From: a virus | DNA: 64,000 nt | IMG/VR virus record: IMGVR_UViG_3300033182_000538 | Coordinates: 102,989-166,988 of that record | Direction: 5' to 3' (one strand) | Shown here: positions 1 to 64,000 of the stretch, piece after piece | Position numbering within the stretch: the stretch's first letter is position 1 | How the letters are laid out: the number at the start of each line of letters is the position of its first letter | The notes under the pieces: generated by a model | What the model was told of the DNA's origin: nothing | What the model saw: the letters and a program-made list of their open reading frames with translations, nothing else | The model's database searches: none | Program-made: the position numbers and the translations under genes

Positions 1-236
1 GTTTGTTCTTTGTTCATAATGTCAGTTGGAGCCCACAATTGGTCAATATATTGAGCCATTGCGGCTTTCCTCTTCATAGAGTTGGATAAGTCTGAATTCC
101 ACTCATCCCACTTCTTGTAAAGAGTTTGTTCCTCTACAGTCATAGATTGAAGATAGTCCATATTCTCAATGAACTTCTTCTTCTCGTTATCGTAGTTGAA
201 CTCTGGCTTCGCTGGTTCTGTGTCCCAAAATTGCAT
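1..236 (-). CDS. Unknown protein downstream of the sliding clamp, 3' end outside window
   Basis: The reading frame starts with an ATG one base after the stop codon of the clamp gene and runs off the left edge, so only about 78 N-terminal residues are visible (MQFWDTEPAKPEF, later FIENMDYLQSMTVEEQ and KKWDEWNSDL). The visible part is charged and helical with no motif I recognise. In T4 the genes around 45 encode clamp-loader subunits, an RNA polymerase-binding protein and recombination nucleases. Position therefore makes a replication or recombination role plausible, but I cannot assign one. The first four residues MQFW also begin the glycosyltransferase at 3508-4641, which may be coincidence. 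The frame is clean and its coupling to gene 45 is tight, so I am confident that it is a real gene and not of its function. Confidence 0.7.
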   Translation of the reverse strand, partial: MQFWDTEPAKPEFNYDNEKKKFIENMDYLQSMTVEEQTLYKKWDEWNSDLSNSMKRKAAMAQYIDQLWAPTDIMNKEQ

Positions 237-237
237 A

Positions 238-933
238 TTACTTAATTTCTACTAAATAATAATTTGATTTAAATCCATCGTGCTCAAACGAAACGTGAGC
301 AAGTCCTTGAGGAGAAATCTTCAATGAAGATGATTTAGCACCTCTATTAGCATTTAGAATTTCTTTCAAATACTTAGCTGAGAAAGAAATAGGTTCAACA
401 TCACCCTCACAAGTACAATCAACATTGATAGAGATTCTATTTGAGTTGATTTTAGAATAACCCAAGATTACCTCACCTTTGTTTTCTTTACAAGTGAATG
501 TAAATGTATCTGAATCAGACATAGCACCCTTTGCTTTTGTAAACGTAGATACAAAGTCATCATCCATTGTGATTGTAGATGTAAAAGGAGGAAGTTGTTT
601 CAACTCAGGTACAACTGGAATCACCGATAAATCAGCCAACATATAGTTTACTGATGTTTTAGTGTCCGAGAAAACCAAAGCTGCGTCACCTTCGTTTACA
701 TCAACTTGACTACCCAATACACCGAGTAGACCTTTTAGTTGAGATGTGGTGTAAACACCATACTCACCATTTGGAAATTCCTTCTCCTCAGATGATACAC
801 TACCCAAAAGAGTTTTGTCATCCGAAATAAAAGATACTTCCATTCCTTCATCGGTTGAGTTGATTTTTACACTCTCAACCTCACCACCCAAGTTATATCG
901 GGCGATAAATCCTTCAAACGAACTTTTTTTCAT
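238..933 (-). CDS. 45: Sliding clamp, DNA polymerase processivity factor (gp45-like)
   Basis: This 231-residue protein matches the length of T4 gp45 (228 residues), the trimeric ring that tethers the polymerase to DNA and also activates late transcription in T4. The sequence has the alternating strand and helix character of clamp folds: a SVKINSTDEGMEVSF strand pair near residues 20-36, a mid-protein TFTCKENKGEVILGYSK region, and a C-terminal FEHDGFKSNYYLVEIK strand. It is the first gene after the DNA polymerase gene and has its own promoter of the Bacteroidota type at 957-988, giving a short leader of about 17 bases with no Shine-Dalgarno sequence. The assignment rests on length, fold character and its place beside gene 43. 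Sequence similarity among phage clamps is weak, so some doubt remains. Confidence 0.85.
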   Translation of the reverse strand: MKKSSFEGFIARYNLGGEVESVKINSTDEGMEVSFISDDKTLLGSVSSEEKEFPNGEYGVYTTSQLKGLLGVLGSQVDVNEGDAALVFSDTKTSVNYMLADLSVIPVVPELKQLPPFTSTITMDDDFVSTFTKAKGAMSDSDTFTFTCKENKGEVILGYSKINSNRISINVDCTCEGDVEPISFSAKYLKEILNANRGAKSSSLKISPQGLAHVSFEHDGFKSNYYLVEIK

Positions 934-956
934 ACTTTTTATTGTTTAATGTTAGA

Positions 957-988
957 CTAATATACGAAATTTATTTTTAATATCCAAA
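957..988 (-). promoter_or_regulatory. Early promoter of gene 45, Bacteroidota type
   Basis: On the minus strand the sequence reads TTTG (985-988), a 20-base spacer, then TATATTAG (957-964). This fits the Bacteroidota consensus TTTG-N19-21-TAnnTTTG with one mismatch in the -7 box. The start codon of gene 45 lies 23 bases downstream of the -7 box. It is one of seven copies of this element in the window, all before early or replication genes. Confidence 0.8.
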
Positions 989-3508
989 TTAAAATGAGAA
1001 AAATTGTGATGCAGCTGCAAGGTTCGGATTTGGTTTCTCCCAATCCATAGCTTTGTAGAAGTCATCAAGTTTATTATTCAACTCTTTTTCCCAAATCAAA
1101 TCATAATCAATGTATTGTTGGATAAACTCATTTATTTGTGGTGGGTCTGAGTGACCCGTAAACGCTGTGGTCTGAAGACCAAGCGGGTTCTTCTTCAAAT
1201 ATACCCATTTAATCTTGTCACCATCTTTCATTGGTTCATACTTGTAAGGTGCGTTAAACTTCTTCAACAATTGGTTGTAAGTAATAGCCGCCTTAACGTG
1301 AGCAGGCGTTCCCTTCTTGAATTCACCCAATGCTTGATTCTTAAATAGATACTTTGACATATCCTTTACCGCTGAGTTCTTTGCGATGTCTACAAAGTTT
1401 TGACTGGTCATTCCATCTTTATAATCCAAAATCTTTTGGTCAATCTCATCTTTGTTAGTAGACTTTAGAATGTCCATCAAAACCGTTGACATCACTTCCT
1501 TGAAGTATGTTGGGAATGAACTTCGTTTTACATCAAGTCCCTTCACATCCAACTTATCACAAGGTACAGTATTGTCATTAATAATCCATTGTGCGTATCT
1601 CTTCTTTGATACCCAAAAACCACCCTTTGCGATAGTCTCTTGTTTGATATCAAATCGGTGAGTATCCACATTGAACATCTTATATGCCATTACATCATAT
1701 ACTTTGTTGATATGTGTTTCTACTTCTTTTGCAACTGATAGAATCGCTGGAATCATTTCTTCATCCGAATCTTCGTTGATGTTTGGATTACGAGACTTTA
1801 CCAATGGTGCAGCTTGATAGAATACTGAATCAGTATCAGTATATACATTGTAATCTGCTTCCTTACCAATGTTCTTTGTATAGTATTGGTTAGCAATCAT
1901 CTCAGTAGTCTTAATCACCGACTGACCTGTAATGGTAGTTGCTTCCGCATTATCCACATCGTAGAATCTGAATGATGGTAGACCCAATACACCATAAAGG
2001 GAGTTCAACATAATCTTTTGAACCAATTGTCTCTGAGAGTAGAACTTGTAGAGTTCATCATTACCTTCTTTACCATACTTCTTCATAAGGTCTTTGTACT
2101 CCACACGTTTGTCAAACCAAACATTAAGAATCTCAGGAATCACACCAACTTTGTCTCTACGATAAAGTACACCATTTGCTGCGATTGAGTAATCATTCTT
2201 CTGAACAAACTCTAAGAATCGGTCTTTAGGTAGTGGTGGGAACTCATTACCATCATCATCTACAATTGAGTATGATTCAATCTTACCCTTCATATGGTCT
2301 TCAGATGAATAGTTCTTCAATTTACCAATCTTGGTCTCTGGCGAGATATTGATTGTCATAATGATAGATGGATATAGTGATGTCAAATCCAAATCGTATA
2401 CCCACTTGTAAAGACCAGGTTTTGGTTCTTTTACATAAGCACCCGTAAACTTACCTTCACCATCAGACCCATCAGCATTACGATTCATTCTCTTTGGTTT
2501 ATTAGGAGCTACCCTACCACTCCTTCTCAAGAATGTCAAGATAGCACCCTCTAACCACTTTGATGAGAATAAAAAGTCTTCATAGAAAACGTGACCAGCG
2601 TGACAAATCGCCTGAGCCAATTGAATGAACTGAAGTTTCTTGTCCATATCAACAACCAACTCCACATCCACCAAGTTATACTCAATGAACTTTTCCAAGT
2701 CATCTCTGAATAGTTGGTCAAGGTTTCCTTCATACTCAATCTTACCACGACCCAATGTCATATTAGCAATAGTGTCTAATCGGTAGTTTGGGAATTCTTG
2801 GTAGGTAAAGTTCTTGAACAACGCAAGATAATCCAAACACGAAATACCAGCGATGATATATCTATTACGATACTTGTTCCAACTAACCTTTCCAATAGGA
2901 GACAATTCGTTTGCTTTTCGTTCACCAAAAAGAACCTTAATACGATTGTATAGGTAGGTAACATCAAAGTAGTCAATGTTCCAACCAGTCACAATAGTAG
3001 GATTGATTTCTTTCCATTTGTTGATGAAAGCAATCACCATTTCCTCTTCAGTATCAAACGACTCTACTTGAGCTCCCTTGATAGTTTTGTTGATTTTCTC
3101 ACCTTTGTTTACTACATAGACAAAGTAATCGCCAGTTACGGAATCGTGACCAGCGACTGATGTCATTGCGTTCTGAGCTTCATTAATATCAGGTAAACCA
3201 CTATTCATCTCTACCTCAATATCAAATGTCAAAATAGTATGACCTTTAGAGATTTCATCTGAATCACCATACTCATCAATCAGAAAACGAGTTACTTCAT
3301 TTACATCACTTTCGTATAGCTCCAAGTCATCTTCTTGTTTCCAAAAGTTTATCTTTTTAAGACGCTCTCCGTGAATAGAAGTATGAGCACCATTACCATC
3401 TCTAACGTAACCATATCTACGGTACTTAGATGTGAAGTAACCTTTTTCATCATCCCAACAATGGATGATAGATTTTTCTTTTTCATAGTATACGTTTTGA
3501 TATGCCAT
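989..3508 (-). CDS. 43: Family B replicative DNA polymerase (gp43-like)
   Basis: An 839-residue replicative polymerase, slightly shorter than T4 gp43 (898). The proofreading exonuclease is intact: Exo I TFDIE near residues 95-98, Exo II TGWNIDYFD near 174-182, and Exo III YNLVD near 277-281. The polymerase domain has motif A DLDLTSLYPS (372-381), motif B with K498 and LNSLYG (501-506), and motif C YTDTDS (556-561), so both catalytic aspartates are present. The ATG overlaps the stop of the upstream glycosyltransferase gene by one base (TAATG), which implies translational coupling, and AAGG precedes it. It is transcribed with the helicase and glycosyltransferase genes upstream. A second, family A-like polymerase is encoded at 22803-24029, which makes this phage unusual among T4 relatives. 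Confidence 0.98.
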   Translation of the reverse strand: MAYQNVYYEKEKSIIHCWDDEKGYFTSKYRRYGYVRDGNGAHTSIHGERLKKINFWKQEDDLELYESDVNEVTRFLIDEYGDSDEISKGHTILTFDIEVEMNSGLPDINEAQNAMTSVAGHDSVTGDYFVYVVNKGEKINKTIKGAQVESFDTEEEMVIAFINKWKEINPTIVTGWNIDYFDVTYLYNRIKVLFGERKANELSPIGKVSWNKYRNRYIIAGISCLDYLALFKNFTYQEFPNYRLDTIANMTLGRGKIEYEGNLDQLFRDDLEKFIEYNLVDVELVVDMDKKLQFIQLAQAICHAGHVFYEDFLFSSKWLEGAILTFLRRSGRVAPNKPKRMNRNADGSDGEGKFTGAYVKEPKPGLYKWVYDLDLTSLYPSIIMTINISPETKIGKLKNYSSEDHMKGKIESYSIVDDDGNEFPPLPKDRFLEFVQKNDYSIAANGVLYRRDKVGVIPEILNVWFDKRVEYKDLMKKYGKEGNDELYKFYSQRQLVQKIMLNSLYGVLGLPSFRFYDVDNAEATTITGQSVIKTTEMIANQYYTKNIGKEADYNVYTDTDSVFYQAAPLVKSRNPNINEDSDEEMIPAILSVAKEVETHINKVYDVMAYKMFNVDTHRFDIKQETIAKGGFWVSKKRYAQWIINDNTVPCDKLDVKGLDVKRSSFPTYFKEVMSTVLMDILKSTNKDEIDQKILDYKDGMTSQNFVDIAKNSAVKDMSKYLFKNQALGEFKKGTPAHVKAAITYNQLLKKFNAPYKYEPMKDGDKIKWVYLKKNPLGLQTTAFTGHSDPPQINEFIQQYIDYDLIWEKELNNKLDDFYKAMDWEKPNPNLAAASQFFSF

Positions 3509-4641
3509 TAACCTTGTAACCTTTTATGTAATTCTTTAATCATTATATCTTCATTCAAAGATAGTTCCACAGCCCTTACGACTGACATACTGTCTCGTTC
3601 TTGTCTGAATGTGTCATCATCCAACAATTTATCAAGATAATCAAATAAGTCTTTTTTATACTTGAAGAACATTCCGTTTGGGTCAATCTCGTGATAACAA
3701 TCAGATTCATTCCAAATCATAGGACACCCGTTCATCATACAATCCGTACCACTTACTGACCACCCATAGTTAGTTTGTCTCATTTGGATACCTACCAAAC
3801 AATCTTGCAATCTCTTGTAGTAATCGTGTTTAGGTACTTTTGTATTATCAATCCAAGAATATGGTGGGTCACCTTTTAGTTGTGGAATCCACACCTTGAA
3901 ATCTTCTCGTTGTTTACGATACTCTTTCATCAGTTCAATAAACTTTGGATATCCCTTGTATGCAGCTGCACGATGGTTAAATACGATTACTCTATCTTTA
4001 GAGTCTTTGATACCATCAACAATCTTGTCTTTAGGTAATCCTAAGTTCCATACTTTTAGAATTCCATCCAACTTCTGAACAAACTCTTCGTTGAATAGTT
4101 CTCTTGCTTCATTCAATACTCTATTCTTTTGGTCTTGAGTATTAAGATAACATACATCCATTTGAGATACACCAAGTAGTTCAATAGGTAACCACAACCA
4201 CTTAGGTTTACCAGCTCTATTGTCCGGCCCATTACACGATTTCATTTCCCACCAATGACAATAACCCACAATCTTAGTGTCCATTGTTTTTTTGTATCTA
4301 CCCACTTGAACCCAATCTGGTAGGTGTGAATAGATTACATCGTAATCAATGTCTTTGAGTAGATTGATAAGTTTAGATGATGGGAATGACCTCTGATTCA
4401 TCATATCACCAGGAATGTCAATTTGGTGTTGTTTGACATTTGGTAGATTCAACTTCTTACTGATTTTGCCAGTGGGCATTAGGATATTCCAATAGTAATC
4501 GCCATAAGAGTCCAATGCTTTGATGTGGTTATGAATCACATCAACAAATGAATCTTTATCAATGTTGGAAGAATTCGTTATGTTTGGTATAACGAGTACC
4601 TTCCTTGCTTTACTATAATCTATTGCTTCCCAAAACTGCAT
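3508..4641 (-). CDS. GT-B fold glycosyltransferase, substrate unknown
   Basis: A 377-residue protein with the two-Rossmann layout of GT-B glycosyltransferases. The N-terminal half has VLVIPNIT, DYDVIYSHLPDWVQ and KIVGYCHWW strands. The C-terminal half has VIVFNHRAAAYKGYPKF (start of the nucleotide-sugar domain), KVWIPQ, and a donor-site-like stretch GTDCMMNGCPMIWNESDCYHE in which the usual E-x7-E signature is not obvious. It sits between a helicase gene and gene 43, with one-base overlaps on both sides. T4 encodes GT-B glucosyltransferases that decorate hydroxymethylcytosine in DNA, and the replication context raises that idea. However, no hydroxymethylase is visible here, and other glycosyltransferases in the window clearly belong to surface or fibre glycan cassettes. 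Family is confident, substrate open. Confidence 0.75.
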   Translation of the reverse strand: MQFWEAIDYSKARKVLVIPNITNSSNIDKDSFVDVIHNHIKALDSYGDYYWNILMPTGKISKKLNLPNVKQHQIDIPGDMMNQRSFPSSKLINLLKDIDYDVIYSHLPDWVQVGRYKKTMDTKIVGYCHWWEMKSCNGPDNRAGKPKWLWLPIELLGVSQMDVCYLNTQDQKNRVLNEARELFNEEFVQKLDGILKVWNLGLPKDKIVDGIKDSKDRVIVFNHRAAAYKGYPKFIELMKEYRKQREDFKVWIPQLKGDPPYSWIDNTKVPKHDYYKRLQDCLVGIQMRQTNYGWSVSGTDCMMNGCPMIWNESDCYHEIDPNGMFFKYKKDLFDYLDKLLDDDTFRQERDSMSVVRAVELSLNEDIMIKELHKRLQG

Positions 4642-6416
4642 TATACAAATAAGTTTTTATGAGCAGTATTAACCTTAGATTCTACATTGTAATAATCGGT
4701 GATTAATTCATCTTTTTTATATAATCTAACTCTACCCAAACTTCTATCAATACCAATCCCATACTTTGGTTTCTCATAGTGATTCTTACTATTCACAAAG
4801 TTGAATTTAGTATAAGGGCCTATTTTTCGTTGATTATATTCGTATGTAGAAAACGATGCGTATTTAGTAGCTGAGTGATTATTAGGTACTCGCTGTCCAT
4901 TTTGAATGTTTGGTTTAATGTATTTTTTCCAAGCATCACTAATTGTTTTTATTATTAAATCATCAGATTCAACGCCCACTAACGCATCTTCAACATTAAA
5001 TGATGTAATTGAATTTTCATATAATTCAATTGCGGATGAGAATGATGGTTCATCATAAACATCATCATCGTAAGCAGAGTATAAAGAAATACCCAATTCT
5101 TTAGCTATATCTAAATAATAATCAGTATTTAATTGAAAGTCTTTTGGATTTTCTAATATATCAATTCCCAATTGAGCTGTTGGTTTATCAAATGAAACAA
5201 ACATATTTTGAAATAAATCCTCATAAGTTTTATTAAACTCACCCATATCATCAACATACCTACATAATCTACCTAATAAACCTTGTAGTAAAGATGTAAC
5301 TACCTTTGATGATTCAACAATACCCTTTATGAATGGTTTGTTTTGATGATATAGATTAGTCAATTCTCCATATGTTTGAACAGGGAATAACTCTTTATCA
5401 ACTAACTTATCCAAGTTAACACCACATCCCAAAGAACCATCAATAAACAATGCAACATCTTTTCCATTTAATTTTGAATATTCAAATGTTCTTTTGATTA
5501 TTTCGGTTAAAGTTCTTTCAGATTTATCAACTGTATCCAATCCTATCAACTCCAAACCTTCGTTATATGCTTCAGAGTTAAGTTCAACTTTGTTTGAAGT
5601 TTCACCCATACATATAACAGATGGTATACCCCAATCTGATAACATACGCAATGCAGCTTCCATTATTTCTCTTGGCTTTAATCTAATAATATAGACACCA
5701 AATCTATCTACTTCAGTAGTATTACTATGTTGAGCCAATCTTTGCATTATATACGATACATTATTTTTATCATACTGAATAAAGTAGGTCACTCCATCAT
5801 CAACATTTTTTAACAAATGAGGAACGCCTCTATAATGTTCATTTGGTTCTATTTTATGATAAATGATATCACTACCACGAGATGCATCTAACATAGAAAT
5901 ATTAGTTGCACCAACTGCTCCAAATGTACAACCAATATCTCTTAGCTCCTTAGCCAAATTTACATATCTACTTTTAGCTTGGGGTGTAGTTCCAAACTGG
6001 TCCTCATCAAAGAATACCAAATCTTGAGGCGTTAAATTTTTTATGAATTCATCTTGCTTATGTGGTTTGAAGAAGTGTAGTAATCGCTGAAATCTATAAT
6101 CAACGGAACTCATTTGGGTTACTGCTCTATTCAAACCATCAACGTGAGCAGTAGATGTATATGATGTAGTTATATATGATTTTGATTTTGGGTCTCTATC
6201 TAACCACAAAGAAGCAACACCAATCATAATTTGAGTTTTACCACTCTGCATTGGTGCAGATATTGTAAAGTAAGGAAGTTCAGACTTATACGCAGGGTCA
6301 GTTATCTTTTTGAAGATAGATTGAGCTTCATCAATCTCATCGGGTTTTGGTGGATTAATTGGATTGGTTTTCCAAGTTTCAAATAAGCTTTTTGAATTTT
6401 CTTTTTTTAATCTCAT
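4641..6416 (-). CDS. SF2-type helicase/ATPase
   Basis: This 591-residue protein has a Walker A APMQSGKT (54-61), a Walker B/DExx motif FFDEDQ (135-140), a motif III-like GAVGATN, and near residue 390 a motif VI-like QGLLGRLCR with the arginine finger spacing Q-x3-G-R-x2-R. These place it in helicase superfamily 2, acting on DNA or RNA. T4 has several such enzymes (UvsW and others), but I do not recognise this as a clear orthologue of any of them. Residues 420-591 look like an accessory domain (YNQRKIGPYTKF, YGIGIDRSLGRVRLY). It is the first gene after its own early promoter at 6444-6475 and is followed without gap by the glycosyltransferase and gene 43, so a role in replication, repair or control of DNA access is reasonable. 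It has no Shine-Dalgarno sequence. Confidence 0.8.
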   Translation of the reverse strand: MRLKKENSKSLFETWKTNPINPPKPDEIDEAQSIFKKITDPAYKSELPYFTISAPMQSGKTQIMIGVASLWLDRDPKSKSYITTSYTSTAHVDGLNRAVTQMSSVDYRFQRLLHFFKPHKQDEFIKNLTPQDLVFFDEDQFGTTPQAKSRYVNLAKELRDIGCTFGAVGATNISMLDASRGSDIIYHKIEPNEHYRGVPHLLKNVDDGVTYFIQYDKNNVSYIMQRLAQHSNTTEVDRFGVYIIRLKPREIMEAALRMLSDWGIPSVICMGETSNKVELNSEAYNEGLELIGLDTVDKSERTLTEIIKRTFEYSKLNGKDVALFIDGSLGCGVNLDKLVDKELFPVQTYGELTNLYHQNKPFIKGIVESSKVVTSLLQGLLGRLCRYVDDMGEFNKTYEDLFQNMFVSFDKPTAQLGIDILENPKDFQLNTDYYLDIAKELGISLYSAYDDDVYDEPSFSSAIELYENSITSFNVEDALVGVESDDLIIKTISDAWKKYIKPNIQNGQRVPNNHSATKYASFSTYEYNQRKIGPYTKFNFVNSKNHYEKPKYGIGIDRSLGRVRLYKKDELITDYYNVESKVNTAHKNLFV

Positions 6417-6443
6417 TGATATGTTTTAGATTTTAATGTTTTA

Positions 6444-6475
6444 CAAACATACGAATAATTTTTTAATTATCCAAA
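6444..6475 (-). promoter_or_regulatory. Early promoter of the SF2 helicase operon
   Basis: On the minus strand TTTG (6472-6475) is followed by a 20-base spacer and TATGTTTG (6444-6451). The -7 box is a perfect match to TAnnTTTG, the best copy in the window together with that of gene 41. The helicase ATG lies 27 bases downstream. The promoter would serve helicase, glycosyltransferase and gene 43. Confidence 0.85.
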
Positions 6476-6480
6476 TATTT

Positions 6481-7272
6481 TTACCAAAAACTTACTTGAT
6501 TTTCTGGCTCGTAAGTTTCGTGTCTTTCAATCGGTGGTAAGAACTCTTCTGCGTTCTTAGGATACGGACTCGTTTTGTGTTTGAGTCGTTTAGTTAGTTG
6601 CCGCTTTTCAGATTTGTTCTGACCTAATACTTGAATGTATCGGTGTTTAGGAGCTTCTCTCTTTCTCCAAAACTCTTTGTACCCATCTTTACCAATCTCG
6701 GTTTTGAGATGTTCTACGTTGTGACTACCCCACTTTGAAAATACAGTTCTTGAGTGAATCCACTTATGTGGGTTTTCTAAGGATACTGAATAGTTAGGCA
6801 TTAGTTGAATATCACGACAATCTTGATATAACCAATTCGTTGCTTGATAGATACCACCTAAATGTAATTGTTCAGGGTCAGCGTAACTCAACAACATTTT
6901 TATGTTTGGTGCGTTTTCACGAATCCATTTAAATGATTGACCCATAGCGTATGATTCAATATTTGACCCATAACCATCGTGGATGAACAATCGTGTCAAT
7001 TCCAAACATTGGTCTTTTTCTAATCCATCAATTACTGAAGTGATTGCTGACCTTCCTACTGGATATCCATAAACTAAACATCCGATTAATTTTTCATCAT
7101 TTCCAAGAATGTCTATTTCATCTGATTTATAGAAGATACCAAGAGCATATCTACACATAGTCCAAGCGTGGGAGTAGTGATGGGTTACAATCATCTCCTT
7201 AGCAATAGGTTTATTTATTTCACGAATCGTTACTCGTGATGTGTCAACATATGTCTTATTTGCTTCTTTCAA
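6481..7272 (-). CDS. Mom-like DNA adenine hypermodification protein (second copy)
   Basis: A 263-residue member of the Mom family, GNAT-fold proteins whose Mu prototype converts adenine in DNA to N6-carbamoylmethyladenine and so blocks many restriction enzymes. Family signatures are visible in order: THHYSHAW (30-37), LIGCLVYGYPVGR (62-74), LELTRLFIHDGYG (90-102), SYADP (129-133) and GGIYQATNWLYQ (139-150). The candidate catalytic residues H32, R94, D132 and Y142 line up position for position with the upstream paralogue, so the pair arose by duplication and then diverged. The C-terminal tail (KHRYIQVLGQNKSEKRQ, SPYPK) is basic and also shared. The gene overlaps its paralogue by 17 bases. No Com-like translational activator is recognised nearby. 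Modified base and target sequence are not predictable from sequence. Confidence 0.85.
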   Translation of the reverse strand: MKEANKTYVDTSRVTIREINKPIAKEMIVTHHYSHAWTMCRYALGIFYKSDEIDILGNDEKLIGCLVYGYPVGRSAITSVIDGLEKDQCLELTRLFIHDGYGSNIESYAMGQSFKWIRENAPNIKMLLSYADPEQLHLGGIYQATNWLYQDCRDIQLMPNYSVSLENPHKWIHSRTVFSKWGSHNVEHLKTEIGKDGYKEFWRKREAPKHRYIQVLGQNKSEKRQLTKRLKHKTSPYPKNAEEFLPPIERHETYEPENQVSFW

Positions 7273-8011
7273 TCGGTTCTAATTTATAAATCTCTTCCTC
7301 AAATAATTCACTTTTCTTCGGATAGGGTAAAGATGGGTACTTGAGTGTTTTCAATATACGACTTTTTTTTGACTTATCCAAAATATAAACGTATCTATGT
7401 TTCCGTGGTTCTTTTTTAATCCAAAATGGTTTATTTATCATCTCTTGGATTTTTTTTGGGTTGTTTGTCCCAAATTTTACGAATGAAGTCCGACTATGAT
7501 GCCACTCATCATCTTCAGACCACTTGAAAGACCAAGAATCGTTAGGTCTTACTTTGTTTCCTTGATATATCCAATTTGTTGACTGATATACAGTCCCCAA
7601 GTGACCAACCTTTGGGTCTGAGTAGGATATCAATGCTCTAATGTGTTTTGCGTGTTCTCGTAACCACTTGAATGTTTGTCCAACGAACCAGCTTTCTATA
7701 TTACACCCATACCCATCAAATACGAATAATCGTGTAAGTTCTAATACTTCGGTTCGTTCAAGAAGTGGTGATATGGACTGACCAGAGTGTCTACCTATGG
7801 GGTCACCATATGTAGCTACTCCAATCAACTTGTCCGTGGATTCAAAGAATTGGTGAGAGTCATCTTGTATATACAATCCAAGTGCGTAAGATACCTTTGT
7901 CCAAATCCCACTATAATGGTTGTTTACCACTATATCTTTTGCGACTGATTTGGAAATAGGTCTTACTGATAACTTAGAAATGTCAGTATATACCTTCCCT
8001 TCAATTTTCAT
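7256..8011 (-). CDS. Mom-like DNA adenine hypermodification protein (first copy)
   Basis: The 251-residue upstream partner of the Mom-like pair. It carries NNHYSGIW (30-37), LIGVATYGDPIGR (62-74), LELTRLFVFDGYG (90-102), SYSDP (129-133), GHLGTVYQSTNWIYQG (136-151), and the C-terminal basic motif RKHRYVYILDKSKKSR. The SDP-x-x-GHLGT-x-YQ-x-x-NW block is the most characteristic part of the family, and this copy is closer to the canonical form than its neighbour, which has LHLGG in place of GHLGT. The start codon overlaps the stop of the small HTH gene (ATGA), and its own 3' end overlaps the second copy by 17 bases, so all are co-translated. Together they suggest that this phage protects its genome by adenine hypermodification, perhaps with two different specificities or as a heteromer. 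Confidence 0.87.
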   Translation of the reverse strand: MKIEGKVYTDISKLSVRPISKSVAKDIVVNNHYSGIWTKVSYALGLYIQDDSHQFFESTDKLIGVATYGDPIGRHSGQSISPLLERTEVLELTRLFVFDGYGCNIESWFVGQTFKWLREHAKHIRALISYSDPKVGHLGTVYQSTNWIYQGNKVRPNDSWSFKWSEDDEWHHSRTSFVKFGTNNPKKIQEMINKPFWIKKEPRKHRYVYILDKSKKSRILKTLKYPSLPYPKKSELFEEEIYKLEPIERSK

Positions 8012-8226
8012 TGATAATCGTTAAATTCACCAAATAATATATGAGTCCAAGTTTCACCTTTCACAATCTTACGAATGTTGGCGGGTGATACACCATTGTT
8101 TCGGGCCAATACTCTAATGTTTCGGTGTCCCACAGCCCATAGTTTACGAATAGACCTTACTTGTTTTTCCGTTAATTTATGTTGTGGATGTGATTCGCCT
8201 CTTAATGCCATTTTGTATCTTTTCAT
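8008..8226 (-). CDS. Small helix-turn-helix DNA-binding protein
   Basis: A 72-residue basic protein with a clear helix-turn-helix: HKLTEKQVRSIRKLWAVGHR followed by NIRVLARNNGVSPANIRKIV. This resembles the DNA-binding tail of phage HNH or homing endonucleases (the LTxxQV-x-I-x3-Y type) but no nuclease domain is attached. It overlaps the MazG-like gene by four bases (ATGA) and the first Mom-like gene in the same way. It could regulate the mom-like genes, guide them to DNA, or be a remnant of a homing endonuclease. A second in-frame ATG lies five codons later (MALRGES), so the exact start is uncertain. Confidence 0.7.
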   Translation of the reverse strand: MKRYKMALRGESHPQHKLTEKQVRSIRKLWAVGHRNIRVLARNNGVSPANIRKIVKGETWTHILFGEFNDYQ

Positions 8227-8633
8227 TCAAAGGGTATTTCTAATTGACCACCATCAGTCAAAAATTGTCCAATATTAGGTTTAGAAAAGTTAGGCCCCTT
8301 TAATACCTTACCATCTTCACGATAGATAGGTTTACCATCTTCTCCTAATTTAGACATATTAGAACGATGTACCTCATCAAACACTTGTTCAATGATATTG
8401 CTCATTCCGTGAGCAACCATAGTACCCAAAAGGATATATAATTGGTCAGCAAGTGCATCGGTAACCTCAACAAGGTCATCGTTATTACAAGCATCTAAAT
8501 ACTCAACCAATTCCTCTTTACCCAACCGATATCTCAAGTAATAATCATCTGGCTCAAGTAATGTTGGTTTTGAGTTTCTTGTTTGGTTATAAGCTTTCTG
8601 AAAATCCCAAAGTTGTTGTAACTGCTTTTCCAT
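8223..8633 (-). CDS. MazG-like all-alpha NTP pyrophosphohydrolase
   Basis: This 136-residue protein matches the phage MazG/PRA-PH-like family: LGKEELVEYLDACNNDD, then LVEVTDALADQLYILLGT with the E-x2-D-type metal ligands near residues 56-60, and the family tail HRSNMSKLGEDGKPI, DGKVLKGPNF. Members hydrolyse nucleoside triphosphates to monophosphates and pyrophosphate. In phages they are proposed to clean up modified or excess nucleotides, or to lower (p)ppGpp; which applies here is unknown. It heads the operon that contains the HTH and two Mom-like genes. Its promoter (8640-8671) ends only six bases before the ATG, so the mRNA is probably leaderless. Confidence 0.88.
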   Translation of the reverse strand: MEKQLQQLWDFQKAYNQTRNSKPTLLEPDDYYLRYRLGKEELVEYLDACNNDDLVEVTDALADQLYILLGTMVAHGMSNIIEQVFDEVHRSNMSKLGEDGKPIYREDGKVLKGPNFSKPNIGQFLTDGGQLEIPFE

Positions 8634-8639
8634 AATATA

Positions 8640-8671
8640 CTAATATACAAAAATTTATTTAATTTTCCAAA
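8640..8671 (-). promoter_or_regulatory. Early promoter of the MazG/Mom operon
   Basis: On the minus strand TTTG (8668-8671), 20-base spacer, TATATTAG (8640-8647). Only six bases separate the -7 box from the ATG at 8633, so transcription should begin at or just before the start codon. Confidence 0.78.
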
Positions 8672-9216
8672 ATCATTTCATTGTTTTTTAAACCACTTGG
8701 TTCAGTATCCCAAAGGTTTATAGCTATTGCGTATCTTGTACCACGAGTAACTTTAGTAACTCGGTGTGGATACTCACCCGCTGGAAATATTACGAGTCTA
8801 TTATATTTTGCTTCTATACGTTCTGGCTCATTATCTTGACCTTTAGAGAATATTTCTAAATACCCACCATCGATGTCGTGGTTTCTTGGGTAATATACCG
8901 TACCAATTACAGGAGTAACCAAAGTTCTTTCAGTATCCCACAAATATTCATCTTTGTCAAAGTGCATCTTTAATTCATCCCTTTCATCTTCTTGGGAATA
9001 TACACCTGTCCAATATTCAAATCCAACACAATTTATTGGAACGTGTGGTGACCTTTCACCCCAAATGTATTCTATAAGTTCTTTTTTCAAAGTGTTTGCT
9101 GGAGAGTTCCACCACCCATACCACCAAAAGTAACCTTTGGTTTCAAAAAAAGTCTCATCACGTTCTAATCTATTTAAAAACTCTTGGTCTTTTATAAAAT
9201 CATCTATTACTATCAT
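8659..9216 (-). CDS. 2OG-Fe(II) oxygenase, prolyl-hydroxylase-like
   Basis: A 185-residue double-stranded beta-helix dioxygenase. The iron ligands are visible as MHFDKD (H85, D87) and PHRVTKV (H151), with the 2-oxoglutarate-binding arginine R161 exactly ten residues after the distal histidine (TRGTRYAIAINLW). Such enzymes hydroxylate proline, lysine or small molecules. It lies directly downstream of, and overlaps by four bases, the UDP-galactopyranose mutase gene, so it belongs to a glycan-related cassette. It is the smallest of three such domains in the window; the other two (42922-43524 and the C-terminus of 39948-41624) sit beside the collagen-like genes. The substrate is unknown; a collagen-like fibre is possible but this gene is 34 kb away from those. 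Confidence 0.88.
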   Translation of the reverse strand: MIVIDDFIKDQEFLNRLERDETFFETKGYFWWYGWWNSPANTLKKELIEYIWGERSPHVPINCVGFEYWTGVYSQEDERDELKMHFDKDEYLWDTERTLVTPVIGTVYYPRNHDIDGGYLEIFSKGQDNEPERIEAKYNRLVIFPAGEYPHRVTKVTRGTRYAIAINLWDTEPSGLKNNEMILEN

Positions 9217-10307
9217 AATGTCTTCACTTTCTTTAATGCCGAAGCTATAACTTGATGCATATCGTAATATTTGTATTCAGCCAATCTACCACCAAAAATC
9301 ACATTTGGTGTATCATCAGCCATTTGTTTGTATTTACGATATTTCTCATTATTTACCTCATCATTCAAAGGATAAAACGGCTCTACCCCTCTTTTGTAAT
9401 TCTGAGGATATTCATAACTTATATATGTACCTTTTTGATTTTGATTATCAAAATGTTTGTGTTCTATTCTTCGAGTTTGTAGTGATGTTGAATCCGTAAA
9501 ATTCATACCAGCACATCCTTGTAAATTATCTACATCTTCAAAGTAGAAGTTTTCCCATCTAACGGACTTATATTCCAAATCACCATATTTGTAATCAAAA
9601 TACTTGTCGATTGGGCCTGTATAAATTACTTTATCGGTGAGGTCATCCCAATACTCTTTATTTTCCAAATAATCACAATCGGTATAAACTTTAACATCTT
9701 TCAACAACTTTTCAAATATCTGAGTGTATCCTCCGATTGGTATTCCTTGATATTTGTCAAAGTAATAGTTGTTATCCCAAGTAAACCTTACAGGTAATCG
9801 TTTTATGATTGACTTTGGTAGGTCTTTCGGGTCTTTTTTCCATTGTTTGATTGTATAATGTTTTATCAACTTTTCATAGATGTCCGTACCAACAAGTGAA
9901 AGAGCTTGCTCTTCAAGATTTGTAGGATTTCCTTTGAATCGTTGTGATTCAATCTTTTGCTTTGCTTGTTCTGGTGTCTTTACACCCCACATTTGATTGA
10001 ATGTAAACATAGTAAATGGTAAAGAATACAACTCACCATTATAATTAGCTATTGGATTATATCTAAAACTATTGAATTCAGCAAAATGATTAATCCAATC
10101 CCAAATACGCTTATCATTCGTATGAAATATATGTGGGCCGTACTGATGAACGTGAATTCCACCAACATCTTCAGTATATGTATTTCCTCCAATATGATTA
10201 CGCTTTTCCAAAACAAGAACTTTCTTACCTTTCTTGTTTAACTCGTAAGCACATATAGAACCGAAAAATCCAGCCCCAACGATTATGTAATCGTATTTAT
10301 CACTCAT
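9213..10307 (-). CDS. glf: UDP-galactopyranose mutase
   Basis: A 364-residue flavoenzyme that converts UDP-galactopyranose to UDP-galactofuranose. The FAD-binding Rossmann motif IIVGAGFFGS (8-17) is followed by VLEKRNHIGGN (33-43), then GGIHVHQYGPHIFHT and NPIANYNGELYSLPF, which are diagnostic for Glf and carry the histidine and active-site arginine surroundings. The C-terminal IFGGRLAEYKYYDMHQVI completes the FAD site. Length is normal for bacterial Glf (about 370). It overlaps the GT2 gene upstream and the 2OG oxygenase gene downstream, so all three are expressed together. It implies that galactofuranose is added to some phage or host structure during infection. It could have been acquired from a bacterial polysaccharide locus. 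Confidence 0.96.
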   Translation of the reverse strand: MSDKYDYIIVGAGFFGSICAYELNKKGKKVLVLEKRNHIGGNTYTEDVGGIHVHQYGPHIFHTNDKRIWDWINHFAEFNSFRYNPIANYNGELYSLPFTMFTFNQMWGVKTPEQAKQKIESQRFKGNPTNLEEQALSLVGTDIYEKLIKHYTIKQWKKDPKDLPKSIIKRLPVRFTWDNNYYFDKYQGIPIGGYTQIFEKLLKDVKVYTDCDYLENKEYWDDLTDKVIYTGPIDKYFDYKYGDLEYKSVRWENFYFEDVDNLQGCAGMNFTDSTSLQTRRIEHKHFDNQNQKGTYISYEYPQNYKRGVEPFYPLNDEVNNEKYRKYKQMADDTPNVIFGGRLAEYKYYDMHQVIASALKKVKTL

Positions 10308-11425
10308 ATATTATTCAATGCTATTTGATGTAATTTTTGAGGTTCATCACTTGTATCAAAGTAAGCCCAATCGTTTATAAGAAATACTTTATTTGGAAAC
10401 GGATTTGGTCGATTCTCATCCACCATCATACTTGTAGCTTGATACATCTGAAGATATTCATTTCTATCATTATGGATTTTAGCTAATTCATAGTATGATT
10501 CGTTTCTACTCTTACAAAATTCAGATGCTCTATTGTACCAAATAATGGAATCATCAATTTTACCAATCAATTTACAAATATTACCAATACAATGAGCTGC
10601 ATAGAATGAGAACTCATCATCAAATTCAACAACTTTATCAGATTCGTATTTTGGATGTTTTCTATTTATAAATTGTCTAAAATAAAATATAGCTCTTCTT
10701 GCAAACTCTTCTCTATGTGCGTGTCCGAATGGAAATTCATCTCTAAGTGTATCGTGGTATGATTTACCAATATACCATAGGTGATAATCATCCTCAAGAA
10801 CTTTATTGTTTGGAATTACATCTAATTCTAAATTTAGAGCATCCTTTAGAAACTTCATAGGTTGTAACCAAGTTTGACCATCATTCGTTAGATAGTGTCT
10901 AAATGATTTCGGTAGATTTACTCTTTGAAAGTTTTCACCAATATCATCTCTATCCAAGTAAATTGTTTCGTGAGCTTTCTCAGGATAAAATCTCCAAGGT
11001 TCTTTAGCATTCCATAACCAAGTTCTAAAATAAGAAACACCTGGCGCTGTACAAGGTATATTAAAACTCTGAATTGTTGTATCATCGAATATAGACCAAT
11101 CAAAGTCTTCATCAACTATTAGTTGTTCATCAGCATCTACTCTCAAAATCCAATCACATCCGTGGTCAGCCTCAAGAGCGGTTTGTACACAATGGTCTCT
11201 ATTGATACCGTGACCCTTCCACCAATCTAATTCATATAAAAAGCCAGGTATACCCTTTTCTTCAAAAAAGTTACGAATGATATCTTGAGTACCATCGGTA
11301 GACCCGTTGTCTTGTATAACCCAATAATCAATATATGGATAAACTGAATTCAACATACGTTCGATAACGTGTGCTTCATTGTTTACCATAGTATTAAAAC
11401 AAAACTTTGTTTGTGTGTTTTTCAT
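10304..11425 (-). CDS. GT2 family glycosyltransferase
   Basis: A 373-residue GT-A fold enzyme. The N-terminus has FCFNTMVNNEAHVIERML, the nucleotide-binding QDNGSTDGT near residues 38-46, and the metal-binding DxD in LRVDADEQL near 93-101. The C-terminal part has a TPR-like helical region (YAAHCIGNICKLIGKIDDSI, WYNRASEFC, YYELAKIH) common in this SunS or TPR-associated GT2 group. It overlaps glf by four bases, so the natural reading is that it transfers galactofuranose or another sugar supplied by this cassette. The acceptor may be a virion protein, DNA or host surface glycan; nothing in the sequence decides. The start codon lies shortly after the thioredoxin gene end. Confidence 0.9.
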   Translation of the reverse strand: MKNTQTKFCFNTMVNNEAHVIERMLNSVYPYIDYWVIQDNGSTDGTQDIIRNFFEEKGIPGFLYELDWWKGHGINRDHCVQTALEADHGCDWILRVDADEQLIVDEDFDWSIFDDTTIQSFNIPCTAPGVSYFRTWLWNAKEPWRFYPEKAHETIYLDRDDIGENFQRVNLPKSFRHYLTNDGQTWLQPMKFLKDALNLELDVIPNNKVLEDDYHLWYIGKSYHDTLRDEFPFGHAHREEFARRAIFYFRQFINRKHPKYESDKVVEFDDEFSFYAAHCIGNICKLIGKIDDSIIWYNRASEFCKSRNESYYELAKIHNDRNEYLQMYQATSMMVDENRPNPFPNKVFLINDWAYFDTSDEPQKLHQIALNNI

Positions 11426-11426
11426 A

Positions 11427-11663
11427 TTACACGTTTAGATATTCTGCTTCCGGCTTTGCTCCAATAATTCGTTTAACCTCTTGACCATTCTCTAACAAAA
11501 CGACCGTTGGAATGTTTCTCACATTGTATTGTTGTGCCATCTGAGATTGTTCATCCACATTGATTTTTTGGACAGGAATCGTGTTATTAACTCGTTGCAT
11601 TACAGGCCCTAACATTCTACAAGGCCCACACCAAGGTGCACTAAAATAAAGATATTGTTTCAT
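11427..11663 (-). CDS. trxA: Thioredoxin, electron donor for ribonucleotide reductase
   Basis: A 78-residue compact thioredoxin with the canonical active site WCGPC near residues 10-14 and the cis-proline segment VRNIPTVVLLENGQ. I chose the ATG at 11663: TTAGGAAATATT precedes it, placing an AGGA ribosome site at normal distance and overlapping the stop codon of nrdA. An upstream in-frame start at 11693 would lie inside nrdA and add ten residues with no fold role. Cotranscription directly after NrdA, whose C-terminus ends in CVSCDG, indicates that it reduces the reductase. It is shorter than E. coli thioredoxin (109), as is usual in phages. Confidence 0.92.
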   Translation of the reverse strand: MKQYLYFSAPWCGPCRMLGPVMQRVNNTIPVQKINVDEQSQMAQQYNVRNIPTVVLLENGQEVKRIIGAKPEAEYLNV

Positions 11664-11671
11664 AATATTTC

Positions 11672-13456
11672 CTAACCATCGCAAGATACACAATCAGGGT
11701 CGGTGGCACGAGTTGCGATGTCTCCACGAAGTACCGACTCCGTTCTCATATAATAGAGAGTTTTAATTCCTTGTTTCCACGCTTCCAAATGAACTTGGTT
11801 AATCCACTTTGGAGATGCTTGAGATGGGAACGCCAAGTTAAGTGATACTGCTTGGTCGATGTATTGTTGTCTTACACCGGCTTGTCTCACCAACTCCAAT
11901 TGGTTGATTTCTTTGAATGTTTTAAATACATCCTTTACCCAATCAACCTCTTGTCTATCAATTGACTCTTGTAGTATGTCTTCTTTTTTAGTAAGTTTAC
12001 CATTGACATATCCCCAATTGTCAAGTTCATCCAAACCTTGAACCGAACCTCCATCTTCAAGGATTTGAGCCCAAGTGTCTTTATTGTTCATACCCATTTT
12101 ACGAAGAGCTCTTTCCAACTCAGCGTTTTTACGGATAAACGTACCCTTGGCTGTTTGTTCCGTAAATACGTTTGCAGCCCAAGGTTCAATACCTGGTGAT
12201 ACATTACCACTCAACTTAGAGTTAGATACTGTTGGAGCAATTGCTCTCAAGTGAGTGTTTCTCATACCTGTACCAACACACCATAGTGGTTCACCATATT
12301 CATTAGCAAGGTCACGAGATGCTCTTTCTGATTCAATCTTGATTTGAGAGAATATTCTTCGAGTTTCAAACTGAGCTGGAAGTCCTTCGAAAGACATACC
12401 TTTTTGTTGTAGATATGTATGCCACCCAAGAACACCCAATCCAAGAGCTCTACCCTTTTCAGCCGAACGAACTGAATTCTCAAATCCTCTCATATTCTTT
12501 GCTCTCTGAATAAACTCTTCGAGTACACCATCCAAGAACCAAGTAGCTGTATAAATTAAATCCGTGTTTTTCCACTCTTCATACTTAGCCAAGTTTACTG
12601 ATGATAGACAACATACAAATGAATGTGACTCATCGGTATGAAGTACAATCTCAGAACAAATGTTGGTCATAAAGACTTTGAGTGAGTTTTGTTTATATGC
12701 TTCTGGATTTTGTTTGTTTACATTCCCCTTATACATAATATAAGGTTCACCAGTCGCCTTTCTCTTTTGAAGAAGTTTACCCCACTTTCTTCTAGCTTCA
12801 GGGTCACCATCTTCAAGTTTTCTCATAAACTTATCACCAACAATCGCACATTGATGTAGATTCAAACATTGTCTATTAACATCACCTTTTGGTTCTCTAA
12901 TTTCTACCCACTCATCAAAATCTTCGTGGTCGATGTTTAGATTTACCGATGCGGCTCCTCTTCTTACTGCACCTTGATTGGTAGCAAGAATAGTTGAATC
13001 ATAAATTTTAGCGAATGGTACTACACCATCTGATGTACCATTTTGAGTAATCTTAGACCCGGCTGGTCTAATCATATTAAGACCAATACCTACACCACCT
13101 CCGTGTTTTGCTAACAACATTAATTCAAGATTCTTAGACCCAATCTCTTGAACCGAGTCACCTACATCGATACCAAAACAAGAAATAGGTAATCCTCTAT
13201 CAGTACCTGTATTTGAAAGAACTGGTGATGCCAAGTTTAACCAACCTCTCCAAATGTAATCAAAAAACTTTGATGCCATTTGTGGTTTGTCCAATCTTCT
13301 AGCAACAGCCGTAGCAACTCTCCAATAGGCATCTTTGGGAGTTTCTCCAGCCAAAAGATATCCATTTGAAATGGTTTTAACGTAAATTTCAGTATTTGCC
13401 CAAGTTGGGAAGTCAACTCCCAACTCCCAACCTAATTTTTCTCCGTGATTTTTCAT
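11672..13456 (-). CDS. nrdA: Class I ribonucleotide reductase, large subunit
   Basis: A 594-residue catalytic subunit that makes deoxyribonucleotides. Visible hallmarks are the redox cysteine in PISCFG (C93), the radical site NICSE (N265, C267, E269), the partner cysteine region FVCCLSSVNL, the tyrosine pair YYMRTES near the C-terminus, and a terminal CVSCDG tail that exchanges electrons with thioredoxin. It lacks the N-terminal ATP-cone found in cellular NrdA (about 760 residues), so dATP inhibition through that domain should be absent, which suits a phage that needs high dNTP levels. It lies between nrdB and trxA in one operon. No Shine-Dalgarno sequence precedes the ATG. Confidence 0.97.
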   Translation of the reverse strand: MKNHGEKLGWELGVDFPTWANTEIYVKTISNGYLLAGETPKDAYWRVATAVARRLDKPQMASKFFDYIWRGWLNLASPVLSNTGTDRGLPISCFGIDVGDSVQEIGSKNLELMLLAKHGGGVGIGLNMIRPAGSKITQNGTSDGVVPFAKIYDSTILATNQGAVRRGAASVNLNIDHEDFDEWVEIREPKGDVNRQCLNLHQCAIVGDKFMRKLEDGDPEARRKWGKLLQKRKATGEPYIMYKGNVNKQNPEAYKQNSLKVFMTNICSEIVLHTDESHSFVCCLSSVNLAKYEEWKNTDLIYTATWFLDGVLEEFIQRAKNMRGFENSVRSAEKGRALGLGVLGWHTYLQQKGMSFEGLPAQFETRRIFSQIKIESERASRDLANEYGEPLWCVGTGMRNTHLRAIAPTVSNSKLSGNVSPGIEPWAANVFTEQTAKGTFIRKNAELERALRKMGMNNKDTWAQILEDGGSVQGLDELDNWGYVNGKLTKKEDILQESIDRQEVDWVKDVFKTFKEINQLELVRQAGVRQQYIDQAVSLNLAFPSQASPKWINQVHLEAWKQGIKTLYYMRTESVLRGDIATRATDPDCVSCDG

Positions 13457-13462
13457 AACTAA

Positions 13463-14458
13463 TTAAAATATATCATCCCAATCTTCACCTTCGTTTGCTT
13501 TAGAGTAATCCGTTGGTCTTACTGCAAAGAAGTCGGTGTGGGTAGTTCCGCCAGTTAAGTGATAAAACCACTCCAACTCATTTGCTGAGTTTTCATCGTA
13601 GTCAAACAACTTACCTTCGTAACCTAATTCATTGTATTTTTCATTTACTCTTCTTCTGATAAAGTTGATTAGGTCATTTTTCTTTAGATTTTCTAAATCA
13701 CCCATTTCAAACATTTTATCAATGTATTTCAACTCCAAGTCTAACATAATGTTAGCAGCTTCTTCTACAGCCTCTTTTGCTTGGTCTTTAAGTTCAGGAT
13801 ACTCCTCACACATATGTCTGAATAGTTGACATCCCATTTTAGAATGTAGAGACTCATCACGAACTGACCATTTCATTTGTTGACCAATTCCCTTTAACAT
13901 ATTTCTCATTTGGAATGAGTATAATACAGCGAATGATGAATACAATGCAACACCTTCAGTAAATGCTGAGAATATAGCAAGAGACCTTGCTACTTCTTTT
14001 CTCGCCTCAGCATTATCTTTCAAATCTTCCCAAGTATATCTATTTGTAATATTAGCTAAGTTTTCGAATCTATCAGCCGTAGCTGGTTCGTGTAAGAATG
14101 CCTCAAAGTCTTCCAACCCAAGAGATTCATTCAAATAAGAGTAAGCAGTAGCGTGAATAGTTTCTTGTGAACCAAACATCATAGCCATTTGTTTGATTTC
14201 GTGTTTAGGAAACCATTCGGTCACCCAACCAGTCCAATAGTCCGACACCGCACATTCCGTTTGAGCAAATCCTAACAAGATATTACCTACCAAATTCTTT
14301 TCAGCGGGTGACAAATTTTCATTCCAATCTTTAATGTCACCTTGCATTGGTATTTCAGTATGTAACCAAAAAGCTTGTGCTTGTTTCAGCCAACCTTCGG
14401 TATAGTATTCAGGATATTCAAACGGTTTAAACGGTATTCGGTTTTCAAATAATGCCAT
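13463..14458 (-). CDS. nrdB: Class I ribonucleotide reductase, small subunit
   Basis: A 331-residue ferritin-like radical-generating subunit. Metal ligands are readable: E99 and H102 in SQETIHATAY, the tyrosyl radical candidate Y106, and the second pair in TEGVALY and RDESLH. The first ligand, aspartate in E. coli (D84, 31 residues before E115), is glutamate here (E68, also 31 before E99). Glutamate at that position is typical of class Ic enzymes, but those lack the radical tyrosine, which is present here. Metal use (Fe/Fe or Mn/Fe) is therefore uncertain. It is followed by nrdA after a four-base gap. Upstream is a 62-base gap with no convincing TTTG/TAnnTTTG promoter. Confidence 0.95.
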   Translation of the reverse strand: MALFENRIPFKPFEYPEYYTEGWLKQAQAFWLHTEIPMQGDIKDWNENLSPAEKNLVGNILLGFAQTECAVSDYWTGWVTEWFPKHEIKQMAMMFGSQETIHATAYSYLNESLGLEDFEAFLHEPATADRFENLANITNRYTWEDLKDNAEARKEVARSLAIFSAFTEGVALYSSFAVLYSFQMRNMLKGIGQQMKWSVRDESLHSKMGCQLFRHMCEEYPELKDQAKEAVEEAANIMLDLELKYIDKMFEMGDLENLKKNDLINFIRRRVNEKYNELGYEGKLFDYDENSANELEWFYHLTGGTTHTDFFAVRPTDYSKANEGEDWDDIF

Positions 14459-14520
14459 ATTATTATTTCTCTATTAGATTATTATTGTAAAAGGTTAAAT
14501 TGGGTGATAATATATATTAG

Positions 14521-15879
14521 TTAAAATCCAATATCACCTTGCATTTCCTTATATTTTTGGGCTAATTCTTTTCTTACTAAACTCTCCCCTTGTTTCATCT
14601 GGCTTTTGGTCTTTTTACCATCAATGGAATCATCATTATAAATGTGAATTTGACCCGTTGAGAAGTTTGCTTTAGATGGGAATGTCATCCCATCTGGCCC
14701 AAATCGATTCTTGATAACGTGCCACCTACCAGTTCCAGCTAATTTGTCTTCAATTTTACGAGATAATGATACCACAAAGTCAGCGGTCATCATCTTGGAA
14801 AAAGACCCAGCAATTTTAATACCTGTAATAATGTCATCTTCTGCGCCACTTCTATTGATTTGTGATGCTGTAAATACGGGTACTTCGTATTCACCTGCCA
14901 TACCACGAAGGTCTTCAATGATTTCTTCCAACTCTTCGTGTCTTTTTTCTTTAGATGGGCCCCTCAAAAGGTCAGCGTAATCGACAATAACTACATCTGG
15001 TCTTTTACCTTGAAGAATCATCTTATCCATATGAGCTTTCAACGAAGTTACACTAGCGGTTTTGGTAGGATAATGTTTTACAACTAAGTCACCACTTACA
15101 TTTTGTACTGACTTTTTAACATCTTCCATATTGTACTTGAGATTGGCGACAGCGACACCACTTAAAACGGCATCATACCTTTGACCTACATAACCTTCAT
15201 TCAATTCTAATGTGTAATGTGCCACAACTTTACCCTTTTTCATAGCATTCACACCTATGTTGACCAAAGACCAAGATTTACCAATACCAGGAGGAGCTGC
15301 AAAAAGAATCAACTCTCCTTTACCAAAACCGCCTTGTGTAATTTCATCAATAACATCCCAACCACTTGAAACTACGTTTCTAACTTCAGATTCGTACCTT
15401 TCATCAATCATAGTCTTGTATTCGTGACCAATATCCGAATCTTGACCAGCTTTCATAGCAGTATCAATCTTCTTTTTGATGGTATCGTACTTACCATCCT
15501 CCAAAAGGGTCACAGAGTCTAAGATTGCGTTCTTAATAGACTGATTCTTACAAAAGTCAAGAACTTGTTCTTTTACGAATTGTAAATCTTCACTATCTAA
15601 GTGATTCCAAGCGTACTTGAGAGTATCTACAACGGAAGTTTTTAATACCTCTCTTTCAATACTATTAATTTTTACCTTGAGAACATCCAAAGTCGGCATC
15701 TTCTCATATTGGTCAAAATAGTTCATAATAGTTTTTACCAACCACTCTGAAGCCTCAGCATCAAAGTACTCTGGCTTTAGAATATCATAGATTTGGCGTG
15801 TAAACGACCTATCCGATATAATAGCGGAGATTACTTTGTTCTGAAATGATGTACTAAATTTACTTCCTAATTTCTCCAT
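14521..15879 (-). CDS. 41: Replicative DNA helicase (gp41/DnaB-like)
   Basis: A 452-residue hexameric 5'-3' helicase close to T4 gp41 in length (475). The N-terminal helical domain (about 1-150) precedes a RecA-like core with Walker A AAPPGIGKS (194-202), Walker B VVIVDYADLL near 300, and the DnaB motif TASQINRSGAED with the sensor glutamine. It should unwind DNA ahead of gp43 and recruit primase; the primase gene is not in the window. Its promoter (15887-15917) ends seven bases before the ATG, so the transcript starts close to the initiator codon and probably has no leader. Upstream the rnh gene ends only 20 bases away, so it can also be reached by read-through. Confidence 0.96.
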   Translation of the reverse strand: MEKLGSKFSTSFQNKVISAIISDRSFTRQIYDILKPEYFDAEASEWLVKTIMNYFDQYEKMPTLDVLKVKINSIEREVLKTSVVDTLKYAWNHLDSEDLQFVKEQVLDFCKNQSIKNAILDSVTLLEDGKYDTIKKKIDTAMKAGQDSDIGHEYKTMIDERYESEVRNVVSSGWDVIDEITQGGFGKGELILFAAPPGIGKSWSLVNIGVNAMKKGKVVAHYTLELNEGYVGQRYDAVLSGVAVANLKYNMEDVKKSVQNVSGDLVVKHYPTKTASVTSLKAHMDKMILQGKRPDVVIVDYADLLRGPSKEKRHEELEEIIEDLRGMAGEYEVPVFTASQINRSGAEDDIITGIKIAGSFSKMMTADFVVSLSRKIEDKLAGTGRWHVIKNRFGPDGMTFPSKANFSTGQIHIYNDDSIDGKKTKSQMKQGESLVRKELAQKYKEMQGDIGF

Positions 15880-15886
15880 ATAGGTT

Positions 15887-15917
15887 CAAATATACGAAAT
15901 TATTTCTTATTATCAAA
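15887..15917 (-). promoter_or_regulatory. Early promoter of gene 41
   Basis: On the minus strand TTTG (15914-15917), 19-base spacer, TATATTTG (15887-15894), a perfect TAnnTTTG box. The TTTG lies inside the 3' end of the rnh gene. The ATG of gene 41 is seven bases past the -7 box, predicting a nearly leaderless mRNA. Confidence 0.82.
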
Positions 15918-16955
15918 ATGGTTTCTCAAATAATTTTCAAGAGATGTAAATGAGTTCCGTAACCAACTATCAACATTAGCAAATGCTGTGTATAGTTTAT
16001 CGTACATAAACATCTTCTTGAACTCTACTAAATCCAACTGAGGTCGGTGAGAATCCATTATTTCTCGTACATTTGATTTTATGGATGAGGATATATCTGG
16101 GTTTTTCAACTGCATCAACTGATAGTTTAACTCAATAGTTGTCACAAATTTAGTCAATTTTTGTGACAACTTCTCATCACACTCTGTTGAACATTTCTGA
16201 ATGAATGTATCTAAAGAAATCTCATCTTCATTCAAAAATCCCATTTTATTGTGTATTGTCTTTACACCAACTCCACGAACACCATCAATATTATCAGATT
16301 TGTCGCCCGTTAATACTCTATAATATACAAGGTTTTGAGGAATCACACCATACTCTTCTTTTACAAGAGCTTCATCATACATTTTCTTCTTTGTGGGTGC
16401 CCACACTTTGATTCTTGGGTTAACAAGTTGAAGAAAATCTTTGTCTGATGAGATGATTGTAACTTCTTTTTTGAAATAGTGGTTAGCCAAATATGCGATG
16501 ATATCATCAGCTTCCACATAATCAATGTAGGTGAGTGAAATGGGTAGGACTTGAAGATATTCTATCAATCTTGAGAATTGATTTCTCATTGATACTCTTT
16601 GGTCTTCTAAGTCTTCATATCCAGCCAATCTATTTACTTTGGTAAGGCCAGTTCGACCTTCTTTATACCCTTTATAGACTTGCTTTCTACGATTTGACCC
16701 ACCTTTACCATCAAATACGATAACAACTCGTGTAGGTTTCAATGTTCTAATGGTTGCAGCGGTGGACAAGAGAAATCCTGTCACACCACCACAATGTTCA
16801 CCATCATCGTTCAACGCAGGAACTGCCCCAAACACTCTGATAAATTGGTTAAGTCCATCAATTATGAGAACTCTATCGTTTAGACTCTCACTTTTTACTT
16901 CATTATGTTCCTTGTTTACCTCTTTGAGGAGTTCTGCGTATTTACTATTCATCAA
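15900..16955 (-). CDS. rnh: FEN-family 5' nuclease, T4 RNase H-like
   Basis: A 351-residue flap/5'-3' exonuclease that removes RNA primers from lagging strands. Acidic metal ligands appear in order: IIDGLNQ (D33), FDGKGG (D82), VEADD (E148, D150, D151) and SSDKDF (D171, D173), followed by the helix-3-turn-helix DNA-binding part GDKSDNIDGVRGVG near residue 220. T4 RNase H has 305 residues; the extra length is at the N-terminus (about 28 residues before the first strand) and the C-terminus. The start overlaps the 3' end of uvsX by 11 bases, so the two are co-translated. Grouped with UvsX, gp32 and gp41, it forms a normal replication and recombination block. Confidence 0.95.
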   Translation of the reverse strand: MMNSKYAELLKEVNKEHNEVKSESLNDRVLIIDGLNQFIRVFGAVPALNDDGEHCGGVTGFLLSTAATIRTLKPTRVVIVFDGKGGSNRRKQVYKGYKEGRTGLTKVNRLAGYEDLEDQRVSMRNQFSRLIEYLQVLPISLTYIDYVEADDIIAYLANHYFKKEVTIISSDKDFLQLVNPRIKVWAPTKKKMYDEALVKEEYGVIPQNLVYYRVLTGDKSDNIDGVRGVGVKTIHNKMGFLNEDEISLDTFIQKCSTECDEKLSQKLTKFVTTIELNYQLMQLKNPDISSSIKSNVREIMDSHRPQLDLVEFKKMFMYDKLYTAFANVDSWLRNSFTSLENYLRNHFDNKK

Positions 16956-18075
16956 AATCTGCTACTTCGATATTATCTATATTTGATTCTTCACTTGATT
17001 TTTTGTAAGACATAATATATGCATCACAAATTTGATTGTAGATTGATTCTTTGAGTTCACTTCTTTCTGATAGAAGGTCTTCAAAGTTCTTGGCTTGGAA
17101 TTTTATTTCCTCACCAGTTTCAACATCTACATAAGTGTACCAAGCACCACTTTGATTTACCAACTTGTAAGTCTTCATCATTTGTAACCAAGACCCATAG
17201 TTGTCGATACCACTATCAAAGTAGATATCATAGTCTACTGAACGAAGTGGTGGCCCCATTCTATTCTTGATTACTTGTGCACGAGTCTTAATACCTACAA
17301 CTTGGTCAACTCCACCAATCTTGGATTTCAATTGACCCATTTGTTTCAACCTAATTCTACAAGAAGAGTGGAATGCGATTGCCTTACCACCACTCGTAGT
17401 CCAAGGGTCACCAAATGAAACACCTAATCGTGTTCTCAATTGATTTGTAAAGATTAGTGAAATTCTTTCTCTACCAATAAGGTTAGTTACTTTTCTCATT
17501 GCCTTCGAGATAATGATAGCTTTTTGAGTTGCATAACCAGCTTGGTCATAATCAGCTGAAATCTCAACTTTAGTAGATGCACCAGCAACGGAGTCTACTA
17601 CGATTGTAACCAACTTTTTCTTATCAGATGCTCTTACCGATTCAATGATTGAATCAATTGCCTCAAAGATGTCTTCAACTGTCTCAAGTGGAACATACAA
17701 CATCTTTTTAATGTCAACACCAATCGCTTCTAAAAACTCTTGGTTCAGTGCGTTCTCAGTATCAATATAAACACCAAGACCACCTTTTTGTTGGGTATCT
17801 GCTATAGCGTGAGCAGCCAACAACGATTTACCACTTCCTTCTAATCCTGTAATCTCAGTAATTCTACCTACTGGTAAACCACCACTTGGTCTATTCGAGA
17901 TTGCCAGGTCTAACATTGGAGAGCCAGTTGATACCCACTCATCTAAGTCGGTAGGTGTCTGCTCTTCCCCATCCAAGAAGTAAGCCACCTTGTGGGCGGA
18001 CTTAAACTTCTTGTTGAGGTTGTTAGCTAGAATCGAAGATAGTTCATCGCGAGAACTTTCTTTCTTCTTTGCCAT
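16945..18075 (-). CDS. uvsX: UvsX/RecA recombinase
   Basis: A 376-residue strand-exchange ATPase. Walker A is GLEGSGKS (77-84), followed by the RecA-type catalytic block YIDTENALNQEF, the Walker B strand VTIVVDSVAGAS, and LIFTNQLRTRLGVSFGDPW in the L2 region. T4 UvsX is 391 residues. It drives recombination-dependent replication and repair, loading on gp32-covered single strands; the gp32 gene lies eight bases upstream in the same operon. The acidic C-terminal tail (SSEESNIDNIEVADFDE) resembles the regulatory tails of RecA proteins. No Shine-Dalgarno sequence is visible. Confidence 0.96.
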   Translation of the reverse strand: MAKKKESSRDELSSILANNLNKKFKSAHKVAYFLDGEEQTPTDLDEWVSTGSPMLDLAISNRPSGGLPVGRITEITGLEGSGKSLLAAHAIADTQQKGGLGVYIDTENALNQEFLEAIGVDIKKMLYVPLETVEDIFEAIDSIIESVRASDKKKLVTIVVDSVAGASTKVEISADYDQAGYATQKAIIISKAMRKVTNLIGRERISLIFTNQLRTRLGVSFGDPWTTSGGKAIAFHSSCRIRLKQMGQLKSKIGGVDQVVGIKTRAQVIKNRMGPPLRSVDYDIYFDSGIDNYGSWLQMMKTYKLVNQSGAWYTYVDVETGEEIKFQAKNFEDLLSERSELKESIYNQICDAYIMSYKKSSEESNIDNIEVADFDE

Positions 18076-18082
18076 ACTTTAA

Positions 18083-18844
18083 TTATTCGTTGAATAAATC
18101 ATCAAAAGCATCCTTCACATTAGCAGCTGGTGAAGTAGCTTGAGTTGTTTGAGTTGTTTCAGCTTTTGGTTCTTCTTTGGTATCTGATACCTCGCCAGTT
18201 TCCAACCACTGCTTCAACATATTTTCCATTTCTTCGTAAGATACCTTCTTGAACATACTTGGAAGTTCAATCTGGTCTTTAGCCAAATTCAAGATGTTTG
18301 AATCTTCTGAAATAGCTGATGTGTTTGGTTTTACTCTGATGTAAGTCTCAGGATAAGTTTTACCCAACTCAGCTGCAGTTTTGAATTCTACGGTAATATC
18401 ACGACCATTTACAGGATCAGTCAAATCACCATAATCAGGGTCAGCGAAGAAACCAAGAAGTTCTTGATATACATTCTTACCGAATCCCCAAAACTTAACA
18501 CCTTCAGATTCTTCACCACGAACCAATACTGGAACGTAAGTTCTCATCTTAGGAGTCAGTTTTCTTGAAAGTTGGTAATCTTCACGAGAACCAGTCGCTT
18601 TCAATTTTTCTGCGAACTCTAATAGTGGGTCAGCTTCACCAAAAGAAGATGGTGAAATAATGTTCTTACCACCAAATCCAAAGTGGAAGTATAATTCAAT
18701 AAATGGATTTGAAGGGTTGTGTACATAAGGCAAAATGCGAATTTGTTGTTTGCCTGGTTGAGGTTTCCAAAGATTATCAGTCTTTGTTACTTTTGTTTGA
18801 AGTGTATTCAAACGATTGCGGATTGCGTCTAAATCAATAGCCAT
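18083..18844 (-). CDS. 32: Single-stranded DNA-binding protein (gp32-like)
   Basis: A 253-residue protein with the typical gp32 order: a basic N-terminal segment that includes MAIDLDAIRNRLNTLQTKV, then the OB-fold entry LWKPQPGKQQIRILPYVHNP, the core RKLTPKMRTYVPVLVRGEE and KFWGFGKNVYQELLGFFADP, and an acidic C-terminus ending DAFDDLFNE that binds partner proteins. T4 gp32 has 301 residues and a zinc ribbon; I see no CxxC or His-Cys zinc ligands here, so the zinc site seems to be missing, as in many marine T4-like phages. It has an early promoter at 18886-18917 and an AAGG before its ATG. It leads the operon with uvsX and rnh. Confidence 0.94.
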   Translation of the reverse strand: MAIDLDAIRNRLNTLQTKVTKTDNLWKPQPGKQQIRILPYVHNPSNPFIELYFHFGFGGKNIISPSSFGEADPLLEFAEKLKATGSREDYQLSRKLTPKMRTYVPVLVRGEESEGVKFWGFGKNVYQELLGFFADPDYGDLTDPVNGRDITVEFKTAAELGKTYPETYIRVKPNTSAISEDSNILNLAKDQIELPSMFKKVSYEEMENMLKQWLETGEVSDTKEEPKAETTQTTQATSPAANVKDAFDDLFNE

Positions 18845-18885
18845 AATTGTACCTTTTTTTAATTATTAATTGTTAAACTTGTCAT

Positions 18886-18917
18886 TAATATACAACATTT
18901 GGGTGACAAATCCAAAT
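18886..18917 (-). promoter_or_regulatory. Early promoter of gene 32
   Basis: On the minus strand TTTG (18914-18917), 20-base spacer, TATATTAA (18886-18893). The leader is about 35 bases. A further TATTTATA-type motif occurs at 18967-18976 and might add late expression. Confidence 0.72.
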
Positions 18918-18966
18918 GTTTTTTCAATTTTTTTTTCAATGTTCAATTTTGTAGTGATACTACCTG

Positions 18967-18976
18967 TATAAATATT
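18967..18976 (-). promoter_or_regulatory. Possible late promoter motif upstream of gene 32
   Basis: The minus strand reads AATATTTATA in the stretch between the LamG gene stop and the early promoter of gene 32. It matches the motif found before many structural genes. A 13-base hairpin (GTAGT-ATC-ACTAC, 18951-18963) follows but has no U tract, so it is not a convincing terminator. Confidence 0.35.
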
Positions 18977-18999
18977 GGCCTACAACTAATAACACTAAT

Positions 19000-19722
19000 T
19001 TACGCAGGTTTTCTTCTATTTGCTACTAAGTTATTTTGTGCAATCTCTTTGTTGGACAATGCCCTATCATACAAACATAACATTTTTACATTTGCGGCTA
19101 AGAAAGAACTTGCACCTGTGAATAACTCATCAAACACCATAGGTGCAGTTGGCGTGGTTGCCCAATATGAGTTTGAACCTGGGTCTAATATTGTTGCATT
19201 TGCTCCATTTACACTTGTAGAGGTTCTACCATTTACCGCAGTACCAAATGCGTATGATGAATATCCCGTAGATGCCATATCACTGTGCGCAGCAGTACCT
19301 GCGTATGAGATATTATCTTTGTAGTGGAAATGGTCTGCGCCTGTACCATATTGACCAAATTCGTATTTGTGACTATTTGATGGATTGTGATATATGAAGT
19401 AATTCCAACCACCACTTGACTGAGATGGTAAATCCCAAACTACCCAAAAGGTAAATCCAGTATGTACATCGATTGAGAAATTAGAACCCCAGGTCAGTTT
19501 GTCGTTAGACCCATCAAATTGAAATTCATCGGTGTTAAATGTAGCACCTACAATAGTAGCGTCATTATTATTACCACTCAAATCATACCAAGTATTACCA
19601 CTACCAGGATATGATTTAGGATTCTCGGCATCCAAGAACAAAATCAGAGAATCATCAATAATTAGGTGTGGGTTTACCTCACCTTTCCCTAAAATACTTG
19701 TATTTGAAATTTGAACACTCAC
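19000..19722 (-). CDS. LamG/concanavalin-like carbohydrate-binding protein, likely virion adhesin
   Basis: A 240-residue jelly-roll lectin-like protein. The diagnostic opening is LILFLDAENPKSYPGSG, WYDLSGNNNDATI and FDGSNDKL, followed by strands such as FTFWVVWDLP and a closing LCLYDRALSNKEIAQNN. This is the LamG/laminin-G-like fold widely used in phage and bacterial surface proteins to bind glycans. No signal peptide is present. Although it lies between gene 32 and a methyltransferase gene in the early half, its upstream motif at 19745-19757 is of the late type (ATATTTATATTAG), which supports a structural, late-expressed role. A long opposite-strand frame in the same place is a shadow. Confidence 0.82.
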   Translation of the reverse strand: MSVQISNTSILGKGEVNPHLIIDDSLILFLDAENPKSYPGSGNTWYDLSGNNNDATIVGATFNTDEFQFDGSNDKLTWGSNFSIDVHTGFTFWVVWDLPSQSSGGWNYFIYHNPSNSHKYEFGQYGTGADHFHYKDNISYAGTAAHSDMASTGYSSYAFGTAVNGRTSTSVNGANATILDPGSNSYWATTPTAPMVFDELFTGASSFLAANVKMLCLYDRALSNKEIAQNNLVANRRKPA

Positions 19723-19744
19723 TAAAATACCAATTTAATTTACA

Positions 19745-19757
19745 CTAATATAAATAT
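19745..19757 (-). promoter_or_regulatory. Late-type promoter motif of the LamG gene
   Basis: Minus strand ATATTTATATTAG, 23 bases before the ATG. It is identical over 13 bases to the copy before the gene at 37049-37330, and lacks the TTTG box 20 bases upstream that marks early promoters. Confidence 0.55.
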
Positions 19758-19768
19758 CCCGATTACTT

Positions 19769-20551
19769 TTATTTAATAAACTTTTTTCTCGTTGTCATCC
19801 AACTACCATCCATATAAGTTACTTCTGGCCTACCTAATAACTCATCTACTGCTCTTGTAACCCCATCGTGTTGATTATTTTGACCGTAATCGTGTCCAGC
19901 CAAAATCATAGATGTTTTGAATCTATAATCAAAAATATCTTTGTAAATATCTTCATATTTATGAGACCCATCAATGTATATAAAGTCAAAATGACCATCA
20001 ACAAACGAATTTGCTAAATTGTAACTATAATCTCTATGGTAAACAATTTTATTTTTGAACAATCGTGTATTTGTAAAAAAGTCTGACTGAACGCTATTCC
20101 AATCTTCCGTAAATAACTCATTTGCCTCTTCATACCCAGCGTGAGGGTCTATACAATGTATTTCATCAAATAATCCAGAAGCAGCAAACATAAGTGTAGA
20201 TTCACCTTTGTATGACCCAATCTCTAACATTCTTCTACGTTTTCTTGGAGCGTGTATTGTCGGATTTATCCCAGCACCCCTTTGAGTTGTGTCATCAATA
20301 TAAAATTTATTGTGAACATCTTGTAGTAAATGTGTTAATCCAAAAAAATGGTTGTTAAAGTAAAACTTACCAAACCATTCTCGTGGTGGATTGAATCTTA
20401 AACTGTAATTGTTTGGATTTTTCTCTTTAGGTCTAAACGGAAATAGCGGAGATTTCACTTTTTTACCATTCACCTCAGCATCTACTTCTTCAGGCGTATT
20501 GGATGAAAAGCTAATATTGCTAAAATCCTCAATAACTTCTTGTTCTTGCAT
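19769..20551 (-). CDS. Class I SAM-dependent methyltransferase
   Basis: A 260-residue protein whose C-terminal two thirds is a Rossmann methyltransferase of the Methyltransf_24 type: motif I MLEIGSYKGEST (108-119), motif II acidic residue in IHCIDPH (D135), and motif IV FDFIYIDGSHKYED. The HDYGQNNQHDGVTRAV segment and VTYMDGSWMTTRKK end the domain. Relatives act on sugars or small molecules and are common in polysaccharide loci; some are O-methyltransferases or cephalosporin-hydroxylase-like. The first 100 residues are unassigned (PNNYSLRFNPPREWFGKFYF). It is followed by a small unknown gene and the 612-residue gene. The target is unknown; capsular or fibre glycan is plausible. Confidence 0.82.
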   Translation of the reverse strand: MQEQEVIEDFSNISFSSNTPEEVDAEVNGKKVKSPLFPFRPKEKNPNNYSLRFNPPREWFGKFYFNNHFFGLTHLLQDVHNKFYIDDTTQRGAGINPTIHAPRKRRRMLEIGSYKGESTLMFAASGLFDEIHCIDPHAGYEEANELFTEDWNSVQSDFFTNTRLFKNKIVYHRDYSYNLANSFVDGHFDFIYIDGSHKYEDIYKDIFDYRFKTSMILAGHDYGQNNQHDGVTRAVDELLGRPEVTYMDGSWMTTRKKFIK

Positions 20552-20558
20552 TATAAAC

Positions 20559-20957
20559 TTATTTTACATCAACTATTCTGAATAGAGATGTTTTTAAAAC
20601 TTTATACCCATCACCATCGGTTAAAATCATAGAATTTCTATAATTTTCCCAATTTACTTGATAGCTTTTATCAACAACCCCACCATTTAGATTTGATATC
20701 AATCTATTAAGAGCGTTGATAGTGTACATTGTATTTGTTTCTTTTTTTCTATGTGTCAATATTGTACTACTTAAAAATTTAGTATTATGATTTGGTATAA
20801 TATTGTAACTCACAACTAATTCGTTTGAAGGAGATAGTTTGAATATGAATATTTTTCTACTATATAAGTCAAATTGATTGATGTCTTGTAATATGGACTC
20901 AAAATTATCTTCATTAGTAAATGTACATAGTAATTGTGTTCTCACCCATATCTCCAA
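20559..20957 (-). CDS. Hypothetical protein, 132 residues
   Basis: I do not recognise this protein. It starts MEIWVRTQLLCTF, has alternating strands (YSRKIFIFKLSPSNELVVSYNI), a helix AALNRLISNLNG-like stretch (TINALNRLISNLNGG) and ends with a strand-rich SLFRIVDVK. No signal peptide or membrane segment is visible. It starts immediately after the stop of the 612-residue gene (no gap) and is followed eight bases later by the methyltransferase gene, so it is part of that operon. The gene looks real because of the spacing and ordinary composition. Confidence 0.6.
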   Translation of the reverse strand: MEIWVRTQLLCTFTNEDNFESILQDINQFDLYSRKIFIFKLSPSNELVVSYNIIPNHNTKFLSSTILTHRKKETNTMYTINALNRLISNLNGGVVDKSYQVNWENYRNSMILTDGDGYKVLKTSLFRIVDVK

Positions 20958-22796
20958 TTATTTCTTTAAAAGACCTGTACCTTGGTCTTCCATATCAACG
21001 ATATCATCTTCAAATTTCTTCAAAGCTTTTGGACTCCAATCATCCGTGTTGAACGTACCTTGTTTCAATGCGTGAGCCATAAATGGAGTTTGTGCCATTT
21101 CCATAACAGGAGAAGCTCCTATACCACGAGTTCTACCTTTCATATAAAACAATGGGTACTTTTTATTGTTCTCGTGTTTGAATAATATTTGGCCTGAATC
21201 ATAGTCGATTTCTATCGAATCTTGTATTACTCGATTCAACTCTTCTTTCGAAGTATTTCCTTTTCTTACCTCATTTAGGTCTTCATCTAAAGTTTGTTTG
21301 AATCTTGACCCAAATAATGTGATAAGAGTATTTTCATTTAATACAGCCCCATCAGGGTCAATACCATATGTAGTCATAAACTCATCTACACCACCATCTT
21401 TTATGGTTTCGTTTAATCCTAAAGTTTCAGAGATATGCATTGATTTTATAATGTGAGATTTCATACCTCTTTTAGCATCTTCAGATGAATTTATAGCATC
21501 AAAAGCCCTTTTAGTCAATCCATTATCAGATTCTCTGAGATGTTTGTATTCTTTAACGTGGTAAGTTTGTAGTAATTTAGCGTAAGCTTTTTGCTCATTA
21601 CTATTGGCTGTACCTAATTCGATTTTCTTGATTAAAGTTTGAGGGTCACTAAGTATCTTAAAATAAGTTTCTCTACTCGAACCCATAAATTGTTTTTGGT
21701 CTTGTGGATTTTCTAATAGCTTTTTATATGATTCCTCAATCTCTCTAGCTCCAACTGTACCCGTTACATATTTGAATCTATCTTCCAAATCTTGTTTGTA
21801 TGCATCGATAGACATAGCTTCTGATAACCTTTTGTGGTCATTTGCATTCATTGTACCTTCTAAGTCAGCCAACAATAATTCAGATTGTTTAGCCCATCCA
21901 CCATTATTTAAAAATACAGCACCATCTTTTTTGAGAGATACCCCAATATTTTTACCATCTTTTGTTCTAACGAACATATCCGATGATGTTTCAAGATTTG
22001 GGTCTACACCAATCGCTGTTCTACCTTCTGGCGTATCCCACGATACAGTATCTATATTTTCCGAACCAATTGTTTCACTAATTTTCGTTAAAGTAGCTGA
22101 TGCTGATTTTACCCACTTTTTACCCGATGATGTATTTAGAACGTGGTCTTTTGAATTTACAACTTGGTTGAAATATTCGGAAATTTCTTCAATTGACTTA
22201 CCCTCTTGCATCATTCTAAGCCCTTTATGAACCATAGCTTCACCAGCTCTTGATTCAGCTGTACCAGCACCTACACCTTTTACACCTTTTTGTTTGGCTT
22301 GTGCAGCGGCTTCGGTTTTTGTCATCATCAATTGTTTATCAGTAATTTCGTGGTCTTTTGAGGTAAGTTCTGATTTAGTTTGGTTTGTACTATCTGACCC
22401 TTGTGGTTTATTTGTAGATTTAGCATCTTTCTCAGCTTGAGTCATCATAGCTTCTTGGTCAGATTTAGAAAACTTTTCATCATCTTTCTTTTCTTCACCA
22501 TCAGGTTGTATGGCTGTATACTTATCACCATCCTTTTTAAATCTCTGAGCGTCTTTCTTGTCCTCATCACCCTTTTTAACGTAAACACCCTTACCAACGT
22601 GAGAGTATTTATCATCATCATCGGCTTCTAATAGATTTACAATAAGTTTTTCTGCGATTTCTTCACCCAATAGTTCGGATGCTACTTTATATGTAGCTTT
22701 CAAGGATTCTTCGGTAGTAATACCCTCATTTAAGGATATACCTACTTCATTCCAAACTTTTTTAGCGATGTAATTGATAAGTTTCTTCATAACCAT
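20958..22796 (-). CDS. Unknown 612-residue protein with a possible PD-(D/E)XK-like core
   Basis: No confident family. Residues 1-55 are helical (INYIAKKVWNEVGIS), residues 55-180 are very hydrophilic and lysine/aspartate rich and probably disordered, with two YVKKGDE/KYTAIQPDGE-like short repeats. From about 180 a structured part begins: AESRAGEAMVHKGLRMM, then SSDMFVRTKDG and NIGVSLKKDG. The order helix-E, then D, then S-x-K on the next strand is how restriction-endonuclease-fold proteins look, so a nuclease is possible but unproven. The remainder is helical. A second in-frame ATG two codons in is an equally good start. It follows the family A polymerase-like gene with a six-base gap, which suggests DNA-related function; a virion-internal protein is the alternative. 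Confidence 0.55.
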   Translation of the reverse strand: MVMKKLINYIAKKVWNEVGISLNEGITTEESLKATYKVASELLGEEIAEKLIVNLLEADDDDKYSHVGKGVYVKKGDEDKKDAQRFKKDGDKYTAIQPDGEEKKDDEKFSKSDQEAMMTQAEKDAKSTNKPQGSDSTNQTKSELTSKDHEITDKQLMMTKTEAAAQAKQKGVKGVGAGTAESRAGEAMVHKGLRMMQEGKSIEEISEYFNQVVNSKDHVLNTSSGKKWVKSASATLTKISETIGSENIDTVSWDTPEGRTAIGVDPNLETSSDMFVRTKDGKNIGVSLKKDGAVFLNNGGWAKQSELLLADLEGTMNANDHKRLSEAMSIDAYKQDLEDRFKYVTGTVGAREIEESYKKLLENPQDQKQFMGSSRETYFKILSDPQTLIKKIELGTANSNEQKAYAKLLQTYHVKEYKHLRESDNGLTKRAFDAINSSEDAKRGMKSHIIKSMHISETLGLNETIKDGGVDEFMTTYGIDPDGAVLNENTLITLFGSRFKQTLDEDLNEVRKGNTSKEELNRVIQDSIEIDYDSGQILFKHENNKKYPLFYMKGRTRGIGASPVMEMAQTPFMAHALKQGTFNTDDWSPKALKKFEDDIVDMEDQGTGLLKK

Positions 22797-22802
22797 AAAT
22801 AT

Positions 22803-24029
22803 CTAAATATTAACCTTAACCATATCTTTATAATTTTCCCCAATTTCCACTTCAGTAGGAAATCCATCAACTTCCATTATTTGTTTTATCCCAACTATAA
22901 ACTCATCTTTATCATCTGGATGTAAGTCAAACAAAAGTGAGTCATATGTATAAAGAATTGGCAAGGAGTTTTCACATAATTGTGATTTTGACAATTTCTC
23001 TAATATAAGTATGTTTCTTTCAGTCTCAACGGCCTGAAGGATATAGTTAAATAGTTTATTTTTGTTCAAATTTGAATCAAAGACTATCTTTCTACCAAGA
23101 ATTGGTGTATATACTTCTTTCTTTAGTAAGAATTCACTCCAAAGGGATTCCACATAATCTGAGGTTTTTTTGAAGAATGGAATATGTTTGTATTCATCTT
23201 GAACACCCCCATATAATTGTCTAAACGTGATTGCCTTTGCATCCTTGAGGTCAGCACCATATTGGTCTGCCAACCATTTGTGTGCTTTGATGTCCAATGG
23301 TATGTCTACACCTATCAATTTAGCAATCAAACGAATGTGATACCCATCAAAGTCTAATTGACATAATTTACCACCCTCAAATCGTGATATAAATCTTTTA
23401 CGAGTATCTCCATCTTTTGGAAGTGCTGCATAGTTGACTCCACCAAAAGTATTAGATGGTCTTGAGGTCGTAGTCAACATATTATATTGTGTATATTCAG
23501 TTATATGTGAATCCGTATAAAGACCCCCCAATTCCACCCAATTGTATGTTTTCGGATATAATTGAGCGAATTTGCTAGGTTTCACATCCACCCACTTCTT
23601 CTTCCACTCTTGGAATTGTTCGTAGTGTTTCCAAATTGGGATGAGGTCGTTTGCTTTGGGTGCTTTCCTTCTTCTGAATATGGTGTAGATGGGTTTTTCC
23701 TCTACATCAAAGTCTCTTGCTTCGTGGAATAGACTCATTTCGAGGTCATACATATTAGGTAGGAAATCGTAGTGGTGTAAGAACTCTTTCATTCCCACTA
23801 TCATCACCTCTTCGAATCGACTGAAGTCTATTCCATCCCAAACACAATCTGCATCTATGTTGTTATAATTCACAAATAGGTCAGTTACCCCATCGGATAT
23901 CAAAACAGCGGATATACGAGTTTGGTGAGGGTGTTTCTCCAAACTGGTTAGAATGGGAAACACCAACACCTTACTTGACAGGGCAGAGATGCGTTTATGT
24001 AATCTTTCGTTTGTATCTACTATCTTCAC
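22803..24029 (-). CDS. Compact family A DNA polymerase-like protein with degenerate exonuclease region
   Basis: A 408-residue protein. Its C-terminal part has the family A palm and fingers order: TTTSRPSNTFGGVNYAAL (187-202) as the entry to motif A, motif A LDFDGYHIRL with D226, motif B KAITFRQLYGG (K265, F269, Y273), a helix FNYILQAVETERNILIL, and motif C YTYDSLLFDL with D363. Both catalytic aspartates are kept. The glutamate after the first aspartate is histidine (H231), and the HDE of motif C is Y-D-S. Residues 20-105 resemble a 3'-5' exonuclease fold in layout (VLVFPILTS, MIVGMKEFLHHYD, MYDLEMSLF) but lack the DxE and other acidic residues, so proofreading should be absent. The start is GTG, six bases after its -7 box. 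A repair or translesion role is an inference. Confidence 0.8.
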   Translation of the reverse strand: MKIVDTNERLHKRISALSSKVLVFPILTSLEKHPHQTRISAVLISDGVTDLFVNYNNIDADCVWDGIDFSRFEEVMIVGMKEFLHHYDFLPNMYDLEMSLFHEARDFDVEEKPIYTIFRRRKAPKANDLIPIWKHYEQFQEWKKKWVDVKPSKFAQLYPKTYNWVELGGLYTDSHITEYTQYNMLTTTSRPSNTFGGVNYAALPKDGDTRKRFISRFEGGKLCQLDFDGYHIRLIAKLIGVDIPLDIKAHKWLADQYGADLKDAKAITFRQLYGGVQDEYKHIPFFKKTSDYVESLWSEFLLKKEVYTPILGRKIVFDSNLNKNKLFNYILQAVETERNILILEKLSKSQLCENSLPILYTYDSLLFDLHPDDKDEFIVGIKQIMEVDGFPTEVEIGENYKDMVKVNI

Positions 24030-24034
24030 AAATA

Positions 24035-24066
24035 CTAATATACGAAATTATTCCTTAATATCCAAA
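24035..24066 (-). promoter_or_regulatory. Early promoter of the family A polymerase-like gene
   Basis: On the minus strand TTTG (24063-24066), 20-base spacer, TATATTAG (24035-24042). Five bases follow before the GTG start codon, so the mRNA should begin at the initiator codon. Spacer sequence (GATATTAAGGAATAATTTCG) is close to that of the gene 45 promoter. Confidence 0.8.
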
Positions 24067-24072
24067 TATCTA

Positions 24073-24303
24073 TCACTTTAGATGATATGAGTATTTGTAA
24101 CCACAATCATCATCGTAGTCAGACTCCTCAACTGCGGTGTTAAGATGACCAAGAATTTCGTTCAGTTTAGTAACATCAACTTGTTTCCAATATCCAAATC
24201 TTAGATAGACATCATTATCTCCACCCCAAACTTGACCAATTTCAAAGTCACCAAATACTTGATTGATTTTCTCAAGAACTTTAAAAGCGAGTTTGTTTCT
24301 CAT
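24073..24303 (-). CDS. Small acidic hypothetical protein, 76 residues
   Basis: Not recognised. The protein has a helix (NKLAFKVLEKINQVFGDF), an aromatic-rich centre (IGQVWGGDNDVYLRFGYWKQVD), a second helix (VTKLNEILGHLNTAVEES) and an acidic, tyrosine-rich tail ending YKYSYHLK. It is the third of three small genes spaced three bases apart that run from the promoter at 24838-24869. Such small early proteins are often host-takeover factors, but nothing here shows a target. Confidence 0.65.
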   Translation of the reverse strand: MRNKLAFKVLEKINQVFGDFEIGQVWGGDNDVYLRFGYWKQVDVTKLNEILGHLNTAVEESDYDDDCGYKYSYHLK

Positions 24304-24306
24304 ATC

Positions 24307-24522
24307 TTATCTATAAAGAGTTACTATTGAACCGAAGTTCTTATCAAACACTTGAAGAAGGTTTTCGTAATCACCACTCTTCATTTCTTCCATAATTTGG
24401 TTACCATCCAACCCCAATTGGGAAGCCAGTTTTTTGGCAGTCCCAAGAAGGAAGAATGCGTTCCCTTGAGGACCTGTTAGGTCAATCTCAATTCCGTTGG
24501 TTTTGGGTTTCTGAACAATCAT
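24307..24522 (-). CDS. Small conserved-type phage protein, 71 residues
   Basis: I recognise the pattern GIEIDLTGPQGNAFFLLGTA as one that recurs in small proteins of many T4-like phages without known function. It is followed by an amphipathic helix (AKKLASQLGL), NQIMEEMKSGDYENLLQVFDK and a short strand end. No membrane segment or zinc site is visible. It lies in the small early operon, three bases from each neighbour. Confidence 0.72.
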   Translation of the reverse strand: MIVQKPKTNGIEIDLTGPQGNAFFLLGTAKKLASQLGLDGNQIMEEMKSGDYENLLQVFDKNFGSIVTLYR

Positions 24523-24525
24523 ATC

Positions 24526-24798
24526 TTACTTGTTTAGTTCAATCATACTTAGTGGGACATTGTAAGAACCATATCCGTTCAACACCTTGAGAACTGCCTT
24601 AGTTCGGTTAATTTTCTCAACTCGGAGTTGTTTACCCTTCATCTTAGGGTGATTAACACTCACATTAGCACCGACATAAAGTTGTTGCTTCATTTCGTAA
24701 CCTTCTAAGGTTCTCTTACTTTTGATAACTTCAACTACTTTAGAGTTTAACTCCCTTAGTTGTTCAATTGTCATTTGATTTAATTCTGAATAAGTCAT
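24526..24798 (-). CDS. Small KOW/SH3-like protein, 90 residues
   Basis: The N-terminal half is a helical pair (TIEQLRELNSKVVEVIKSKR). The C-terminal half, LYVGANVSVNHPKMKGKQLR followed by VEKINRTKAVLKVLNGYGSY, has the strand pattern of a KOW or SH3-like barrel with the typical VxVNHPKxKGKxxxVxKI progression. Such proteins bind RNA polymerase, ribosomes or nucleic acids, so a role in early gene control is possible but inferred only. It is the first gene of the small operon and has its own early promoter. Confidence 0.68.
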   Translation of the reverse strand: MTYSELNQMTIEQLRELNSKVVEVIKSKRTLEGYEMKQQLYVGANVSVNHPKMKGKQLRVEKINRTKAVLKVLNGYGSYNVPLSMIELNK

Positions 24799-24837
24799 AA
24801 ATTGTTTTTTATATGTTTAACTCTCAATCTTACAGTA

Positions 24838-24869
24838 CTAAAGTACCACTTTTTTTTCACTTTTCCAAA
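24838..24869 (-). promoter_or_regulatory. Early promoter of the small-gene operon
   Basis: On the minus strand TTTG (24866-24869), 20-base spacer, TACTTTAG (24838-24845). It has a spacer unlike the other copies, so the conserved boxes are not simply due to recent duplication. It marks the boundary between late genes (above 24890) and early genes (below 24798). Confidence 0.78.
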
Positions 24870-24889
24870 TTTCTAATGTTAAGAAATTG

Positions 24890-25465
24890 TTAAACTTTTG
24901 CGAACTGAGTTAGATTATTTAGATAAAATTCTAACCCTTCAAAGTCGTTTTTGTATATATTGATGGTTCTTCTATTAGTGTCTATGATACCACTATCCAA
25001 TCCAACATCGTTTAGAGGGCCGGAGATTTTCCACTTTATTTCTAATTTTTGATAATTAGGACTTTCGAATGAGAACCCATCTTCATCAACATCCCATATA
25101 AATGGATTACCCTTCTTTTTTAAAAGATATCGAGTAATGTACCCTACTTTATAATCCTCATCAGTTGGAGTTATTTGAATTGGGTCTGGCACAATCACAT
25201 CAAATTCATAATCCTCAATTTCTTTGATTCTATTGTAATCAAAGTTCTTTTTGATGTTTTGTTCTCTTAAATCAGAATATCTTATTAACTTTACAGATTT
25301 ACCTTTAACGTATTCACTTTCGCTGAAGATTTCGTTTGTGTTAGTGTATATATGATATTGACCAAAATACTCTAACCCATCTTCCGACATTAATTCTTGA
25401 CCACTTGTGTAAAGGCCTTTTTGGATAGCTCCACTTGGATAATATATTCTTTTTCTTCCTGCCAT
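24890..25465 (-). CDS. Probable virion/baseplate-associated protein, 191 residues
   Basis: Not recognised with confidence. The N-terminus RKRIYYPSGAIQKGLYTSGQ, then DGLEYFGQYHIYTNT and IFSESEY, resembles short structural proteins in marine T4-like phages that begin with a similar Tyr/Gly-rich segment. The C-terminal half is strand-rich (NYQKLEIKWKISG, RRTINIYKND). It is the last gene of the baseplate block, two bases after the hub-like gene, so a tail role is the best guess. Confidence 0.6.
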   Translation of the reverse strand: MAGRKRIYYPSGAIQKGLYTSGQELMSEDGLEYFGQYHIYTNTNEIFSESEYVKGKSVKLIRYSDLREQNIKKNFDYNRIKEIEDYEFDVIVPDPIQITPTDEDYKVGYITRYLLKKKGNPFIWDVDEDGFSFESPNYQKLEIKWKISGPLNDVGLDSGIIDTNRRTINIYKNDFEGLEFYLNNLTQFAKV

Positions 25466-25467
25466 AA

Positions 25468-27156
25468 TTATGCATCCAACATCATTGTACCTGTTATATC
25501 AGTTGTCCAATCACCACCACTAAATTCGTGACCAATTTTTGTAACAACAAAATATGCTTTTTTCAATCTACTTGGTAATCTATCAAGTGTAAAGTTACTA
25601 CCAAACTGAGCACCAAAATATCCATCACAAGTAAAACTAACATCTAAACCATACATTATATTTGGTTGAAAAGTATCAGATTTTGATTTTACATATGCTG
25701 ATAATGCGTTTTTTACTGTAGTGATTTCTTGTTCATCAATTTTATCACCAAGAGTAGCCATAGCATCTTTTAAGTCTTTAGCAACTTCATTATTATTCAC
25801 CGCATCAGGATAACAATTCTTGTACACCTTATCCAATTGTTTACTACCTTGACCAGATTGAGCTGCATTTAATGCCATACCTATTAATTCCGAATCCAGG
25901 TTGGATGATACATTTACATTTCGTATACCATTTTTATATCCAGCTTTTACAGATATTGATGTAACATCACCACGTTGGATAGCAGTACCTCTATTTGCAA
26001 CAAAAAATTTGTCTCCTTGAGATTTAGATAAAGATGGGTCATTATATAAGAACATTTTAAGATACCCACCTGTTAAGTCAGAAATCTTTTGGAATATTTT
26101 ATTTAAAAATGCTGTTGTAGCTGGTTTTGGTTTTACCCCACCCCCACCAGGGTCGGTTAACTGATTCCATACATTACTTATCATTGGAATGGCTAACCAC
26201 AAACTACCAGCAATACCGCTATTGGTCAAAGCACTATAATCAGCGTTTGGGCCATATTCAGCAGACCAACCACATACCATTTCTAATGGATTTGCTGATT
26301 GAATCTCAGATGGTGGGCTTCCATTTGGTACTGTTAATTTTGATGTATCAAATTTAACTTTCGCCCCCTTTGATGATGAATTTTCATTGATTTTATCAAT
26401 TAAATATTGTAAAGTAACGTATGATATATTATTATCATTGTTTTGCCACCAACTCATATCCATTTGGTGATTTACTAAACCAATATTACCCACAACCTTA
26501 GCCTTACCATCCTTAGCTTTAGTTTTTACTTGAGAAGCTTCTCCTACTAAATTACCTATAATATCTTTTGGAACAGTTTCATCTCCACTTTCAGGGTCTT
26601 TGTAGTTATTGATTTTTTTAGTATCAGCCGATAATGTTAAGAAATCCGCTGAAAGTACTGAATCCATAACACCACCAAGTTTGATAGTAATATCATAACT
26701 CAAGTCATAATTTATACTAAAATTAAACCCAACAACATCACCTTGAATTGTTTCTAAACCAGTTCCTGCGTATCCGATACCAATGTTACATCTATGTCCA
26801 GGGGTCATAAATGTTTTTTCAATTTCATCAAAGTCTGATGAGTTATAACATTTTAACTTTACATCAGCTTGGAATAACATAGCGTCTTCAATATTCTGAC
26901 CACCATCGTTTGAAATAGAAATTGATTCTAAACTTGGAGCGGCTGTAACCCTACCACCTTCAGATGATAATAACTCTGAGTGTTTTTTCTTTACATCACT
27001 TTCTATTGATTTTATAGTACCACTACATTTACCAATTCCACCACCAACATATGTTAGTTTAGCAAAGGCACGTTTATGAACACCCACTCCCTTTATAGTA
27101 GTAGATTCCATTCTTTGAGTTGGAGATTTTAATCCTGATTGGCCGAAAACACCCAT
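25468..27156 (-). CDS. Putative baseplate hub protein, 562 residues
   Basis: A beta-rich protein with features of tail hub or spike-carrier proteins: an N-terminal segment LESISISNDGGQNIEDAML, strands FQADVKLKCYNSSDFDEIEK, GHRCNIGIGYAGTGLETI and VVGFNFSINYDLSYDITIKL, and a C-terminal MYGLDVSFTCDGYFGAQFGS, FVVTKIGHEFSGGDWTTDIT. The pattern of describing a function on a rotated base followed by a VTKIxHxFxxxxWTT-type strand occurs in phage late-control D/gp27-like hub proteins. It lies next to the LysM-type wedge protein and the repeat-bearing baseplate protein. Direct homology to T4 gp27 or gp5 cannot be shown by eye. Confidence 0.65.
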   Translation of the reverse strand: MGVFGQSGLKSPTQRMESTTIKGVGVHKRAFAKLTYVGGGIGKCSGTIKSIESDVKKKHSELLSSEGGRVTAAPSLESISISNDGGQNIEDAMLFQADVKLKCYNSSDFDEIEKTFMTPGHRCNIGIGYAGTGLETIQGDVVGFNFSINYDLSYDITIKLGGVMDSVLSADFLTLSADTKKINNYKDPESGDETVPKDIIGNLVGEASQVKTKAKDGKAKVVGNIGLVNHQMDMSWWQNNDNNISYVTLQYLIDKINENSSSKGAKVKFDTSKLTVPNGSPPSEIQSANPLEMVCGWSAEYGPNADYSALTNSGIAGSLWLAIPMISNVWNQLTDPGGGGVKPKPATTAFLNKIFQKISDLTGGYLKMFLYNDPSLSKSQGDKFFVANRGTAIQRGDVTSISVKAGYKNGIRNVNVSSNLDSELIGMALNAAQSGQGSKQLDKVYKNCYPDAVNNNEVAKDLKDAMATLGDKIDEQEITTVKNALSAYVKSKSDTFQPNIMYGLDVSFTCDGYFGAQFGSNFTLDRLPSRLKKAYFVVTKIGHEFSGGDWTTDITGTMMLDA

Positions 27157-27168
27157 AACAAAATTACC

Positions 27169-27471
27169 TTAAACTTCTATGTTATTTAGGTCTTTGTATT
27201 CTTGAATGATAAGTTGAACATCAGATGGAATTCTAAGTTGAATACCAACTTTAGGAAACAAAGAACCTGTATTAATATTGTTTGCTCTTGCGATTATCCA
27301 CCATAAACTTGGGTCTTTATAATACTCCCAAGATAAGTTATCCAATCGGTCACCATATGATGTGATTATATAAGTATCAGATATCTTTGGCGTAATTATC
27401 GGATATACGACTGTGTTGGTAGACCTTCTACCATCAACTTTTGTTCTTTCTATATCTTTATATCGTTTCAT
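27169..27471 (-). CDS. LysM-like baseplate wedge protein (gp53/tail protein X type)
   Basis: A 100-residue protein with the LysM-type order seen in contractile tail baseplates: YIITSYGDRLDNLSWEYYKD, PSLWWIIARANNI and LFPKVGIQLRIPSD. The last segment is the P-G-x-x-L-x-I-P end of the LysM fold. T4 gp53 contains such a domain and joins the wedge to the hub. The gene lies between the hub-like gene and the large baseplate gene, twelve and two bases away respectively. Confidence 0.8.
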   Translation of the reverse strand: MKRYKDIERTKVDGRRSTNTVVYPIITPKISDTYIITSYGDRLDNLSWEYYKDPSLWWIIARANNINTGSLFPKVGIQLRIPSDVQLIIQEYKDLNNIEV

Positions 27472-27473
27472 AC

Positions 27474-30047
27474 TTAAACTCTAAAACTTCCATCAAATGC
27501 AAATACTTTTTCACTGTCATATTCGTGTATATTATTTCCAAGAACTGTACATCCAACTTGTATATCAATACCCATTGGTAATCCAAAATCAACATCCCAA
27601 GCCGTGTCATCCGAATACGAATATGATAGAGATGTTAGTATCATTGGTGTTTTATTATATAATTTACCGATTGTTAATAAAAGTTCACTATCACTAGCAC
27701 TATTACCCGGAGCACTGTAGCCACCACTTGATTCATATCTTGGCATAGTATATGTAGATAATCTTTCTAATTTTGTGTATAGAGGTTGCATTTCAACTCG
27801 TGATGTTGGATATACTTTAAAATTGAATGTAATATCTCTTTTGAATGAATCGTAAATATACACGGGTTCAGCACGACCACTATACTTAACTTCAGTATAA
27901 TTTGGTGAGAAATTTTCACTTAAACCTGATATTGTTCCTCTGAATTGTAATCTACTACCATCACTACCTAATTGGAAAATTAATGGTACGATATCATCAG
28001 CATCATCAGCATCACCAATTAATTTAGCATTAACTTCATCATAGAATCCTTTAAGGTCATTCTTTTTACTAAAGTCAGCAATTTTTTGTTGGATATTATC
28101 GGGAACAATTCCACCGGGAGTTCCAAATTTAAATTTCTTTTCAATATTCTCATCTTTAAAGTTTTGAGATTTAGCCCTTTCTTGAGAACGTGACCCCAAA
28201 TCATCTCTAAAGTCTCGTGGTACTTTTGTACCAGCCGCTGTTCTACCTTCAGCCACTTCTTTTACTTTACCATATGATATCGCTTGATAATCTTTGATAT
28301 CCGGCCGGTCAGCATCAATACCATCTGATTTTAAAAGTTTAGGTTTTAACTTATTCTTTTCATCGATATCATCTGCTAACTTATCATCTCTAAGAGTTCT
28401 ACCAAATTTTAACTTTTCTTCATCAGTAGTTGGTATTGTACTATTGTATGTATCTTTAAATTCTTTGTCATTAAGAATATCTAATGGGTTGAATAATTGT
28501 TTGTAATTTGATTGGCCTGTATTTTTGTTGCCCGTTACAATATCAGTTTTACCATCAATAATAAATGTATTGTAGTTACGTTTTGTATCAGTTATACCAA
28601 GACCATATAATGAATCAAACCCACCAGGTTGTGATTTCCAATTACCACCAACTTGAGTTTTACGAGCATCTCCCCACAAACTTTTCAACGAATCAGATGG
28701 AATTTGTAATTGAATAGGATTACCTATTTTTAGATAACTCGTAATTTCGTTAATTAATTTAACACCAGCTCTTTCAGGTCTTTCACCCAAATGTTGAGCT
28801 CCAATTGTAGCAAGTAAATTTACAGGTGTCCACGTTGTTTGGTGTTTTTGACTACTCTGCATTCCAACTTGTTTTAGAGACCAAATAATACCACGAGGAG
28901 TCAATAAAAACTCACTAATTCTAAGCACATCTAATGCGGCTCTTGCAGTCGAAGTTAGAGCACCACCTCTAATAAATGAAGTTGACCCTAATCCAAGAGT
29001 TGTAGGTTCACCATTCTTTTTCTGAATACCACTTAGTATAAATGGTTGTTGAATAGTGGACAAACTATGTTTATATGAATCTTTTTTTAGATTAAACTTA
29101 TTATATGTATCTCTTAATATACTATTAGAATAAAATGAACCTAATCCTGAGTCATTATCTAATCTAACATCATATGGAGTGTCTTTGATTGACCCATATA
29201 AAGAGTTAGCACCATCAAATTCCGTTTGTGAAGGGTCTACCCCAACAAATGTAGAATTATTCTTTGGTTGTTGATATGGTGAAAATCCTTTAGCATTATC
29301 ATCCGTAATAAAGTTTACAAATTTAGGGTCTTTAGCTTGTGAATCAAAGTTTGGATTAAATTTGAAATCATTTGGAGTAGTTTCACCCTTTTCTTTATCA
29401 CCTTGATTGAGTCTTGCAACTTCAGTTTCACCCTTGAATTTATCACCTTGATTGAGTCTTGCAACTTCAGTCTCACCTTTAAATTTATCACCTTGATTAA
29501 TTGGTGTAGTTTCAGTCTCACCTAAAAACTTAGATGATAGGTCTGATTTGATTTGTTCAGTCTCACCTAAAAACTTAGATGAAATGTCAAATGTATTTGG
29601 AGTAGTCTCACCCAAGAATTGTTGACTGAATGTGAATTCTCTTGGTTCAGTTTCTCCTAAGAATTGTTGAGTAAATGTAAAATTATTCGGAGTAGTTTCA
29701 CCTTTGAACTTATCACCTTGAGTTGCCTCAGTTGGTGTAGTTTCACCTTTGAACTTATCACCTTGTTTTATTTCTTGTGTTTCAGTCTGACCTAAGAATC
29801 TTTCTTCTAAAGACATTGGTTTTGGTGTAGTTTCACCTTTGAACTTATCACCTTGTTTTACTTCAGTTGGTGTGACACCTAATTTTTCAGGAGTTGGGTT
29901 TGGGGTAGGAGCTTTCTTTCCTTGTACCTTATCTGATAAAGGAGTAGTATTAAATGTAGAAGGTTCAACACGAGGTTTGTCACTTAATGGTTTCGGTTGA
30001 GGTTTTCTAAATTTAGATAAATCCGATTTTAAATCTTTCAATGCCAT
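27474..30047 (-). CDS. Large baseplate protein with eleven 15-residue repeats
   Basis: An 857-residue protein. Residues 1-58 are proline/lysine rich. Residues 59-223 are eleven uninterrupted copies of a 15-residue unit ending in (K/L)GET, in two flavours: QGDKFKGET and xxKFLGET or QQFLGET. This stretch is hydrophilic and probably extended. The middle is mixed. The C-terminal 170 residues are structured (SGRAEPVYIYDSFKRDITF, FKVYPTSRVEMQPLYTKLER, DVDFGLPMGIDIQVGCTVLG), which resembles T4-like baseplate proteins that contact the tube and hub. It begins two bases after the tape measure gene. Function within the baseplate is inferred from position. Confidence 0.72.
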   Translation of the reverse strand: MALKDLKSDLSKFRKPQPKPLSDKPRVEPSTFNTTPLSDKVQGKKAPTPNPTPEKLGVTPTEVKQGDKFKGETTPKPMSLEERFLGQTETQEIKQGDKFKGETTPTEATQGDKFKGETTPNNFTFTQQFLGETEPREFTFSQQFLGETTPNTFDISSKFLGETEQIKSDLSSKFLGETETTPINQGDKFKGETEVARLNQGDKFKGETEVARLNQGDKEKGETTPNDFKFNPNFDSQAKDPKFVNFITDDNAKGFSPYQQPKNNSTFVGVDPSQTEFDGANSLYGSIKDTPYDVRLDNDSGLGSFYSNSILRDTYNKFNLKKDSYKHSLSTIQQPFILSGIQKKNGEPTTLGLGSTSFIRGGALTSTARAALDVLRISEFLLTPRGIIWSLKQVGMQSSQKHQTTWTPVNLLATIGAQHLGERPERAGVKLINEITSYLKIGNPIQLQIPSDSLKSLWGDARKTQVGGNWKSQPGGFDSLYGLGITDTKRNYNTFIIDGKTDIVTGNKNTGQSNYKQLFNPLDILNDKEFKDTYNSTIPTTDEEKLKFGRTLRDDKLADDIDEKNKLKPKLLKSDGIDADRPDIKDYQAISYGKVKEVAEGRTAAGTKVPRDFRDDLGSRSQERAKSQNFKDENIEKKFKFGTPGGIVPDNIQQKIADFSKKNDLKGFYDEVNAKLIGDADDADDIVPLIFQLGSDGSRLQFRGTISGLSENFSPNYTEVKYSGRAEPVYIYDSFKRDITFNFKVYPTSRVEMQPLYTKLERLSTYTMPRYESSGGYSAPGNSASDSELLLTIGKLYNKTPMILTSLSYSYSDDTAWDVDFGLPMGIDIQVGCTVLGNNIHEYDSEKVFAFDGSFRV
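29379..29873 (-). repeat. Eleven in-frame 45-bp repeats encoding a x10-(F/K)-(K/L)-G-E-T motif
   Basis: Each unit is exactly 15 codons and ends Gly-Glu-Thr (one copy Gly-Gln-Thr). Units alternate in blocks: QGDKFKGET (copies 1, 3, 4, 9, 10, and 11 with E for F), and LEERFLGQT, QQFLGET or SSKFLGET (copies 2, 5-8). Copies 9-11 are nearly identical at DNA level, which suggests recent expansion. Confidence 0.9.
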
Positions 30048-30049
30048 TA

Positions 30050-32236
30050 TTATAAGTTCCTACTACTTTTTACCTTTTGTACTCTCGATATCTCACTAAT
30101 AACTTTATTATCAACCACAATCTGAATTGGTTGTGTTTGCATATCTTGTCGTAATCCTCTAATCTCTTCCAACAATGGGTCACTTTCACCACCACCTGCG
30201 GTAGTAGTATCACTTTCAGAATCACCACCAAGACCAAATGCGCTTGCAATTAGTGGTAACATCATACCTAATACGACCAATGTACCTAAGAATGGAGTAA
30301 TTAACGCTAATCCAATTGCTAATGGAATCATAGATAACCCTAACATTGTAAATACAGCAGCCAATGCAATCAGACCAGGAGCAATCATTACCAAACTTGT
30401 TAGTTGTGTGGTCAACTCACCCATCATACCAAATCCAACGGCTATTTCTTGTATAGCCTTTCCTAATACAAACAGCGCTGATGCTATAACTAACATAGCA
30501 GCTGCCCCAGCGAGGATTGCTACAGCACCCACACCTGACATCATAATAGCACCAACTAATGCGAGTGCTCCAACGAGTGCCAACATAGATACAACTGCCA
30601 TTCCAACCGCTTCCCAAGAAACATTCATAAACTCTTGAACTGCTTTAGCGAATACAAACACGGATGCGGCTACAAGTACAAGTGCGGCACCACCTGCGAT
30701 TAGTTTCTTAGCGTCAATCTTTTCGATAGCACCAGTCATACCACTCATACCACCACCTCCACCACCTTTTGGCATAGATGGAGCTTCTGGTTTACCACCA
30801 CCAGGCATTAGATTTCCTAAGCCACTTCCTTTACCTTGCATTTTGTTCATAATGGCCACTTGAGCCACCATCGGTATCAAAGCAGCAAGGGCTTGACCAG
30901 CACCATCTTTTATTGTACCATAAAGTGCCTGTTGTCGCTCTTTGGCCTCTTGTAAGGCCATCAATTCTTCAGGACTAGCTCCAGGATTGGAGGCTTCTAA
31001 CTTAGCAAATTCTTCACGTTGTTGAACCATCTTTGTTAATTCAGATGCTTCTAATCCATACATAGCAGCAGTAGCTTGTTTTTGAGCTTTGGACATTTCT
31101 CCTAACTTATCGGAACTTAGTCCAGCTTCATCGAAGGCTTTTGCCATCATCTCAATACCTTTGGCCTCATCACCAAATCTCATTTCCATAGCCGCACTTC
31201 TGACATCTTGAGCGTGTGCTGCTAAGTCACCCATACCCATCGCTCTGGCTTTCATCTCAGCTTGCATTGAACTTTCAATGTTTAACATATTGTCTGAGAT
31301 ACCTTCCATCATTTTCATAGAAAGACCTTGCTTTTGAAGTTCAGCAGTCTTTTTAGCCAAATTAGCCAATTCTTCTTTTGAAGCGCCGACTAACATATCA
31401 GCCGATTCAGCCATTTCTTTGAATAGTAGATTAGCGTTTACACCTTCTTTGGCGGCTATAGCTCTAATTTCATCAGTCATATCAGCGGCATTGCCAGCTG
31501 CGTCTGAAAATATTCTATCTAATTTTACGGAGTTTGATGCATCACCAGTTAAAGCCGTTAACTCAGCAATATTTTTCTGCATATCAGCAGTTATACCTCT
31601 TGTAGTTCCGAAATATTCACCCGCCTCTTTAGCGGCATTTGCTATACCTTCAGTACCATATAATAATCCTTCAATACTAAATGAAGCGGCAAGAGTTTGA
31701 GCTCCCAACCTACTAGCTTCAGATGCGGAGGCTCCCATATTGATATATAAATCTTTGGCTAATCCAACGGTATTATTTAAAGTGTTGGATAAGAATTCGA
31801 CTGCTTTATTAGCAATAGCCATACCGATACCAAACGCTATACCATTTTTAAGCATATCTTTGGATAGTCCAACTGACCCTAATAACCCATCTTGAAGTTT
31901 ATCACCAAGGTCTGCGATTTCTTGACTTTTGTCTTTTCGGTCTTTTTCTAATTTTAAAAGTTCTTCAGTAGTTTCTAACTCTTCTAATAGTTTTTCTGCT
32001 CGGTCTTCTGTTAGATTGAAGTTACCTTCTAATAAATCTTGTTTAGCTTGTAATACAGTTTGTAGTTTGTCTTCTAAGTCTTTTTGGCCAGCCATAGTTT
32101 GCGCAAGCTCTTTAGCTACCTTACCTTGTTTGGTACGATAGTCTAAGTTTTTTTTGAGTTGTTCAGCTAAATTAGCTTGAAGTACCTCTTCTTGCTTTAA
32201 CGCATTTATTCTTGCTTGAGTGTCTTTGTTGGCCAT
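30050..32236 (-). CDS. Tail tape measure protein
   Basis: A 728-residue protein with the classic layout: a long N-terminal coiled coil (about 1-110, for example LEDKLQTVLQAKQDLLEG), helical middle with many Ala and Lys (SKAQKQATAAMYGLEASELT), then several hydrophobic helices between about 500 and 670 (AALVLVAASVFVFAKAV, MAVVSMLALVGALALVGA, VAILAGAAAMLVIASALFVL, ALAAVFTMLGLSMIPLAIGL) and a short polar tail. It sets tail length and its hydrophobic part probably enters the host membrane during DNA delivery. At about 0.15 nm per residue it predicts a tail near 110 nm. It is preceded by the chaperone genes, the usual order in contractile-tailed phages. Confidence 0.9.
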   Translation of the reverse strand: MANKDTQARINALKQEEVLQANLAEQLKKNLDYRTKQGKVAKELAQTMAGQKDLEDKLQTVLQAKQDLLEGNFNLTEDRAEKLLEELETTEELLKLEKDRKDKSQEIADLGDKLQDGLLGSVGLSKDMLKNGIAFGIGMAIANKAVEFLSNTLNNTVGLAKDLYINMGASASEASRLGAQTLAASFSIEGLLYGTEGIANAAKEAGEYFGTTRGITADMQKNIAELTALTGDASNSVKLDRIFSDAAGNAADMTDEIRAIAAKEGVNANLLFKEMAESADMLVGASKEELANLAKKTAELQKQGLSMKMMEGISDNMLNIESSMQAEMKARAMGMGDLAAHAQDVRSAAMEMRFGDEAKGIEMMAKAFDEAGLSSDKLGEMSKAQKQATAAMYGLEASELTKMVQQREEFAKLEASNPGASPEELMALQEAKERQQALYGTIKDGAGQALAALIPMVAQVAIMNKMQGKGSGLGNLMPGGGKPEAPSMPKGGGGGGMSGMTGAIEKIDAKKLIAGGAALVLVAASVFVFAKAVQEFMNVSWEAVGMAVVSMLALVGALALVGAIMMSGVGAVAILAGAAAMLVIASALFVLGKAIQEIAVGFGMMGELTTQLTSLVMIAPGLIALAAVFTMLGLSMIPLAIGLALITPFLGTLVVLGMMLPLIASAFGLGGDSESDTTTAGGGESDPLLEEIRGLRQDMQTQPIQIVVDNKVISEISRVQKVKSSRNL

Positions 32237-32244
32237 TTAAACCC

Positions 32245-32478
32245 TTACTTTTTCTTAAACGCCTTTAAGTCGCCTAATTTGAAATCTTTACCATATGGCA
32301 CAGGTTCAATATTATATTTTTTCAATATCGCTTGATACTTAGGGTCATTAGTCAACTTATCAAGTTGCTTTTTCTTTATAGCAATCCTGATGGAGTTCAA
32401 AAAGTCTGATACTGCTCCTTCACTCATACCCCTCTTCTGAAGAGATTCAATGATATTTTCAAGTTTGGTGTTTTTCAT
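32245..32478 (-). CDS. Small protein before the tape measure gene, 77 residues
   Basis: Unrecognised, basic and helical: KLENIIESLQKRGMSEGAVS, then IRIAIKKKQLDKLTNDPKYQ, ending DLKAFKKK. I chose the ATG at 32478 because GGAGA lies seven bases before it. The frame stays open to an earlier start at 32517, but that would overlap the late promoter-like motif at 32491-32502. Position between the chaperone pair and tape measure gene fits a tail-assembly factor. Confidence 0.65.
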   Translation of the reverse strand: MKNTKLENIIESLQKRGMSEGAVSDFLNSIRIAIKKKQLDKLTNDPKYQAILKKYNIEPVPYGKDFKLGDLKAFKKK

Positions 32479-32490
32479 ACGTTCTCCATA

Positions 32491-32502
32491 TAGTATAAAT
32501 AT
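32491..32502 (-). promoter_or_regulatory. Late-type promoter motif before the tape measure operon
   Basis: Minus strand ATATTTATACTA, 13 bases before the ATG at 32478. It matches the WATATTTATA core found before other structural genes. No TTTG box lies 20 bases further upstream. Confidence 0.5.
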
Positions 32503-32533
32503 GGAAAAACCCAACAATTATGTTGGGTCTTTC

Positions 32534-32758
32534 TTACTTTCTAACTTTACTACGAATTTTAGCGGCTTCAGCATCGTGAGCCTTCTTTTCTTGTTTCTTG
32601 TATTCTATAATCTTATTGATATAGAATTTTCTAGCCCAAACTGGCATATTATACACATCAGTATGAGTAAACCCACCATTTCCGTGGAAGATTAAATCAA
32701 AGATGTGAGAATGTAAATGTTTTCTATAATCAGGAGTTAGGCCAAAAAAAGGTGACAT
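32534..32758 (-). CDS. Second part of tail assembly chaperone pair, possibly made by frameshift
   Basis: A 74-residue frame containing FGLTPDYRKHLHSHIFDLIF and DVYNMPVWARKFYINKIIEY, the pattern that follows tail chaperone genes in many phages (an acidic/aromatic segment, then MPVxxRxFY). It overlaps the preceding 292-residue gene by 29 bases in another frame. Its own ATG (32758) lacks a good ribosome site, and a run of seven T (minus strand, 32744-32750) lies inside the overlap. A +1 or -2 shift there would fuse the two. It may be made separately, as a fusion, or both. Confidence 0.72.
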   Translation of the reverse strand: MSPFFGLTPDYRKHLHSHIFDLIFHGNGGFTHTDVYNMPVWARKFYINKIIEYKKQEKKAHDAEAAKIRSKVRK

Positions 32759-33608
32759 CCAACGGTAGTTGCATATCCCTCCCTTCCCCAGTCTCCTCCG
32801 AAATAAATTCCCAAGTTAAATCCATATCAGGAATTACTTCGTTGATATACGCTCGGAGGGCTTTTGAATCTACAGCGAATAATTCATTATCAACGAAATG
32901 ATTAATTACTTTTTGTTCGGTCTCACCATCAACTGAAAGAATCATATTCTTCAACCTCGTAGTAAGTTCTCTTGAAGTATTATCTTTCAATTTACGATTT
33001 GCTTTACTCAATTCTTTAACTTGATGTTTTACTCTTCTTTCTCTACTTTCAGTCATAGCCATAAAAGTAATTTTTCTATTAGAAGTTGGAAGTGTAAATT
33101 CAAACTCATTTTTATGTGGTTCTACTTGATTTGAACCATCGTATTCTTTATTCTCAAACTGAGTAAGGTCAATAGTTTCCTTTTGTCTTACACCTGGTGA
33201 TGTTGGGTCTTCGATTTCTACTTGGTAATCTTTACCATAACCCAAAATTCTAGCAGCAATCATAATTGCGTTTTTGTCACCTGTAACTAAATCCACATAT
33301 TTGATAGGTTTACCTTCACCATTACCAATAATAAGTGATTGGAATAGTCTATCAAGTACAGACCCATCTTTAATGTATGATTGTGTTGTGAGAATATCTT
33401 CCTCTTTAGCGGTCATATACTTCATTTCTACTTTACCACTTGAAAGAGGGTTATCTTGTGAATAAATTAATCCACCTGAGGGTAGTTCTATAACTTCCGT
33501 TGGAAATTTATAGTCTCTGACTTCCTTTTGTTCGAAGTCTTGTTTTGCTTTGTTGACCATTTCTTCATTGGTCATCGGATAATCATCTTGTAACTGTTGT
33601 TTGCTCAT
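32730..33608 (-). CDS. Tail assembly chaperone/hub assembly protein (gp26-like)
   Basis: A 292-residue protein that fits the group annotated in T4-like phages as gp26-like hub or tail chaperone: TEVIELPSGGLIYSQDNPLS, GKVEMKYMTAKEEDILTTQS, LFQSLIIGNGEGKPIKYVDL, VTGDKNAIMIAARILGYGKD. After a central strand-rich region it has a basic helical part (RRVKHQVKELSKANRKLKD) and ends FFWPNS. T4 gp26 is shorter (208). It lies upstream of the small overlapping frame and the tape measure gene, as tail chaperones do. AAGGT precedes the ATG. Confidence 0.8.
   Translation of the reverse strand: MSKQQLQDDYPMTNEEMVNKAKQDFEQKEVRDYKFPTEVIELPSGGLIYSQDNPLSSGKVEMKYMTAKEEDILTTQSYIKDGSVLDRLFQSLIIGNGEGKPIKYVDLVTGDKNAIMIAARILGYGKDYQVEIEDPTSPGVRQKETIDLTQFENKEYDGSNQVEPHKNEFEFTLPTSNRKITFMAMTESRERRVKHQVKELSKANRKLKDNTSRELTTRLKNMILSVDGETEQKVINHFVDNELFAVDSKALRAYINEVIPDMDLTWEFISEETGEGRDMQLPLDVTFFWPNS
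32744..32750 (-). other. Candidate slippery site, run of seven T in the mRNA sense
   Basis: In the chaperone frame the codons are ACC-TTT-TTT-TGG. Shifting by +1 or -2 gives CCT-TTT-TTT-GGC and enters the 74-residue frame; a -1 shift meets a stop within four codons. Position inside a chaperone overlap is where programmed frameshifts occur in many tailed phages. The required direction is unusual. Confidence 0.4.
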
Positions 33609-33670
33609 AATAAAACCTTTTTATACAACTTGTGTATTAATATATATGTAACTCGCAAATTATTAATACA

Positions 33671-33696
33671 AAAACCCCCTCACAAAGTGAAGGGGC
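33671..33696 (-). terminator. Intrinsic terminator after the 91-residue gene
   Basis: Minus strand GCCCCTTCAC-TTT-GTGAGGGGG followed by TTTTTG: a stem of about eight pairs with one mismatch and a U tract. It lies 29 bases downstream of the stop at 33725. T-rich sequence on the other side (plus strand) could make it bidirectional. Confidence 0.85.
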
Positions 33697-33724
33697 TTTA
33701 TTTTTTTTAATCTATACTCGTGTA

Positions 33725-34000
33725 TTATGCCCAAGTATATGAACCATCAGACCCATTAAGTACAGTAGTACCTGATTGGAAATCTTCTGGAATAGTGAGT
33801 GAGCCAGTAGCAATAGTTAGAGGTTCTCTTGAACCATAATCCCAACCATTAGCAGGTAGGCCCCATTCAGCGGTTCTTTCAACGATTGAAAAGTGAGTAG
33901 CGCTACCCGAACCATCAGTTGCTACATCCTCAAACGTAAAACCTTCACCAATCCACTCGATTATGTTGGTGGTTTTTTGTCTAACTAAATTGTGTGCCAT
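33725..34000 (-). CDS. Small protein downstream of tail tube, 91 residues, probably structural
   Basis: Not recognised. Composition is rich in Gly, Ser, Thr and aromatic residues (FEDVATDGSGSATHFSIVER, GLPANGWDYGSREPL) and ends SDGSYTWA. It is isolated: a terminator lies on each side, a late-type motif (34024-34038) precedes it and AAGGAGA sits eight bases before the ATG. This arrangement, like that of abundant virion proteins, suggests strong independent late expression, for example a decoration or tail accessory protein. Confidence 0.65.
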   Translation of the reverse strand: MAHNLVRQKTTNIIEWIGEGFTFEDVATDGSGSATHFSIVERTAEWGLPANGWDYGSREPLTIATGSLTIPEDFQSGTTVLNGSDGSYTWA

Positions 34001-34023
34001 ATTTTCTCCTTGTTTTGGTTAAC

Positions 34024-34038
34024 CATTTATAAATATGG
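34024..34038 (-). promoter_or_regulatory. Late-type promoter motif of the 91-residue gene
   Basis: Minus strand CCATATTTATAAATG, 24 bases before the ATG and directly after the terminator of the tube gene. This is the clearest case where a promoter is needed, because a strong terminator precedes it. Confidence 0.6.
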
Positions 34039-34050
34039 ATATAAATAATA

Positions 34051-34076
34051 AAAAACCCCCTAAAAAGGGGGTTTCA
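34051..34076 (-). terminator. Intrinsic terminator after the tail tube gene
   Basis: Minus strand AAACCCCC-TTTTTA-GGGGGTTTTTT: a perfect five-pair GC stem extended by A-T pairs, then a U tract. It lies 33 bases after the tube gene stop. Confidence 0.9.
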
Positions 34077-34108
34077 AATCTCACTTCACATTTATCACAA
34101 TCCGTATT

Positions 34109-34597
34109 TTAATATTGTAAGATAGCGTAGTCGTAAGTTAATGTCAATTCAACAGTTGCAAGGTCTTCACCAGCGTAGTCCATATCTGAGAAATTAGCTG
34201 ATTGAACGTATGCACCTTTGAGTGTCCACTCTTCTACTTTATCACCAACAGGACCCAAACTGTTGAATGTGATATCTTTCTTATAGAAATCAGAGTATCC
34301 ATCACGACCAGTTACCGATTCGTGGTGTAGTCTTACCCACTCCATTACCGCTTGTGCCGCAGAAGGGACAACAGGGTCGTATAAAGTGATTGATAAATCT
34401 TGCCATTCTGAACGACCTTTTACATATCTTCTTACGTTGATATGGTCAATAGTCACTTTACCATTTTGAATCTCTGGTCTGGCAGCCGTTTTCACTAAGT
34501 ACGCAGGAATACCTTCGATGTACATAATGAACCTATTTGACATTTTAGGTTCAAAGTTAGTGAACATAATTTCATTTGGGTCTAATAATTGTGCCAT
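34109..34597 (-). CDS. 19: Tail tube protein (gp19-like)
   Basis: A 162-residue protein equal in size to T4 gp19 (163), the hexameric ring protein of the inner tail tube. Typical segments are PKMSNRFIMYIEGIPAYLVK, GKVTIDHINVRRYVKGRSEW, DLSITLYDPVVPSAAQAVME and the closing strand LATVELTLTYDYAILQY. It lies directly after the sheath gene, as in T4, and has AGGAG eight bases before the ATG, a late-type motif upstream and a strong terminator downstream. All these point to high late expression. Confidence 0.95.
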   Translation of the reverse strand: MAQLLDPNEIMFTNFEPKMSNRFIMYIEGIPAYLVKTAARPEIQNGKVTIDHINVRRYVKGRSEWQDLSITLYDPVVPSAAQAVMEWVRLHHESVTGRDGYSDFYKKDITFNSLGPVGDKVEEWTLKGAYVQSANFSDMDYAGEDLATVELTLTYDYAILQY

Positions 34598-34620
34598 TTA
34601 TATTCTCCTATTATCTCTTT

Positions 34621-34631
34621 CTAATAAATAG
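34621..34631 (-). promoter_or_regulatory. Late-type promoter motif of the tail tube gene
   Basis: Minus strand ACTATTTATTAG, 24 bases before the ATG, between the sheath stop and the tube start. One or two bases deviate from the TATTTATA core. Confidence 0.45.
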
Positions 34632-34644
34632 TCTTTTTTATTTT

Positions 34645-36978
34645 TTATCCTTCAGGAAAAGCTGCGCCAGTTGGAAGTACGTTGAAATCAAGTACAATGA
34701 ACTCAGCAGTTTTAGCTGGTTGGATAAAAATCTCACCTTTTAATATATTTCTATCAATCACATCTGGCGTGTTGTTTGTTTCATCCATAATCACTCTAAA
34801 TGCGTACAAACCTTGTCTTTGTTGTACTGATTCTAAGTAAGGATTAACAATCGACAAGAATCTATTTCTTGTAGCAGCCGTGTTATTTTCAAAGATTAAG
34901 TATCTTGAAGATGATGCGATGAATTTTTTCAATGCAATCAACAATCTTCTTACATTGATTCTATCTAATGCCGATGGTTTAGCTTGAAGTGTTTTCTGAC
35001 CGAATACCGTAGCACCTTGTCCAGGGAACGTAGCGATTGGGTTAATACGACCTTCATACAAGTCATCTCTCTCAGCGTGAGTCAATCTTGTTTTTACTTC
35101 AATTACGTTTGGTAAACCACCTCTATTCAAACCGGCAGGTGCGAACCAAGGTTCAGCAACTGAGTCGTTAAATGCGATAACACCAGGAATTACAACACTT
35201 GGTGGTACCCAGACTGGTTTGTTTTTATCAGTATCTAAAATCTTAGCCCAAGGGTGGTAAGTAGCAACGTAGTTAGAATCAAACGAAGTTAGTGAGTTTT
35301 TCACAGTAGCGATTGAATCTTGGTAGCCACCTGCATCCATTACATAGAATGTATCTTGTCTATCTTCACACATATCTTTAGCGAATGTAGTAACTGAAGA
35401 GTGTAGTCTATTGATTACACCAGGAATTACTAACATATTGATATCAAACTCATCAGGGTTTGAGATAGCGTTGATAGCTTTTCTATAAGCAACAGTACCA
35501 GCAGCGGTAGCCGAAGAACAATCTAAACCTTGTGTGTTACCAGCAACAATATCCGTACCCACGTTGATTACTCTATTTGGCTCCCATCCATCGAATCCAC
35601 CTTGGAATGGTACTAAGAATTTCTTATCATCTACGCCAGAAGTTAATGTGATAGGTGACCCATTTGATTCACAATCAGCCAAGTCGAAATCGTTACCAAC
35701 AGTTTCGGTGTTAGCATCTGGAGTTGGGTATAAGAAGTTTAAGTTATCAGTATTCGTAAAGTCAAAGTTGTAACCTAAGAATACTCTTTTATTGTATGTA
35801 TCGTTCAATGATTGAGATACAGCGTATGTTGGACTTGGTAATGTGTGACCACTATGTAATGGTGAAACTACTGCGCCGAATCCGAATGGAACTAAAGTTG
35901 AATCAACCGAACCATTTTTAACATCATCAGTTACCTCAACTCTAATGTGAGCCGAAGCGTTGTTGTAATCACCATTAGTAGACAACTTACCATTTGCGTC
36001 AACAGTAATATATTTGTCACCAATTACTCTTGAAATAAAGTTTGGTGAGTTAGGGTCTAAGTTAAGACCTGTATACTCTTCTACAATGTTTGGTCTCAAG
36101 TCAGTATCTTGTACACCTTGACCAAAAATTGAGTTAGGAATCTTAGAAGTATCTACTCTTCTTATGATAAGACTGAATGAACCATATTCTGAGCCAGGAA
36201 CATCAGAAGCTGGTTTTACATCTCTAATACCTACTTTGAATTCGTAGTTAGTAGCGTTACCGTGAGATAAAGTATGTACTTTAAATAAGTTAGTAGCATT
36301 ACCACCCACTTTTTGTGATTTAATCCAAGGAGTAGAAGCGTATGAATAAGCTTTTGTGTAATCAGTATCGTATTGTTCAACTGAAACAAGTACTTGTTCG
36401 CCAGTAGCGAAAGATGCTGATTGGAATGTGTTAAAGTTTAAGTATGTATACGCGTCTTTAGAAGATTTAGGAGAGTATCCAAATGTTTTAGTAATGTAAT
36501 TAGCATTTGTTGGATTTAAAGATGCAGATGTGTTTGTCACACTAACATCACTACCTGTTAACGTAAGTACAAATGATGATGCACTTGCAACTGAGTCAAT
36601 TGATGATGAATCAAAATCACCAGTTGTAGAGGTAGTTGTTGGGTGAAGTACAGCAGCTACTTTTTGACCTTGTGATGATGAAATCACTAAAGCCAATGGT
36701 TTAGCCGTATATCCTTCTTGTCCTAATACTCTTACGATATTAGCTGTTCCAGCTTCTTCTAAATAAGATTGAGCGGTATACGGAAGGTATGAATCTTCAG
36801 TAAGACCACCAAACTTTTGTTGGAATTCTTGGAAAGACTCTACTTGAGTTGGTACAAACGCAGGGCCTTTAATACTTTGTCCTATAAGAGCCGCACCAAT
36901 CTCACCAATACCTTGTGGTAAGAATGAGAGGTCTTTTTCTCTTGTAAATACACCTGGACTTACAATTCTTTCTGCCAT
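34645..36978 (-). CDS. 18: Contractile tail sheath protein (gp18-like)
   Basis: A 777-residue sheath subunit (T4 gp18 is 659). The N-terminus SPGVFTREKDLSFLPQGIGE, ALIGQSIKGPAFVPTQVESF and FGGLTEDSYLPYTAQSYLEE is the standard sheath start. The C-terminal domain has YEGRINPIATFPGQGATVFG, QKTLQAKPSALDRINVRRLL and SVQQRQGLYAFRVIMDETNN, the conserved part that holds the tube and joins neighbours. The extra length sits in the central surface-exposed domain, which varies among phages. AGGAG precedes the ATG and a late-type motif lies at 37011-37027. Confidence 0.97.
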   Translation of the reverse strand: MAERIVSPGVFTREKDLSFLPQGIGEIGAALIGQSIKGPAFVPTQVESFQEFQQKFGGLTEDSYLPYTAQSYLEEAGTANIVRVLGQEGYTAKPLALVISSSQGQKVAAVLHPTTTSTTGDFDSSSIDSVASASSFVLTLTGSDVSVTNTSASLNPTNANYITKTFGYSPKSSKDAYTYLNFNTFQSASFATGEQVLVSVEQYDTDYTKAYSYASTPWIKSQKVGGNATNLFKVHTLSHGNATNYEFKVGIRDVKPASDVPGSEYGSFSLIIRRVDTSKIPNSIFGQGVQDTDLRPNIVEEYTGLNLDPNSPNFISRVIGDKYITVDANGKLSTNGDYNNASAHIRVEVTDDVKNGSVDSTLVPFGFGAVVSPLHSGHTLPSPTYAVSQSLNDTYNKRVFLGYNFDFTNTDNLNFLYPTPDANTETVGNDFDLADCESNGSPITLTSGVDDKKFLVPFQGGFDGWEPNRVINVGTDIVAGNTQGLDCSSATAAGTVAYRKAINAISNPDEFDINMLVIPGVINRLHSSVTTFAKDMCEDRQDTFYVMDAGGYQDSIATVKNSLTSFDSNYVATYHPWAKILDTDKNKPVWVPPSVVIPGVIAFNDSVAEPWFAPAGLNRGGLPNVIEVKTRLTHAERDDLYEGRINPIATFPGQGATVFGQKTLQAKPSALDRINVRRLLIALKKFIASSSRYLIFENNTAATRNRFLSIVNPYLESVQQRQGLYAFRVIMDETNNTPDVIDRNILKGEIFIQPAKTAEFIVLDFNVLPTGAAFPEG

Positions 36979-37010
36979 TATTTTCTCCTAAATTAAATCT
37001 TTGGGTTTAC

Positions 37011-37027
37011 CTTTATATAAATACTCC
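37011..37027 (-). promoter_or_regulatory. Late-type promoter motif of the sheath gene
   Basis: Minus strand AGTATTTATATAAAG, 33 bases before the ATG. It shares TATTTATATA with the other late motifs. Confidence 0.5.
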
Positions 37028-37048
37028 AAAAATTCTCAAAACGACTAT

Positions 37049-37330
37049 TTATTCAGTAGGTGTGAAGGTATTGGTCGTTACATCGTAAGTTCCATCACCA
37101 TATTTCTCTCTTAATTCAGTAGATAATTTAGATTCTTCCAATTTAAGCTCACCATATGAACCTAATAATTGTTCCTTTTCATCTTTAAGTTGTTTGAATC
37201 TATCATCCAACCCTCGGACATCTACTTCTATTTCACCTAATCGTGCTGTGATTGACACAACCTTTGACTGAATACTTAATATTCGTTCTTTTTCTTCGTT
37301 GGTAAACGATTTTACTACTTTTTCTGCCAT
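37049..37330 (-). CDS. Small coiled-coil protein, 93 residues
   Basis: Not recognised by family. Residues 8-75 form one long heptad-rich region (ERILSIQSKVVSITARLGEI, FKQLKDEKEQLLGSYGELKL) in two arms, like a prefoldin-type hairpin, and the tail is YGDGTYDVTTNTFTPTE. It has a late-type motif upstream and lies between the sheath and gp15-like genes. It could be an assembly chaperone or a minor virion part. Confidence 0.65.
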   Translation of the reverse strand: MAEKVVKSFTNEEKERILSIQSKVVSITARLGEIEVDVRGLDDRFKQLKDEKEQLLGSYGELKLEESKLSTELREKYGDGTYDVTTNTFTPTE

Positions 37331-37354
37331 AACACTTATTTAATTGTTTGTTTC

Positions 37355-37369
37355 ACTAATATAAATATG
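37355..37369 (-). promoter_or_regulatory. Late-type promoter motif of the coiled-coil gene
   Basis: Minus strand CATATTTATATTAGT, 25 bases before the ATG. The last eight bases, TATATTAG, equal the -7 box of early promoters, but no TTTG occurs 19-21 bases upstream. Confidence 0.55.
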
Positions 37370-37375
37370 AAAAAA

Positions 37376-38215
37376 TTATTCATTACCTATGTTTGGGTAT
37401 GATTCATTTCCACTTAATTTTGGACTTTCACCCCAAGACACCTTACCAATAGATATTTTTCTATTAGTATTGTTAGCCATAGCCGCATATTCTGGAACTA
37501 TGTATGCTTTTGTAGTTAGATTAATATTTGCTTTTGTGATTCTATCTTGACCCATTTCTGAAATAGTTTCGAATGAATATGAATCACCCTTTATCACAAA
37601 TTTATATCTATCACCAAATGAACGACCTTGGAAAAACACGATTTGTTCTACAATCTTGTTTACTTGTTCCATATAATCACACCAAACAACCACTTCATAT
37701 TCTAAGTTTACATAATCAGGTCTTTCAACCGACATAAACTCTCTCTTTTCTTGTTGTTCAGTTAATATGGAAAACTGGTCGTATCTATTTACTCGTGTAT
37801 ATTTTCTTTCAAACATTTGATGAGTATCTTCATTTTGAGCAACTTTTAATTTTGCCAACTCGGTATTGATTGAAAGATTATTTCTTTTAAATGAGATAAC
37901 TGGTGTTAGAATCATACCATTGTCATCTCTCATAAACCCATCTCTTTGAGCAGAAGCCCATTTTTCAGGAGATGCATACATTACTGGTACTGGATAAAAT
38001 CTACCATCATCTTCGACAGTAGGTTTAACATCTTTTTCTAAAAAGTTTTTAAACGCAGAATCTACATCGTAGATACCAACTGAAAAATTCTTTACGTTAT
38101 CTTGGTCTCTACGAAGTTGTTTAGCCTTATTTAATTTAGGGTCAACCGTAGTGGAAGACTCAGTTTGAATAATTCTTGGCTTTGATTTATCTTCGTTTCT
38201 ATACTTTATTGCCAT
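37376..38215 (-). CDS. 15: Proximal tail sheath stabiliser (gp15-like)
   Basis: A 279-residue protein matching T4 gp15 in length (272) and layout: an early VDSAFKNFLEKDVKPTVEDD, then RFYPVPVMYASPEKWASAQR, PVISFKRNNLSIN, RPDYVNLEYEVVVWCDYMEQ, NKIVEQIVFFQGRSFGDRYK. The last segment corresponds to the conserved VEQI-x-F/P region of the family. In T4 gp15 caps the tail and binds the neck. It lies beside gp14-like and gp13-like genes in T4 order. AGGAT precedes the ATG. Confidence 0.85.
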   Translation of the reverse strand: MAIKYRNEDKSKPRIIQTESSTTVDPKLNKAKQLRRDQDNVKNFSVGIYDVDSAFKNFLEKDVKPTVEDDGRFYPVPVMYASPEKWASAQRDGFMRDDNGMILTPVISFKRNNLSINTELAKLKVAQNEDTHQMFERKYTRVNRYDQFSILTEQQEKREFMSVERPDYVNLEYEVVVWCDYMEQVNKIVEQIVFFQGRSFGDRYKFVIKGDSYSFETISEMGQDRITKANINLTTKAYIVPEYAAMANNTNRKISIGKVSWGESPKLSGNESYPNIGNE

Positions 38216-38216
38216 T

Positions 38217-38744
38217 TTATAATCCTAATGGTACTTCGTTATCGTTTTGTCGAGAGTTACCTTTATAAGTATCTACTAATTTAATAGTTGATTGTCTTGT
38301 AACGTGAGCATCACATATAATAGATACATTAAGACCTTGTGTATCACCACCATCCCAAGTATCTGGATTTTTACCAGCAAAATACTGATATGAATATGAA
38401 GCATCTATTAAATGATATTCATTATTCCATTGAATAATATCACCAACTTCAGGTACAAGATTTTTATCAACTAAAGTATCTCTTAAAAATCTAAACTGAA
38501 CTTCACGAGAGTATGATTGTCCAAAGTCATCAGATATTTGAGCTGCTTGACCTCTTTCTATTAAACAAGGAACTTTTATTGGTTGGTTATAAACTTTATC
38601 TTTACCCTCACCATATAAATTAGATTTAGTTTCGGTCAATGCGACTTGATAATAGTATATCTCCGTATCAACAATATCATTGATAAGTTCTTTGTTTACT
38701 TTATTAAACAACGACATATCTCTTTGTCCACCGAATAATGCCAT
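38217..38744 (-). CDS. 14: Neck protein (gp14-like)
   Basis: A 175-residue protein in the position of T4 gene 14 (256 residues). It starts FNKVNKELINDIVDTEIYYY, has VYNQPIKVPCLIERGQ, SREVQFRFLRDTLVDKNLVP and EVGDIIQWNNEYHLIDASYS followed by YQYFAGKNPDTW. The E-x-GD-x-I-x-W-x3-Y/F segment is the recognisable part of the gp14 family. The protein is shortened at the C-terminus relative to T4. It joins the head portal completion proteins to the tail. It is linked to its neighbours by gaps of one and four bases. Confidence 0.8.
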   Translation of the reverse strand: MALFGGQRDMSLFNKVNKELINDIVDTEIYYYQVALTETKSNLYGEGKDKVYNQPIKVPCLIERGQAAQISDDFGQSYSREVQFRFLRDTLVDKNLVPEVGDIIQWNNEYHLIDASYSYQYFAGKNPDTWDGGDTQGLNVSIICDAHVTRQSTIKLVDTYKGNSRQNDNEVPLGL

Positions 38745-38748
38745 TTAA

Positions 38749-39912
38749 TTATCCTATGTAAATTGGTCTTGGGACTCTATTAAGTGTTTCTTCTAAATAT
38801 TCAGATTCTTCTTTTTTAGCTTCCATCAATGCTCTACGAGAAGTAGATTCTAACATCTCAGTTAATTGAGTCATCAATGTTTCCTTTTCAGCAGATGCTT
38901 CGTTACGAAGGTCAGACCCATCAAGAGTTACATCAGCGCCAGGAATTGGAATCGCTGAGAACTTAGCTCTTACAGCACCCAACATCTCTTTAGCCAATGC
39001 TAATGTGTATCTTGCAATCCATTGTTTTCCAGCTGAGTTAATTTTATTATATTCTAATCTTCCAAATGGAGCGTTTGATAAATCACTCACAACATTTGAA
39101 GCTGCGATTGGTGAATTCACTTCTGAATCTAATGTATAATCGAAGTATACTTTACTACCTTCATCACCGCTCGTTGGTTTTGGGAATAATCTAATTCTTT
39201 GACCATCAACGTGGAAACCAAATGATGATTTTCTAATATGGTCATTGAACTCAATAGCTTGAAGTCTTAAAAGGTCATCAAACATTGGTTGCATCATAAA
39301 TGATACGCCCGGTGAATAAGCTCCCCATCCAAATGTTTGTAACATTTGTTGTGAACCAAGACCTGTACCTACGAATGGGTCAAAGTATCTAATGATTGCC
39401 GGTGGTTGAGTGTGGTATACTCTACGAAGAGTTACACCATTTGAAACTGAACCACTTTCTAAATCAACAACATCAGCATTACCCAAATCATAAATTTGTT
39501 GACCACCAACCATTTGGAAAGAACCTGTATAGACAGTAACCTTACCACCACTCAATGCCTCAGTACCATAATCTTTTGCGATATTTACTAAGTTTTGCAT
39601 ATTGTTGTTCATATTGGTATTTGATAAATCCAAATCCAAAGATGAACCTTGAAGTGATAATAAATTTTCCTTAGCTCTATATTGATTCACTTGAGATGAA
39701 TACTCATTTGTTGCTTCTTCAAAACAAGCAAAGAAATTGATGTCTTGAAGTTCAACATCAACGATTGGGTATCCTAATCTCTTAGCACACCATTCAGCTA
39801 CTTTCGGTGCGTCTGATTGGAATTGTGTATCCGTATCAAAATATCCGAAAGGAGTTGATGAACCTGTGACAAATGAACCAGAACCTGGCCATATTGGAAT
39901 ATTTACTGACAT
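38749..39912 (-). CDS. 13: Neck/head completion protein (gp13-like)
   Basis: A 387-residue protein. APKVAEWCAKRLGYPIVDVE, LQDINFFACFEEATNEYSSQ, IIRYFDPFVGTGLGSQQMLQ and VDGQRIRLFPKPTSGDEGSK resemble the gp13 family of T4-like phages, which forms the neck ring between portal and tail. T4 gp13 is 309 residues. The C-terminus is a long helical region with many Glu and Arg (KETLMTQLTEMLESTSRRAL). A strong ribosome site AAGGAGAT lies before the ATG, and a late-type motif at 39926-39941. Confidence 0.82.
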   Translation of the reverse strand: MSVNIPIWPGSGSFVTGSSTPFGYFDTDTQFQSDAPKVAEWCAKRLGYPIVDVELQDINFFACFEEATNEYSSQVNQYRAKENLLSLQGSSLDLDLSNTNMNNNMQNLVNIAKDYGTEALSGGKVTVYTGSFQMVGGQQIYDLGNADVVDLESGSVSNGVTLRRVYHTQPPAIIRYFDPFVGTGLGSQQMLQTFGWGAYSPGVSFMMQPMFDDLLRLQAIEFNDHIRKSSFGFHVDGQRIRLFPKPTSGDEGSKVYFDYTLDSEVNSPIAASNVVSDLSNAPFGRLEYNKINSAGKQWIARYTLALAKEMLGAVRAKFSAIPIPGADVTLDGSDLRNEASAEKETLMTQLTEMLESTSRRALMEAKKEESEYLEETLNRVPRPIYIG

Positions 39913-39925
39913 TTACATCTCCTTT

Positions 39926-39941
39926 ATGTATATAAATATGG
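39926..39941 (-). promoter_or_regulatory. Late-type promoter motif of the neck operon
   Basis: Minus strand CCATATTTATATACAT, 14 bases before the ATG of the gp13-like gene. Confidence 0.5.
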
Positions 39942-39947
39942 TAATAC

Positions 39948-41624
39948 TTACCTTTCCAAATTATTCATAAAAGAAACTACGATATATCGTGTTCCATCGG
40001 TGGTAGCTCGTGCTCCGTGCTTATGAGTAATATTTCCAGGATGTAGACTAGCATACCCTATTGGTGCCTTTACTAATTGCTTTTGTCTTCTGAACCAAGT
40101 ACCACCCCCTTCATACTCATCTAAGTCTGAAAGTTGTACCAAACACGTTATGTCTGACTTATCGTGGTGGATTGATAAATGACCTTGAGCAGTTGGTGTA
40201 TATTTAGCTAAAAAGTTTTCAGATGTTAAATTATCCCAACCAGGTCCTTCCAATGCCCACATATAAACTCCAAGTGGCATTACATATTCACGAAGAACTT
40301 CCATATAAATATCCTGCATTCCAATTGTTTCTAAAATCATATCGGTTGTAGGATAGTTTTCGTGTCTATCAACAGTCCAAGAGTTTGAGTGTTCGGCTTC
40401 TTCACGAATCATTCTACAAAAGTCGGCTGTAAATAGTGGGAAATTAAAACAACTATCAAATGGCTCATCCACTATCAATTCCCATTCTTTTGTTCTCATA
40501 GCATATGCTATAAACTTACGCTTCCACTCATCTGGGTTATCATAGTAACTATATAATTCAGGATGTAATCTATTTGATGATTCTATCATATCAATCCATT
40601 CGTTGTATCTAATTGACCAATCTTGATTTCTAGCAAATTCTTCAGCTAAAGTTAAAAGTTTAGAAGATATATCATCTCGCTCATTTAAGAATAAATAAGA
40701 TGATACAATTGCTTCGTTCATTGCGTTTGTTGGTAAGGTTGAATCTACCAAAGTACTTCTACCACCCAATAGTGACACTAAATTACCCGTATCTGAAGAT
40801 ATTATCTTTACACCACCCATCATCATTTCAAGGGCTGTGATACAATATGTTTCATCATACTTTGATGGGTAAATCCAATACTCGGATGATTTAATTTGTC
40901 TATATAAGTCTCTTGGTGACAAACTTCCTAACCAATTAACATCATCTAAATCTTTTTTATAGTCATCATACCACTCCATAGCGTATGGTGGTGATGCTAC
41001 CCATAAAGTTAGTTGAGGATTTATACTTTTTAGCTTAGGCCAAATTTTTAATAAGTTTTCAAGACCTCTATCTGCTGCTGATGTGTATATTACTTTATTT
41101 TTATATTTTTCTTGGTCAATTTCATCAAAATCAGATACACTTATAGCATTTCCCAATACTTTCACTCGTGTGGGAGTAATATTGTAAGTATCACACAAAA
41201 TATTCTTTTGATATTCTGATACTGCTATAAAGTTTGTGATTCTATTGTCTTTTAGGTAGTCTAATCCATTATTTGGTAACATTTCACCATTATACCACCC
41301 ATAAAACTCATTATTATGTATCCAAAAATAAGATTTGTCATATGTAATACCAAAATCATCCAATAGAGGTAAATAATGAATATAATTACTTGCGATTACA
41401 ACATCAAAGTGAGTATTACCCTCTAAATCGGAATACTCCGTGAATGTAACACCAGAATCATAATCGGAATTAACATCTCCCGATACAATTACCTCGTGAC
41501 CATTTTGTGCAAACTCTTCAGCTAACTTTATAACACAATATTCTGAACCACCAAGTCCGTTTTCTAACCAATATTGTTTATTTATTGATTCTTTTTGATA
41601 ACCTAAACAAAATAATACTCTCAT
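39948..41624 (-). CDS. Fusion of GT-B glycosyltransferase and PLOD-type lysyl hydroxylase
   Basis: A 558-residue two-domain enzyme. Residues 1-340 are a GT4-like GT-B glycosyltransferase: NGLGGSEYCVIKLAEEFAQN, FIAVSEYQKNIL, KVLGNAISVSDF, YTSAADRGLENLLKIWP, and the donor-site YDETYCITALEMMMGGVKII with the E-x7-E spacing roughly kept. Residues 380-558 are a 2OG-Fe(II) dioxygenase that follows animal procollagen-lysine hydroxylases almost block by block: IHHDKSD (H486, D488), DEYEGGGTWFRR, LHPGNITHKHGA (H536) and GTRYIVVSF (R546, ten residues after H536). In animals such enzymes hydroxylate Lys in X-Lys-Gly of collagen, and LH3 adds sugar through a second domain. Two collagen-like genes rich in X-Lys-Gly lie just upstream in the transcription order. 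The enzyme acts in the infected cell before assembly if this is right. Confidence 0.93.
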   Translation of the reverse strand: MRVLFCLGYQKESINKQYWLENGLGGSEYCVIKLAEEFAQNGHEVIVSGDVNSDYDSGVTFTEYSDLEGNTHFDVVIASNYIHYLPLLDDFGITYDKSYFWIHNNEFYGWYNGEMLPNNGLDYLKDNRITNFIAVSEYQKNILCDTYNITPTRVKVLGNAISVSDFDEIDQEKYKNKVIYTSAADRGLENLLKIWPKLKSINPQLTLWVASPPYAMEWYDDYKKDLDDVNWLGSLSPRDLYRQIKSSEYWIYPSKYDETYCITALEMMMGGVKIISSDTGNLVSLLGGRSTLVDSTLPTNAMNEAIVSSYLFLNERDDISSKLLTLAEEFARNQDWSIRYNEWIDMIESSNRLHPELYSYYDNPDEWKRKFIAYAMRTKEWELIVDEPFDSCFNFPLFTADFCRMIREEAEHSNSWTVDRHENYPTTDMILETIGMQDIYMEVLREYVMPLGVYMWALEGPGWDNLTSENFLAKYTPTAQGHLSIHHDKSDITCLVQLSDLDEYEGGGTWFRRQKQLVKAPIGYASLHPGNITHKHGARATTDGTRYIVVSFMNNLER

Positions 41625-41625
41625 A

Positions 41626-42918
41626 CTACTCTACTATATAATTTAATACTTCTTCTCTATCAAAATACCTACTTCTATCCATCCAAGCTTGAAGTTGGTA
41701 TGACTTATTGTTTTCTTCATCCCAAGACCAATCAAATTTACCCAACTCTTGAATCCGTTCGTGAATATATGGGTCATAATAATCTCTAATTAGTCTAGCT
41801 CTACGATTTATATCAACTCTATTGTTGTCAACTGTAGAATTACCATCATTATATTGTACATACAACATCTTTTTTAAGTGAATCATTCGAGTTTCTAAGA
41901 ATGTCTTTACAACTAACTCATAATCATCAGCTACTGATATATTTCTACTATGTCCTCGTATCTTATGATAAGTATCTCGATTCCAAACTCTACAATGATT
42001 TGGCATTCCGATATTAAATCGTATTGTTTTTGGATTTATTTCAGGATAATGATGTGTTAACCATTTTTGCCCATCAAATTCTTCCCAACTATGACCTCCA
42101 TACGACCAAACAAATCCATTTTCAGGATGTGCGTACCAATCATCACCAATTCTACCATATTGTCTTGGTGACCCATCGGCTTCAATCTCAGTTACATCAG
42201 TATAAACAAACCCAGCGTCTGGATATTTCTTACTTGCGTTTAAAACATCTTCCAAACAAGTTGAAATAAGGACATCATCGTGGTCTAATTCAAATAACCA
42301 CTCACCATTACACAACATCGCCGCTCTATGTTTGACCTCGCCAACATTTCCATTAGAAGTTGGACTCATTTTATAGATATTAACTCTATAATCAGTCTCA
42401 GCTATATCTTGTAAGTACTCCCAAGTTAAATTATGACCTTCGGGTGAATCATCTACAACAACCCATTCCCAATTTTCATAAGTTTGATTTACTAAACTTT
42501 CATATGTTCTAAAAATCCTCTCAGTTGTTTTGTACGCTGGAGTAAATACTGATAATATTGGTGTGTCTTTATCACCATAAACTTCTTTTTGTGATTTACA
42601 AGACCAAAATGTTGACTGACACACTACATCATTAGCCAAAATGTTGTCGGCTGGGATACTATCATATGATACTATCTTACTTGAAATCATCGTGTGGTGT
42701 CCCATTTGTAAAATTTGATTAGGATACTCACCTATAACAAGTATTACATCAGGTCTATGTTTAGCAAAGTGTTTTTTAAAATCAATTGAAGATTCATATG
42801 AGTATAAAATTATTTTTTCATATAAGTTTTCCTCAAAATAAACATCTGATATTAGTTGGTGTTCACCAAACCTATCCCAACCATAAACCAAAGCCGTTGG
42901 AAGTCCTGTTTTTCTCAT
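41626..42918 (-). CDS. GT2 family glycosyltransferase in the collagen island
   Basis: A 430-residue protein. Residues 1-115 form an extra domain (TALVYGWDRFGEHQLISDVY, RPDVILVIGEYPNQIL). From about 118 it is a GT-A enzyme: LSVFTPAYKTTERIFRTYES, NWEWVVVDDSPEG, the metal site FELDHDDVL, YTDVTEIEADGS, a catalytic-base-like VADDYELVVKTF, and MPNHCRVWNRDTY. It is placed one base before the GT/lysyl hydroxylase fusion and three bases after the 2OG hydroxylase, so all three are made together from a message that follows the collagen genes. It may add the first or a further sugar to hydroxylated residues; this is inferred from context. Confidence 0.9.
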   Translation of the reverse strand: MRKTGLPTALVYGWDRFGEHQLISDVYFEENLYEKIILYSYESSIDFKKHFAKHRPDVILVIGEYPNQILQMGHHTMISSKIVSYDSIPADNILANDVVCQSTFWSCKSQKEVYGDKDTPILSVFTPAYKTTERIFRTYESLVNQTYENWEWVVVDDSPEGHNLTWEYLQDIAETDYRVNIYKMSPTSNGNVGEVKHRAAMLCNGEWLFELDHDDVLISTCLEDVLNASKKYPDAGFVYTDVTEIEADGSPRQYGRIGDDWYAHPENGFVWSYGGHSWEEFDGQKWLTHHYPEINPKTIRFNIGMPNHCRVWNRDTYHKIRGHSRNISVADDYELVVKTFLETRMIHLKKMLYVQYNDGNSTVDNNRVDINRRARLIRDYYDPYIHERIQELGKFDWSWDEENNKSYQLQAWMDRSRYFDREEVLNYIVE

Positions 42919-42921
42919 AAT

Positions 42922-43524
42922 TTATCTATATGGTTCACCACCCACCCAAAGTACAAACGATTTTCGAATACCCTTGGTTACAGGTTTTACTCTATGTAAA
43001 TAAAATGATGGGAAAATCACAGCAGCTCCTTGATTTTTAGGAACTGTAATATGTCTACCTATGTTGAATTCTAAATCACCACCTTCGTAATCTTCGGATG
43101 ATGACAATTGAACAGTTACTGATATTTTTCTTTGATTTTGAATATCTACACCACAATCCATATGCCATTCATAACCACCTTCATTAGTTCCATAGTACTC
43201 AGTATATTGAATTTTTTCTTCCATAGTACTTAAATCAAACTTCCACATAGTATCGTTAGCTTCAGTAATCATATTATGTAGTTTTTCATAAACCCAAGCC
43301 CACTCTAAATTTTGTGGACACCATTTTATTCTTGATTTTCTATAATCTGAAACTTTTGCCGAATCTCCTTCGCCAGTTACAGCATCTTGAAATTCTAAGT
43401 TGGATGTCATTTGTTCAATGAGTACTAATTCTTGGGGAGTGAATCCATTTTTGAACCAATAATAATCATTGAAAGTTACATCTTGCCTATATGAGTTACG
43501 GCTAAATGAGAATTTTTTATTCAT
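42922..43524 (-). CDS. 2OG-Fe(II) hydroxylase next to collagen-like gene
   Basis: A 200-residue dioxygenase of the prolyl 4-hydroxylase/PKHD type. Iron ligands are in EWHMDCG (H121, D123) and FYLHRVKPV (H177), and R187 lies ten residues after the distal histidine (KGIRKSFVLWV). DYEGGDLEFNIG and QGAAVIFPS are typical core strands. It is the first gene after the collagen-like gene at 43563-47300, 38 bases apart, and has a late-type motif in that gap. Prolyl or lysyl hydroxylation of the fibre is the natural hypothesis. Because the collagen repeats contain little Pro in the Y position but much Lys, Lys or other residues are as likely as Pro. Confidence 0.9.
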   Translation of the reverse strand: MNKKFSFSRNSYRQDVTFNDYYWFKNGFTPQELVLIEQMTSNLEFQDAVTGEGDSAKVSDYRKSRIKWCPQNLEWAWVYEKLHNMITEANDTMWKFDLSTMEEKIQYTEYYGTNEGGYEWHMDCGVDIQNQRKISVTVQLSSSEDYEGGDLEFNIGRHITVPKNQGAAVIFPSFYLHRVKPVTKGIRKSFVLWVGGEPYR

Positions 43525-43536
43525 AACTAATTTCTT

Positions 43537-43550
43537 TATATATAAATATG
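43537..43550 (-). promoter_or_regulatory. Late-type promoter motif before the hydroxylase/glycosyltransferase genes
   Basis: Minus strand CATATTTATATATA, 13 bases before the ATG at 43524, between the fibre gene stop and the modification genes. It indicates that the enzymes are late genes, made with the fibres. Confidence 0.5.
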
Positions 43551-43562
43551 ATTTTTTATTTA

Positions 43563-46500
43563 TTAAATACTACCACTATTAAATGTTCTGATAATATATA
43601 CAGGGTCTCCAGTTGTCCATCCATTTGGTTTAAATGTTAATTCACCACCATTATTACCATCTAATACTTCAAAGTACCCACCGCCAGTCATTTGATTACC
43701 TTTAGCGCCTTTTTGACCACCGCCACCAATGTTTCCTTTTAAACCTTGATTTCCTTTTGAACCTTTAGCTCCAGAATAACCAGTAAAGCCCGTATTACCT
43801 TTAGAACCCTTGTTACCAGCGGCACCTTTCTGACCTTTGTCACCAGCCCCACCAGTTGAACCAACGCTTCCCTTATCACCCAAATCACCATCAGAGTCAG
43901 TATCACCTTGATTACCAACAGTACCTGTTCTACCAGAGTTACCTGTAAGACCTGGCCCACCTTGAGCTCCCGTTGACCCATCTAATCCATCGGCGCCTTG
44001 AGCACCAACAGCACCAGTATTACCTTTACCACCCTGAGGGCCTAAGTTACCCTTTTGACCTTTATTTGCAGCTACACCAATATGACCTTTATCACCTTGG
44101 TTACCAGTTTGACCTTTTATTCCTTTATTACCTACCGAGCCAATATGACCTTTATCACCTTGAGTTCCTTGGTTACCTGTACTTCCCTTATCACCTGCGG
44201 CACCTGTTGTACCTTTTTGGCCTTTAAATCCTTGATTACCTTGAGAACCTAAGTCACCAGCCACACCAATATGACCTTTAACTCCAATAGCCCCATCTAA
44301 TCCATCAACACCTTGAGCTCCGGTGGCACCTTTTTGACCTTTTTGACCTTTAACACCTAAGACACCAATAGCTCCTTTATTTCCAGCATCACCTGCTGAG
44401 CCCTTTTGTCCTTTGATACCAGTTGTTCCCTTAGCTCCTTTATTTCCAGCAGCGCCTGGACCACCGACTGAGCCAGTATGTCCTTGATTACCCGTACTTC
44501 CCTTATCACCCGCGGCACCAGTATTACCTTTGTTACCTTTGAACCCCATAGTACCAATCGAGCCTTTGTTTCCAGCATCACCAGCCGCACCTTTTTGGCC
44601 TTTTATACCAATAGCACCTTTCGTACCTTTATTACCTGCGGCTCCCTTAGAGCCGGTTACACCAGTACCACCCGTGTTACCTTTAGAACCTTTTCCACCA
44701 CCAGCACCTGAACCACCTTGATTACCTTTTTGACCTGTGTTACCTTGAGCTCCTAAGTCGCCAGCTAAACCAATATGACCTTTAGAACCAACTGAACCAG
44801 GATTTCCATCAGAACCTTTATTTCCAGCGGCACCTTTCGTACCTTGATTACCTTTAGAACCAGTATTACCTTTAGAACCTTTATTTCCAGCATCACCAGC
44901 CGCACCTTTTTGGCCTTTGACGCCAGTAGCACCTTTAGAACCCTTACTTCCAGTAGCTCCAGTATTACCCTTAGCACCTACTGTACCGGGGTTTCCATCA
45001 GAACCTTTATCTCCGGCAGCGCCCGTATTACCTTTTTGGCCTTTTTGGCCTGTGTTACCTTGAGCTCCTAAGTCGCCAGCTACACCAATATGACCTTTAG
45101 CTCCTTGATTACCAGTATTACCTTTAGAGCCTTTGTTTCCAGCAGCACCTTTTCCACCACCAACACCTGACCCACCTGTGGCGCCTTTACTTCCTTTATT
45201 ACCGGCATCGCCCGTATTACCTTTGTTACCTTGTGGGCCTAAATTACCTTTTTGACCTTTACTCGCGGCTAAACCTATATGACCTTTAGCTCCTTGATTA
45301 CCAGTATTACCTTTAGAGCCTTTATTTCCAGCATTTCCACTAACACCAACGGCTCCAGTAGCTCCCGTTTGACCTTTTTGTCCTTTAGAGCCAGTATCAC
45401 CAGCAGCTCCATCAGCTCCCGAACTACCCGTAGCTCCAGCTGCACCGGCTTGACCACTTGTTCCTTTATTACCCGCGGCACCTGTGTTACCTTTAGCCCC
45501 TTGAGCTCCGGCTACACCCGTATTACCTTTTTGACCTTTATTTCCAGCAGCACCAGTTGCTCCAGCACTTTCGGGCTGTGCACCTTGAGCGCCTTGATTA
45601 CCCTTAGCACCTTTGTTTCCAGCAGCACCAACAGAACCTTGAGCTCCTGAAGTACCTTGTGGACCAGTATTACCTTTTGAACCTTTAGAGGCTCCACCAC
45701 CACTCGCACCAGTTTGACCTTTGGCACCAGTTTGGCCTTTTTGACCTTTACCACCTTGAGGGCCTTGATTACCAGCTGCACCTGTAGCACCAGTATCACC
45801 GTCTGGGCCAGTAGCACCTTGTGCACCTTTTGGCCCTGTATCACCTGCAGCACCCGTAGCACCCGTAGCACCACCTTGGCCTTTTTGGCCTTTACCACCT
45901 TGAGGGCCTTGATTACCAGCGGCACCTTGGGAACCAGTCCCACCGATTTCACCTTTTTGGCCTTTACTGCCTTGATGACCTTGCTCGCCAGCGGCACCTT
46001 GAGCTCCAGTTGCCCCACCTTGGCCTTTTTGTCCTTTACCACCTTGAGGGCCTTGATTACCAGCTGCACCTGTATTACCTTTTGCTCCTTGAGCACCAGT
46101 TACACCAGTATTACCTTTTGCGCCCGTAGCACCTGCGGCACCCTGACCGCCACCTTGGCCTTTTTGTCCTTTACCACCTTGAGGGCCTTGATTACCAGCA
46201 GCTCCAGCAGAACCTTGAGCTCCCGATGTACCTTGTGGACCAGTATTACCCTTAGCTCCCTTAGAAGCACCCCCACCACTTGCGCCGGTGTTACCCTTTT
46301 GCCCCTTTATACCTTTTGCGCCCGTAGCTCCCGCGGCACCTGTGTTACCTTTAGCCCCTTGAGCTCCAACCGCACCTTGGCCACCACCTGAACCTGGAGA
46401 ACCGGTTTGACCGCCCGGCGCAGAACCTACAGCACCTTGAGCACCTGAAGCACCAAGTCCTCCTTGAGCACCCTGACCACCCTGATTACCTTTTTGACCT

Positions 46501-47300
46501 TTTGAACCTTGAGGGCCTGTTCCTAAGTCTAAATCACCGCCTCCACCTCCGATAGAGCTTTCACAAGTAGTACAATTTGTATGTTCATCGTAGTCCCAAC
46601 TATTACCTGTATCGGTTAACTCGATTACTTCCCAACACCCATCTAACTCACCATTTGGAAATGAAACTACAGACCCAACTCCTAAAGCTCTGAGGGGGTC
46701 TGCTAAATTGTCAGTATCCTCTTCACCACATTTTTGAATTACCCAGCTTTTTGCGTTGTGAACTACAAATCCATCATTAATGTAGATATCTTGAGGTTCA
46801 ACATTGATATGATATGTTGTTTGTTGGGTTACTTCGGTAAATGCGTTTTCTATTCTTACATATTCAAATGAATTAGATGTTGTATCATAATGTATCAACC
46901 AATCACTTGTTGGTGATATATCTCCAAGACTTTTCCAAGAAACATCCCAATCAATTGAACCACTATCCCCACTTGTGGGTAGTGCTGTTAATATTTTTTC
47001 TCTATCTGAAAGAGTTATAGAGCCAGAATCAGTTTCTAATGTATATACAGTTTCAGCATTTACAGAACTACCCGAACCTACTACTGTTACATTGGTAGTA
47101 GTTAAAAAAGATGCTTCGTTAGTTGAACCTGATGGTGAATTGAAACTTCCAGTCCATTGAATAGAAGATTCATTATTCCAAGTATCATTTATACCACTAA
47201 GTTGTACACCAATAATGGTAGAACCTGAAGTGATATTATTAATTTGGTTTGACCCACCTTGGGTATTCAGTAATATGTCAGATGATGCTATAAAACCCAT
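43563..47300 (-). CDS. Collagen-like fibre protein 1 with N-terminal Hint-like module
   Basis: A 1245-residue protein. Residues 1-80 are beta-rich and probably attach to the virion. Residues 81-182 look like a degenerate Hint/intein-type domain: ETVYTLETDSGSITLSDREK, GDISPTSDWLIHYDTTSNSF, and the C-terminal block YHINVEPQDIYINDGFVVHN, ending in His-Asn at 181-182, then Ala. Residues 190-250 are a small Cys-containing domain (NCTTCESS). Residues 261-1203 are some 314 Gly-X-Y triplets, mostly unbroken, with very frequent GxKG, such as GQKGNTG, GAAGNKGSKG and GDKGHIG. A 42-residue C-terminal knob follows (GELTFKPNGWTTGDPVYIIR). A triple helix of this length would be about 270 nm. It is probably a long tail or head fibre and the likely substrate of the neighbouring hydroxylases. 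Confidence 0.9.
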   Translation of the reverse strand: MGFIASSDILLNTQGGSNQINNITSGSTIIGVQLSGINDTWNNESSIQWTGSFNSPSGSTNEASFLTTTNVTVVGSGSSVNAETVYTLETDSGSITLSDREKILTALPTSGDSGSIDWDVSWKSLGDISPTSDWLIHYDTTSNSFEYVRIENAFTEVTQQTTYHINVEPQDIYINDGFVVHNAKSWVIQKCGEEDTDNLADPLRALGVGSVVSFPNGELDGCWEVIELTDTGNSWDYDEHTNCTTCESSIGGGGGDLDLGTGPQGSKGQKGNQGGQGAQGGLGASGAQGAVGSAPGGQTGSPGSGGGQGAVGAQGAKGNTGAAGATGAKGIKGQKGNTGASGGGASKGAKGNTGPQGTSGAQGSAGAAGNQGPQGGKGQKGQGGGQGAAGATGAKGNTGVTGAQGAKGNTGAAGNQGPQGGKGQKGQGGATGAQGAAGEQGHQGSKGQKGEIGGTGSQGAAGNQGPQGGKGQKGQGGATGATGAAGDTGPKGAQGATGPDGDTGATGAAGNQGPQGGKGQKGQTGAKGQTGASGGGASKGSKGNTGPQGTSGAQGSVGAAGNKGAKGNQGAQGAQPESAGATGAAGNKGQKGNTGVAGAQGAKGNTGAAGNKGTSGQAGAAGATGSSGADGAAGDTGSKGQKGQTGATGAVGVSGNAGNKGSKGNTGNQGAKGHIGLAASKGQKGNLGPQGNKGNTGDAGNKGSKGATGGSGVGGGKGAAGNKGSKGNTGNQGAKGHIGVAGDLGAQGNTGQKGQKGNTGAAGDKGSDGNPGTVGAKGNTGATGSKGSKGATGVKGQKGAAGDAGNKGSKGNTGSKGNQGTKGAAGNKGSDGNPGSVGSKGHIGLAGDLGAQGNTGQKGNQGGSGAGGGKGSKGNTGGTGVTGSKGAAGNKGTKGAIGIKGQKGAAGDAGNKGSIGTMGFKGNKGNTGAAGDKGSTGNQGHTGSVGGPGAAGNKGAKGTTGIKGQKGSAGDAGNKGAIGVLGVKGQKGQKGATGAQGVDGLDGAIGVKGHIGVAGDLGSQGNQGFKGQKGTTGAAGDKGSTGNQGTQGDKGHIGSVGNKGIKGQTGNQGDKGHIGVAANKGQKGNLGPQGGKGNTGAVGAQGADGLDGSTGAQGGPGLTGNSGRTGTVGNQGDTDSDGDLGDKGSVGSTGGAGDKGQKGAAGNKGSKGNTGFTGYSGAKGSKGNQGLKGNIGGGGQKGAKGNQMTGGGYFEVLDGNNGGELTFKPNGWTTGDPVYIIRTFNSGSI
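43692..46520 (-). repeat. Gly-X-Y collagen-like repeat region of fibre 1
   Basis: About 943 residues with glycine at every third position. Gly codons, Lys, Ala, Asn, Thr and Gln dominate; proline is scarce for a collagen, so stability must come from other contacts or modification. The DNA has many imperfect 9-, 18- and 27-base period repeats, which also create long spurious frames on both strands. Confidence 0.95.
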
Positions 47301-47319
47301 TTATTAATACCTTTAATTA

Positions 47320-50300
47320 TTATACTGAACCACTCTGGTACATCAGAACAATTCCGGTAAATGAACCACTCGAAAACTCTAACAAACCACTATTCGTGTT
47401 AAATGCAAACCCACCATTTGCCAATCCACTAATAGTTGTACCCAACGCAGATTCACCTTTTTGACCTTGTGGCCCTTTAGCACCTTGTGCGCCACCAGCA
47501 CCTTGAGCTCCTTGTGGAGATGAACCTTGAGCTCCTTGAGCTCCTTGTGCGCCAGTTGGAGAAGCTCCTTGAGCTCCTTGAGGACTTGACCCTTGAGCGC
47601 CGTGGTCACCTTGTGGCCCTTTAGCACCTTGTGCTCCAGCGGCTCCTTGAGCTCCCTGCGCACCTTGTACACCCTGCGCACCTTGAGCGCCTTGTTGACC
47701 CTGATTACCTTGTGCACCTTGCGGGCCTTGAGCACCTGTTGGAGAAGCACCTTGAGCGCCTTGAGCCCCTTGTGGGCCTTTCGCACCTTGAGCTCCTTGA
47801 GGACTTGAACCTTGAGCACCTTGAGCACCTTGTGGGCCCTGTGCACCTTGGTCACCTTGTGGACTACCACCTTGAGCACCTTGAGCGCCTTGGTCACCCT
47901 GCGCACCCTGTGCACCCGTTGGAGAAGCTCCTTGAGCCCCTTGGTCACCCTGTTGTCCTTTTGAACCTTGAGCTCCTTGAGGTGATGAACCTTGTGCACC
48001 TTGAGCACCCGTTCCACCTTGAGCACCTTGAGCTCCAGTTGGAGAAGCTCCTTGAGCCCCTTGGTCACCTTTTGGCCCCTTAGCACCCTGTGCACCTTGA
48101 GGACTTGACCCTTGAGCACCTTGGTCACCCTTTGGCCCCTTAGCACCCTGTGCACCTTGAGGACTTGACCCTTGAGCACCTTGAGCCCCTTGGTCACCCT
48201 GCGCACCTTGAGCGCCAGTTGGAGAAGCCCCTTGAGCACCTTGTGCTCCCGTTGGCCCCTTTGGCCCTTGAGCGCCTTGAGGACTTGAACCTTGAGCACC
48301 TTGGTCACCTTTTGGCCCCTTAGCACCCTGTGCACCTTGAGGACTTGACCCTTGAGCACCTTGATTACCCTGAGCACCTTGCGCACCTTGGTCTCCTTGA
48401 GGTGATGACCCTTGAGCACCTTGAGCTCCTTGCGGGCCTTTCGCCCCTTGGGCTCCTTGAGGACTTGAACCTTGAGCACCTTGAGCACCCTGATTACCCT
48501 GTGCACCTTGGTCTCCTTTAGGAGATGAACCTTGAGCACCAGTTGCACCTTGAGCACCAGTAGCACCCTGCGCACCTTGTGGAGAAGCTCCTTGAGCCCC
48601 TTGGTCACCTTGTGGCCCTTTGGCTCCTTGAGCACCTTGAGGTGATGACCCTTGAGCACCTTGAGCACCCTGATTACCTTGTGCACCTTGGTCACCTTTA
48701 GGACTTGAACCTTGAGCCCCTTGGTCACCTTTCGGCCCTTTAGCTCCTTGAGCACCTTGAGGTGATGACCCTTGAGCACCTTGAGCTCCTTGCGGGCCTT
48801 TCGCCCCTTTAGCTCCTTGAGGTGAAGCCCCTTGAGCGCCTTGATTACCTTGCGCACCTTGTGCACCCTGAACCCCTTGAGGTGATGAACCTTGAGCACC
48901 TTGAGCACCTTGTGGGCCTTTTGCACCTTGAGCTCCTTGAGGACTTGAACCTTGAGCACCTTGAGCACCTTGTGGGCCCTGTGCACCTTGGTCTCCTTTA
49001 GGACTTGAACCTTGAGCACCAGTAGCACCTTGAGCGCCTTGTTGCCCCTTTTGACCTTTAGACCCTTGAGGTGAAGCCCCTTGAGCACCTTGTGGGCCCT
49101 GAGCACCTTGTTGCCCCTTTTGACCCTTAGCTCCTTGAGGTGATGCTCCTTGAGCACCTTGGTCGCCTTTTGGGCCTGTACTACCTTGAGCACCTTGAGC
49201 ACCTTGAGGTGATGAACCTTGTGCACCTTGATTACCCTTAGCACCTGTGGCACCTTGCGCGCCTTGGTCACCTTTGGGAGATGAACCTTGAGCACCTTGT
49301 GGGCCTTGTGGGCCCTGTGCACCTTGAGCACCTGTATCACCTTTTGGCCCTTGTGTTGCTGAACCTTGAGCACCTTGACCACCCTGATTACCTTTTTGCC
49401 CCTTTTGACCTTTAGCTCCTTGAGGTGAAGCCCCTTGAGCTCCCTGTAGGCCCTGAGCACCTGTTGGGCCCTGATTACCTTTAGCACCTTGGGGTGATGC
49501 TCCTTGAGCACCTTGTGGACCCTGAGCACCTGTGGCACCTTTCTGACCCTTAGCACCTTGGGGTGATGCTCCTTGAGCACCTTGTGGGCCCTGAGCACCT
49601 TGTTGCCCCTTTTGACCCTTAGCACCTTGAGGTGATGCTCCTTGAGCACCCTGACCACCCTGATTACCTTTTTGCCCCTTTTGACCCTTAGCTCCTTGGG
49701 GTGATGCTCCTTGAGCACCTTGGTCGCCTTTTGGGCCTGTACTACCTTGAGCACCTTGAGCACCTTGAGGTGATGAACCTTGAGCACCCGTGGCACCTTT
49801 TTGACCTTTCTGACCTTTAGCTCCTTGAGGTGAAGCACCTTGAGCACCTTGTGGGCCTTGTGGGCCCTGTGCACCTTGAGCACCTGTATCACCTTTTGGC
49901 CCTTGGGTTGCTGAACCTTGAGCACCCGTGGCACCTTTTTGACCTTTAGCTCCTTGAGGTGAAGCCCCTTGAGCACCTTGGTCGCCTTTTGGGCCTGTAC
50001 TACCTTGAGCGCCGGTTGAACCCGCTGGGCCTTGAGCACCTTTTTGACCCTTTGACCCGGCAGCACCTTGAGCTCCTTGCGGGCCTTTCGTACCTTGTGG
50101 ACCAGTTGGACCAGTGTTACCTTTTTGCCCTTTTTGACCCTTAGCACCCGTTGGGCCGGTGTTATGCATTAGAATAGAACCTACAAAGTAATTATGGTCA
50201 GGTTCTACTTCTATACTTACTATATCTAATTCTTCTTCTACTAATTGTAGTGAAGTTATTTTTACATTATCGTAAAATAAGTGAGTTGGACATCCGTGTT

Positions 50301-50583
50301 CACAATCACACGAATAAGCGTTTCCAATCGGAGATACCCATTCACCATTTTGAAAGAATTTTACATCAAGTGATGTTTTTAATTCAGTACCATCTGAAAG
50401 TGAGATTTGTAAATACGAGTCAACTTTAGAGGTTCTTATACAAACTACTCGGTTATCTCTAACGAGACCCGTTTCAATATCATAACCCTTTACGAAATCA
50501 CCAAGTTTAATGTCACCGATTTTGGTAACATTTCCATTGATTTCTATTAAGGTATCTTTATGTAATCCGTGTATCAATTCCAT
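47320..50583 (-). CDS. Collagen-like fibre protein 2 with N-terminal Hint domain
   Basis: A 1087-residue protein. Residues 5-141 are a recognisable Hint domain: HKDTLIEINGNVTKIGDIKL, GDFVKGYDIETGLVRD, then SDGTELKTSLDVKFFQNGEW, and the C-terminal block VSIEVEPDHNYFVGSILMHN ending His140-Asn141, followed by Thr142. The N-terminal nucleophile (Cys/Ser) is replaced by Gly6 and the block B His by Asp73, so full splicing is unlikely, but the residues for C-terminal Asn cleavage are present. A CDCEHGC cluster at 92-98 may bind metal. From 143 to 1043 come about 300 Gly-X-Y triplets (GAQ, GPQ, GAK, GQK), broken at regular intervals by G-(A/S)-S-P-(Q/K/T)-G. A 44-residue knob ends the protein. AAGGGG precedes the ATG. 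Confidence 0.9.
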   Translation of the reverse strand: MELIHGLHKDTLIEINGNVTKIGDIKLGDFVKGYDIETGLVRDNRVVCIRTSKVDSYLQISLSDGTELKTSLDVKFFQNGEWVSPIGNAYSCDCEHGCPTHLFYDNVKITSLQLVEEELDIVSIEVEPDHNYFVGSILMHNTGPTGAKGQKGQKGNTGPTGPQGTKGPQGAQGAAGSKGQKGAQGPAGSTGAQGSTGPKGDQGAQGASPQGAKGQKGATGAQGSATQGPKGDTGAQGAQGPQGPQGAQGASPQGAKGQKGQKGATGAQGSSPQGAQGAQGSTGPKGDQGAQGASPQGAKGQKGQKGNQGGQGAQGASPQGAKGQKGQQGAQGPQGAQGASPQGAKGQKGATGAQGPQGAQGASPQGAKGNQGPTGAQGLQGAQGASPQGAKGQKGQKGNQGGQGAQGSATQGPKGDTGAQGAQGPQGPQGAQGSSPKGDQGAQGATGAKGNQGAQGSSPQGAQGAQGSTGPKGDQGAQGASPQGAKGQKGQQGAQGPQGAQGASPQGSKGQKGQQGAQGATGAQGSSPKGDQGAQGPQGAQGAQGSSPQGAQGAKGPQGAQGAQGSSPQGVQGAQGAQGNQGAQGASPQGAKGAKGPQGAQGAQGSSPQGAQGAKGPKGDQGAQGSSPKGDQGAQGNQGAQGAQGSSPQGAQGAKGPQGDQGAQGASPQGAQGATGAQGATGAQGSSPKGDQGAQGNQGAQGAQGSSPQGAQGAKGPQGAQGAQGSSPQGDQGAQGAQGNQGAQGSSPQGAQGAKGPKGDQGAQGSSPQGAQGPKGPTGAQGAQGASPTGAQGAQGDQGAQGAQGSSPQGAQGAKGPKGDQGAQGSSPQGAQGAKGPKGDQGAQGASPTGAQGAQGGTGAQGAQGSSPQGAQGSKGQQGDQGAQGASPTGAQGAQGDQGAQGAQGGSPQGDQGAQGPQGAQGAQGSSPQGAQGAKGPQGAQGAQGASPTGAQGPQGAQGNQGQQGAQGAQGVQGAQGAQGAAGAQGAKGPQGDHGAQGSSPQGAQGASPTGAQGAQGAQGSSPQGAQGAGGAQGAKGPQGQKGESALGTTISGLANGGFAFNTNSGLLEFSSGSFTGIVLMYQSGSV
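47455..50157 (-). repeat. Gly-X-Y collagen-like repeat region of fibre 2 with periodic interruptions
   Basis: About 900 residues dominated by GAQG, GPQG and GAKG triplets. Dozens of G-A/S-S-P-Q/K/T-G breaks, each placing four residues between glycines, recur every 12-30 residues. The near-identical DNA repeats explain a 922-residue open frame in another phase (47379-50147), which is not a gene. Confidence 0.95.
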
Positions 50584-50595
50584 AATCTATACCCC

Positions 50596-51447
50596 TTATT
50601 GTGTTACGTTTAGGATTAAAACCACATTAAAACTATAACCTGATGCTCTCGATAAACTTGTTCTATTAACAAAGAGACTTAAATGGTCGCCACTATCAAA
50701 TGAATAATTGGTTGCGCCAAATGTATATGTTGTTGATGCACCAGCTGTACTACTTATAGTTTGAGTTTGTGTAGTTAGGCCCGTGCTATTTAAGAATGGA
50801 GTAATTGAAAGATTTCCACCTAGAGCATTTTGATGTGGGTGTACTATAATCTCTTTTATGTATCCATCATACGGAGCGTACCATCTATTATATCCAAATG
50901 GTATTAGTGATGTAGCATTTATACCAGCCCAAGGTGCAAATCCACTTAGATAAAAACTTGGGAATTCAAATGCTAACGGAATTAATTCAGGGGTTTGTAT
51001 CCACGAAAAAGAAGCAGACTCGGCTGTTATTAAACCACTTGAAGAAACTTCGAACTGAGATATACCAGACCCATCATTTACTTGGAAGAGGGTGTCTGAG
51101 ATGGTGTCAGTTACCTTGATTAACTCACCATTTGAACCAGATACAATAAAGATATCATTACCATCATTATCGTGAATTATTTCAGTCTTTTCTTCATTGT
51201 GGAATATAGAAGATGTCATAATCTCCGTAGACCCACTAAACATTGGTATGTAATTTAAGGTACCTGAACCTGTTACTGTAACAGGAGTTCCCCCATTCAG
51301 TTGAAATCGTTGTGTGGATGACCCCAATGAAAGGGTGTTATCCGAATCTGGCATAATATCTTGGGATGTGAGTATTCCACCAGATGCTGTTATTTCGTTT
51401 AATACTGCATCGCTTCCGGAAACGATGACTTTTTTCCAATTTGGCAT
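50596..51447 (-). CDS. Tail fibre-like protein with shared WKKVIVSGS anchor, 283 residues
   Basis: It begins MPNWKKVIVSGSDAVLNEIT, nearly the same start as the 558-residue protein at 52000-53676, so this is probably a virion-anchoring element. The rest is strand-rich, with SDNTLSLGSSTQRFQLNG (a motif common in fibre proteins that list display features), LNYIPMFSGSTEIMTSSIFH, and a C-terminal beta domain (YIKEIIVHPHQNALGGNLSI) that could be a receptor-binding head. AGGAAGAG precedes the ATG. The upstream leader can fold into a branched structure (51451-51516). Confidence 0.78.
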   Translation of the reverse strand: MPNWKKVIVSGSDAVLNEITASGGILTSQDIMPDSDNTLSLGSSTQRFQLNGGTPVTVTGSGTLNYIPMFSGSTEIMTSSIFHNEEKTEIIHDNDGNDIFIVSGSNGELIKVTDTISDTLFQVNDGSGISQFEVSSSGLITAESASFSWIQTPELIPLAFEFPSFYLSGFAPWAGINATSLIPFGYNRWYAPYDGYIKEIIVHPHQNALGGNLSITPFLNSTGLTTQTQTISSTAGASTTYTFGATNYSFDSGDHLSLFVNRTSLSRASGYSFNVVLILNVTQ

Positions 51448-51450
51448 ATT

Positions 51451-51516
51451 CTCTTCCTATTTGCGGTTGGTTACACTTACGTGCCCACTTCCCATTCGGG
51501 CCAACAACCAGGTTTA
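51451..51516 (-). ncRNA. Structured 5' leader of the fibre gene, possible three-way junction
   Basis: In the mRNA sense, GGTTG pairs with CAACC around two inner hairpins: GCCC with GGGC across an 11-base loop, and CAC-GTAA-GTG. The structure lies between a late-type motif and the ribosome site. It may affect mRNA stability or translation; I do not recognise a riboswitch class. Confidence 0.35.
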
Positions 51517-51526
51517 TTCTACTTTA

Positions 51527-51540
51527 CTTATATAAGTATT
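51527..51540 (-). promoter_or_regulatory. Late-type promoter motif of the fibre gene
   Basis: Minus strand AATACTTATATAAG. It directly follows the terminator at 51556-51575, so a new start is expected here. Confidence 0.5.
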
Positions 51541-51555
51541 AAATTTAAAAAATAA

Positions 51556-51575
51556 AATCCCCATAGGTGGGGATT
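51556..51575 (-). terminator. Intrinsic terminator after the 63-residue gene
   Basis: Minus strand AATCCCC-ACCTAT-GGGGATT followed by TTATTTTTT. A perfect seven-pair stem and U-rich tail, immediately after the stop at 51579. Confidence 0.88.
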
Positions 51576-51578
51576 CAT

Positions 51579-51770
51579 TTATTCTTTTGTGATAATATCA
51601 CCTTTTTTAGGTCTTTTAGATTTTGGAATTTCTAATAAATCAATTTCCATTTGAACTTTTCTTTGTAAGTCAACCATCATCATTGCGTCAGCGCCTGTGA
51701 TTGGTAGCTTTTCTAAAGCCATTCTTATAACTTTCAAATCAGTTTGATTTAAACCTTCATAAGCTTTCAT
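51579..51770 (-). CDS. Small helical protein, 63 residues
   Basis: Unrecognised family. It is a helical, charged protein (GLNQTDLKVIRMALEKLPIT, MMMVDLQRKVQMEIDLLEI) that ends in a basic KSKRPKKGDIITKE tail. Together with the 67-residue neighbour it forms a small pair between two fibre genes and is followed by a terminator. No ribosome site is evident. Confidence 0.65.
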   Translation of the reverse strand: MKAYEGLNQTDLKVIRMALEKLPITGADAMMMVDLQRKVQMEIDLLEIPKSKRPKKGDIITKE

Positions 51771-51776
51771 AACATT

Positions 51777-51980
51777 TTATTTTTCTTGATTTAACATAAC
51801 TTGTAATTTTACAGCCAAATTATACATTGACTCTAAATCTTTTCCTTGAAATGTAGAATTTGCGATTAAAGAAAGTAAAACCTCAAGCTCTTGTTGAGAG
51901 AGCTTGAGGATTACTTCATTATTGATTACATTTTTGGGTTTAACTTGTTTTTTTACATCTAATTTTTTATGTAAACTCAT
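51777..51980 (-). CDS. Small helical protein, 67 residues
   Basis: The C-terminal half, LSQQELEVLLSLIANSTFQG followed by KDLESMYNLAVKLQ, is a two-helix pattern that recurs in small proteins of many T4-like phages, function unknown. The N-terminal 25 residues are basic (LHKKLDVKKQVKPKN). It starts 19 bases after the stop of the larger fibre gene and is six bases from the 63-residue gene. Confidence 0.7.
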   Translation of the reverse strand: MSLHKKLDVKKQVKPKNVINNEVILKLSQQELEVLLSLIANSTFQGKDLESMYNLAVKLQVMLNQEK

Positions 51981-51999
51981 AACTAAATTTATTTAAAAA

Positions 52000-53676
52000 T
52001 TAAGAATAAATCCAAATTGTTTCATCATCAGTTCTAACATTGATAGCACCCACACCTTGTAAAGAAACTGTAGATGGGTTTGCACCATTTGTTGTTTGAA
52101 TTTCACCGATTTTACTCAAGATAGCACCACCGCCACCTTCCCAATCGGTATCACCAGCAGATACATCTTCTGCAAAGATAAAGTTACCAGCAGAATCATC
52201 CCAACCAATAGCGTGACCTTGATTAGCACTATCACCAGAACCACCGAAGATAATACCTACATCAGCACCACCACTTGAACCTGAGTTCAATAGGATAAGC
52301 GGGTCTTCTACGTTTAAGTTAGCTACTTGTAATTCAGTTCTTGTACCTTCAACAGTTAAATCACCAGTTACAGTTAAGTTAGTAAATGATGGAGAATCTG
52401 ATGTAGCAACTGATTGGTCTTGACCACCTAAGTAACCCCATTGAGTATTTGAGATTGTTACTGAATTGATGTTACCAATCTGACTTGCTTCACCCGAAGT
52501 GATAGATTGGTTATGTAAATCTGATGCGTTACCAGCAGTACCATCTACATCACCTTTAAGAGATGCAGTTACGTTTGTTACAGTTACTGCATCAGGCAAT
52601 CCAATTGTAAATGCAGATGAACCATCGGCATAAGCAACTGTTACTTCATTTGAAGTACCTTGAATAGTAAGAGTTTCTGCATCACTAATTGCACCATTAC
52701 CAGAACCACCATCGCTTACTTGTAGGTCGTAAACGAAATCAGAACCTTCAAGAGTTGTGATTCTTGACGCTAATGAAGATGAATCAGTAGTGAATGCACC
52801 AGAGATAGCAGTTTTAGCGCCCGCTGAGAAGTGTACGTTATCGATAGCACCATCAACGATTTCTGCAGAATCAACTGAATCATCTGCCATCATTGAGTTC
52901 TCAACTGCGTTTGATTGAATAGTCAATGCGATTTGAACTGCGTCAGTAGATAGAGCCGCCTGACCAGCCACATCACCAGAAGCAGTAACTGATAAAGCAC
53001 CATCGTTCAACATACCCAAATCAATTGCGTCATTAGCGATAGTCAATGCACCACCTGCAGCGATTGTAGCATCACCACTAATATCGTTAAATACCGCGTC
53101 TCTAACAACACTAAAGTCAGCTCTTTTAACTGTACCTGCATCTGAAACTAATAATTCATCAGTATCAGCAACATCTCCTGTCATTTGACCTTGACCTGAA
53201 ATAATGTTGTTGTTTAACATATCCGCTTCAACGGCGTTGTTTTGAATAGTTAAAGCACCACCTGCAGCGATTGTAGCATCACCCGATACATTACCAAAGA
53301 TTTCATCTTCTAAGTTAGAGAATGTAATTTTTTGTGAACCGTTGTCAGTTGCGTCTACCATTGCGATAAAATCATCTTGTGCAATTGTAGTTTCAGTACC
53401 TAATTCATTTAAATCAACCGCGATGTCAGCGATTGTTTCATCAGAACCTTGGTTCAATGTAAATACACCATCGCCTGAAGCGAATGAGATACCATTACCT
53501 GCCGTAATGGTAATTTGGTTATTGTTCACACCTGCCAAGTCAGATACCTGACCCGAAGATGAAACAATACCTGCACCTAACGCTTGGATACCTGCGTTGT
53601 CAATCAAGTATGCCGAGTCGTTATTTAGTTGTGAGATATTCGACCCACTAACTATGACTTTTTTCCAACTTGCCAT
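52000..53676 (-). CDS. Tail fibre-like protein with repeats, 558 residues
   Basis: It starts MASWKKVIVSGSNISQLNND, sharing the WKKVIVSGS anchor with the fibre at 50596-51447. The body is built of repeated units such as DISGDATIAAGGALTI (twice nearly identical, also at DNA level) with AVEADMLNNN and AIDLGMLNDG, typical of beta-solenoid fibre shafts. The C-terminal domain, VTNVTASLKGDVDGTAGNAS, VEDPLILLNSGSSGGADVGI, IIFGGSGDSANQGHAIGWDD, looks like a receptor-binding or trimerising head. AAGGAAA precedes the ATG and a late-type motif lies at 53741-53754. Confidence 0.82.
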   Translation of the reverse strand: MASWKKVIVSGSNISQLNNDSAYLIDNAGIQALGAGIVSSSGQVSDLAGVNNNQITITAGNGISFASGDGVFTLNQGSDETIADIAVDLNELGTETTIAQDDFIAMVDATDNGSQKITFSNLEDEIFGNVSGDATIAAGGALTIQNNAVEADMLNNNIISGQGQMTGDVADTDELLVSDAGTVKRADFSVVRDAVFNDISGDATIAAGGALTIANDAIDLGMLNDGALSVTASGDVAGQAALSTDAVQIALTIQSNAVENSMMADDSVDSAEIVDGAIDNVHFSAGAKTAISGAFTTDSSSLASRITTLEGSDFVYDLQVSDGGSGNGAISDAETLTIQGTSNEVTVAYADGSSAFTIGLPDAVTVTNVTASLKGDVDGTAGNASDLHNQSITSGEASQIGNINSVTISNTQWGYLGGQDQSVATSDSPSFTNLTVTGDLTVEGTRTELQVANLNVEDPLILLNSGSSGGADVGIIFGGSGDSANQGHAIGWDDSAGNFIFAEDVSAGDTDWEGGGGAILSKIGEIQTTNGANPSTVSLQGVGAINVRTDDETIWIYS

Positions 53677-53740
53677 TTTGTTTTCCTTTTTTTTGTGTTA
53701 ACACTTTATTTTATTGATATATCAATTCGTAACTTGTTTA

Positions 53741-53754
53741 CTTTATATAAGTAT
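53741..53754 (-). promoter_or_regulatory. Late-type promoter motif of the 558-residue fibre gene
   Basis: Minus strand ATACTTATATAAAG, almost the same as the copy before the 283-residue fibre gene, in a 97-base gap with no gene. Confidence 0.5.
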
Positions 53755-53773
53755 ATTTTTTTTATTTAAAACA

Positions 53774-54466
53774 TTACTCAATACCAAAATAAAACGAAGA
53801 TGCTGAATAAGCAATAGCACCTTCTTCTGCTGTTGGTAATGTTGAGTATTCTTTTAATTTTAATAACCCATCCGCTATTGAAAGAGAACCTGTTATTTCT
53901 ATATCGTTTGTTGTAGAATATGCTGAGCCAGTAGCTCTAAACAATCCTAATTCATTTACTGCGTTTATGAAGTGTACTGATGAAGTATTTAATGTTAAAG
54001 TTACGCCACCAGTCAATCCACCACCACTTAAACCATCACCAGCAGTAACGCCTGTGATATCGCCTGAACCACCTCCACCTGAACCAGTCAATGCTGATAA
54101 ATCTACTGAAGATGAGATTCGAGTTGAACCTATCAAATCTTGACCAAAGAATGTTAGTGTATTTACTCCATCAAATGAAGCGGATACAAATGAACCACTA
54201 TAAAATGAAAATTCAGTAAAAGATACACTATCTTCATAAATACCTTCACCTGGATTTGCTAATGTAACATTGGCTTTGTATAATGAAGCACTATCAATAG
54301 CATAAACTATATCCCCATCGTAGAAATAGTTTGGGTGTATAGAATTCATCTCATTAGCAGTATCATATACTCTAAAGGCACCTCTGATTCTATCAATATC
54401 GGCTAAACGCGTATTGTTATTCTGAGCTGCGGTTGATAATACTAATTTTGAATTAAAGCTTGGCAT
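53774..54466 (-). CDS. Fibre-associated virion protein, 230 residues
   Basis: It begins FNSKLVLSTAAQNNNTRLAD and RIRGAFRVYDTANEMNSIHP, then FYDGDIVYAIDSASLYKANV, a small folded domain. After a Gly linker (SALTGSGGGGSGDITGVTAG) come fibre-type units DGLSGGGLTGGVTLTLNTSS and VHFINAVNELGLFR, similar to a block in the large protein at 54480-59066 (ITAVNAGLGLEGGASSG). The end, YSTLPTAEEGAIAYSASSFY, is a common display-type motif. AGGAG lies eight bases before the ATG. Confidence 0.72.
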   Translation of the reverse strand: MPSFNSKLVLSTAAQNNNTRLADIDRIRGAFRVYDTANEMNSIHPNYFYDGDIVYAIDSASLYKANVTLANPGEGIYEDSVSFTEFSFYSGSFVSASFDGVNTLTFFGQDLIGSTRISSSVDLSALTGSGGGGSGDITGVTAGDGLSGGGLTGGVTLTLNTSSVHFINAVNELGLFRATGSAYSTTNDIEITGSLSIADGLLKLKEYSTLPTAEEGAIAYSASSFYFGIE

Positions 54467-54479
54467 CTATATACTCCTA

Positions 54480-57400
54480 TTATACTCCACCCGAACCACT
54501 TGATGGGCTTAGTCCAAGGTTAATATTAGTTGTAGATGAAACTTGATTAGCCGCACCTACCATAAACCAAGTTGTATACCCAAAGTGACTTGTTACTAAG
54601 TCAAATTGATTAATTTCTGATGTTTCGATTGTATTTGTACCATCAATAGTTGTTCCATCAGTACCAACTTCTAATACATATTCTCCAGCAGTAGAACCAC
54701 CATAACTATCACGAGTACTTGTTGGTACACCCGACATTTGTGACCCACTTGGCATAATTAATACAAAGTGAACACTTGAGTTACGAGAAATAGTACCACT
54801 ACTACCCATACCCCTTAATACATCGTGAACATTTGTTCCACTACCCGATGCTAGTAACGTAGCAGTTCGTGTTGAACCATAGGTATAATCAAATGAACTA
54901 CTACCAATTTTGTTATCGTTAATAATTGCATCAACAAATCCTTGATTACTAAATGGTGTAGCAACTGGTGGAGTTGAACTATCTTCGCTACTAATACCTA
55001 CTGAAGTATTGTAAGCTGCGTTGTTAAATCCAACATCATAAAGATATACTTTACCATATAATTCAGTATCAGGCGCGAATACGTTAACAGTAACTGACCC
55101 ACTACCTAAGTTACCATACTGGTCTTGGAATGTAATATCCGTTGTAATTGTATCACCACTACCAGATGTTGTTGAACTTACATCAACATTCATTGACAAC
55201 CCACCATTACTATCAACTGCGATTGCTGAATTTGATGATGTGAATGATGAAACTGCTTGTGAGTTGTAACTTGGTGAGTATGATACATTTAAGTCGGAAT
55301 CACTACCATTACCTTCACCAGTAACATTTTGTAGATTTGTACCACTTACAGCATTTGATATAATAAATGAGTTAGTATCACCTGTCAAAGTACCCACTGT
55401 TGATTGTGCGATGGTAAATGTATGTTCTTCCGTGTTTGTTCTAAATCCGTGAGTATCTTCAATACTCGCCGTAATAGCGTATGTTGTAGACCCACTTAAA
55501 TTTTCAGTAGCTTGTACTAAGTAAGTAGCACCACTACGTTTAGAGTTTAATTGACCACTTGGGTCAGTAAACGTAAATACATCGTGATTTATACTATCAC
55601 TCTCAACATCACTAAATGAAATTGTTGTCAGAGTACTACCACTTCTTGCACCATTGGTATTTAGGTTAGCCGATGTATTTGTGAATATGATATCTGGAGC
55701 ACTATTTGGTTCTACTTTAATTGTGTAATCAAAGTATTGTTTTGTAGTTTCAAATGAGTGTTCTGATGCGGTTATCGCTAGTGCGATAATACTTCCTGAT
55801 GTATAGATAGACCCACTAATATTTTGATTTGCTTGTAAGTATGTAGCAGAGCCAGTAACATTACTTGCTTTAATCATATCACCAGTAGATGAAACTTCCC
55901 ATCGTTGTATCACAGAACCACCGGCTGATGTTAATTGGGCAAATGTACCAGTTAGTCCTAAAATACCATTTTCTTTTCTAACATAGTAGTTTTCACCAAC
56001 GGATTCCATAATGTGTAATGAATCCCAATTGTCCGTAATTGATGCAGCTAAATCATCTGCGATAGGAATTGTAATCAAACCTGTATCAGTAGTTGTATTA
56101 AATGCGTCAGTCACCGTTACTTCATAAATGTAATTATTGGCAACATCTGAATTTAGGAATACTCCAATCTTTCTTGTAACCACACCCGTAGAACTTACTT
56201 GGAATGGGTCACGTGCGGGATTGTACAAATCACCAGCACCAGCATCCAAACTTGCTTTGATATCAGCGCCACCATCTAAGTTTACTTCTTGTAAAGTAAA
56301 GTTAGAGAATGTGATTGTATTTGTCTCAGGGTCAGTTGCACTAATTGTACCAGCATTTGCACCATTTGATGAATTCTCATTTACACCGCTAAGAGTTTGA
56401 TTATTTACACTTGGCCCAATGTTATCAACAACTGCGATTTGGAATGGTAAATATTTTATTGATTCAATATCATCACCATCTTCATAATGTTGGTCACTTG
56501 CTGTCAATACAAATTCGTATTGAGTTATATCTTCATAATCTAACGAAGCCGTTAATTGATTTAATTGAACATATGTTGATTCAATGTCTAATGAGAATTT
56601 ATTAGTAAAGTCAGTTGATAACGAACCGGTACCAATTGTGATTGTATCACTTTCATCATCCGTAAAGAATACTCTTGCTTTGTTACTACCTGCGGCTGAG
56701 TCTTCATTTAAAGATGATGTGAATGTTGTAATTACTGAACCAGCGATTGAAACTTCTCTCCACTTTGGAGCAGTATTTGGATTTACTCTAATGTATATTG
56801 TTTTTGAACCAACACCATTAAACGTATCTACCGCTTCTACTAAGAATGGATGTGAACCTGAACTTGGTGTGTTGTCAGTATTCATAGAAGCCGTTGATTT
56901 AACATTTAAGGTAACAGCCCCACCACTTGATATTCTAAAGAAATCATCAGTATATGCACTTGATGTTCTGAATGTTACCGATTGACCTTCAGCATCAGAA
57001 GCGACAACTGTTCCAACTGATGAACCACTTACTTCAAATTCTTCGATTGTGAATCCGTGAGATGTAATTGATGGTACAGTATTTGGGAAGAATACTTTTT
57101 CAATAAAGTTTGATAATGACCCACTTGTTCCAAAGTTTACATTATAAATACCACTTGGCAAGTCGGTATTAGAAACAGTTCTATTTCCATCAAATTCAGA
57201 ACCACTAATTTCAACAAGACCACTAGCTGAATTTATTGTGATATCAACGCCACCGGCGAACACTTGGTCACCAGTAAATCCTGAAGCAGCAGCCGATGCT
57301 GATACTTGAGCTGAACTTGATACCACACCATTTGGTAAACTATCTACAACTTGTGTTGAACTTGATATTGTACCACTTGGTAAACTTGATATTACTTGAG

Positions 57401-59066
57401 CCGATGATGAAATCGTACCATCTGGAATAGAACTACCACCCGACCCAAATCCAGCAGTTGCCGCTGATGCGGATACAGCCGTTGTAAAGTGAGTAGATGA
57501 TGTATCTAATGTTAGTGTAGCGTCTCCGCTACTTGCACCACCTTCAAGACCAAGACCTGCGTTTACAGCGGTAATATCACCAGAACCACCACCTGATAAA
57601 GCTTCGGCAAGAGATGCCGAGACATTAGGGAATCCTGTGATACCCAATCCGCCTGTAATTTCTACTTTTAGGTCAGTACCACCATCGCCAGTTTGCATTC
57701 TAATTCGTTGGAGGTTACTGCCACTATCATAATATTCAAATACTTTAGTACCACCATTATTAGCTATACTAACACCACCCACACCATCACTTCCACCAGC
57801 ACCAACACTACTCTTACCTCTAAGAGATAATTGACCGCCTGTTTTTGTAAAGGTTATGTGTTGATATCCATCAGCCGCCATCCCAAACCCTTTAGTAGGG
57901 AAGACTATATTGTTTCGGGTTGTGGATACATTATCCTCACCAAATGCTGTGATTCTACCATCTACGCGTAAGCTACCTGTTATTTCAGCTGAACCTGTAT
58001 GTGGGAATGCGTTTCCTGCCCCACCACTACCAAATCCAGCTTCTGCAACCGAGCGAGATACCTCAGTATCAAAGTTTGTGATACTTGAAGTTGTAATTGG
58101 AAGTATTTGGTCTGAGCTTGAAATAATACCTGCAGCTAAACCTGCAATAGCAGTTGCTGAAAGTGAACCTGAAATATCATCTGCAATTTGAGCTGATGAA
58201 CTTAATATGTTTGAAGGAACATCTGAAATATTATTATATGATACTTGAGCAGAAGCACTTATAGTGCCATTTGGTAAATTTGCTATTGTTTGTGCCGAAC
58301 TCGATACAAGTCCACTTGGTACATTAGTTAGACTATTGAAGTCATTTGTTCCACCACCACTACCAAATCCAGCTTCTGCAACCGAGCGAGATACCTCAGT
58401 ATCAAAGTTTGTGATACTTGAAGTTGTAATTGGAAGTATTTGGTCTGAGCTTGATACAAGACCACTTGGTAATTGTTCAGATGAACTTAGAATACCACTT
58501 GGTACGTTGGTAAGGTTGTCATAATCAATAGAACCTGTTAAAGATGTTGCGTGTAATGAACCTGTTACTTGTAAATCTGCATTTACAAAATAGTAATCAG
58601 ACCCAGTAGACCAAATAGATGAACCACCTCCACCACCTCCACCAGCAAGTGATGAAAGGTCAACTGAATTACCATCTGAAATAGTAAGATTATTGTTTAC
58701 TGAATTAAAACTTAGTGTTTGTGAATCTGAGCCAGTACTATCAGTTGCGTTTTCTAATGTAGTTAATCTCGAAGAAACCGAACCCGAATCGGTTGGGTAA
58801 GTTACTTCTCTAAATCTATTATTAGCTGTTATAGAGTTTTTTTGGAACGCAGAAATTACGTTTGGTTTATTTGCTATTTGAGTATAACTTATCTGAGCTG
58901 ATGATGATATTAATCCCGTACCATCATAACTAACTTGGTCAGATGATGAAATAACACCACTTGGTAAATTAGCTATAATCTGCGCAGATGATGAAATAAC
59001 ACCATTTGATGCGGTAATTTCTCCAAAAAATGACCCACTAAATGAACCTGTATAGTCAAATGACAT
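54480..59066 (-). CDS. Giant fibre/adhesin with cadherin-like domains, 1528 residues
   Basis: The longest protein in the window. Residues 1-330 repeat a unit like LPSGVISSSAQV or LPSGLVSSSDQ, a shaft-like pattern, with a glycine-rich break (SLAGGGGGGGSSIW). Residues about 630-1330 hold a chain of cadherin-like domains, visible as repeating SVNENS/NENSSNGANAGTISATDPE, SDAEGQSVTF, LDYEDITQYEFVLTASD and IRVNPNTAPKWREVSI. Calcium ligands of the DxE/DxD type recur. Residues 1340-1528 are a separate end domain (DTELYGKVYLYDVGFNNAAY). An internal 101-base duplication lies in the shaft. It probably mediates attachment to the host or to surfaces. GAGGAG precedes the ATG. Confidence 0.85.
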   Translation of the reverse strand: MSFDYTGSFSGSFFGEITASNGVISSSAQIIANLPSGVISSSDQVSYDGTGLISSSAQISYTQIANKPNVISAFQKNSITANNRFREVTYPTDSGSVSSRLTTLENATDSTGSDSQTLSFNSVNNNLTISDGNSVDLSSLAGGGGGGGSSIWSTGSDYYFVNADLQVTGSLHATSLTGSIDYDNLTNVPSGILSSSEQLPSGLVSSSDQILPITTSSITNFDTEVSRSVAEAGFGSGGGTNDFNSLTNVPSGLVSSSAQTIANLPNGTISASAQVSYNNISDVPSNILSSSAQIADDISGSLSATAIAGLAAGIISSSDQILPITTSSITNFDTEVSRSVAEAGFGSGGAGNAFPHTGSAEITGSLRVDGRITAFGEDNVSTTRNNIVFPTKGFGMAADGYQHITFTKTGGQLSLRGKSSVGAGGSDGVGGVSIANNGGTKVFEYYDSGSNLQRIRMQTGDGGTDLKVEITGGLGITGFPNVSASLAEALSGGGSGDITAVNAGLGLEGGASSGDATLTLDTSSTHFTTAVSASAATAGFGSGGSSIPDGTISSSAQVISSLPSGTISSSTQVVDSLPNGVVSSSAQVSASAAASGFTGDQVFAGGVDITINSASGLVEISGSEFDGNRTVSNTDLPSGIYNVNFGTSGSLSNFIEKVFFPNTVPSITSHGFTIEEFEVSGSSVGTVVASDAEGQSVTFRTSSAYTDDFFRISSGGAVTLNVKSTASMNTDNTPSSGSHPFLVEAVDTFNGVGSKTIYIRVNPNTAPKWREVSIAGSVITTFTSSLNEDSAAGSNKARVFFTDDESDTITIGTGSLSTDFTNKFSLDIESTYVQLNQLTASLDYEDITQYEFVLTASDQHYEDGDDIESIKYLPFQIAVVDNIGPSVNNQTLSGVNENSSNGANAGTISATDPETNTITFSNFTLQEVNLDGGADIKASLDAGAGDLYNPARDPFQVSSTGVVTRKIGVFLNSDVANNYIYEVTVTDAFNTTTDTGLITIPIADDLAASITDNWDSLHIMESVGENYYVRKENGILGLTGTFAQLTSAGGSVIQRWEVSSTGDMIKASNVTGSATYLQANQNISGSIYTSGSIIALAITASEHSFETTKQYFDYTIKVEPNSAPDIIFTNTSANLNTNGARSGSTLTTISFSDVESDSINHDVFTFTDPSGQLNSKRSGATYLVQATENLSGSTTYAITASIEDTHGFRTNTEEHTFTIAQSTVGTLTGDTNSFIISNAVSGTNLQNVTGEGNGSDSDLNVSYSPSYNSQAVSSFTSSNSAIAVDSNGGLSMNVDVSSTTSGSGDTITTDITFQDQYGNLGSGSVTVNVFAPDTELYGKVYLYDVGFNNAAYNTSVGISSEDSSTPPVATPFSNQGFVDAIINDNKIGSSSFDYTYGSTRTATLLASGSGTNVHDVLRGMGSSGTISRNSSVHFVLIMPSGSQMSGVPTSTRDSYGGSTAGEYVLEVGTDGTTIDGTNTIETSEINQFDLVTSHFGYTTWFMVGAANQVSSTTNINLGLSPSSGSGGV
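58021..58121 (-). repeat. 101-bp direct repeat inside the giant fibre gene, copy 1
   Basis: Identical to 58354-58454, 333 bases (111 codons) apart, so the reading frame is kept. Encodes part of the SSDQILPITTSSITNFDTEV shaft unit. Confidence 0.93.
58354..58454 (-). repeat. 101-bp direct repeat inside the giant fibre gene, copy 2
   Basis: Identical to 58021-58121. The identity at DNA level in an otherwise diverged repeat array indicates recent gene conversion or duplication. Confidence 0.93.
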
Positions 59067-59090
59067 TAAATACTCCTCACAAACTTGGTT

Positions 59091-59108
59091 TTAATATATA
59101 ATAAATAG
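59091..59108 (-). promoter_or_regulatory. Late-type promoter motif of the giant fibre gene
   Basis: Minus strand CTATTTATTATATATTAA, 25 bases before the ATG. Confidence 0.45.
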
Positions 59109-59129
59109 TTGTAGAATCTTAAATCAGTC

Positions 59130-59792
59130 TTATTCATAAGAAAATAACAATTTTAAAACTTCATCTAAAGACTCGTGTCTATGATTATCTTTCAAAACAA
59201 TGTTATAAACATATTCTGATTCTTTTAATTTATGAACTTCGTGTACTGCCGAATCGTTATTGAATTTTAAATCAATTTGTTGAGGGTCTCCACAAAGTAT
59301 CATACGAGAATTCTTACCTAATCTACCCAATACCATAGCTAATTGCTGTTTGGTAAGATTTTGAAACTCATCTACTATAACTATTGAATTATCAAAAGTT
59401 CTTCCACGAAAATGAGATAAGGATACCAACTCAATGGATTCTTCCTTTTCCATCTTTTCTAAAATGTTTGGTTTATTGTAAACCTTTCTCATATTAGAAC
59501 GAATTGGAACTAACCACGGCTCCATCTTTTCTTCTAATGAACCCGGTAAGAATCCATTATCTTCATTTGAGACCGTTGGTCTTGTTATAACAATTTTATC
59601 TACTTCTCTTTTGAAGAACGAATCCAAAGCAATCTGAACCGCTAGTAGCGTTTTACCACTTCCTGCTTTTCCTAAAATAAAATTAAATGGATGTTGTCTG
59701 ATTTCGGTTTTTGCTAATTTTTGTTCTTCCGATAGAGTAATTGAAAATCTGATGTTTCCTTTTGGAACTCTTTTCTCTGTATTTTCAGGCAT
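59130..59792 (-). CDS. phoH: PhoH-like ATPase
   Basis: A 220-residue P-loop ATPase. Walker A is GKAGSGKT (41-48), Walker B VIVDEFQNL, and FRGRTFDNS, ILCGDPQQIDL are the other PhoH family signatures. PhoH proteins are widespread in marine phages, with suggested roles in RNA handling or phosphate stress, but the function in phages is unproven. It lies between the capsid gene terminator and the giant fibre gene, with its own late-type motif at 59825-59842 and AAGGA before the ATG, so here it is expressed late, which is unusual for an enzyme. Confidence 0.95.
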   Translation of the reverse strand: MPENTEKRVPKGNIRFSITLSEEQKLAKTEIRQHPFNFILGKAGSGKTLLAVQIALDSFFKREVDKIVITRPTVSNEDNGFLPGSLEEKMEPWLVPIRSNMRKVYNKPNILEKMEKEESIELVSLSHFRGRTFDNSIVIVDEFQNLTKQQLAMVLGRLGKNSRMILCGDPQQIDLKFNNDSAVHEVHKLKESEYVYNIVLKDNHRHESLDEVLKLLFSYE

Positions 59793-59824
59793 ATTGTTAT
59801 ATCCTTTTGTTTTACAAGTCTATG

Positions 59825-59842
59825 TCTAATATAAATATAAGG
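59825..59842 (-). promoter_or_regulatory. Late-type promoter motif of phoH
   Basis: Minus strand CTTATATTTATATTAGAC, immediately after the capsid terminator and 33 bases before the phoH ATG. It contains the 13-base consensus ATATTTATATTAG. Confidence 0.58.
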
Positions 59843-59851
59843 ATATAAAAT

Positions 59852-59879
59852 AAAAAAGGGTGACCGAAGCCACCCTTTT
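59852..59879 (-). terminator. Intrinsic terminator after the major capsid gene, UUCG loop
   Basis: Minus strand AAGGGTGGC-TTCG-GTCACCCTT then TTTTATTTT: a seven-pair stem (one G-U) closed by the extra-stable C(UUCG)G tetraloop, 23 bases after the capsid stop. Confidence 0.95.
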
Positions 59880-59901
59880 ATATCATTATGGTTAATTTAG
59901 A

Positions 59902-61494
59902 TTACCCTAAAGTATCCAAACCTGCGCAGTATACTTTACCATAGAACTCACCTCTCACCATTTGCTTAGCGTAACGAGTCATTACACCTTTTCTTGGTTG
60001 GAAGTTAGTTGGGTCGTATACTAACGGAGTCATAATTAACGGAATGTAAGGAGCGTAAACAGCACCAGTTTCAAGGAATTGTGAACCTTTGAAACCTAAT
60101 AAGATTACGTTCTCTTTCATATAAGGATTCTTGTACACTTGGTATCTGTTAGCGAATGAACCTACTTGAGAAACACCCATAGCAAATTGCATTTCGTTAC
60201 CTGTACCAGCAGCAGTAAATCCTGAGATAGATTCTAACACTGTAGCAACATCAGGAGATACTACCATAAAGTTAGCACCACCTCTCATTGTCTTAGAGTG
60301 GATTTGGTTAGAAACTCTTTGTAACACTGTACCAAGAGTCTGGAACCATTGTTGTTGAGTGTATCTAGCAGCAGTACCTGAAGCAGCAAATGCTGAACCA
60401 TTCCACTCATCACCTACTTTAGCAGACCAGTGACCTTCAGTCAACGCATTAGACATTAACATATCTAAGATTTCTAAGTCAATCTCTTGTGAGATGTACT
60501 CTGATAACATAGAAGTTAATTCAGCTTCAGCATCGATTGAGTGGTATGCGTTCAAGTCTTGCGCGAATTCTGGTGTCCACTGTGCTTTTAACTTTCTTGT
60601 CTTAGCAACGATTGGCACACTTCTTAATTCTACGTTCAACTCTGGAATACCTAAGTCAGTACCACCAGAAGTAGTATCTTCGAAATCACCTCTTGTGATA
60701 TCAGTTGGTTGTTTTTGGTAGTTAACTACAATATTAGTAATTGAGTCAGACCCTTCAACAACGAATCTTACATTTGAACCTACAATAGCAGTGTATGCTG
60801 GGAAGTAGTTAGTAATGTTCGAACCTGAAATTTCAAATGCTCTTACACCTTCTGAATCGTAACCTGACAATGAAGATACAGGCACAGACACTGTTCTTAA
60901 AGTAGCATTAGCCATTGAAGCTGAGAACTTAGAATCGTAGTTTACAATACCGAAACCAGCAGCTGAACCTAGGTCGATAGCACCTGATACAGGAGTAGCG
61001 ATAACTGCAGATGAAGTTTCGTTGATTGTGTAACCAAATCTACCAGCACCATAAAGACCTTCTACAGCGTTTGAACCAGTTTCAGTAATACCGAATACTG
61101 AGTCAGTTTGTGAATCTTTACCTGCGCCAGTTTCAAAACCAGGTTGTGCAGTACCATACTTGAAGTCCAAGTAGAATACAAGACCTGATGGTAAGTTCAT
61201 TGGTTGTACAGAAACGAATTCTTTAGCAGCGATTTCGCTGAAAATTCTTCTTACCAATGGTAAAGCTACACCAGCCCACTCTTCTGAGTTTGCAGATGTA
61301 CCAGTTTGTGAAGCCTCTTTTACCAACTCTCTAGCTTGGTTTTCAAGAAGAGTAGCAATAGAGCTTCTTTCGAATTCAGACTCGATACCTTCTAAAAGGC
61401 CAGTCTGTGTCCACTTATCTACCAATCCTTTTGTCTCTTCAGACATTTTTCTTTGGAAACCGGCAGACTCGTTTAATAATGAATTTGTATCCAT
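59902..61494 (-). CDS. 23: Major capsid protein (gp23-like)
   Basis: A 530-residue protein (T4 gp23 is 521 before cleavage). GFQRKMSEETKGLVDKWTQT, LLEGIESEFERSSIATLLEN and SEEWAGVALPLVRRIFSEIA are hallmark segments of the N-terminal region, and AKEFVSVQPMNLPSGLVFYL starts the HK97-fold core. RKLKAQWTPEFAQDLNAYHS, YISQEIDLEILDMLMSNALT and GANFMVVSPDVATVLESISG follow in T4-like order. The propeptide cleavage site should lie near residue 60-70, after an acidic residue, as in T4, but I cannot place it. AGAGGAAA precedes the ATG and a strong terminator follows the gene. Confidence 0.98.
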   Translation of the reverse strand: MDTNSLLNESAGFQRKMSEETKGLVDKWTQTGLLEGIESEFERSSIATLLENQARELVKEASQTGTSANSEEWAGVALPLVRRIFSEIAAKEFVSVQPMNLPSGLVFYLDFKYGTAQPGFETGAGKDSQTDSVFGITETGSNAVEGLYGAGRFGYTINETSSAVIATPVSGAIDLGSAAGFGIVNYDSKFSASMANATLRTVSVPVSSLSGYDSEGVRAFEISGSNITNYFPAYTAIVGSNVRFVVEGSDSITNIVVNYQKQPTDITRGDFEDTTSGGTDLGIPELNVELRSVPIVAKTRKLKAQWTPEFAQDLNAYHSIDAEAELTSMLSEYISQEIDLEILDMLMSNALTEGHWSAKVGDEWNGSAFAASGTAARYTQQQWFQTLGTVLQRVSNQIHSKTMRGGANFMVVSPDVATVLESISGFTAAGTGNEMQFAMGVSQVGSFANRYQVYKNPYMKENVILLGFKGSQFLETGAVYAPYIPLIMTPLVYDPTNFQPRKGVMTRYAKQMVRGEFYGKVYCAGLDTLG

Positions 61495-61517
61495 TTTTAT
61501 TTCCTCTATTTTTAATT

Positions 61518-62585
61518 TTACTTAATTAGACCGGCCAATTTCTTAAATCGGTCAGCCACATCATTACCTTCTGAGATTATAGATTTGCTAGGAGCAGTTG
61601 ATGTAGTTGGTTTTGAAGCCAAAGACTCCTTAACAACTGTTTTAGGTTTTCTTGCAACATTTAAGTTTTCACCTAATGTAGCGAATACCAATTTAACTTC
61701 TCTTAAATTAGCAGCTCTATCAAAATTCTCAATAACTTTCATTTTTTGTGACTCATTCAAATCAAAAGTTCTGAATACTTTATTAGTATAAAGAAGTTTA
61801 GCGTTCAAAAGATTTACTTCGTTAATAGTGTTTCTTAAAGATTCGATAGTCTTGTAAGCTTCTTCTAACTCAGCTTCTTTTTCTTCGTTATAACCTTCTT
61901 CTTTTACTTCTTCTTCAGATACTTCTTCTTCTTCAGACATCTCTTTCAAAGTTGAGATGATTTCTTCTAAAGAAAGTTCTTCATCATTCTCTACTTCAGA
62001 TGAATCAGCAGCATCATCACTTGGTTCAGCGTTTTCACCATCACCAATATCAGATGAGTCTAATTCTTCTTCGATAGATTCTTCTTCATCACCTTCTTCA
62101 ACTTCTTCATCTTCTTCTTCGTTCAAAGAAGCTTCAAGTTCAGCGATTACTGATTCAAGGTCGAGTTCATCCTCTTCCTCTTCATCCATCATCTCTTCAA
62201 CTTCTTCTTCTTCGTTGTAAGTTTCTTCAACTTCTTCTTCAGACTCTTCATCGTGCATTTCCTCTTCGTGAGACTCAATTTCATCAGAAGCGATATCTTT
62301 TACCTCTTCTTCTTCATCGTTGTCTAACTCTTCTTCAACCTCTGCTTCTTCTTCAGAAACTTCAGCGTCATCACCTTCGTGTGAATCTTCAGCCGCCATC
62401 ATTTCTTCCATTTCTTCTTCAACTTCATCTTCTTCATCTAACTCTTCAGCTAGTTTGTGAGAAAGCATTGATTGGAGTTTTGGAGTAAAAGCCTCTTCAA
62501 GAGCCATCTTAGCGTTTGCCAATGCAGTTTCTTTAACCGCTTTAGCGTCAGCAATAGCCTCTTTTAATAAATCAGATTTAGCCAT
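61518..62585 (-). CDS. 22: Prohead scaffold protein (gp22-like)
   Basis: A 355-residue extremely acidic protein: residues about 45-235 are nearly all Glu, Asp, Ser and Met (for example ELDEEDEVEEEMEEMMAAED). It has a helical start (LLKEAIADAKAVKETALANA) and a helical C-terminus with YKTIESLRNTINEVNLLNAK, LLYTNKVFRTFDLNESQKMK and FKKLAGLIK, the part that is recognisably gp22-like. It directly precedes the capsid gene, as in T4. It forms the core that shapes the prohead and is then degraded. AGGAG is seven bases before the ATG. The leader holds two hairpins. Confidence 0.92.
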   Translation of the reverse strand: MAKSDLLKEAIADAKAVKETALANAKMALEEAFTPKLQSMLSHKLAEELDEEDEVEEEMEEMMAAEDSHEGDDAEVSEEEAEVEEELDNDEEEEVKDIASDEIESHEEEMHDEESEEEVEETYNEEEEVEEMMDEEEEDELDLESVIAELEASLNEEEDEEVEEGDEEESIEEELDSSDIGDGENAEPSDDAADSSEVENDEELSLEEIISTLKEMSEEEEVSEEEVKEEGYNEEKEAELEEAYKTIESLRNTINEVNLLNAKLLYTNKVFRTFDLNESQKMKVIENFDRAANLREVKLVFATLGENLNVARKPKTVVKESLASKPTTSTAPSKSIISEGNDVADRFKKLAGLIK

Positions 62586-62616
62586 TACAAATCTCCTAAA
62601 TTATTGTTTTGGACAG

Positions 62617-62684
62617 TAAGATTATTGGGAATCTTAATAGTGTGTTACTATTTCGTAAGTGACCACTCATTAGATGGGAGTGGT
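62617..62684 (-). other. Two hairpins in the leader of the scaffold gene
   Basis: Perfect seven-pair stems TAAGATT/AATCTTA (62617-62636) and ACCACTC/GAGTGGT (62662-62684) in the 152-base gap before the scaffold gene. Neither has a U tract on the mRNA side, so they are more likely stability or processing elements than terminators. Confidence 0.5.
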
Positions 62685-62689
62685 ATTTA

Positions 62690-62707
62690 TTCTACAATAA
62701 GTATATA
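62690..62707 (-). promoter_or_regulatory. Possible late-type promoter of the scaffold/capsid operon
   Basis: Minus strand TATACTTATTGTAGAATA, a weaker relative of the late motif, in the gap between the bS21 homologue and the scaffold gene. Confidence 0.35.
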
Positions 62708-62738
62708 ACAAAAATCAAAAACGATAAAGTGTTTACTA

Positions 62739-62978
62739 TTATTGTTCTTTGATTCTCCTTATGTACTCTCTACGAATCGCATCGTTTCTTTGTTTTCTTC
62801 TACGAGTCGTTGGTTTTGTGTATTCTCTTCGGTCTTTTAGTTCTTGGATAACTCCTGATTCTTTTAGGTTTCTTTTCCAAAAACGTAATGCCGCTTCGAT
62901 ATTTCCATTGATAACCTTAGCTCCCTTAAATACGCCAGGTATAATCATAGATTCTTTTTTTGTTTTTTTTCTTGCCAT
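62739..62978 (-). CDS. rpsU: Ribosomal protein bS21 homologue
   Basis: A 79-residue basic protein that matches bS21 closely in order: VINGNIEAALRFWKRNLKES, GVIQELKDRREYTKPTTRRR, KQRNDAIRREYIRRIKEQ. The E-x-ALR-x-x-KR, G-x-x-x-E-x-x-x-R-x-x-Y-x-KP and basic tail are the family pattern; an extra 15 or so N-terminal residues (ARKKTKKESMIIPGV) precede it. bS21 binds the small ribosomal subunit near the anti-Shine-Dalgarno sequence. I chose the ATG at 62978: the alternative GTG at 63005 lies inside the upstream terminator stem. No Shine-Dalgarno sequence precedes it. It sits among late head genes. Confidence 0.88.
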   Translation of the reverse strand: MARKKTKKESMIIPGVFKGAKVINGNIEAALRFWKRNLKESGVIQELKDRREYTKPTTRRRKQRNDAIRREYIRRIKEQ

Positions 62979-62995
62979 ATAGTGTAGTTTAAAAA

Positions 62996-63027
62996 TAAAA
63001 AACACCTACCACTAATTGCGATAGGTG
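62996..63027 (-). terminator. Intrinsic terminator between head genes and bS21 homologue
   Basis: Minus strand CACCTA ... TAGGTG with a 13-base loop followed by TTTTTTATTTTT. The gene at 63062-63232 ends 35 bases before it. Confidence 0.75.
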
Positions 63028-63042
63028 CTTATAAATATAAAA
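63028..63042 (-). promoter_or_regulatory. Late-type promoter motif before the bS21 homologue
   Basis: Minus strand TTTTATATTTATAAG, so close to the terminator that a transcript started here would begin inside the stem and avoid termination, allowing separate expression of bS21. Confidence 0.45.
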
Positions 63043-63061
63043 ATAAATTTAATCAAATTAG

Positions 63062-63232
63062 TTATTTTTGAATTCCTTCTGATAAATCATCTAATAGGTC
63101 TTTCATATCTCCGAAAGCTCTACCAAATTCTTTTTGTGTTTTAGCGTCAAGTTTTCTAATGTTCTTAATGTGTTTTTTCACTAATTGTGAAAAGTCAACT
63201 GAAATGTCTTGTAAGATATCTGCTTTGTCCAT
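63062..63232 (-). CDS. Small head-region protein, 56 residues
   Basis: A small gene: ATG at 63232 overlapping the stop codon of the previous gene (TAATG) and TAA at 63062. The product, MDKADILQDISVDFSQLVKK then NIRKLDAKTQKEFGRAFGDM and DLLDDLSEGIQK, is helical and charged. In T4 small prohead core proteins (gp67, gp68) are encoded upstream of the scaffold gene, so a similar role is possible, but there is no clear sequence match. It is followed by a terminator. Confidence 0.72.
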   Translation of the reverse strand: MDKADILQDISVDFSQLVKKHIKNIRKLDAKTQKEFGRAFGDMKDLLDDLSEGIQK

Positions 63233-64000
63233 TATTTCTTCACCTTACCTTTTTCGATGTCTCTCTGCAATTCCTCGCCAGCACCAAGTACATACATCAT
63301 AGCAGTTTTAATATCAACATTCATATACTTAGAAATTTTTCTAACTGCCATCATTACGATTCTTTTTTCTTCAGTAGTGTATCCTTCTACGATAGAAGTA
63401 AGTTTCATTGATTTGTTACCTTCTACTTCTTCAAAGTAAAGGTCAGACATAATGTCTTTTAGTTTTGGGTTGTTGATATCAAATTTATATTTTTCCAAAG
63501 CTCTTCTTGCTTTCAAAGCGCTCTTTACTGGAATTACAAAGTATCCTTTTTTCTCACCACCCATTTTCTTAGATAACTTAACGGCCTGAATTTTCATTCC
63601 TTGACCCATTACGTTACCATTCTTTGGATTAACAACAGTGTACTTTTCTGATTCGTTTACTACAACTTCCATTAATCCGATTGCTGTATCACCAACAACT
63701 CTTTCAGCACCATCTGCGTATTTGTTATTTAGAATTGCAATCTTAGCTGGCTTATCAATTATATACATTGGTATCATATTAGTACCAAATGAATACTTGA
63801 TTCCATTCTTTTTCAATTCCTTACCAATATCCATAAATGATTTAGCACCTTTTACGATATCAGCAAGTTTGTCTAACATAGCATCGTGCTTACCTTCGTT
63901 TACTGATTCATCTTTTTCAAGTTCATCGTAAATTTCTAATCCTCTTTTCTGAACATATGATTTAGATTGATTTGGTACAAACGGAATTATTCTTGCTAAT
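63232..64000 (-). CDS. Unknown protein, 5' end outside window
   Basis: The frame is open to the right edge of the window, so the true start lies beyond 64000; an internal ATG at 63879 is not needed. About 255 residues are visible: PFVPNQSKSYVQKRGLEIYD, DELEKDESVNEGKHDAMLDK, SFGTNMIPMYIIDKPAKIAI, GYFVIPVKSALKARRALEKY, and a helical end YMNVDIKTAMMYVLGAGEEL. It resembles no T4 head gene I can name; it is not the gp21 protease. Its position upstream of the scaffold gene suggests a head or morphogenesis role. Confidence 0.7.
   Translation of the reverse strand, partial: LARIIPFVPNQSKSYVQKRGLEIYDELEKDESVNEGKHDAMLDKLADIVKGAKSFMDIGKELKKNGIKYSFGTNMIPMYIIDKPAKIAILNNKYADGAERVVGDTAIGLMEVVVNESEKYTVVNPKNGNVMGQGMKIQAVKLSKKMGGEKKGYFVIPVKSALKARRALEKYKFDINNPKLKDIMSDLYFEEVEGNKSMKLTSIVEGYTTEEKRIVMMAVRKISKYMNVDIKTAMMYVLGAGEELQRDIEKGKVKK

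Follow-up and report, generated by a model that had tools for sequence, protein, structure and literature searches.

The window analysed here is a stretch of 64,000 nucleotides, taken from a phage record of 166,988 bp (bases 102989-166988), in which the minus strand carries nearly all genes. The phage has the gene set of a T4-like (gp23-type) myophage, with a gp23-type capsid, tail sheath, baseplate, UvsX, a DnaB-like helicase and a DNA polymerase, and it matches the T4-type families phrog_138, phrog_23, phrog_219 and phrog_97. Among its structural genes lies the gene of a ribosomal protein, bS21, to which an earlier note on this DNA had drawn attention: the ORF at 62739-62978 (minus strand; 79 aa, ATG start at 62978) matches the profile Ribosomal_S21 (PF01165) over positions 4-54 of 55 with E=7.7e-14, over the cut-off, as well as phrog_21469 'ribosomal protein S21'. 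It is flanked on the same strand by a protease-position gene upstream (63232-63879; 215 aa, assigned by position and synteny only, with no PHROG match) and by the acidic scaffold and capsid genes. Mel-JY01 possesses bS21 at the equivalent site. In nearly all bS21-bearing relatives the gene lies 1.3-2.8 kb upstream of the major capsid protein gene (MCP), and it is co-directional with the structural genes in the focal phage and in 85/85 bS21-bearing loci. The focal protein begins with an N-terminal extension of about 15 aa (MARKKTKKESMIIPGVFKGAKV...), and the alignment of the focal clade places an Arg where Flavobacterium johnsoniae has Tyr54, so that the aromatic residue is absent. A search of the focal phage (G000) for other platform or initiation genes gave no match to bS18 or S1-domain genes. 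Elsewhere in the structural block, glycosyltransferase and 2OG-Fe(II) oxygenase-like genes are inserted (39948-43524, minus strand), none of the three with a good Shine-Dalgarno (SD) site.

The use of SD sites differs strongly between the early and late genes of this genome. Genes were called by coding potential with the first ATG taken as start, and SD information was not used; an SD was counted where the strongest uninterrupted pairing to the 16S tail reached E≤-6.5 kcal/mol at a spacing of 4-11, with internal ATGs as the null. The late blocks comprise the contig below 34.5 kb and above 127.8 kb, the early block is the rest, and both classes were predicted from what the genes encode, where they lie and which type of promoter they have. 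Over the 166,988-bp contig, SDs stand at 27.9% of 219 genes compared to 8.9% of 3,021 internal ATGs, and they are found at 33/61 genes (54%) of the late blocks versus 28/158 (18%) of the early block (odds ratio 5.5, p=2.2e-7). Such a genome-wide count is the check that the earlier note itself proposed; the note's observation on SDs and bS21 is confirmed as real and stronger than first stated. Homologues of the focal genes repeat the contrast in four close relatives (G001, G003, G004, G005) and in G008, with 47-69% late versus 15-31% early.

The strong sites at individual late genes named earlier were likewise recovered, all on the minus strand: AGGAG at 62593-62597 for the scaffold-like acidic protein gene (61518-62585), AAAGGAG at 39919-39925 for the head-tail adaptor gene (38749-39912), AGGAG at 36985-36989 for the tail sheath gene (34645-36978) and at 34605-34609 for the tail-tube-position gene (34109-34597), and GAGGAG at 59073-59078 for a 1528-aa gene (54480-59066). 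To these can be added AGAGGA at 61502-61507 for the major capsid gene (59902-61494; phrog_138, E=2e-73) and AAAGGA at 59802-59807 for a PhoH-like gene (59130-59792), while the 253-aa gene at 18083-18844 has AAAGG only. Most SDs of the phage score between -7 and -11 on the scale used here. The same genes differ between relatives with and without bS21: the scaffold gene has an SD in 80/85 versus 33/77 loci, the MCP gene in 82/85 (96%) versus 22/78, and the PhoH gene in 51/64 versus 0/31. The terminase and portal genes of bS21-bearing phages, on the other hand, mostly lack SDs where MCP and scaffold are high, so that bS21 is not the sole late gene of the SD-less kind.

The expectation that early genes are SD-less holds in part. 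Genes directly behind promoters of the form TTTG-N19/20-TAnnTT[AT]G have an SD in 0/14 cases in the focal genome and in 3/58 over six relatives; however, the early class as a whole is not uniform, given the 18% that do carry one. The promoters themselves, which had been read as Bacteroidota-like, stand out clearly: 14 sites occur in intergenic upstream regions where 0.2 are expected from other spacings (p=1.6e-21), the spacing peak is common to most longer bS21-bearing relatives, and the tested stretch of T4 has no promoter of the TTTG form. Promoters of the TTTG-N19/20-TAnnTTTG build are those known for the sigma factors of Bacteroidota, and their presence supports a Bacteroidota host without proving one. 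Early promoters of this type lie on the minus strand of the window at 957-988 (TTTG-N20-TATATTAG), 6444-6475 (TTTG-N20-TATGTTTG), 15887-15917 (TTTG-N19-TATATTTG) and 24035-24066 (TTTG-N20-TATATTAG). Over several sites between 957 and 24066 the extended consensus is approximately TTTGGATA-N-TTCGTATATTAG, often with TTAACATT some 10 nt upstream. A search for hosts through shared contigs returned only seven stray MAG contigs of mixed taxonomy.

As a separate observation, Mel-JY01 (PP395634.1; L100, L103-L105) is recorded as a Microcystis phage, and it possesses 15 sites of the form TTG-N20-TAnnTTTG, all with exactly N20; its capsid gene groups inside relatives with such promoters. Judged from its promoters and capsid, the virus may in truth infect a Bacteroidota that was present in the culture.

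The leader of the bS21 gene is unlike that of its late neighbours. Its start context, TTTTTAAACTACACTAT-ATG, contains no SD, and bS21 is SD-less in 71/85 bS21-bearing phages, compared to scaffold and MCP genes with SDs in 94-96%; the other 14 are those of the Mel-JY01 clade together with L090/L097. Within the focal clade this leader consists, in this order, of TATTTATA, a 12-bp hairpin, a T-run and about 20-25 nt to the ATG. The motif TATTTATA (63030-63037, minus strand), a candidate phage late promoter element, is enriched upstream of late genes (12/61 versus 6/158 early genes, p=4e-4), and the genes behind it have SDs in 51/105 cases versus 3/58 behind host-type promoters (p=2.7e-9). The hairpin (63000-63030, minus strand; dG -17.6, z=-5.35) was revealed by folding from the late motif onward. 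It is conserved and covarying within the focal clade: across 15 different leaders, 8/12 of its pairs change on both sides and 97.8% of cells are paired. The bS21 leaders reach -13 to -18 kcal/mol, whereas the remaining motif-bearing late leaders average -1.9. No leader match was found in Rfam 15 at E≤1 within 62600-63300, and a strict exact-stem search for intrinsic terminators upstream of bS21 showed no enrichment (6/85). Candidate roles of the hairpin are a 5' stabiliser, a read-through terminator or an autoregulatory element.

A comparison across relatives extends these observations beyond a single genome. Capsid-based collections of IMG/VR loci yielded 242 different capsid proteins; a class could be given to 163 of them, 85 with bS21 and 78 without; the latter class required at least 5 kb upstream of the MCP to be present. 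In the 85 loci with an extended bS21, SDs stand at 59.8% of 1,352 co-directional genes (chance 9.8%), and in the 78 loci without bS21 at 11.5% of 1,275 genes (chance 10.8%), including only 8/75 genes of the protease region. The position of the motif forms a sharp peak at -14 to -9 in the former and is nearly flat in the latter. None of the 39 longer records of phages without bS21 (up to 297 kb), searched whole, contains a bS21 over the cut-off elsewhere. On the capsid tree, well-supported branches show five or more changes in the presence of bS21; SD use follows it in about four of five independent contrasts and never in the opposite direction, and losses of bS21 nested in bS21-bearing clades are accompanied by the loss of SDs. 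The loci are not independent, and with five contrasts significance is out of reach: a sign test on 5-6 independent gains and losses gives p about 0.06-0.25, which is not significant. The capsid tree is therefore suggestive, and no more, of SD use tracking bS21.

Several clades complicate the picture. A bS21-less clade with frequent SDs on MCP and scaffold demonstrates that SDs can be selected without a phage bS21. In the bS21-less clade L244-L315 the SDs stand mainly on the scaffold and capsid genes, and the neighbouring genes are without. The Mel-JY01 clade uses SDs in the early genes of the genomes examined and in bS21 itself, so that no switch is visible there. L042/L316 are the sole case among the surveyed extended-type loci in which bS21 is present but SDs are rare, at 6% (1/18); their bS21, about 4 kb upstream of the MCP, has a 7-residue extension without the N-terminal motif PG-x4-V-x-V, and when L042 was searched for an alternative anti-SD (ASD), the enriched k-mers were all A/T-rich and none resembled an SD. 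Conversely, L090/L097 have a bS21 without extension, with Leu/Ile at position 54, yet use SDs.

A second kind of phage bS21 helps to narrow down which property of the protein goes with SD use. Searching with the F. johnsoniae bS21 (query checked against 7JIL) yielded 21 loci in which bS21 is unextended and retains an aromatic residue 54; SDs occur there at 0-10%, and the structural genes, where identifiable, lie on the strand opposite to bS21. The presence of bS21 alone is thus ruled out as the cause, and SD use follows the extended bS21 rather than bS21 as such. The loss of Tyr54 can be rejected as well: extended bS21s have a mean SD frequency of 0.58 with an aromatic residue 54 (47 loci) versus 0.62 without (37 loci), and among the 30 best-scoring bS21s from 198 Bacteroidota genomes, a sample biased to high scores, 27 have Arg54 and none has an extension. 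This contrasts with the description of Tyr54 as uniquely conserved in Bacteroidia (PMC9976891). The rpsU genes of the same Bacteroidota sample (L530-L559) often start with GTG or TTG behind very strong SDs, the reverse of the phage bS21 genes. Among the features compared, the N-terminal extension of bS21 is the best discriminator of SD use. The core of the earlier note, in which late SD-bearing mRNAs and a phage bS21 belong together, thus finds support in the comparative association; the mechanism it offered, an altered tail that unmasks the ASD, does not as a general one, given that extended phage bS21s use SDs equally with and without the aromatic residue 54 and that many of the sampled Bacteroidota proteins have Arg54 too.

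What the data show is the gene, the SD contrast, the promoters, the leader and the association of SD use with bS21 type across relatives. From these we infer the following course of infection, and with it the host species, the late timing, the entry into ribosomes, the unmasking of the ASD and the part played by the extension. In the ribosomes of a Bacteroidota host, the pocket of bS21, bS18 and bS6 would conceal the ASD at the tail of the 16S rRNA, and early genes, with their host-type promoters and SD-less leaders, would be translated by these normal host ribosomes. Late in infection, the extended phage bS21 would be made from its SD-less leader with the 5' hairpin, which unmodified ribosomes could read; a switch gene has to be SD-less if it is to be translated before the ribosomes have begun to read SDs. 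In the 30S subunits the phage protein would then take the place of host bS21, which is loosely held there. The extension would lie near the ASD/mRNA path and free the ASD or stabilise SD-ASD pairing, and late mRNAs with SDs would be preferred over SD-less host mRNAs. We consider it probable, if by no means secure, that the extended protein replaces host bS21 late in infection and either frees the ASD or acts as a clamp on SD-ASD helices. For the fuller proposition, a two-phase programme in which an extended viral bS21 turns SD-blind Bacteroidota ribosomes into SD-reading ones and the switch gene itself remains SD-less behind a conserved hairpin, we see the case as evenly balanced.

Published experiments bear on this mechanism in both directions. 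In F. johnsoniae, bS21, bS18 and bS6 together hide the ASD, and initiation on the rpsU mRNA, with its strong SD, is faster when ribosomes lack bS21 or the C-terminal part of it (PMC9976891). Chen et al. 2022 place the N-terminal helix of bS21 over the ASD/mRNA path (PMC9723584), and a phage bS21 has been found to enter E. coli ribosomes (PMC6375957). However, the effect of bS21-free ribosomes in F. johnsoniae depends on SDs of great strength, below -13 kcal/mol (PMC9976891), which counts against the proposed mechanism given the -7 to -11 of the phage, although the latter values come from a simpler scale. The one phage bS21 tested, from a pelagiphage, reduced in vitro translation by E. coli to about 5% (PMC6375957), which counts against it likewise.

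The main competing explanation is a confounding by host: phages with an extended bS21 may infect SD-reading lineages, Bacteroidota or other, and bS21-less ones SD-blind Flavobacteria, with bS21 acting as a general booster of initiation. A Flavobacterium host is known only for the relative immuto, which has neither bS21 nor SDs, the Mel-JY01 clade uses SDs throughout, and residue 54 varies among Bacteroidota bS21s, all of which would fit such a confounding. Yet early genes are SD-poor in the very genomes whose late genes are SD-rich, while 59% of T4 early and middle genes have SDs; Bacteroidota-type promoters are shared by bS21-bearing phages and the bS21-less relative G087 (3% SD); and nested losses of bS21 also lose the SDs. 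We therefore consider this explanation unlikely, though it deserves to be taken seriously. Less likely still, and in our view improbable, is that ribosomes devoid of bS21 read the late SD mRNAs, host bS21 being displaced, degraded or unreplaced, and that the phage protein restores normal initiation or blocks host recovery. The better performance of such F. johnsoniae ribosomes on strong-SD mRNA (PMC9976891) agrees with this idea, as does the retention of the ASD-stacking aromatic residue in many phage bS21s, but it leaves unexplained both the link of SDs to extended rather than host-like phage bS21 and the lack of SDs in bS21-less phages. That SDs are, as in T4, simply a sign of high expression in late genes, with bS21 an independent late accessory gene and the association due to shared ancestry, is very doubtful: it agrees with the high SD use of MCP and scaffold against terminase and portal and with the few independent transitions, but not with the mostly SD-less state of the same genes in bS21-less relatives (PhoH 0/31, protease region 8/75) nor with the joint loss of SDs and bS21 in nested clades.

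The replacement of host bS21 by an extended phage protein, our preferred reading, has partial precedents. That phage bS21 could favour phage mRNAs is already published (PMC6375957, PMC7162821, PMC9723584), as are N-terminal extensions (PMC7162821). In Chen et al. 2022 (PMC9723584), phages with predicted Bacteroidetes hosts carry bS21 beside terminase, portal, protease and capsid genes, like the focal phage, and the authors propose that the protein is built into Bacteroidetes ribosomes and gives late phage mRNAs an advantage. Their bS21, however, lies on the opposite strand and has an aromatic residue 54, whereas the focal bS21 is co-directional and N-terminally extended with Arg54 and is accompanied by SD-rich late genes; the portions of that study consulted contain no SD analysis. 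Loci L501-L521 resemble the type of Chen et al. as described there, and have no SDs. The huge-phage rpS21 of Al-Shayeb et al. 2020 (PMC7162821) has N-terminal extensions as well. They are rich in basic and aromatic residues, and binding to RNA with a preference for phage mRNA has been suggested for them; a link to SD use of phage late genes was not found in the sections consulted.

The pelagiphage HTVC008M (Mizuno et al. 2019, PMC6375957) likewise possesses a bS21, shown there to incorporate into ribosomes, but its host is alphaproteobacterial and its bS21 is 54% identical to that of the host. F. johnsoniae has specialised ribosomes that lack bS21 (McNutt et al. 2023, PMC9976891), and in this bacterium the state of bS21 likewise decides SD reading; only the host rpsU has an SD there, and the focal phage is the mirror image, with SDs at many late genes and none at bS21. 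Flavobacterium phage immuto (NC_055915), with the same T4-like structural module and a capsid 55% identical, lacks bS21 and is essentially SD-less genome-wide (3%). In the open-access literature we found no report of a link between bS21 and SDs in phage late genes, of two functional classes of phage bS21 or of the leader hairpin; the SD link, the two classes and the leader appear to be new, with priority left unclaimed since the search covered open-access sources only.

These observations bear on two open questions, namely what use bS21 is to the many aquatic phages that have it and whether specialised ribosomes discriminate between mRNAs. They provide a testable rule: late genes should be SD-led where an extended phage bS21 occurs alongside Bacteroidota-type promoters, and genes should be SD-less where bS21 is host-like or absent. 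If the relationship is causal, it would represent a viral reprogramming of mRNA recognition through the swap of a single ribosomal protein, and would offer a handle on the occlusion of the ASD in Bacteroidota.
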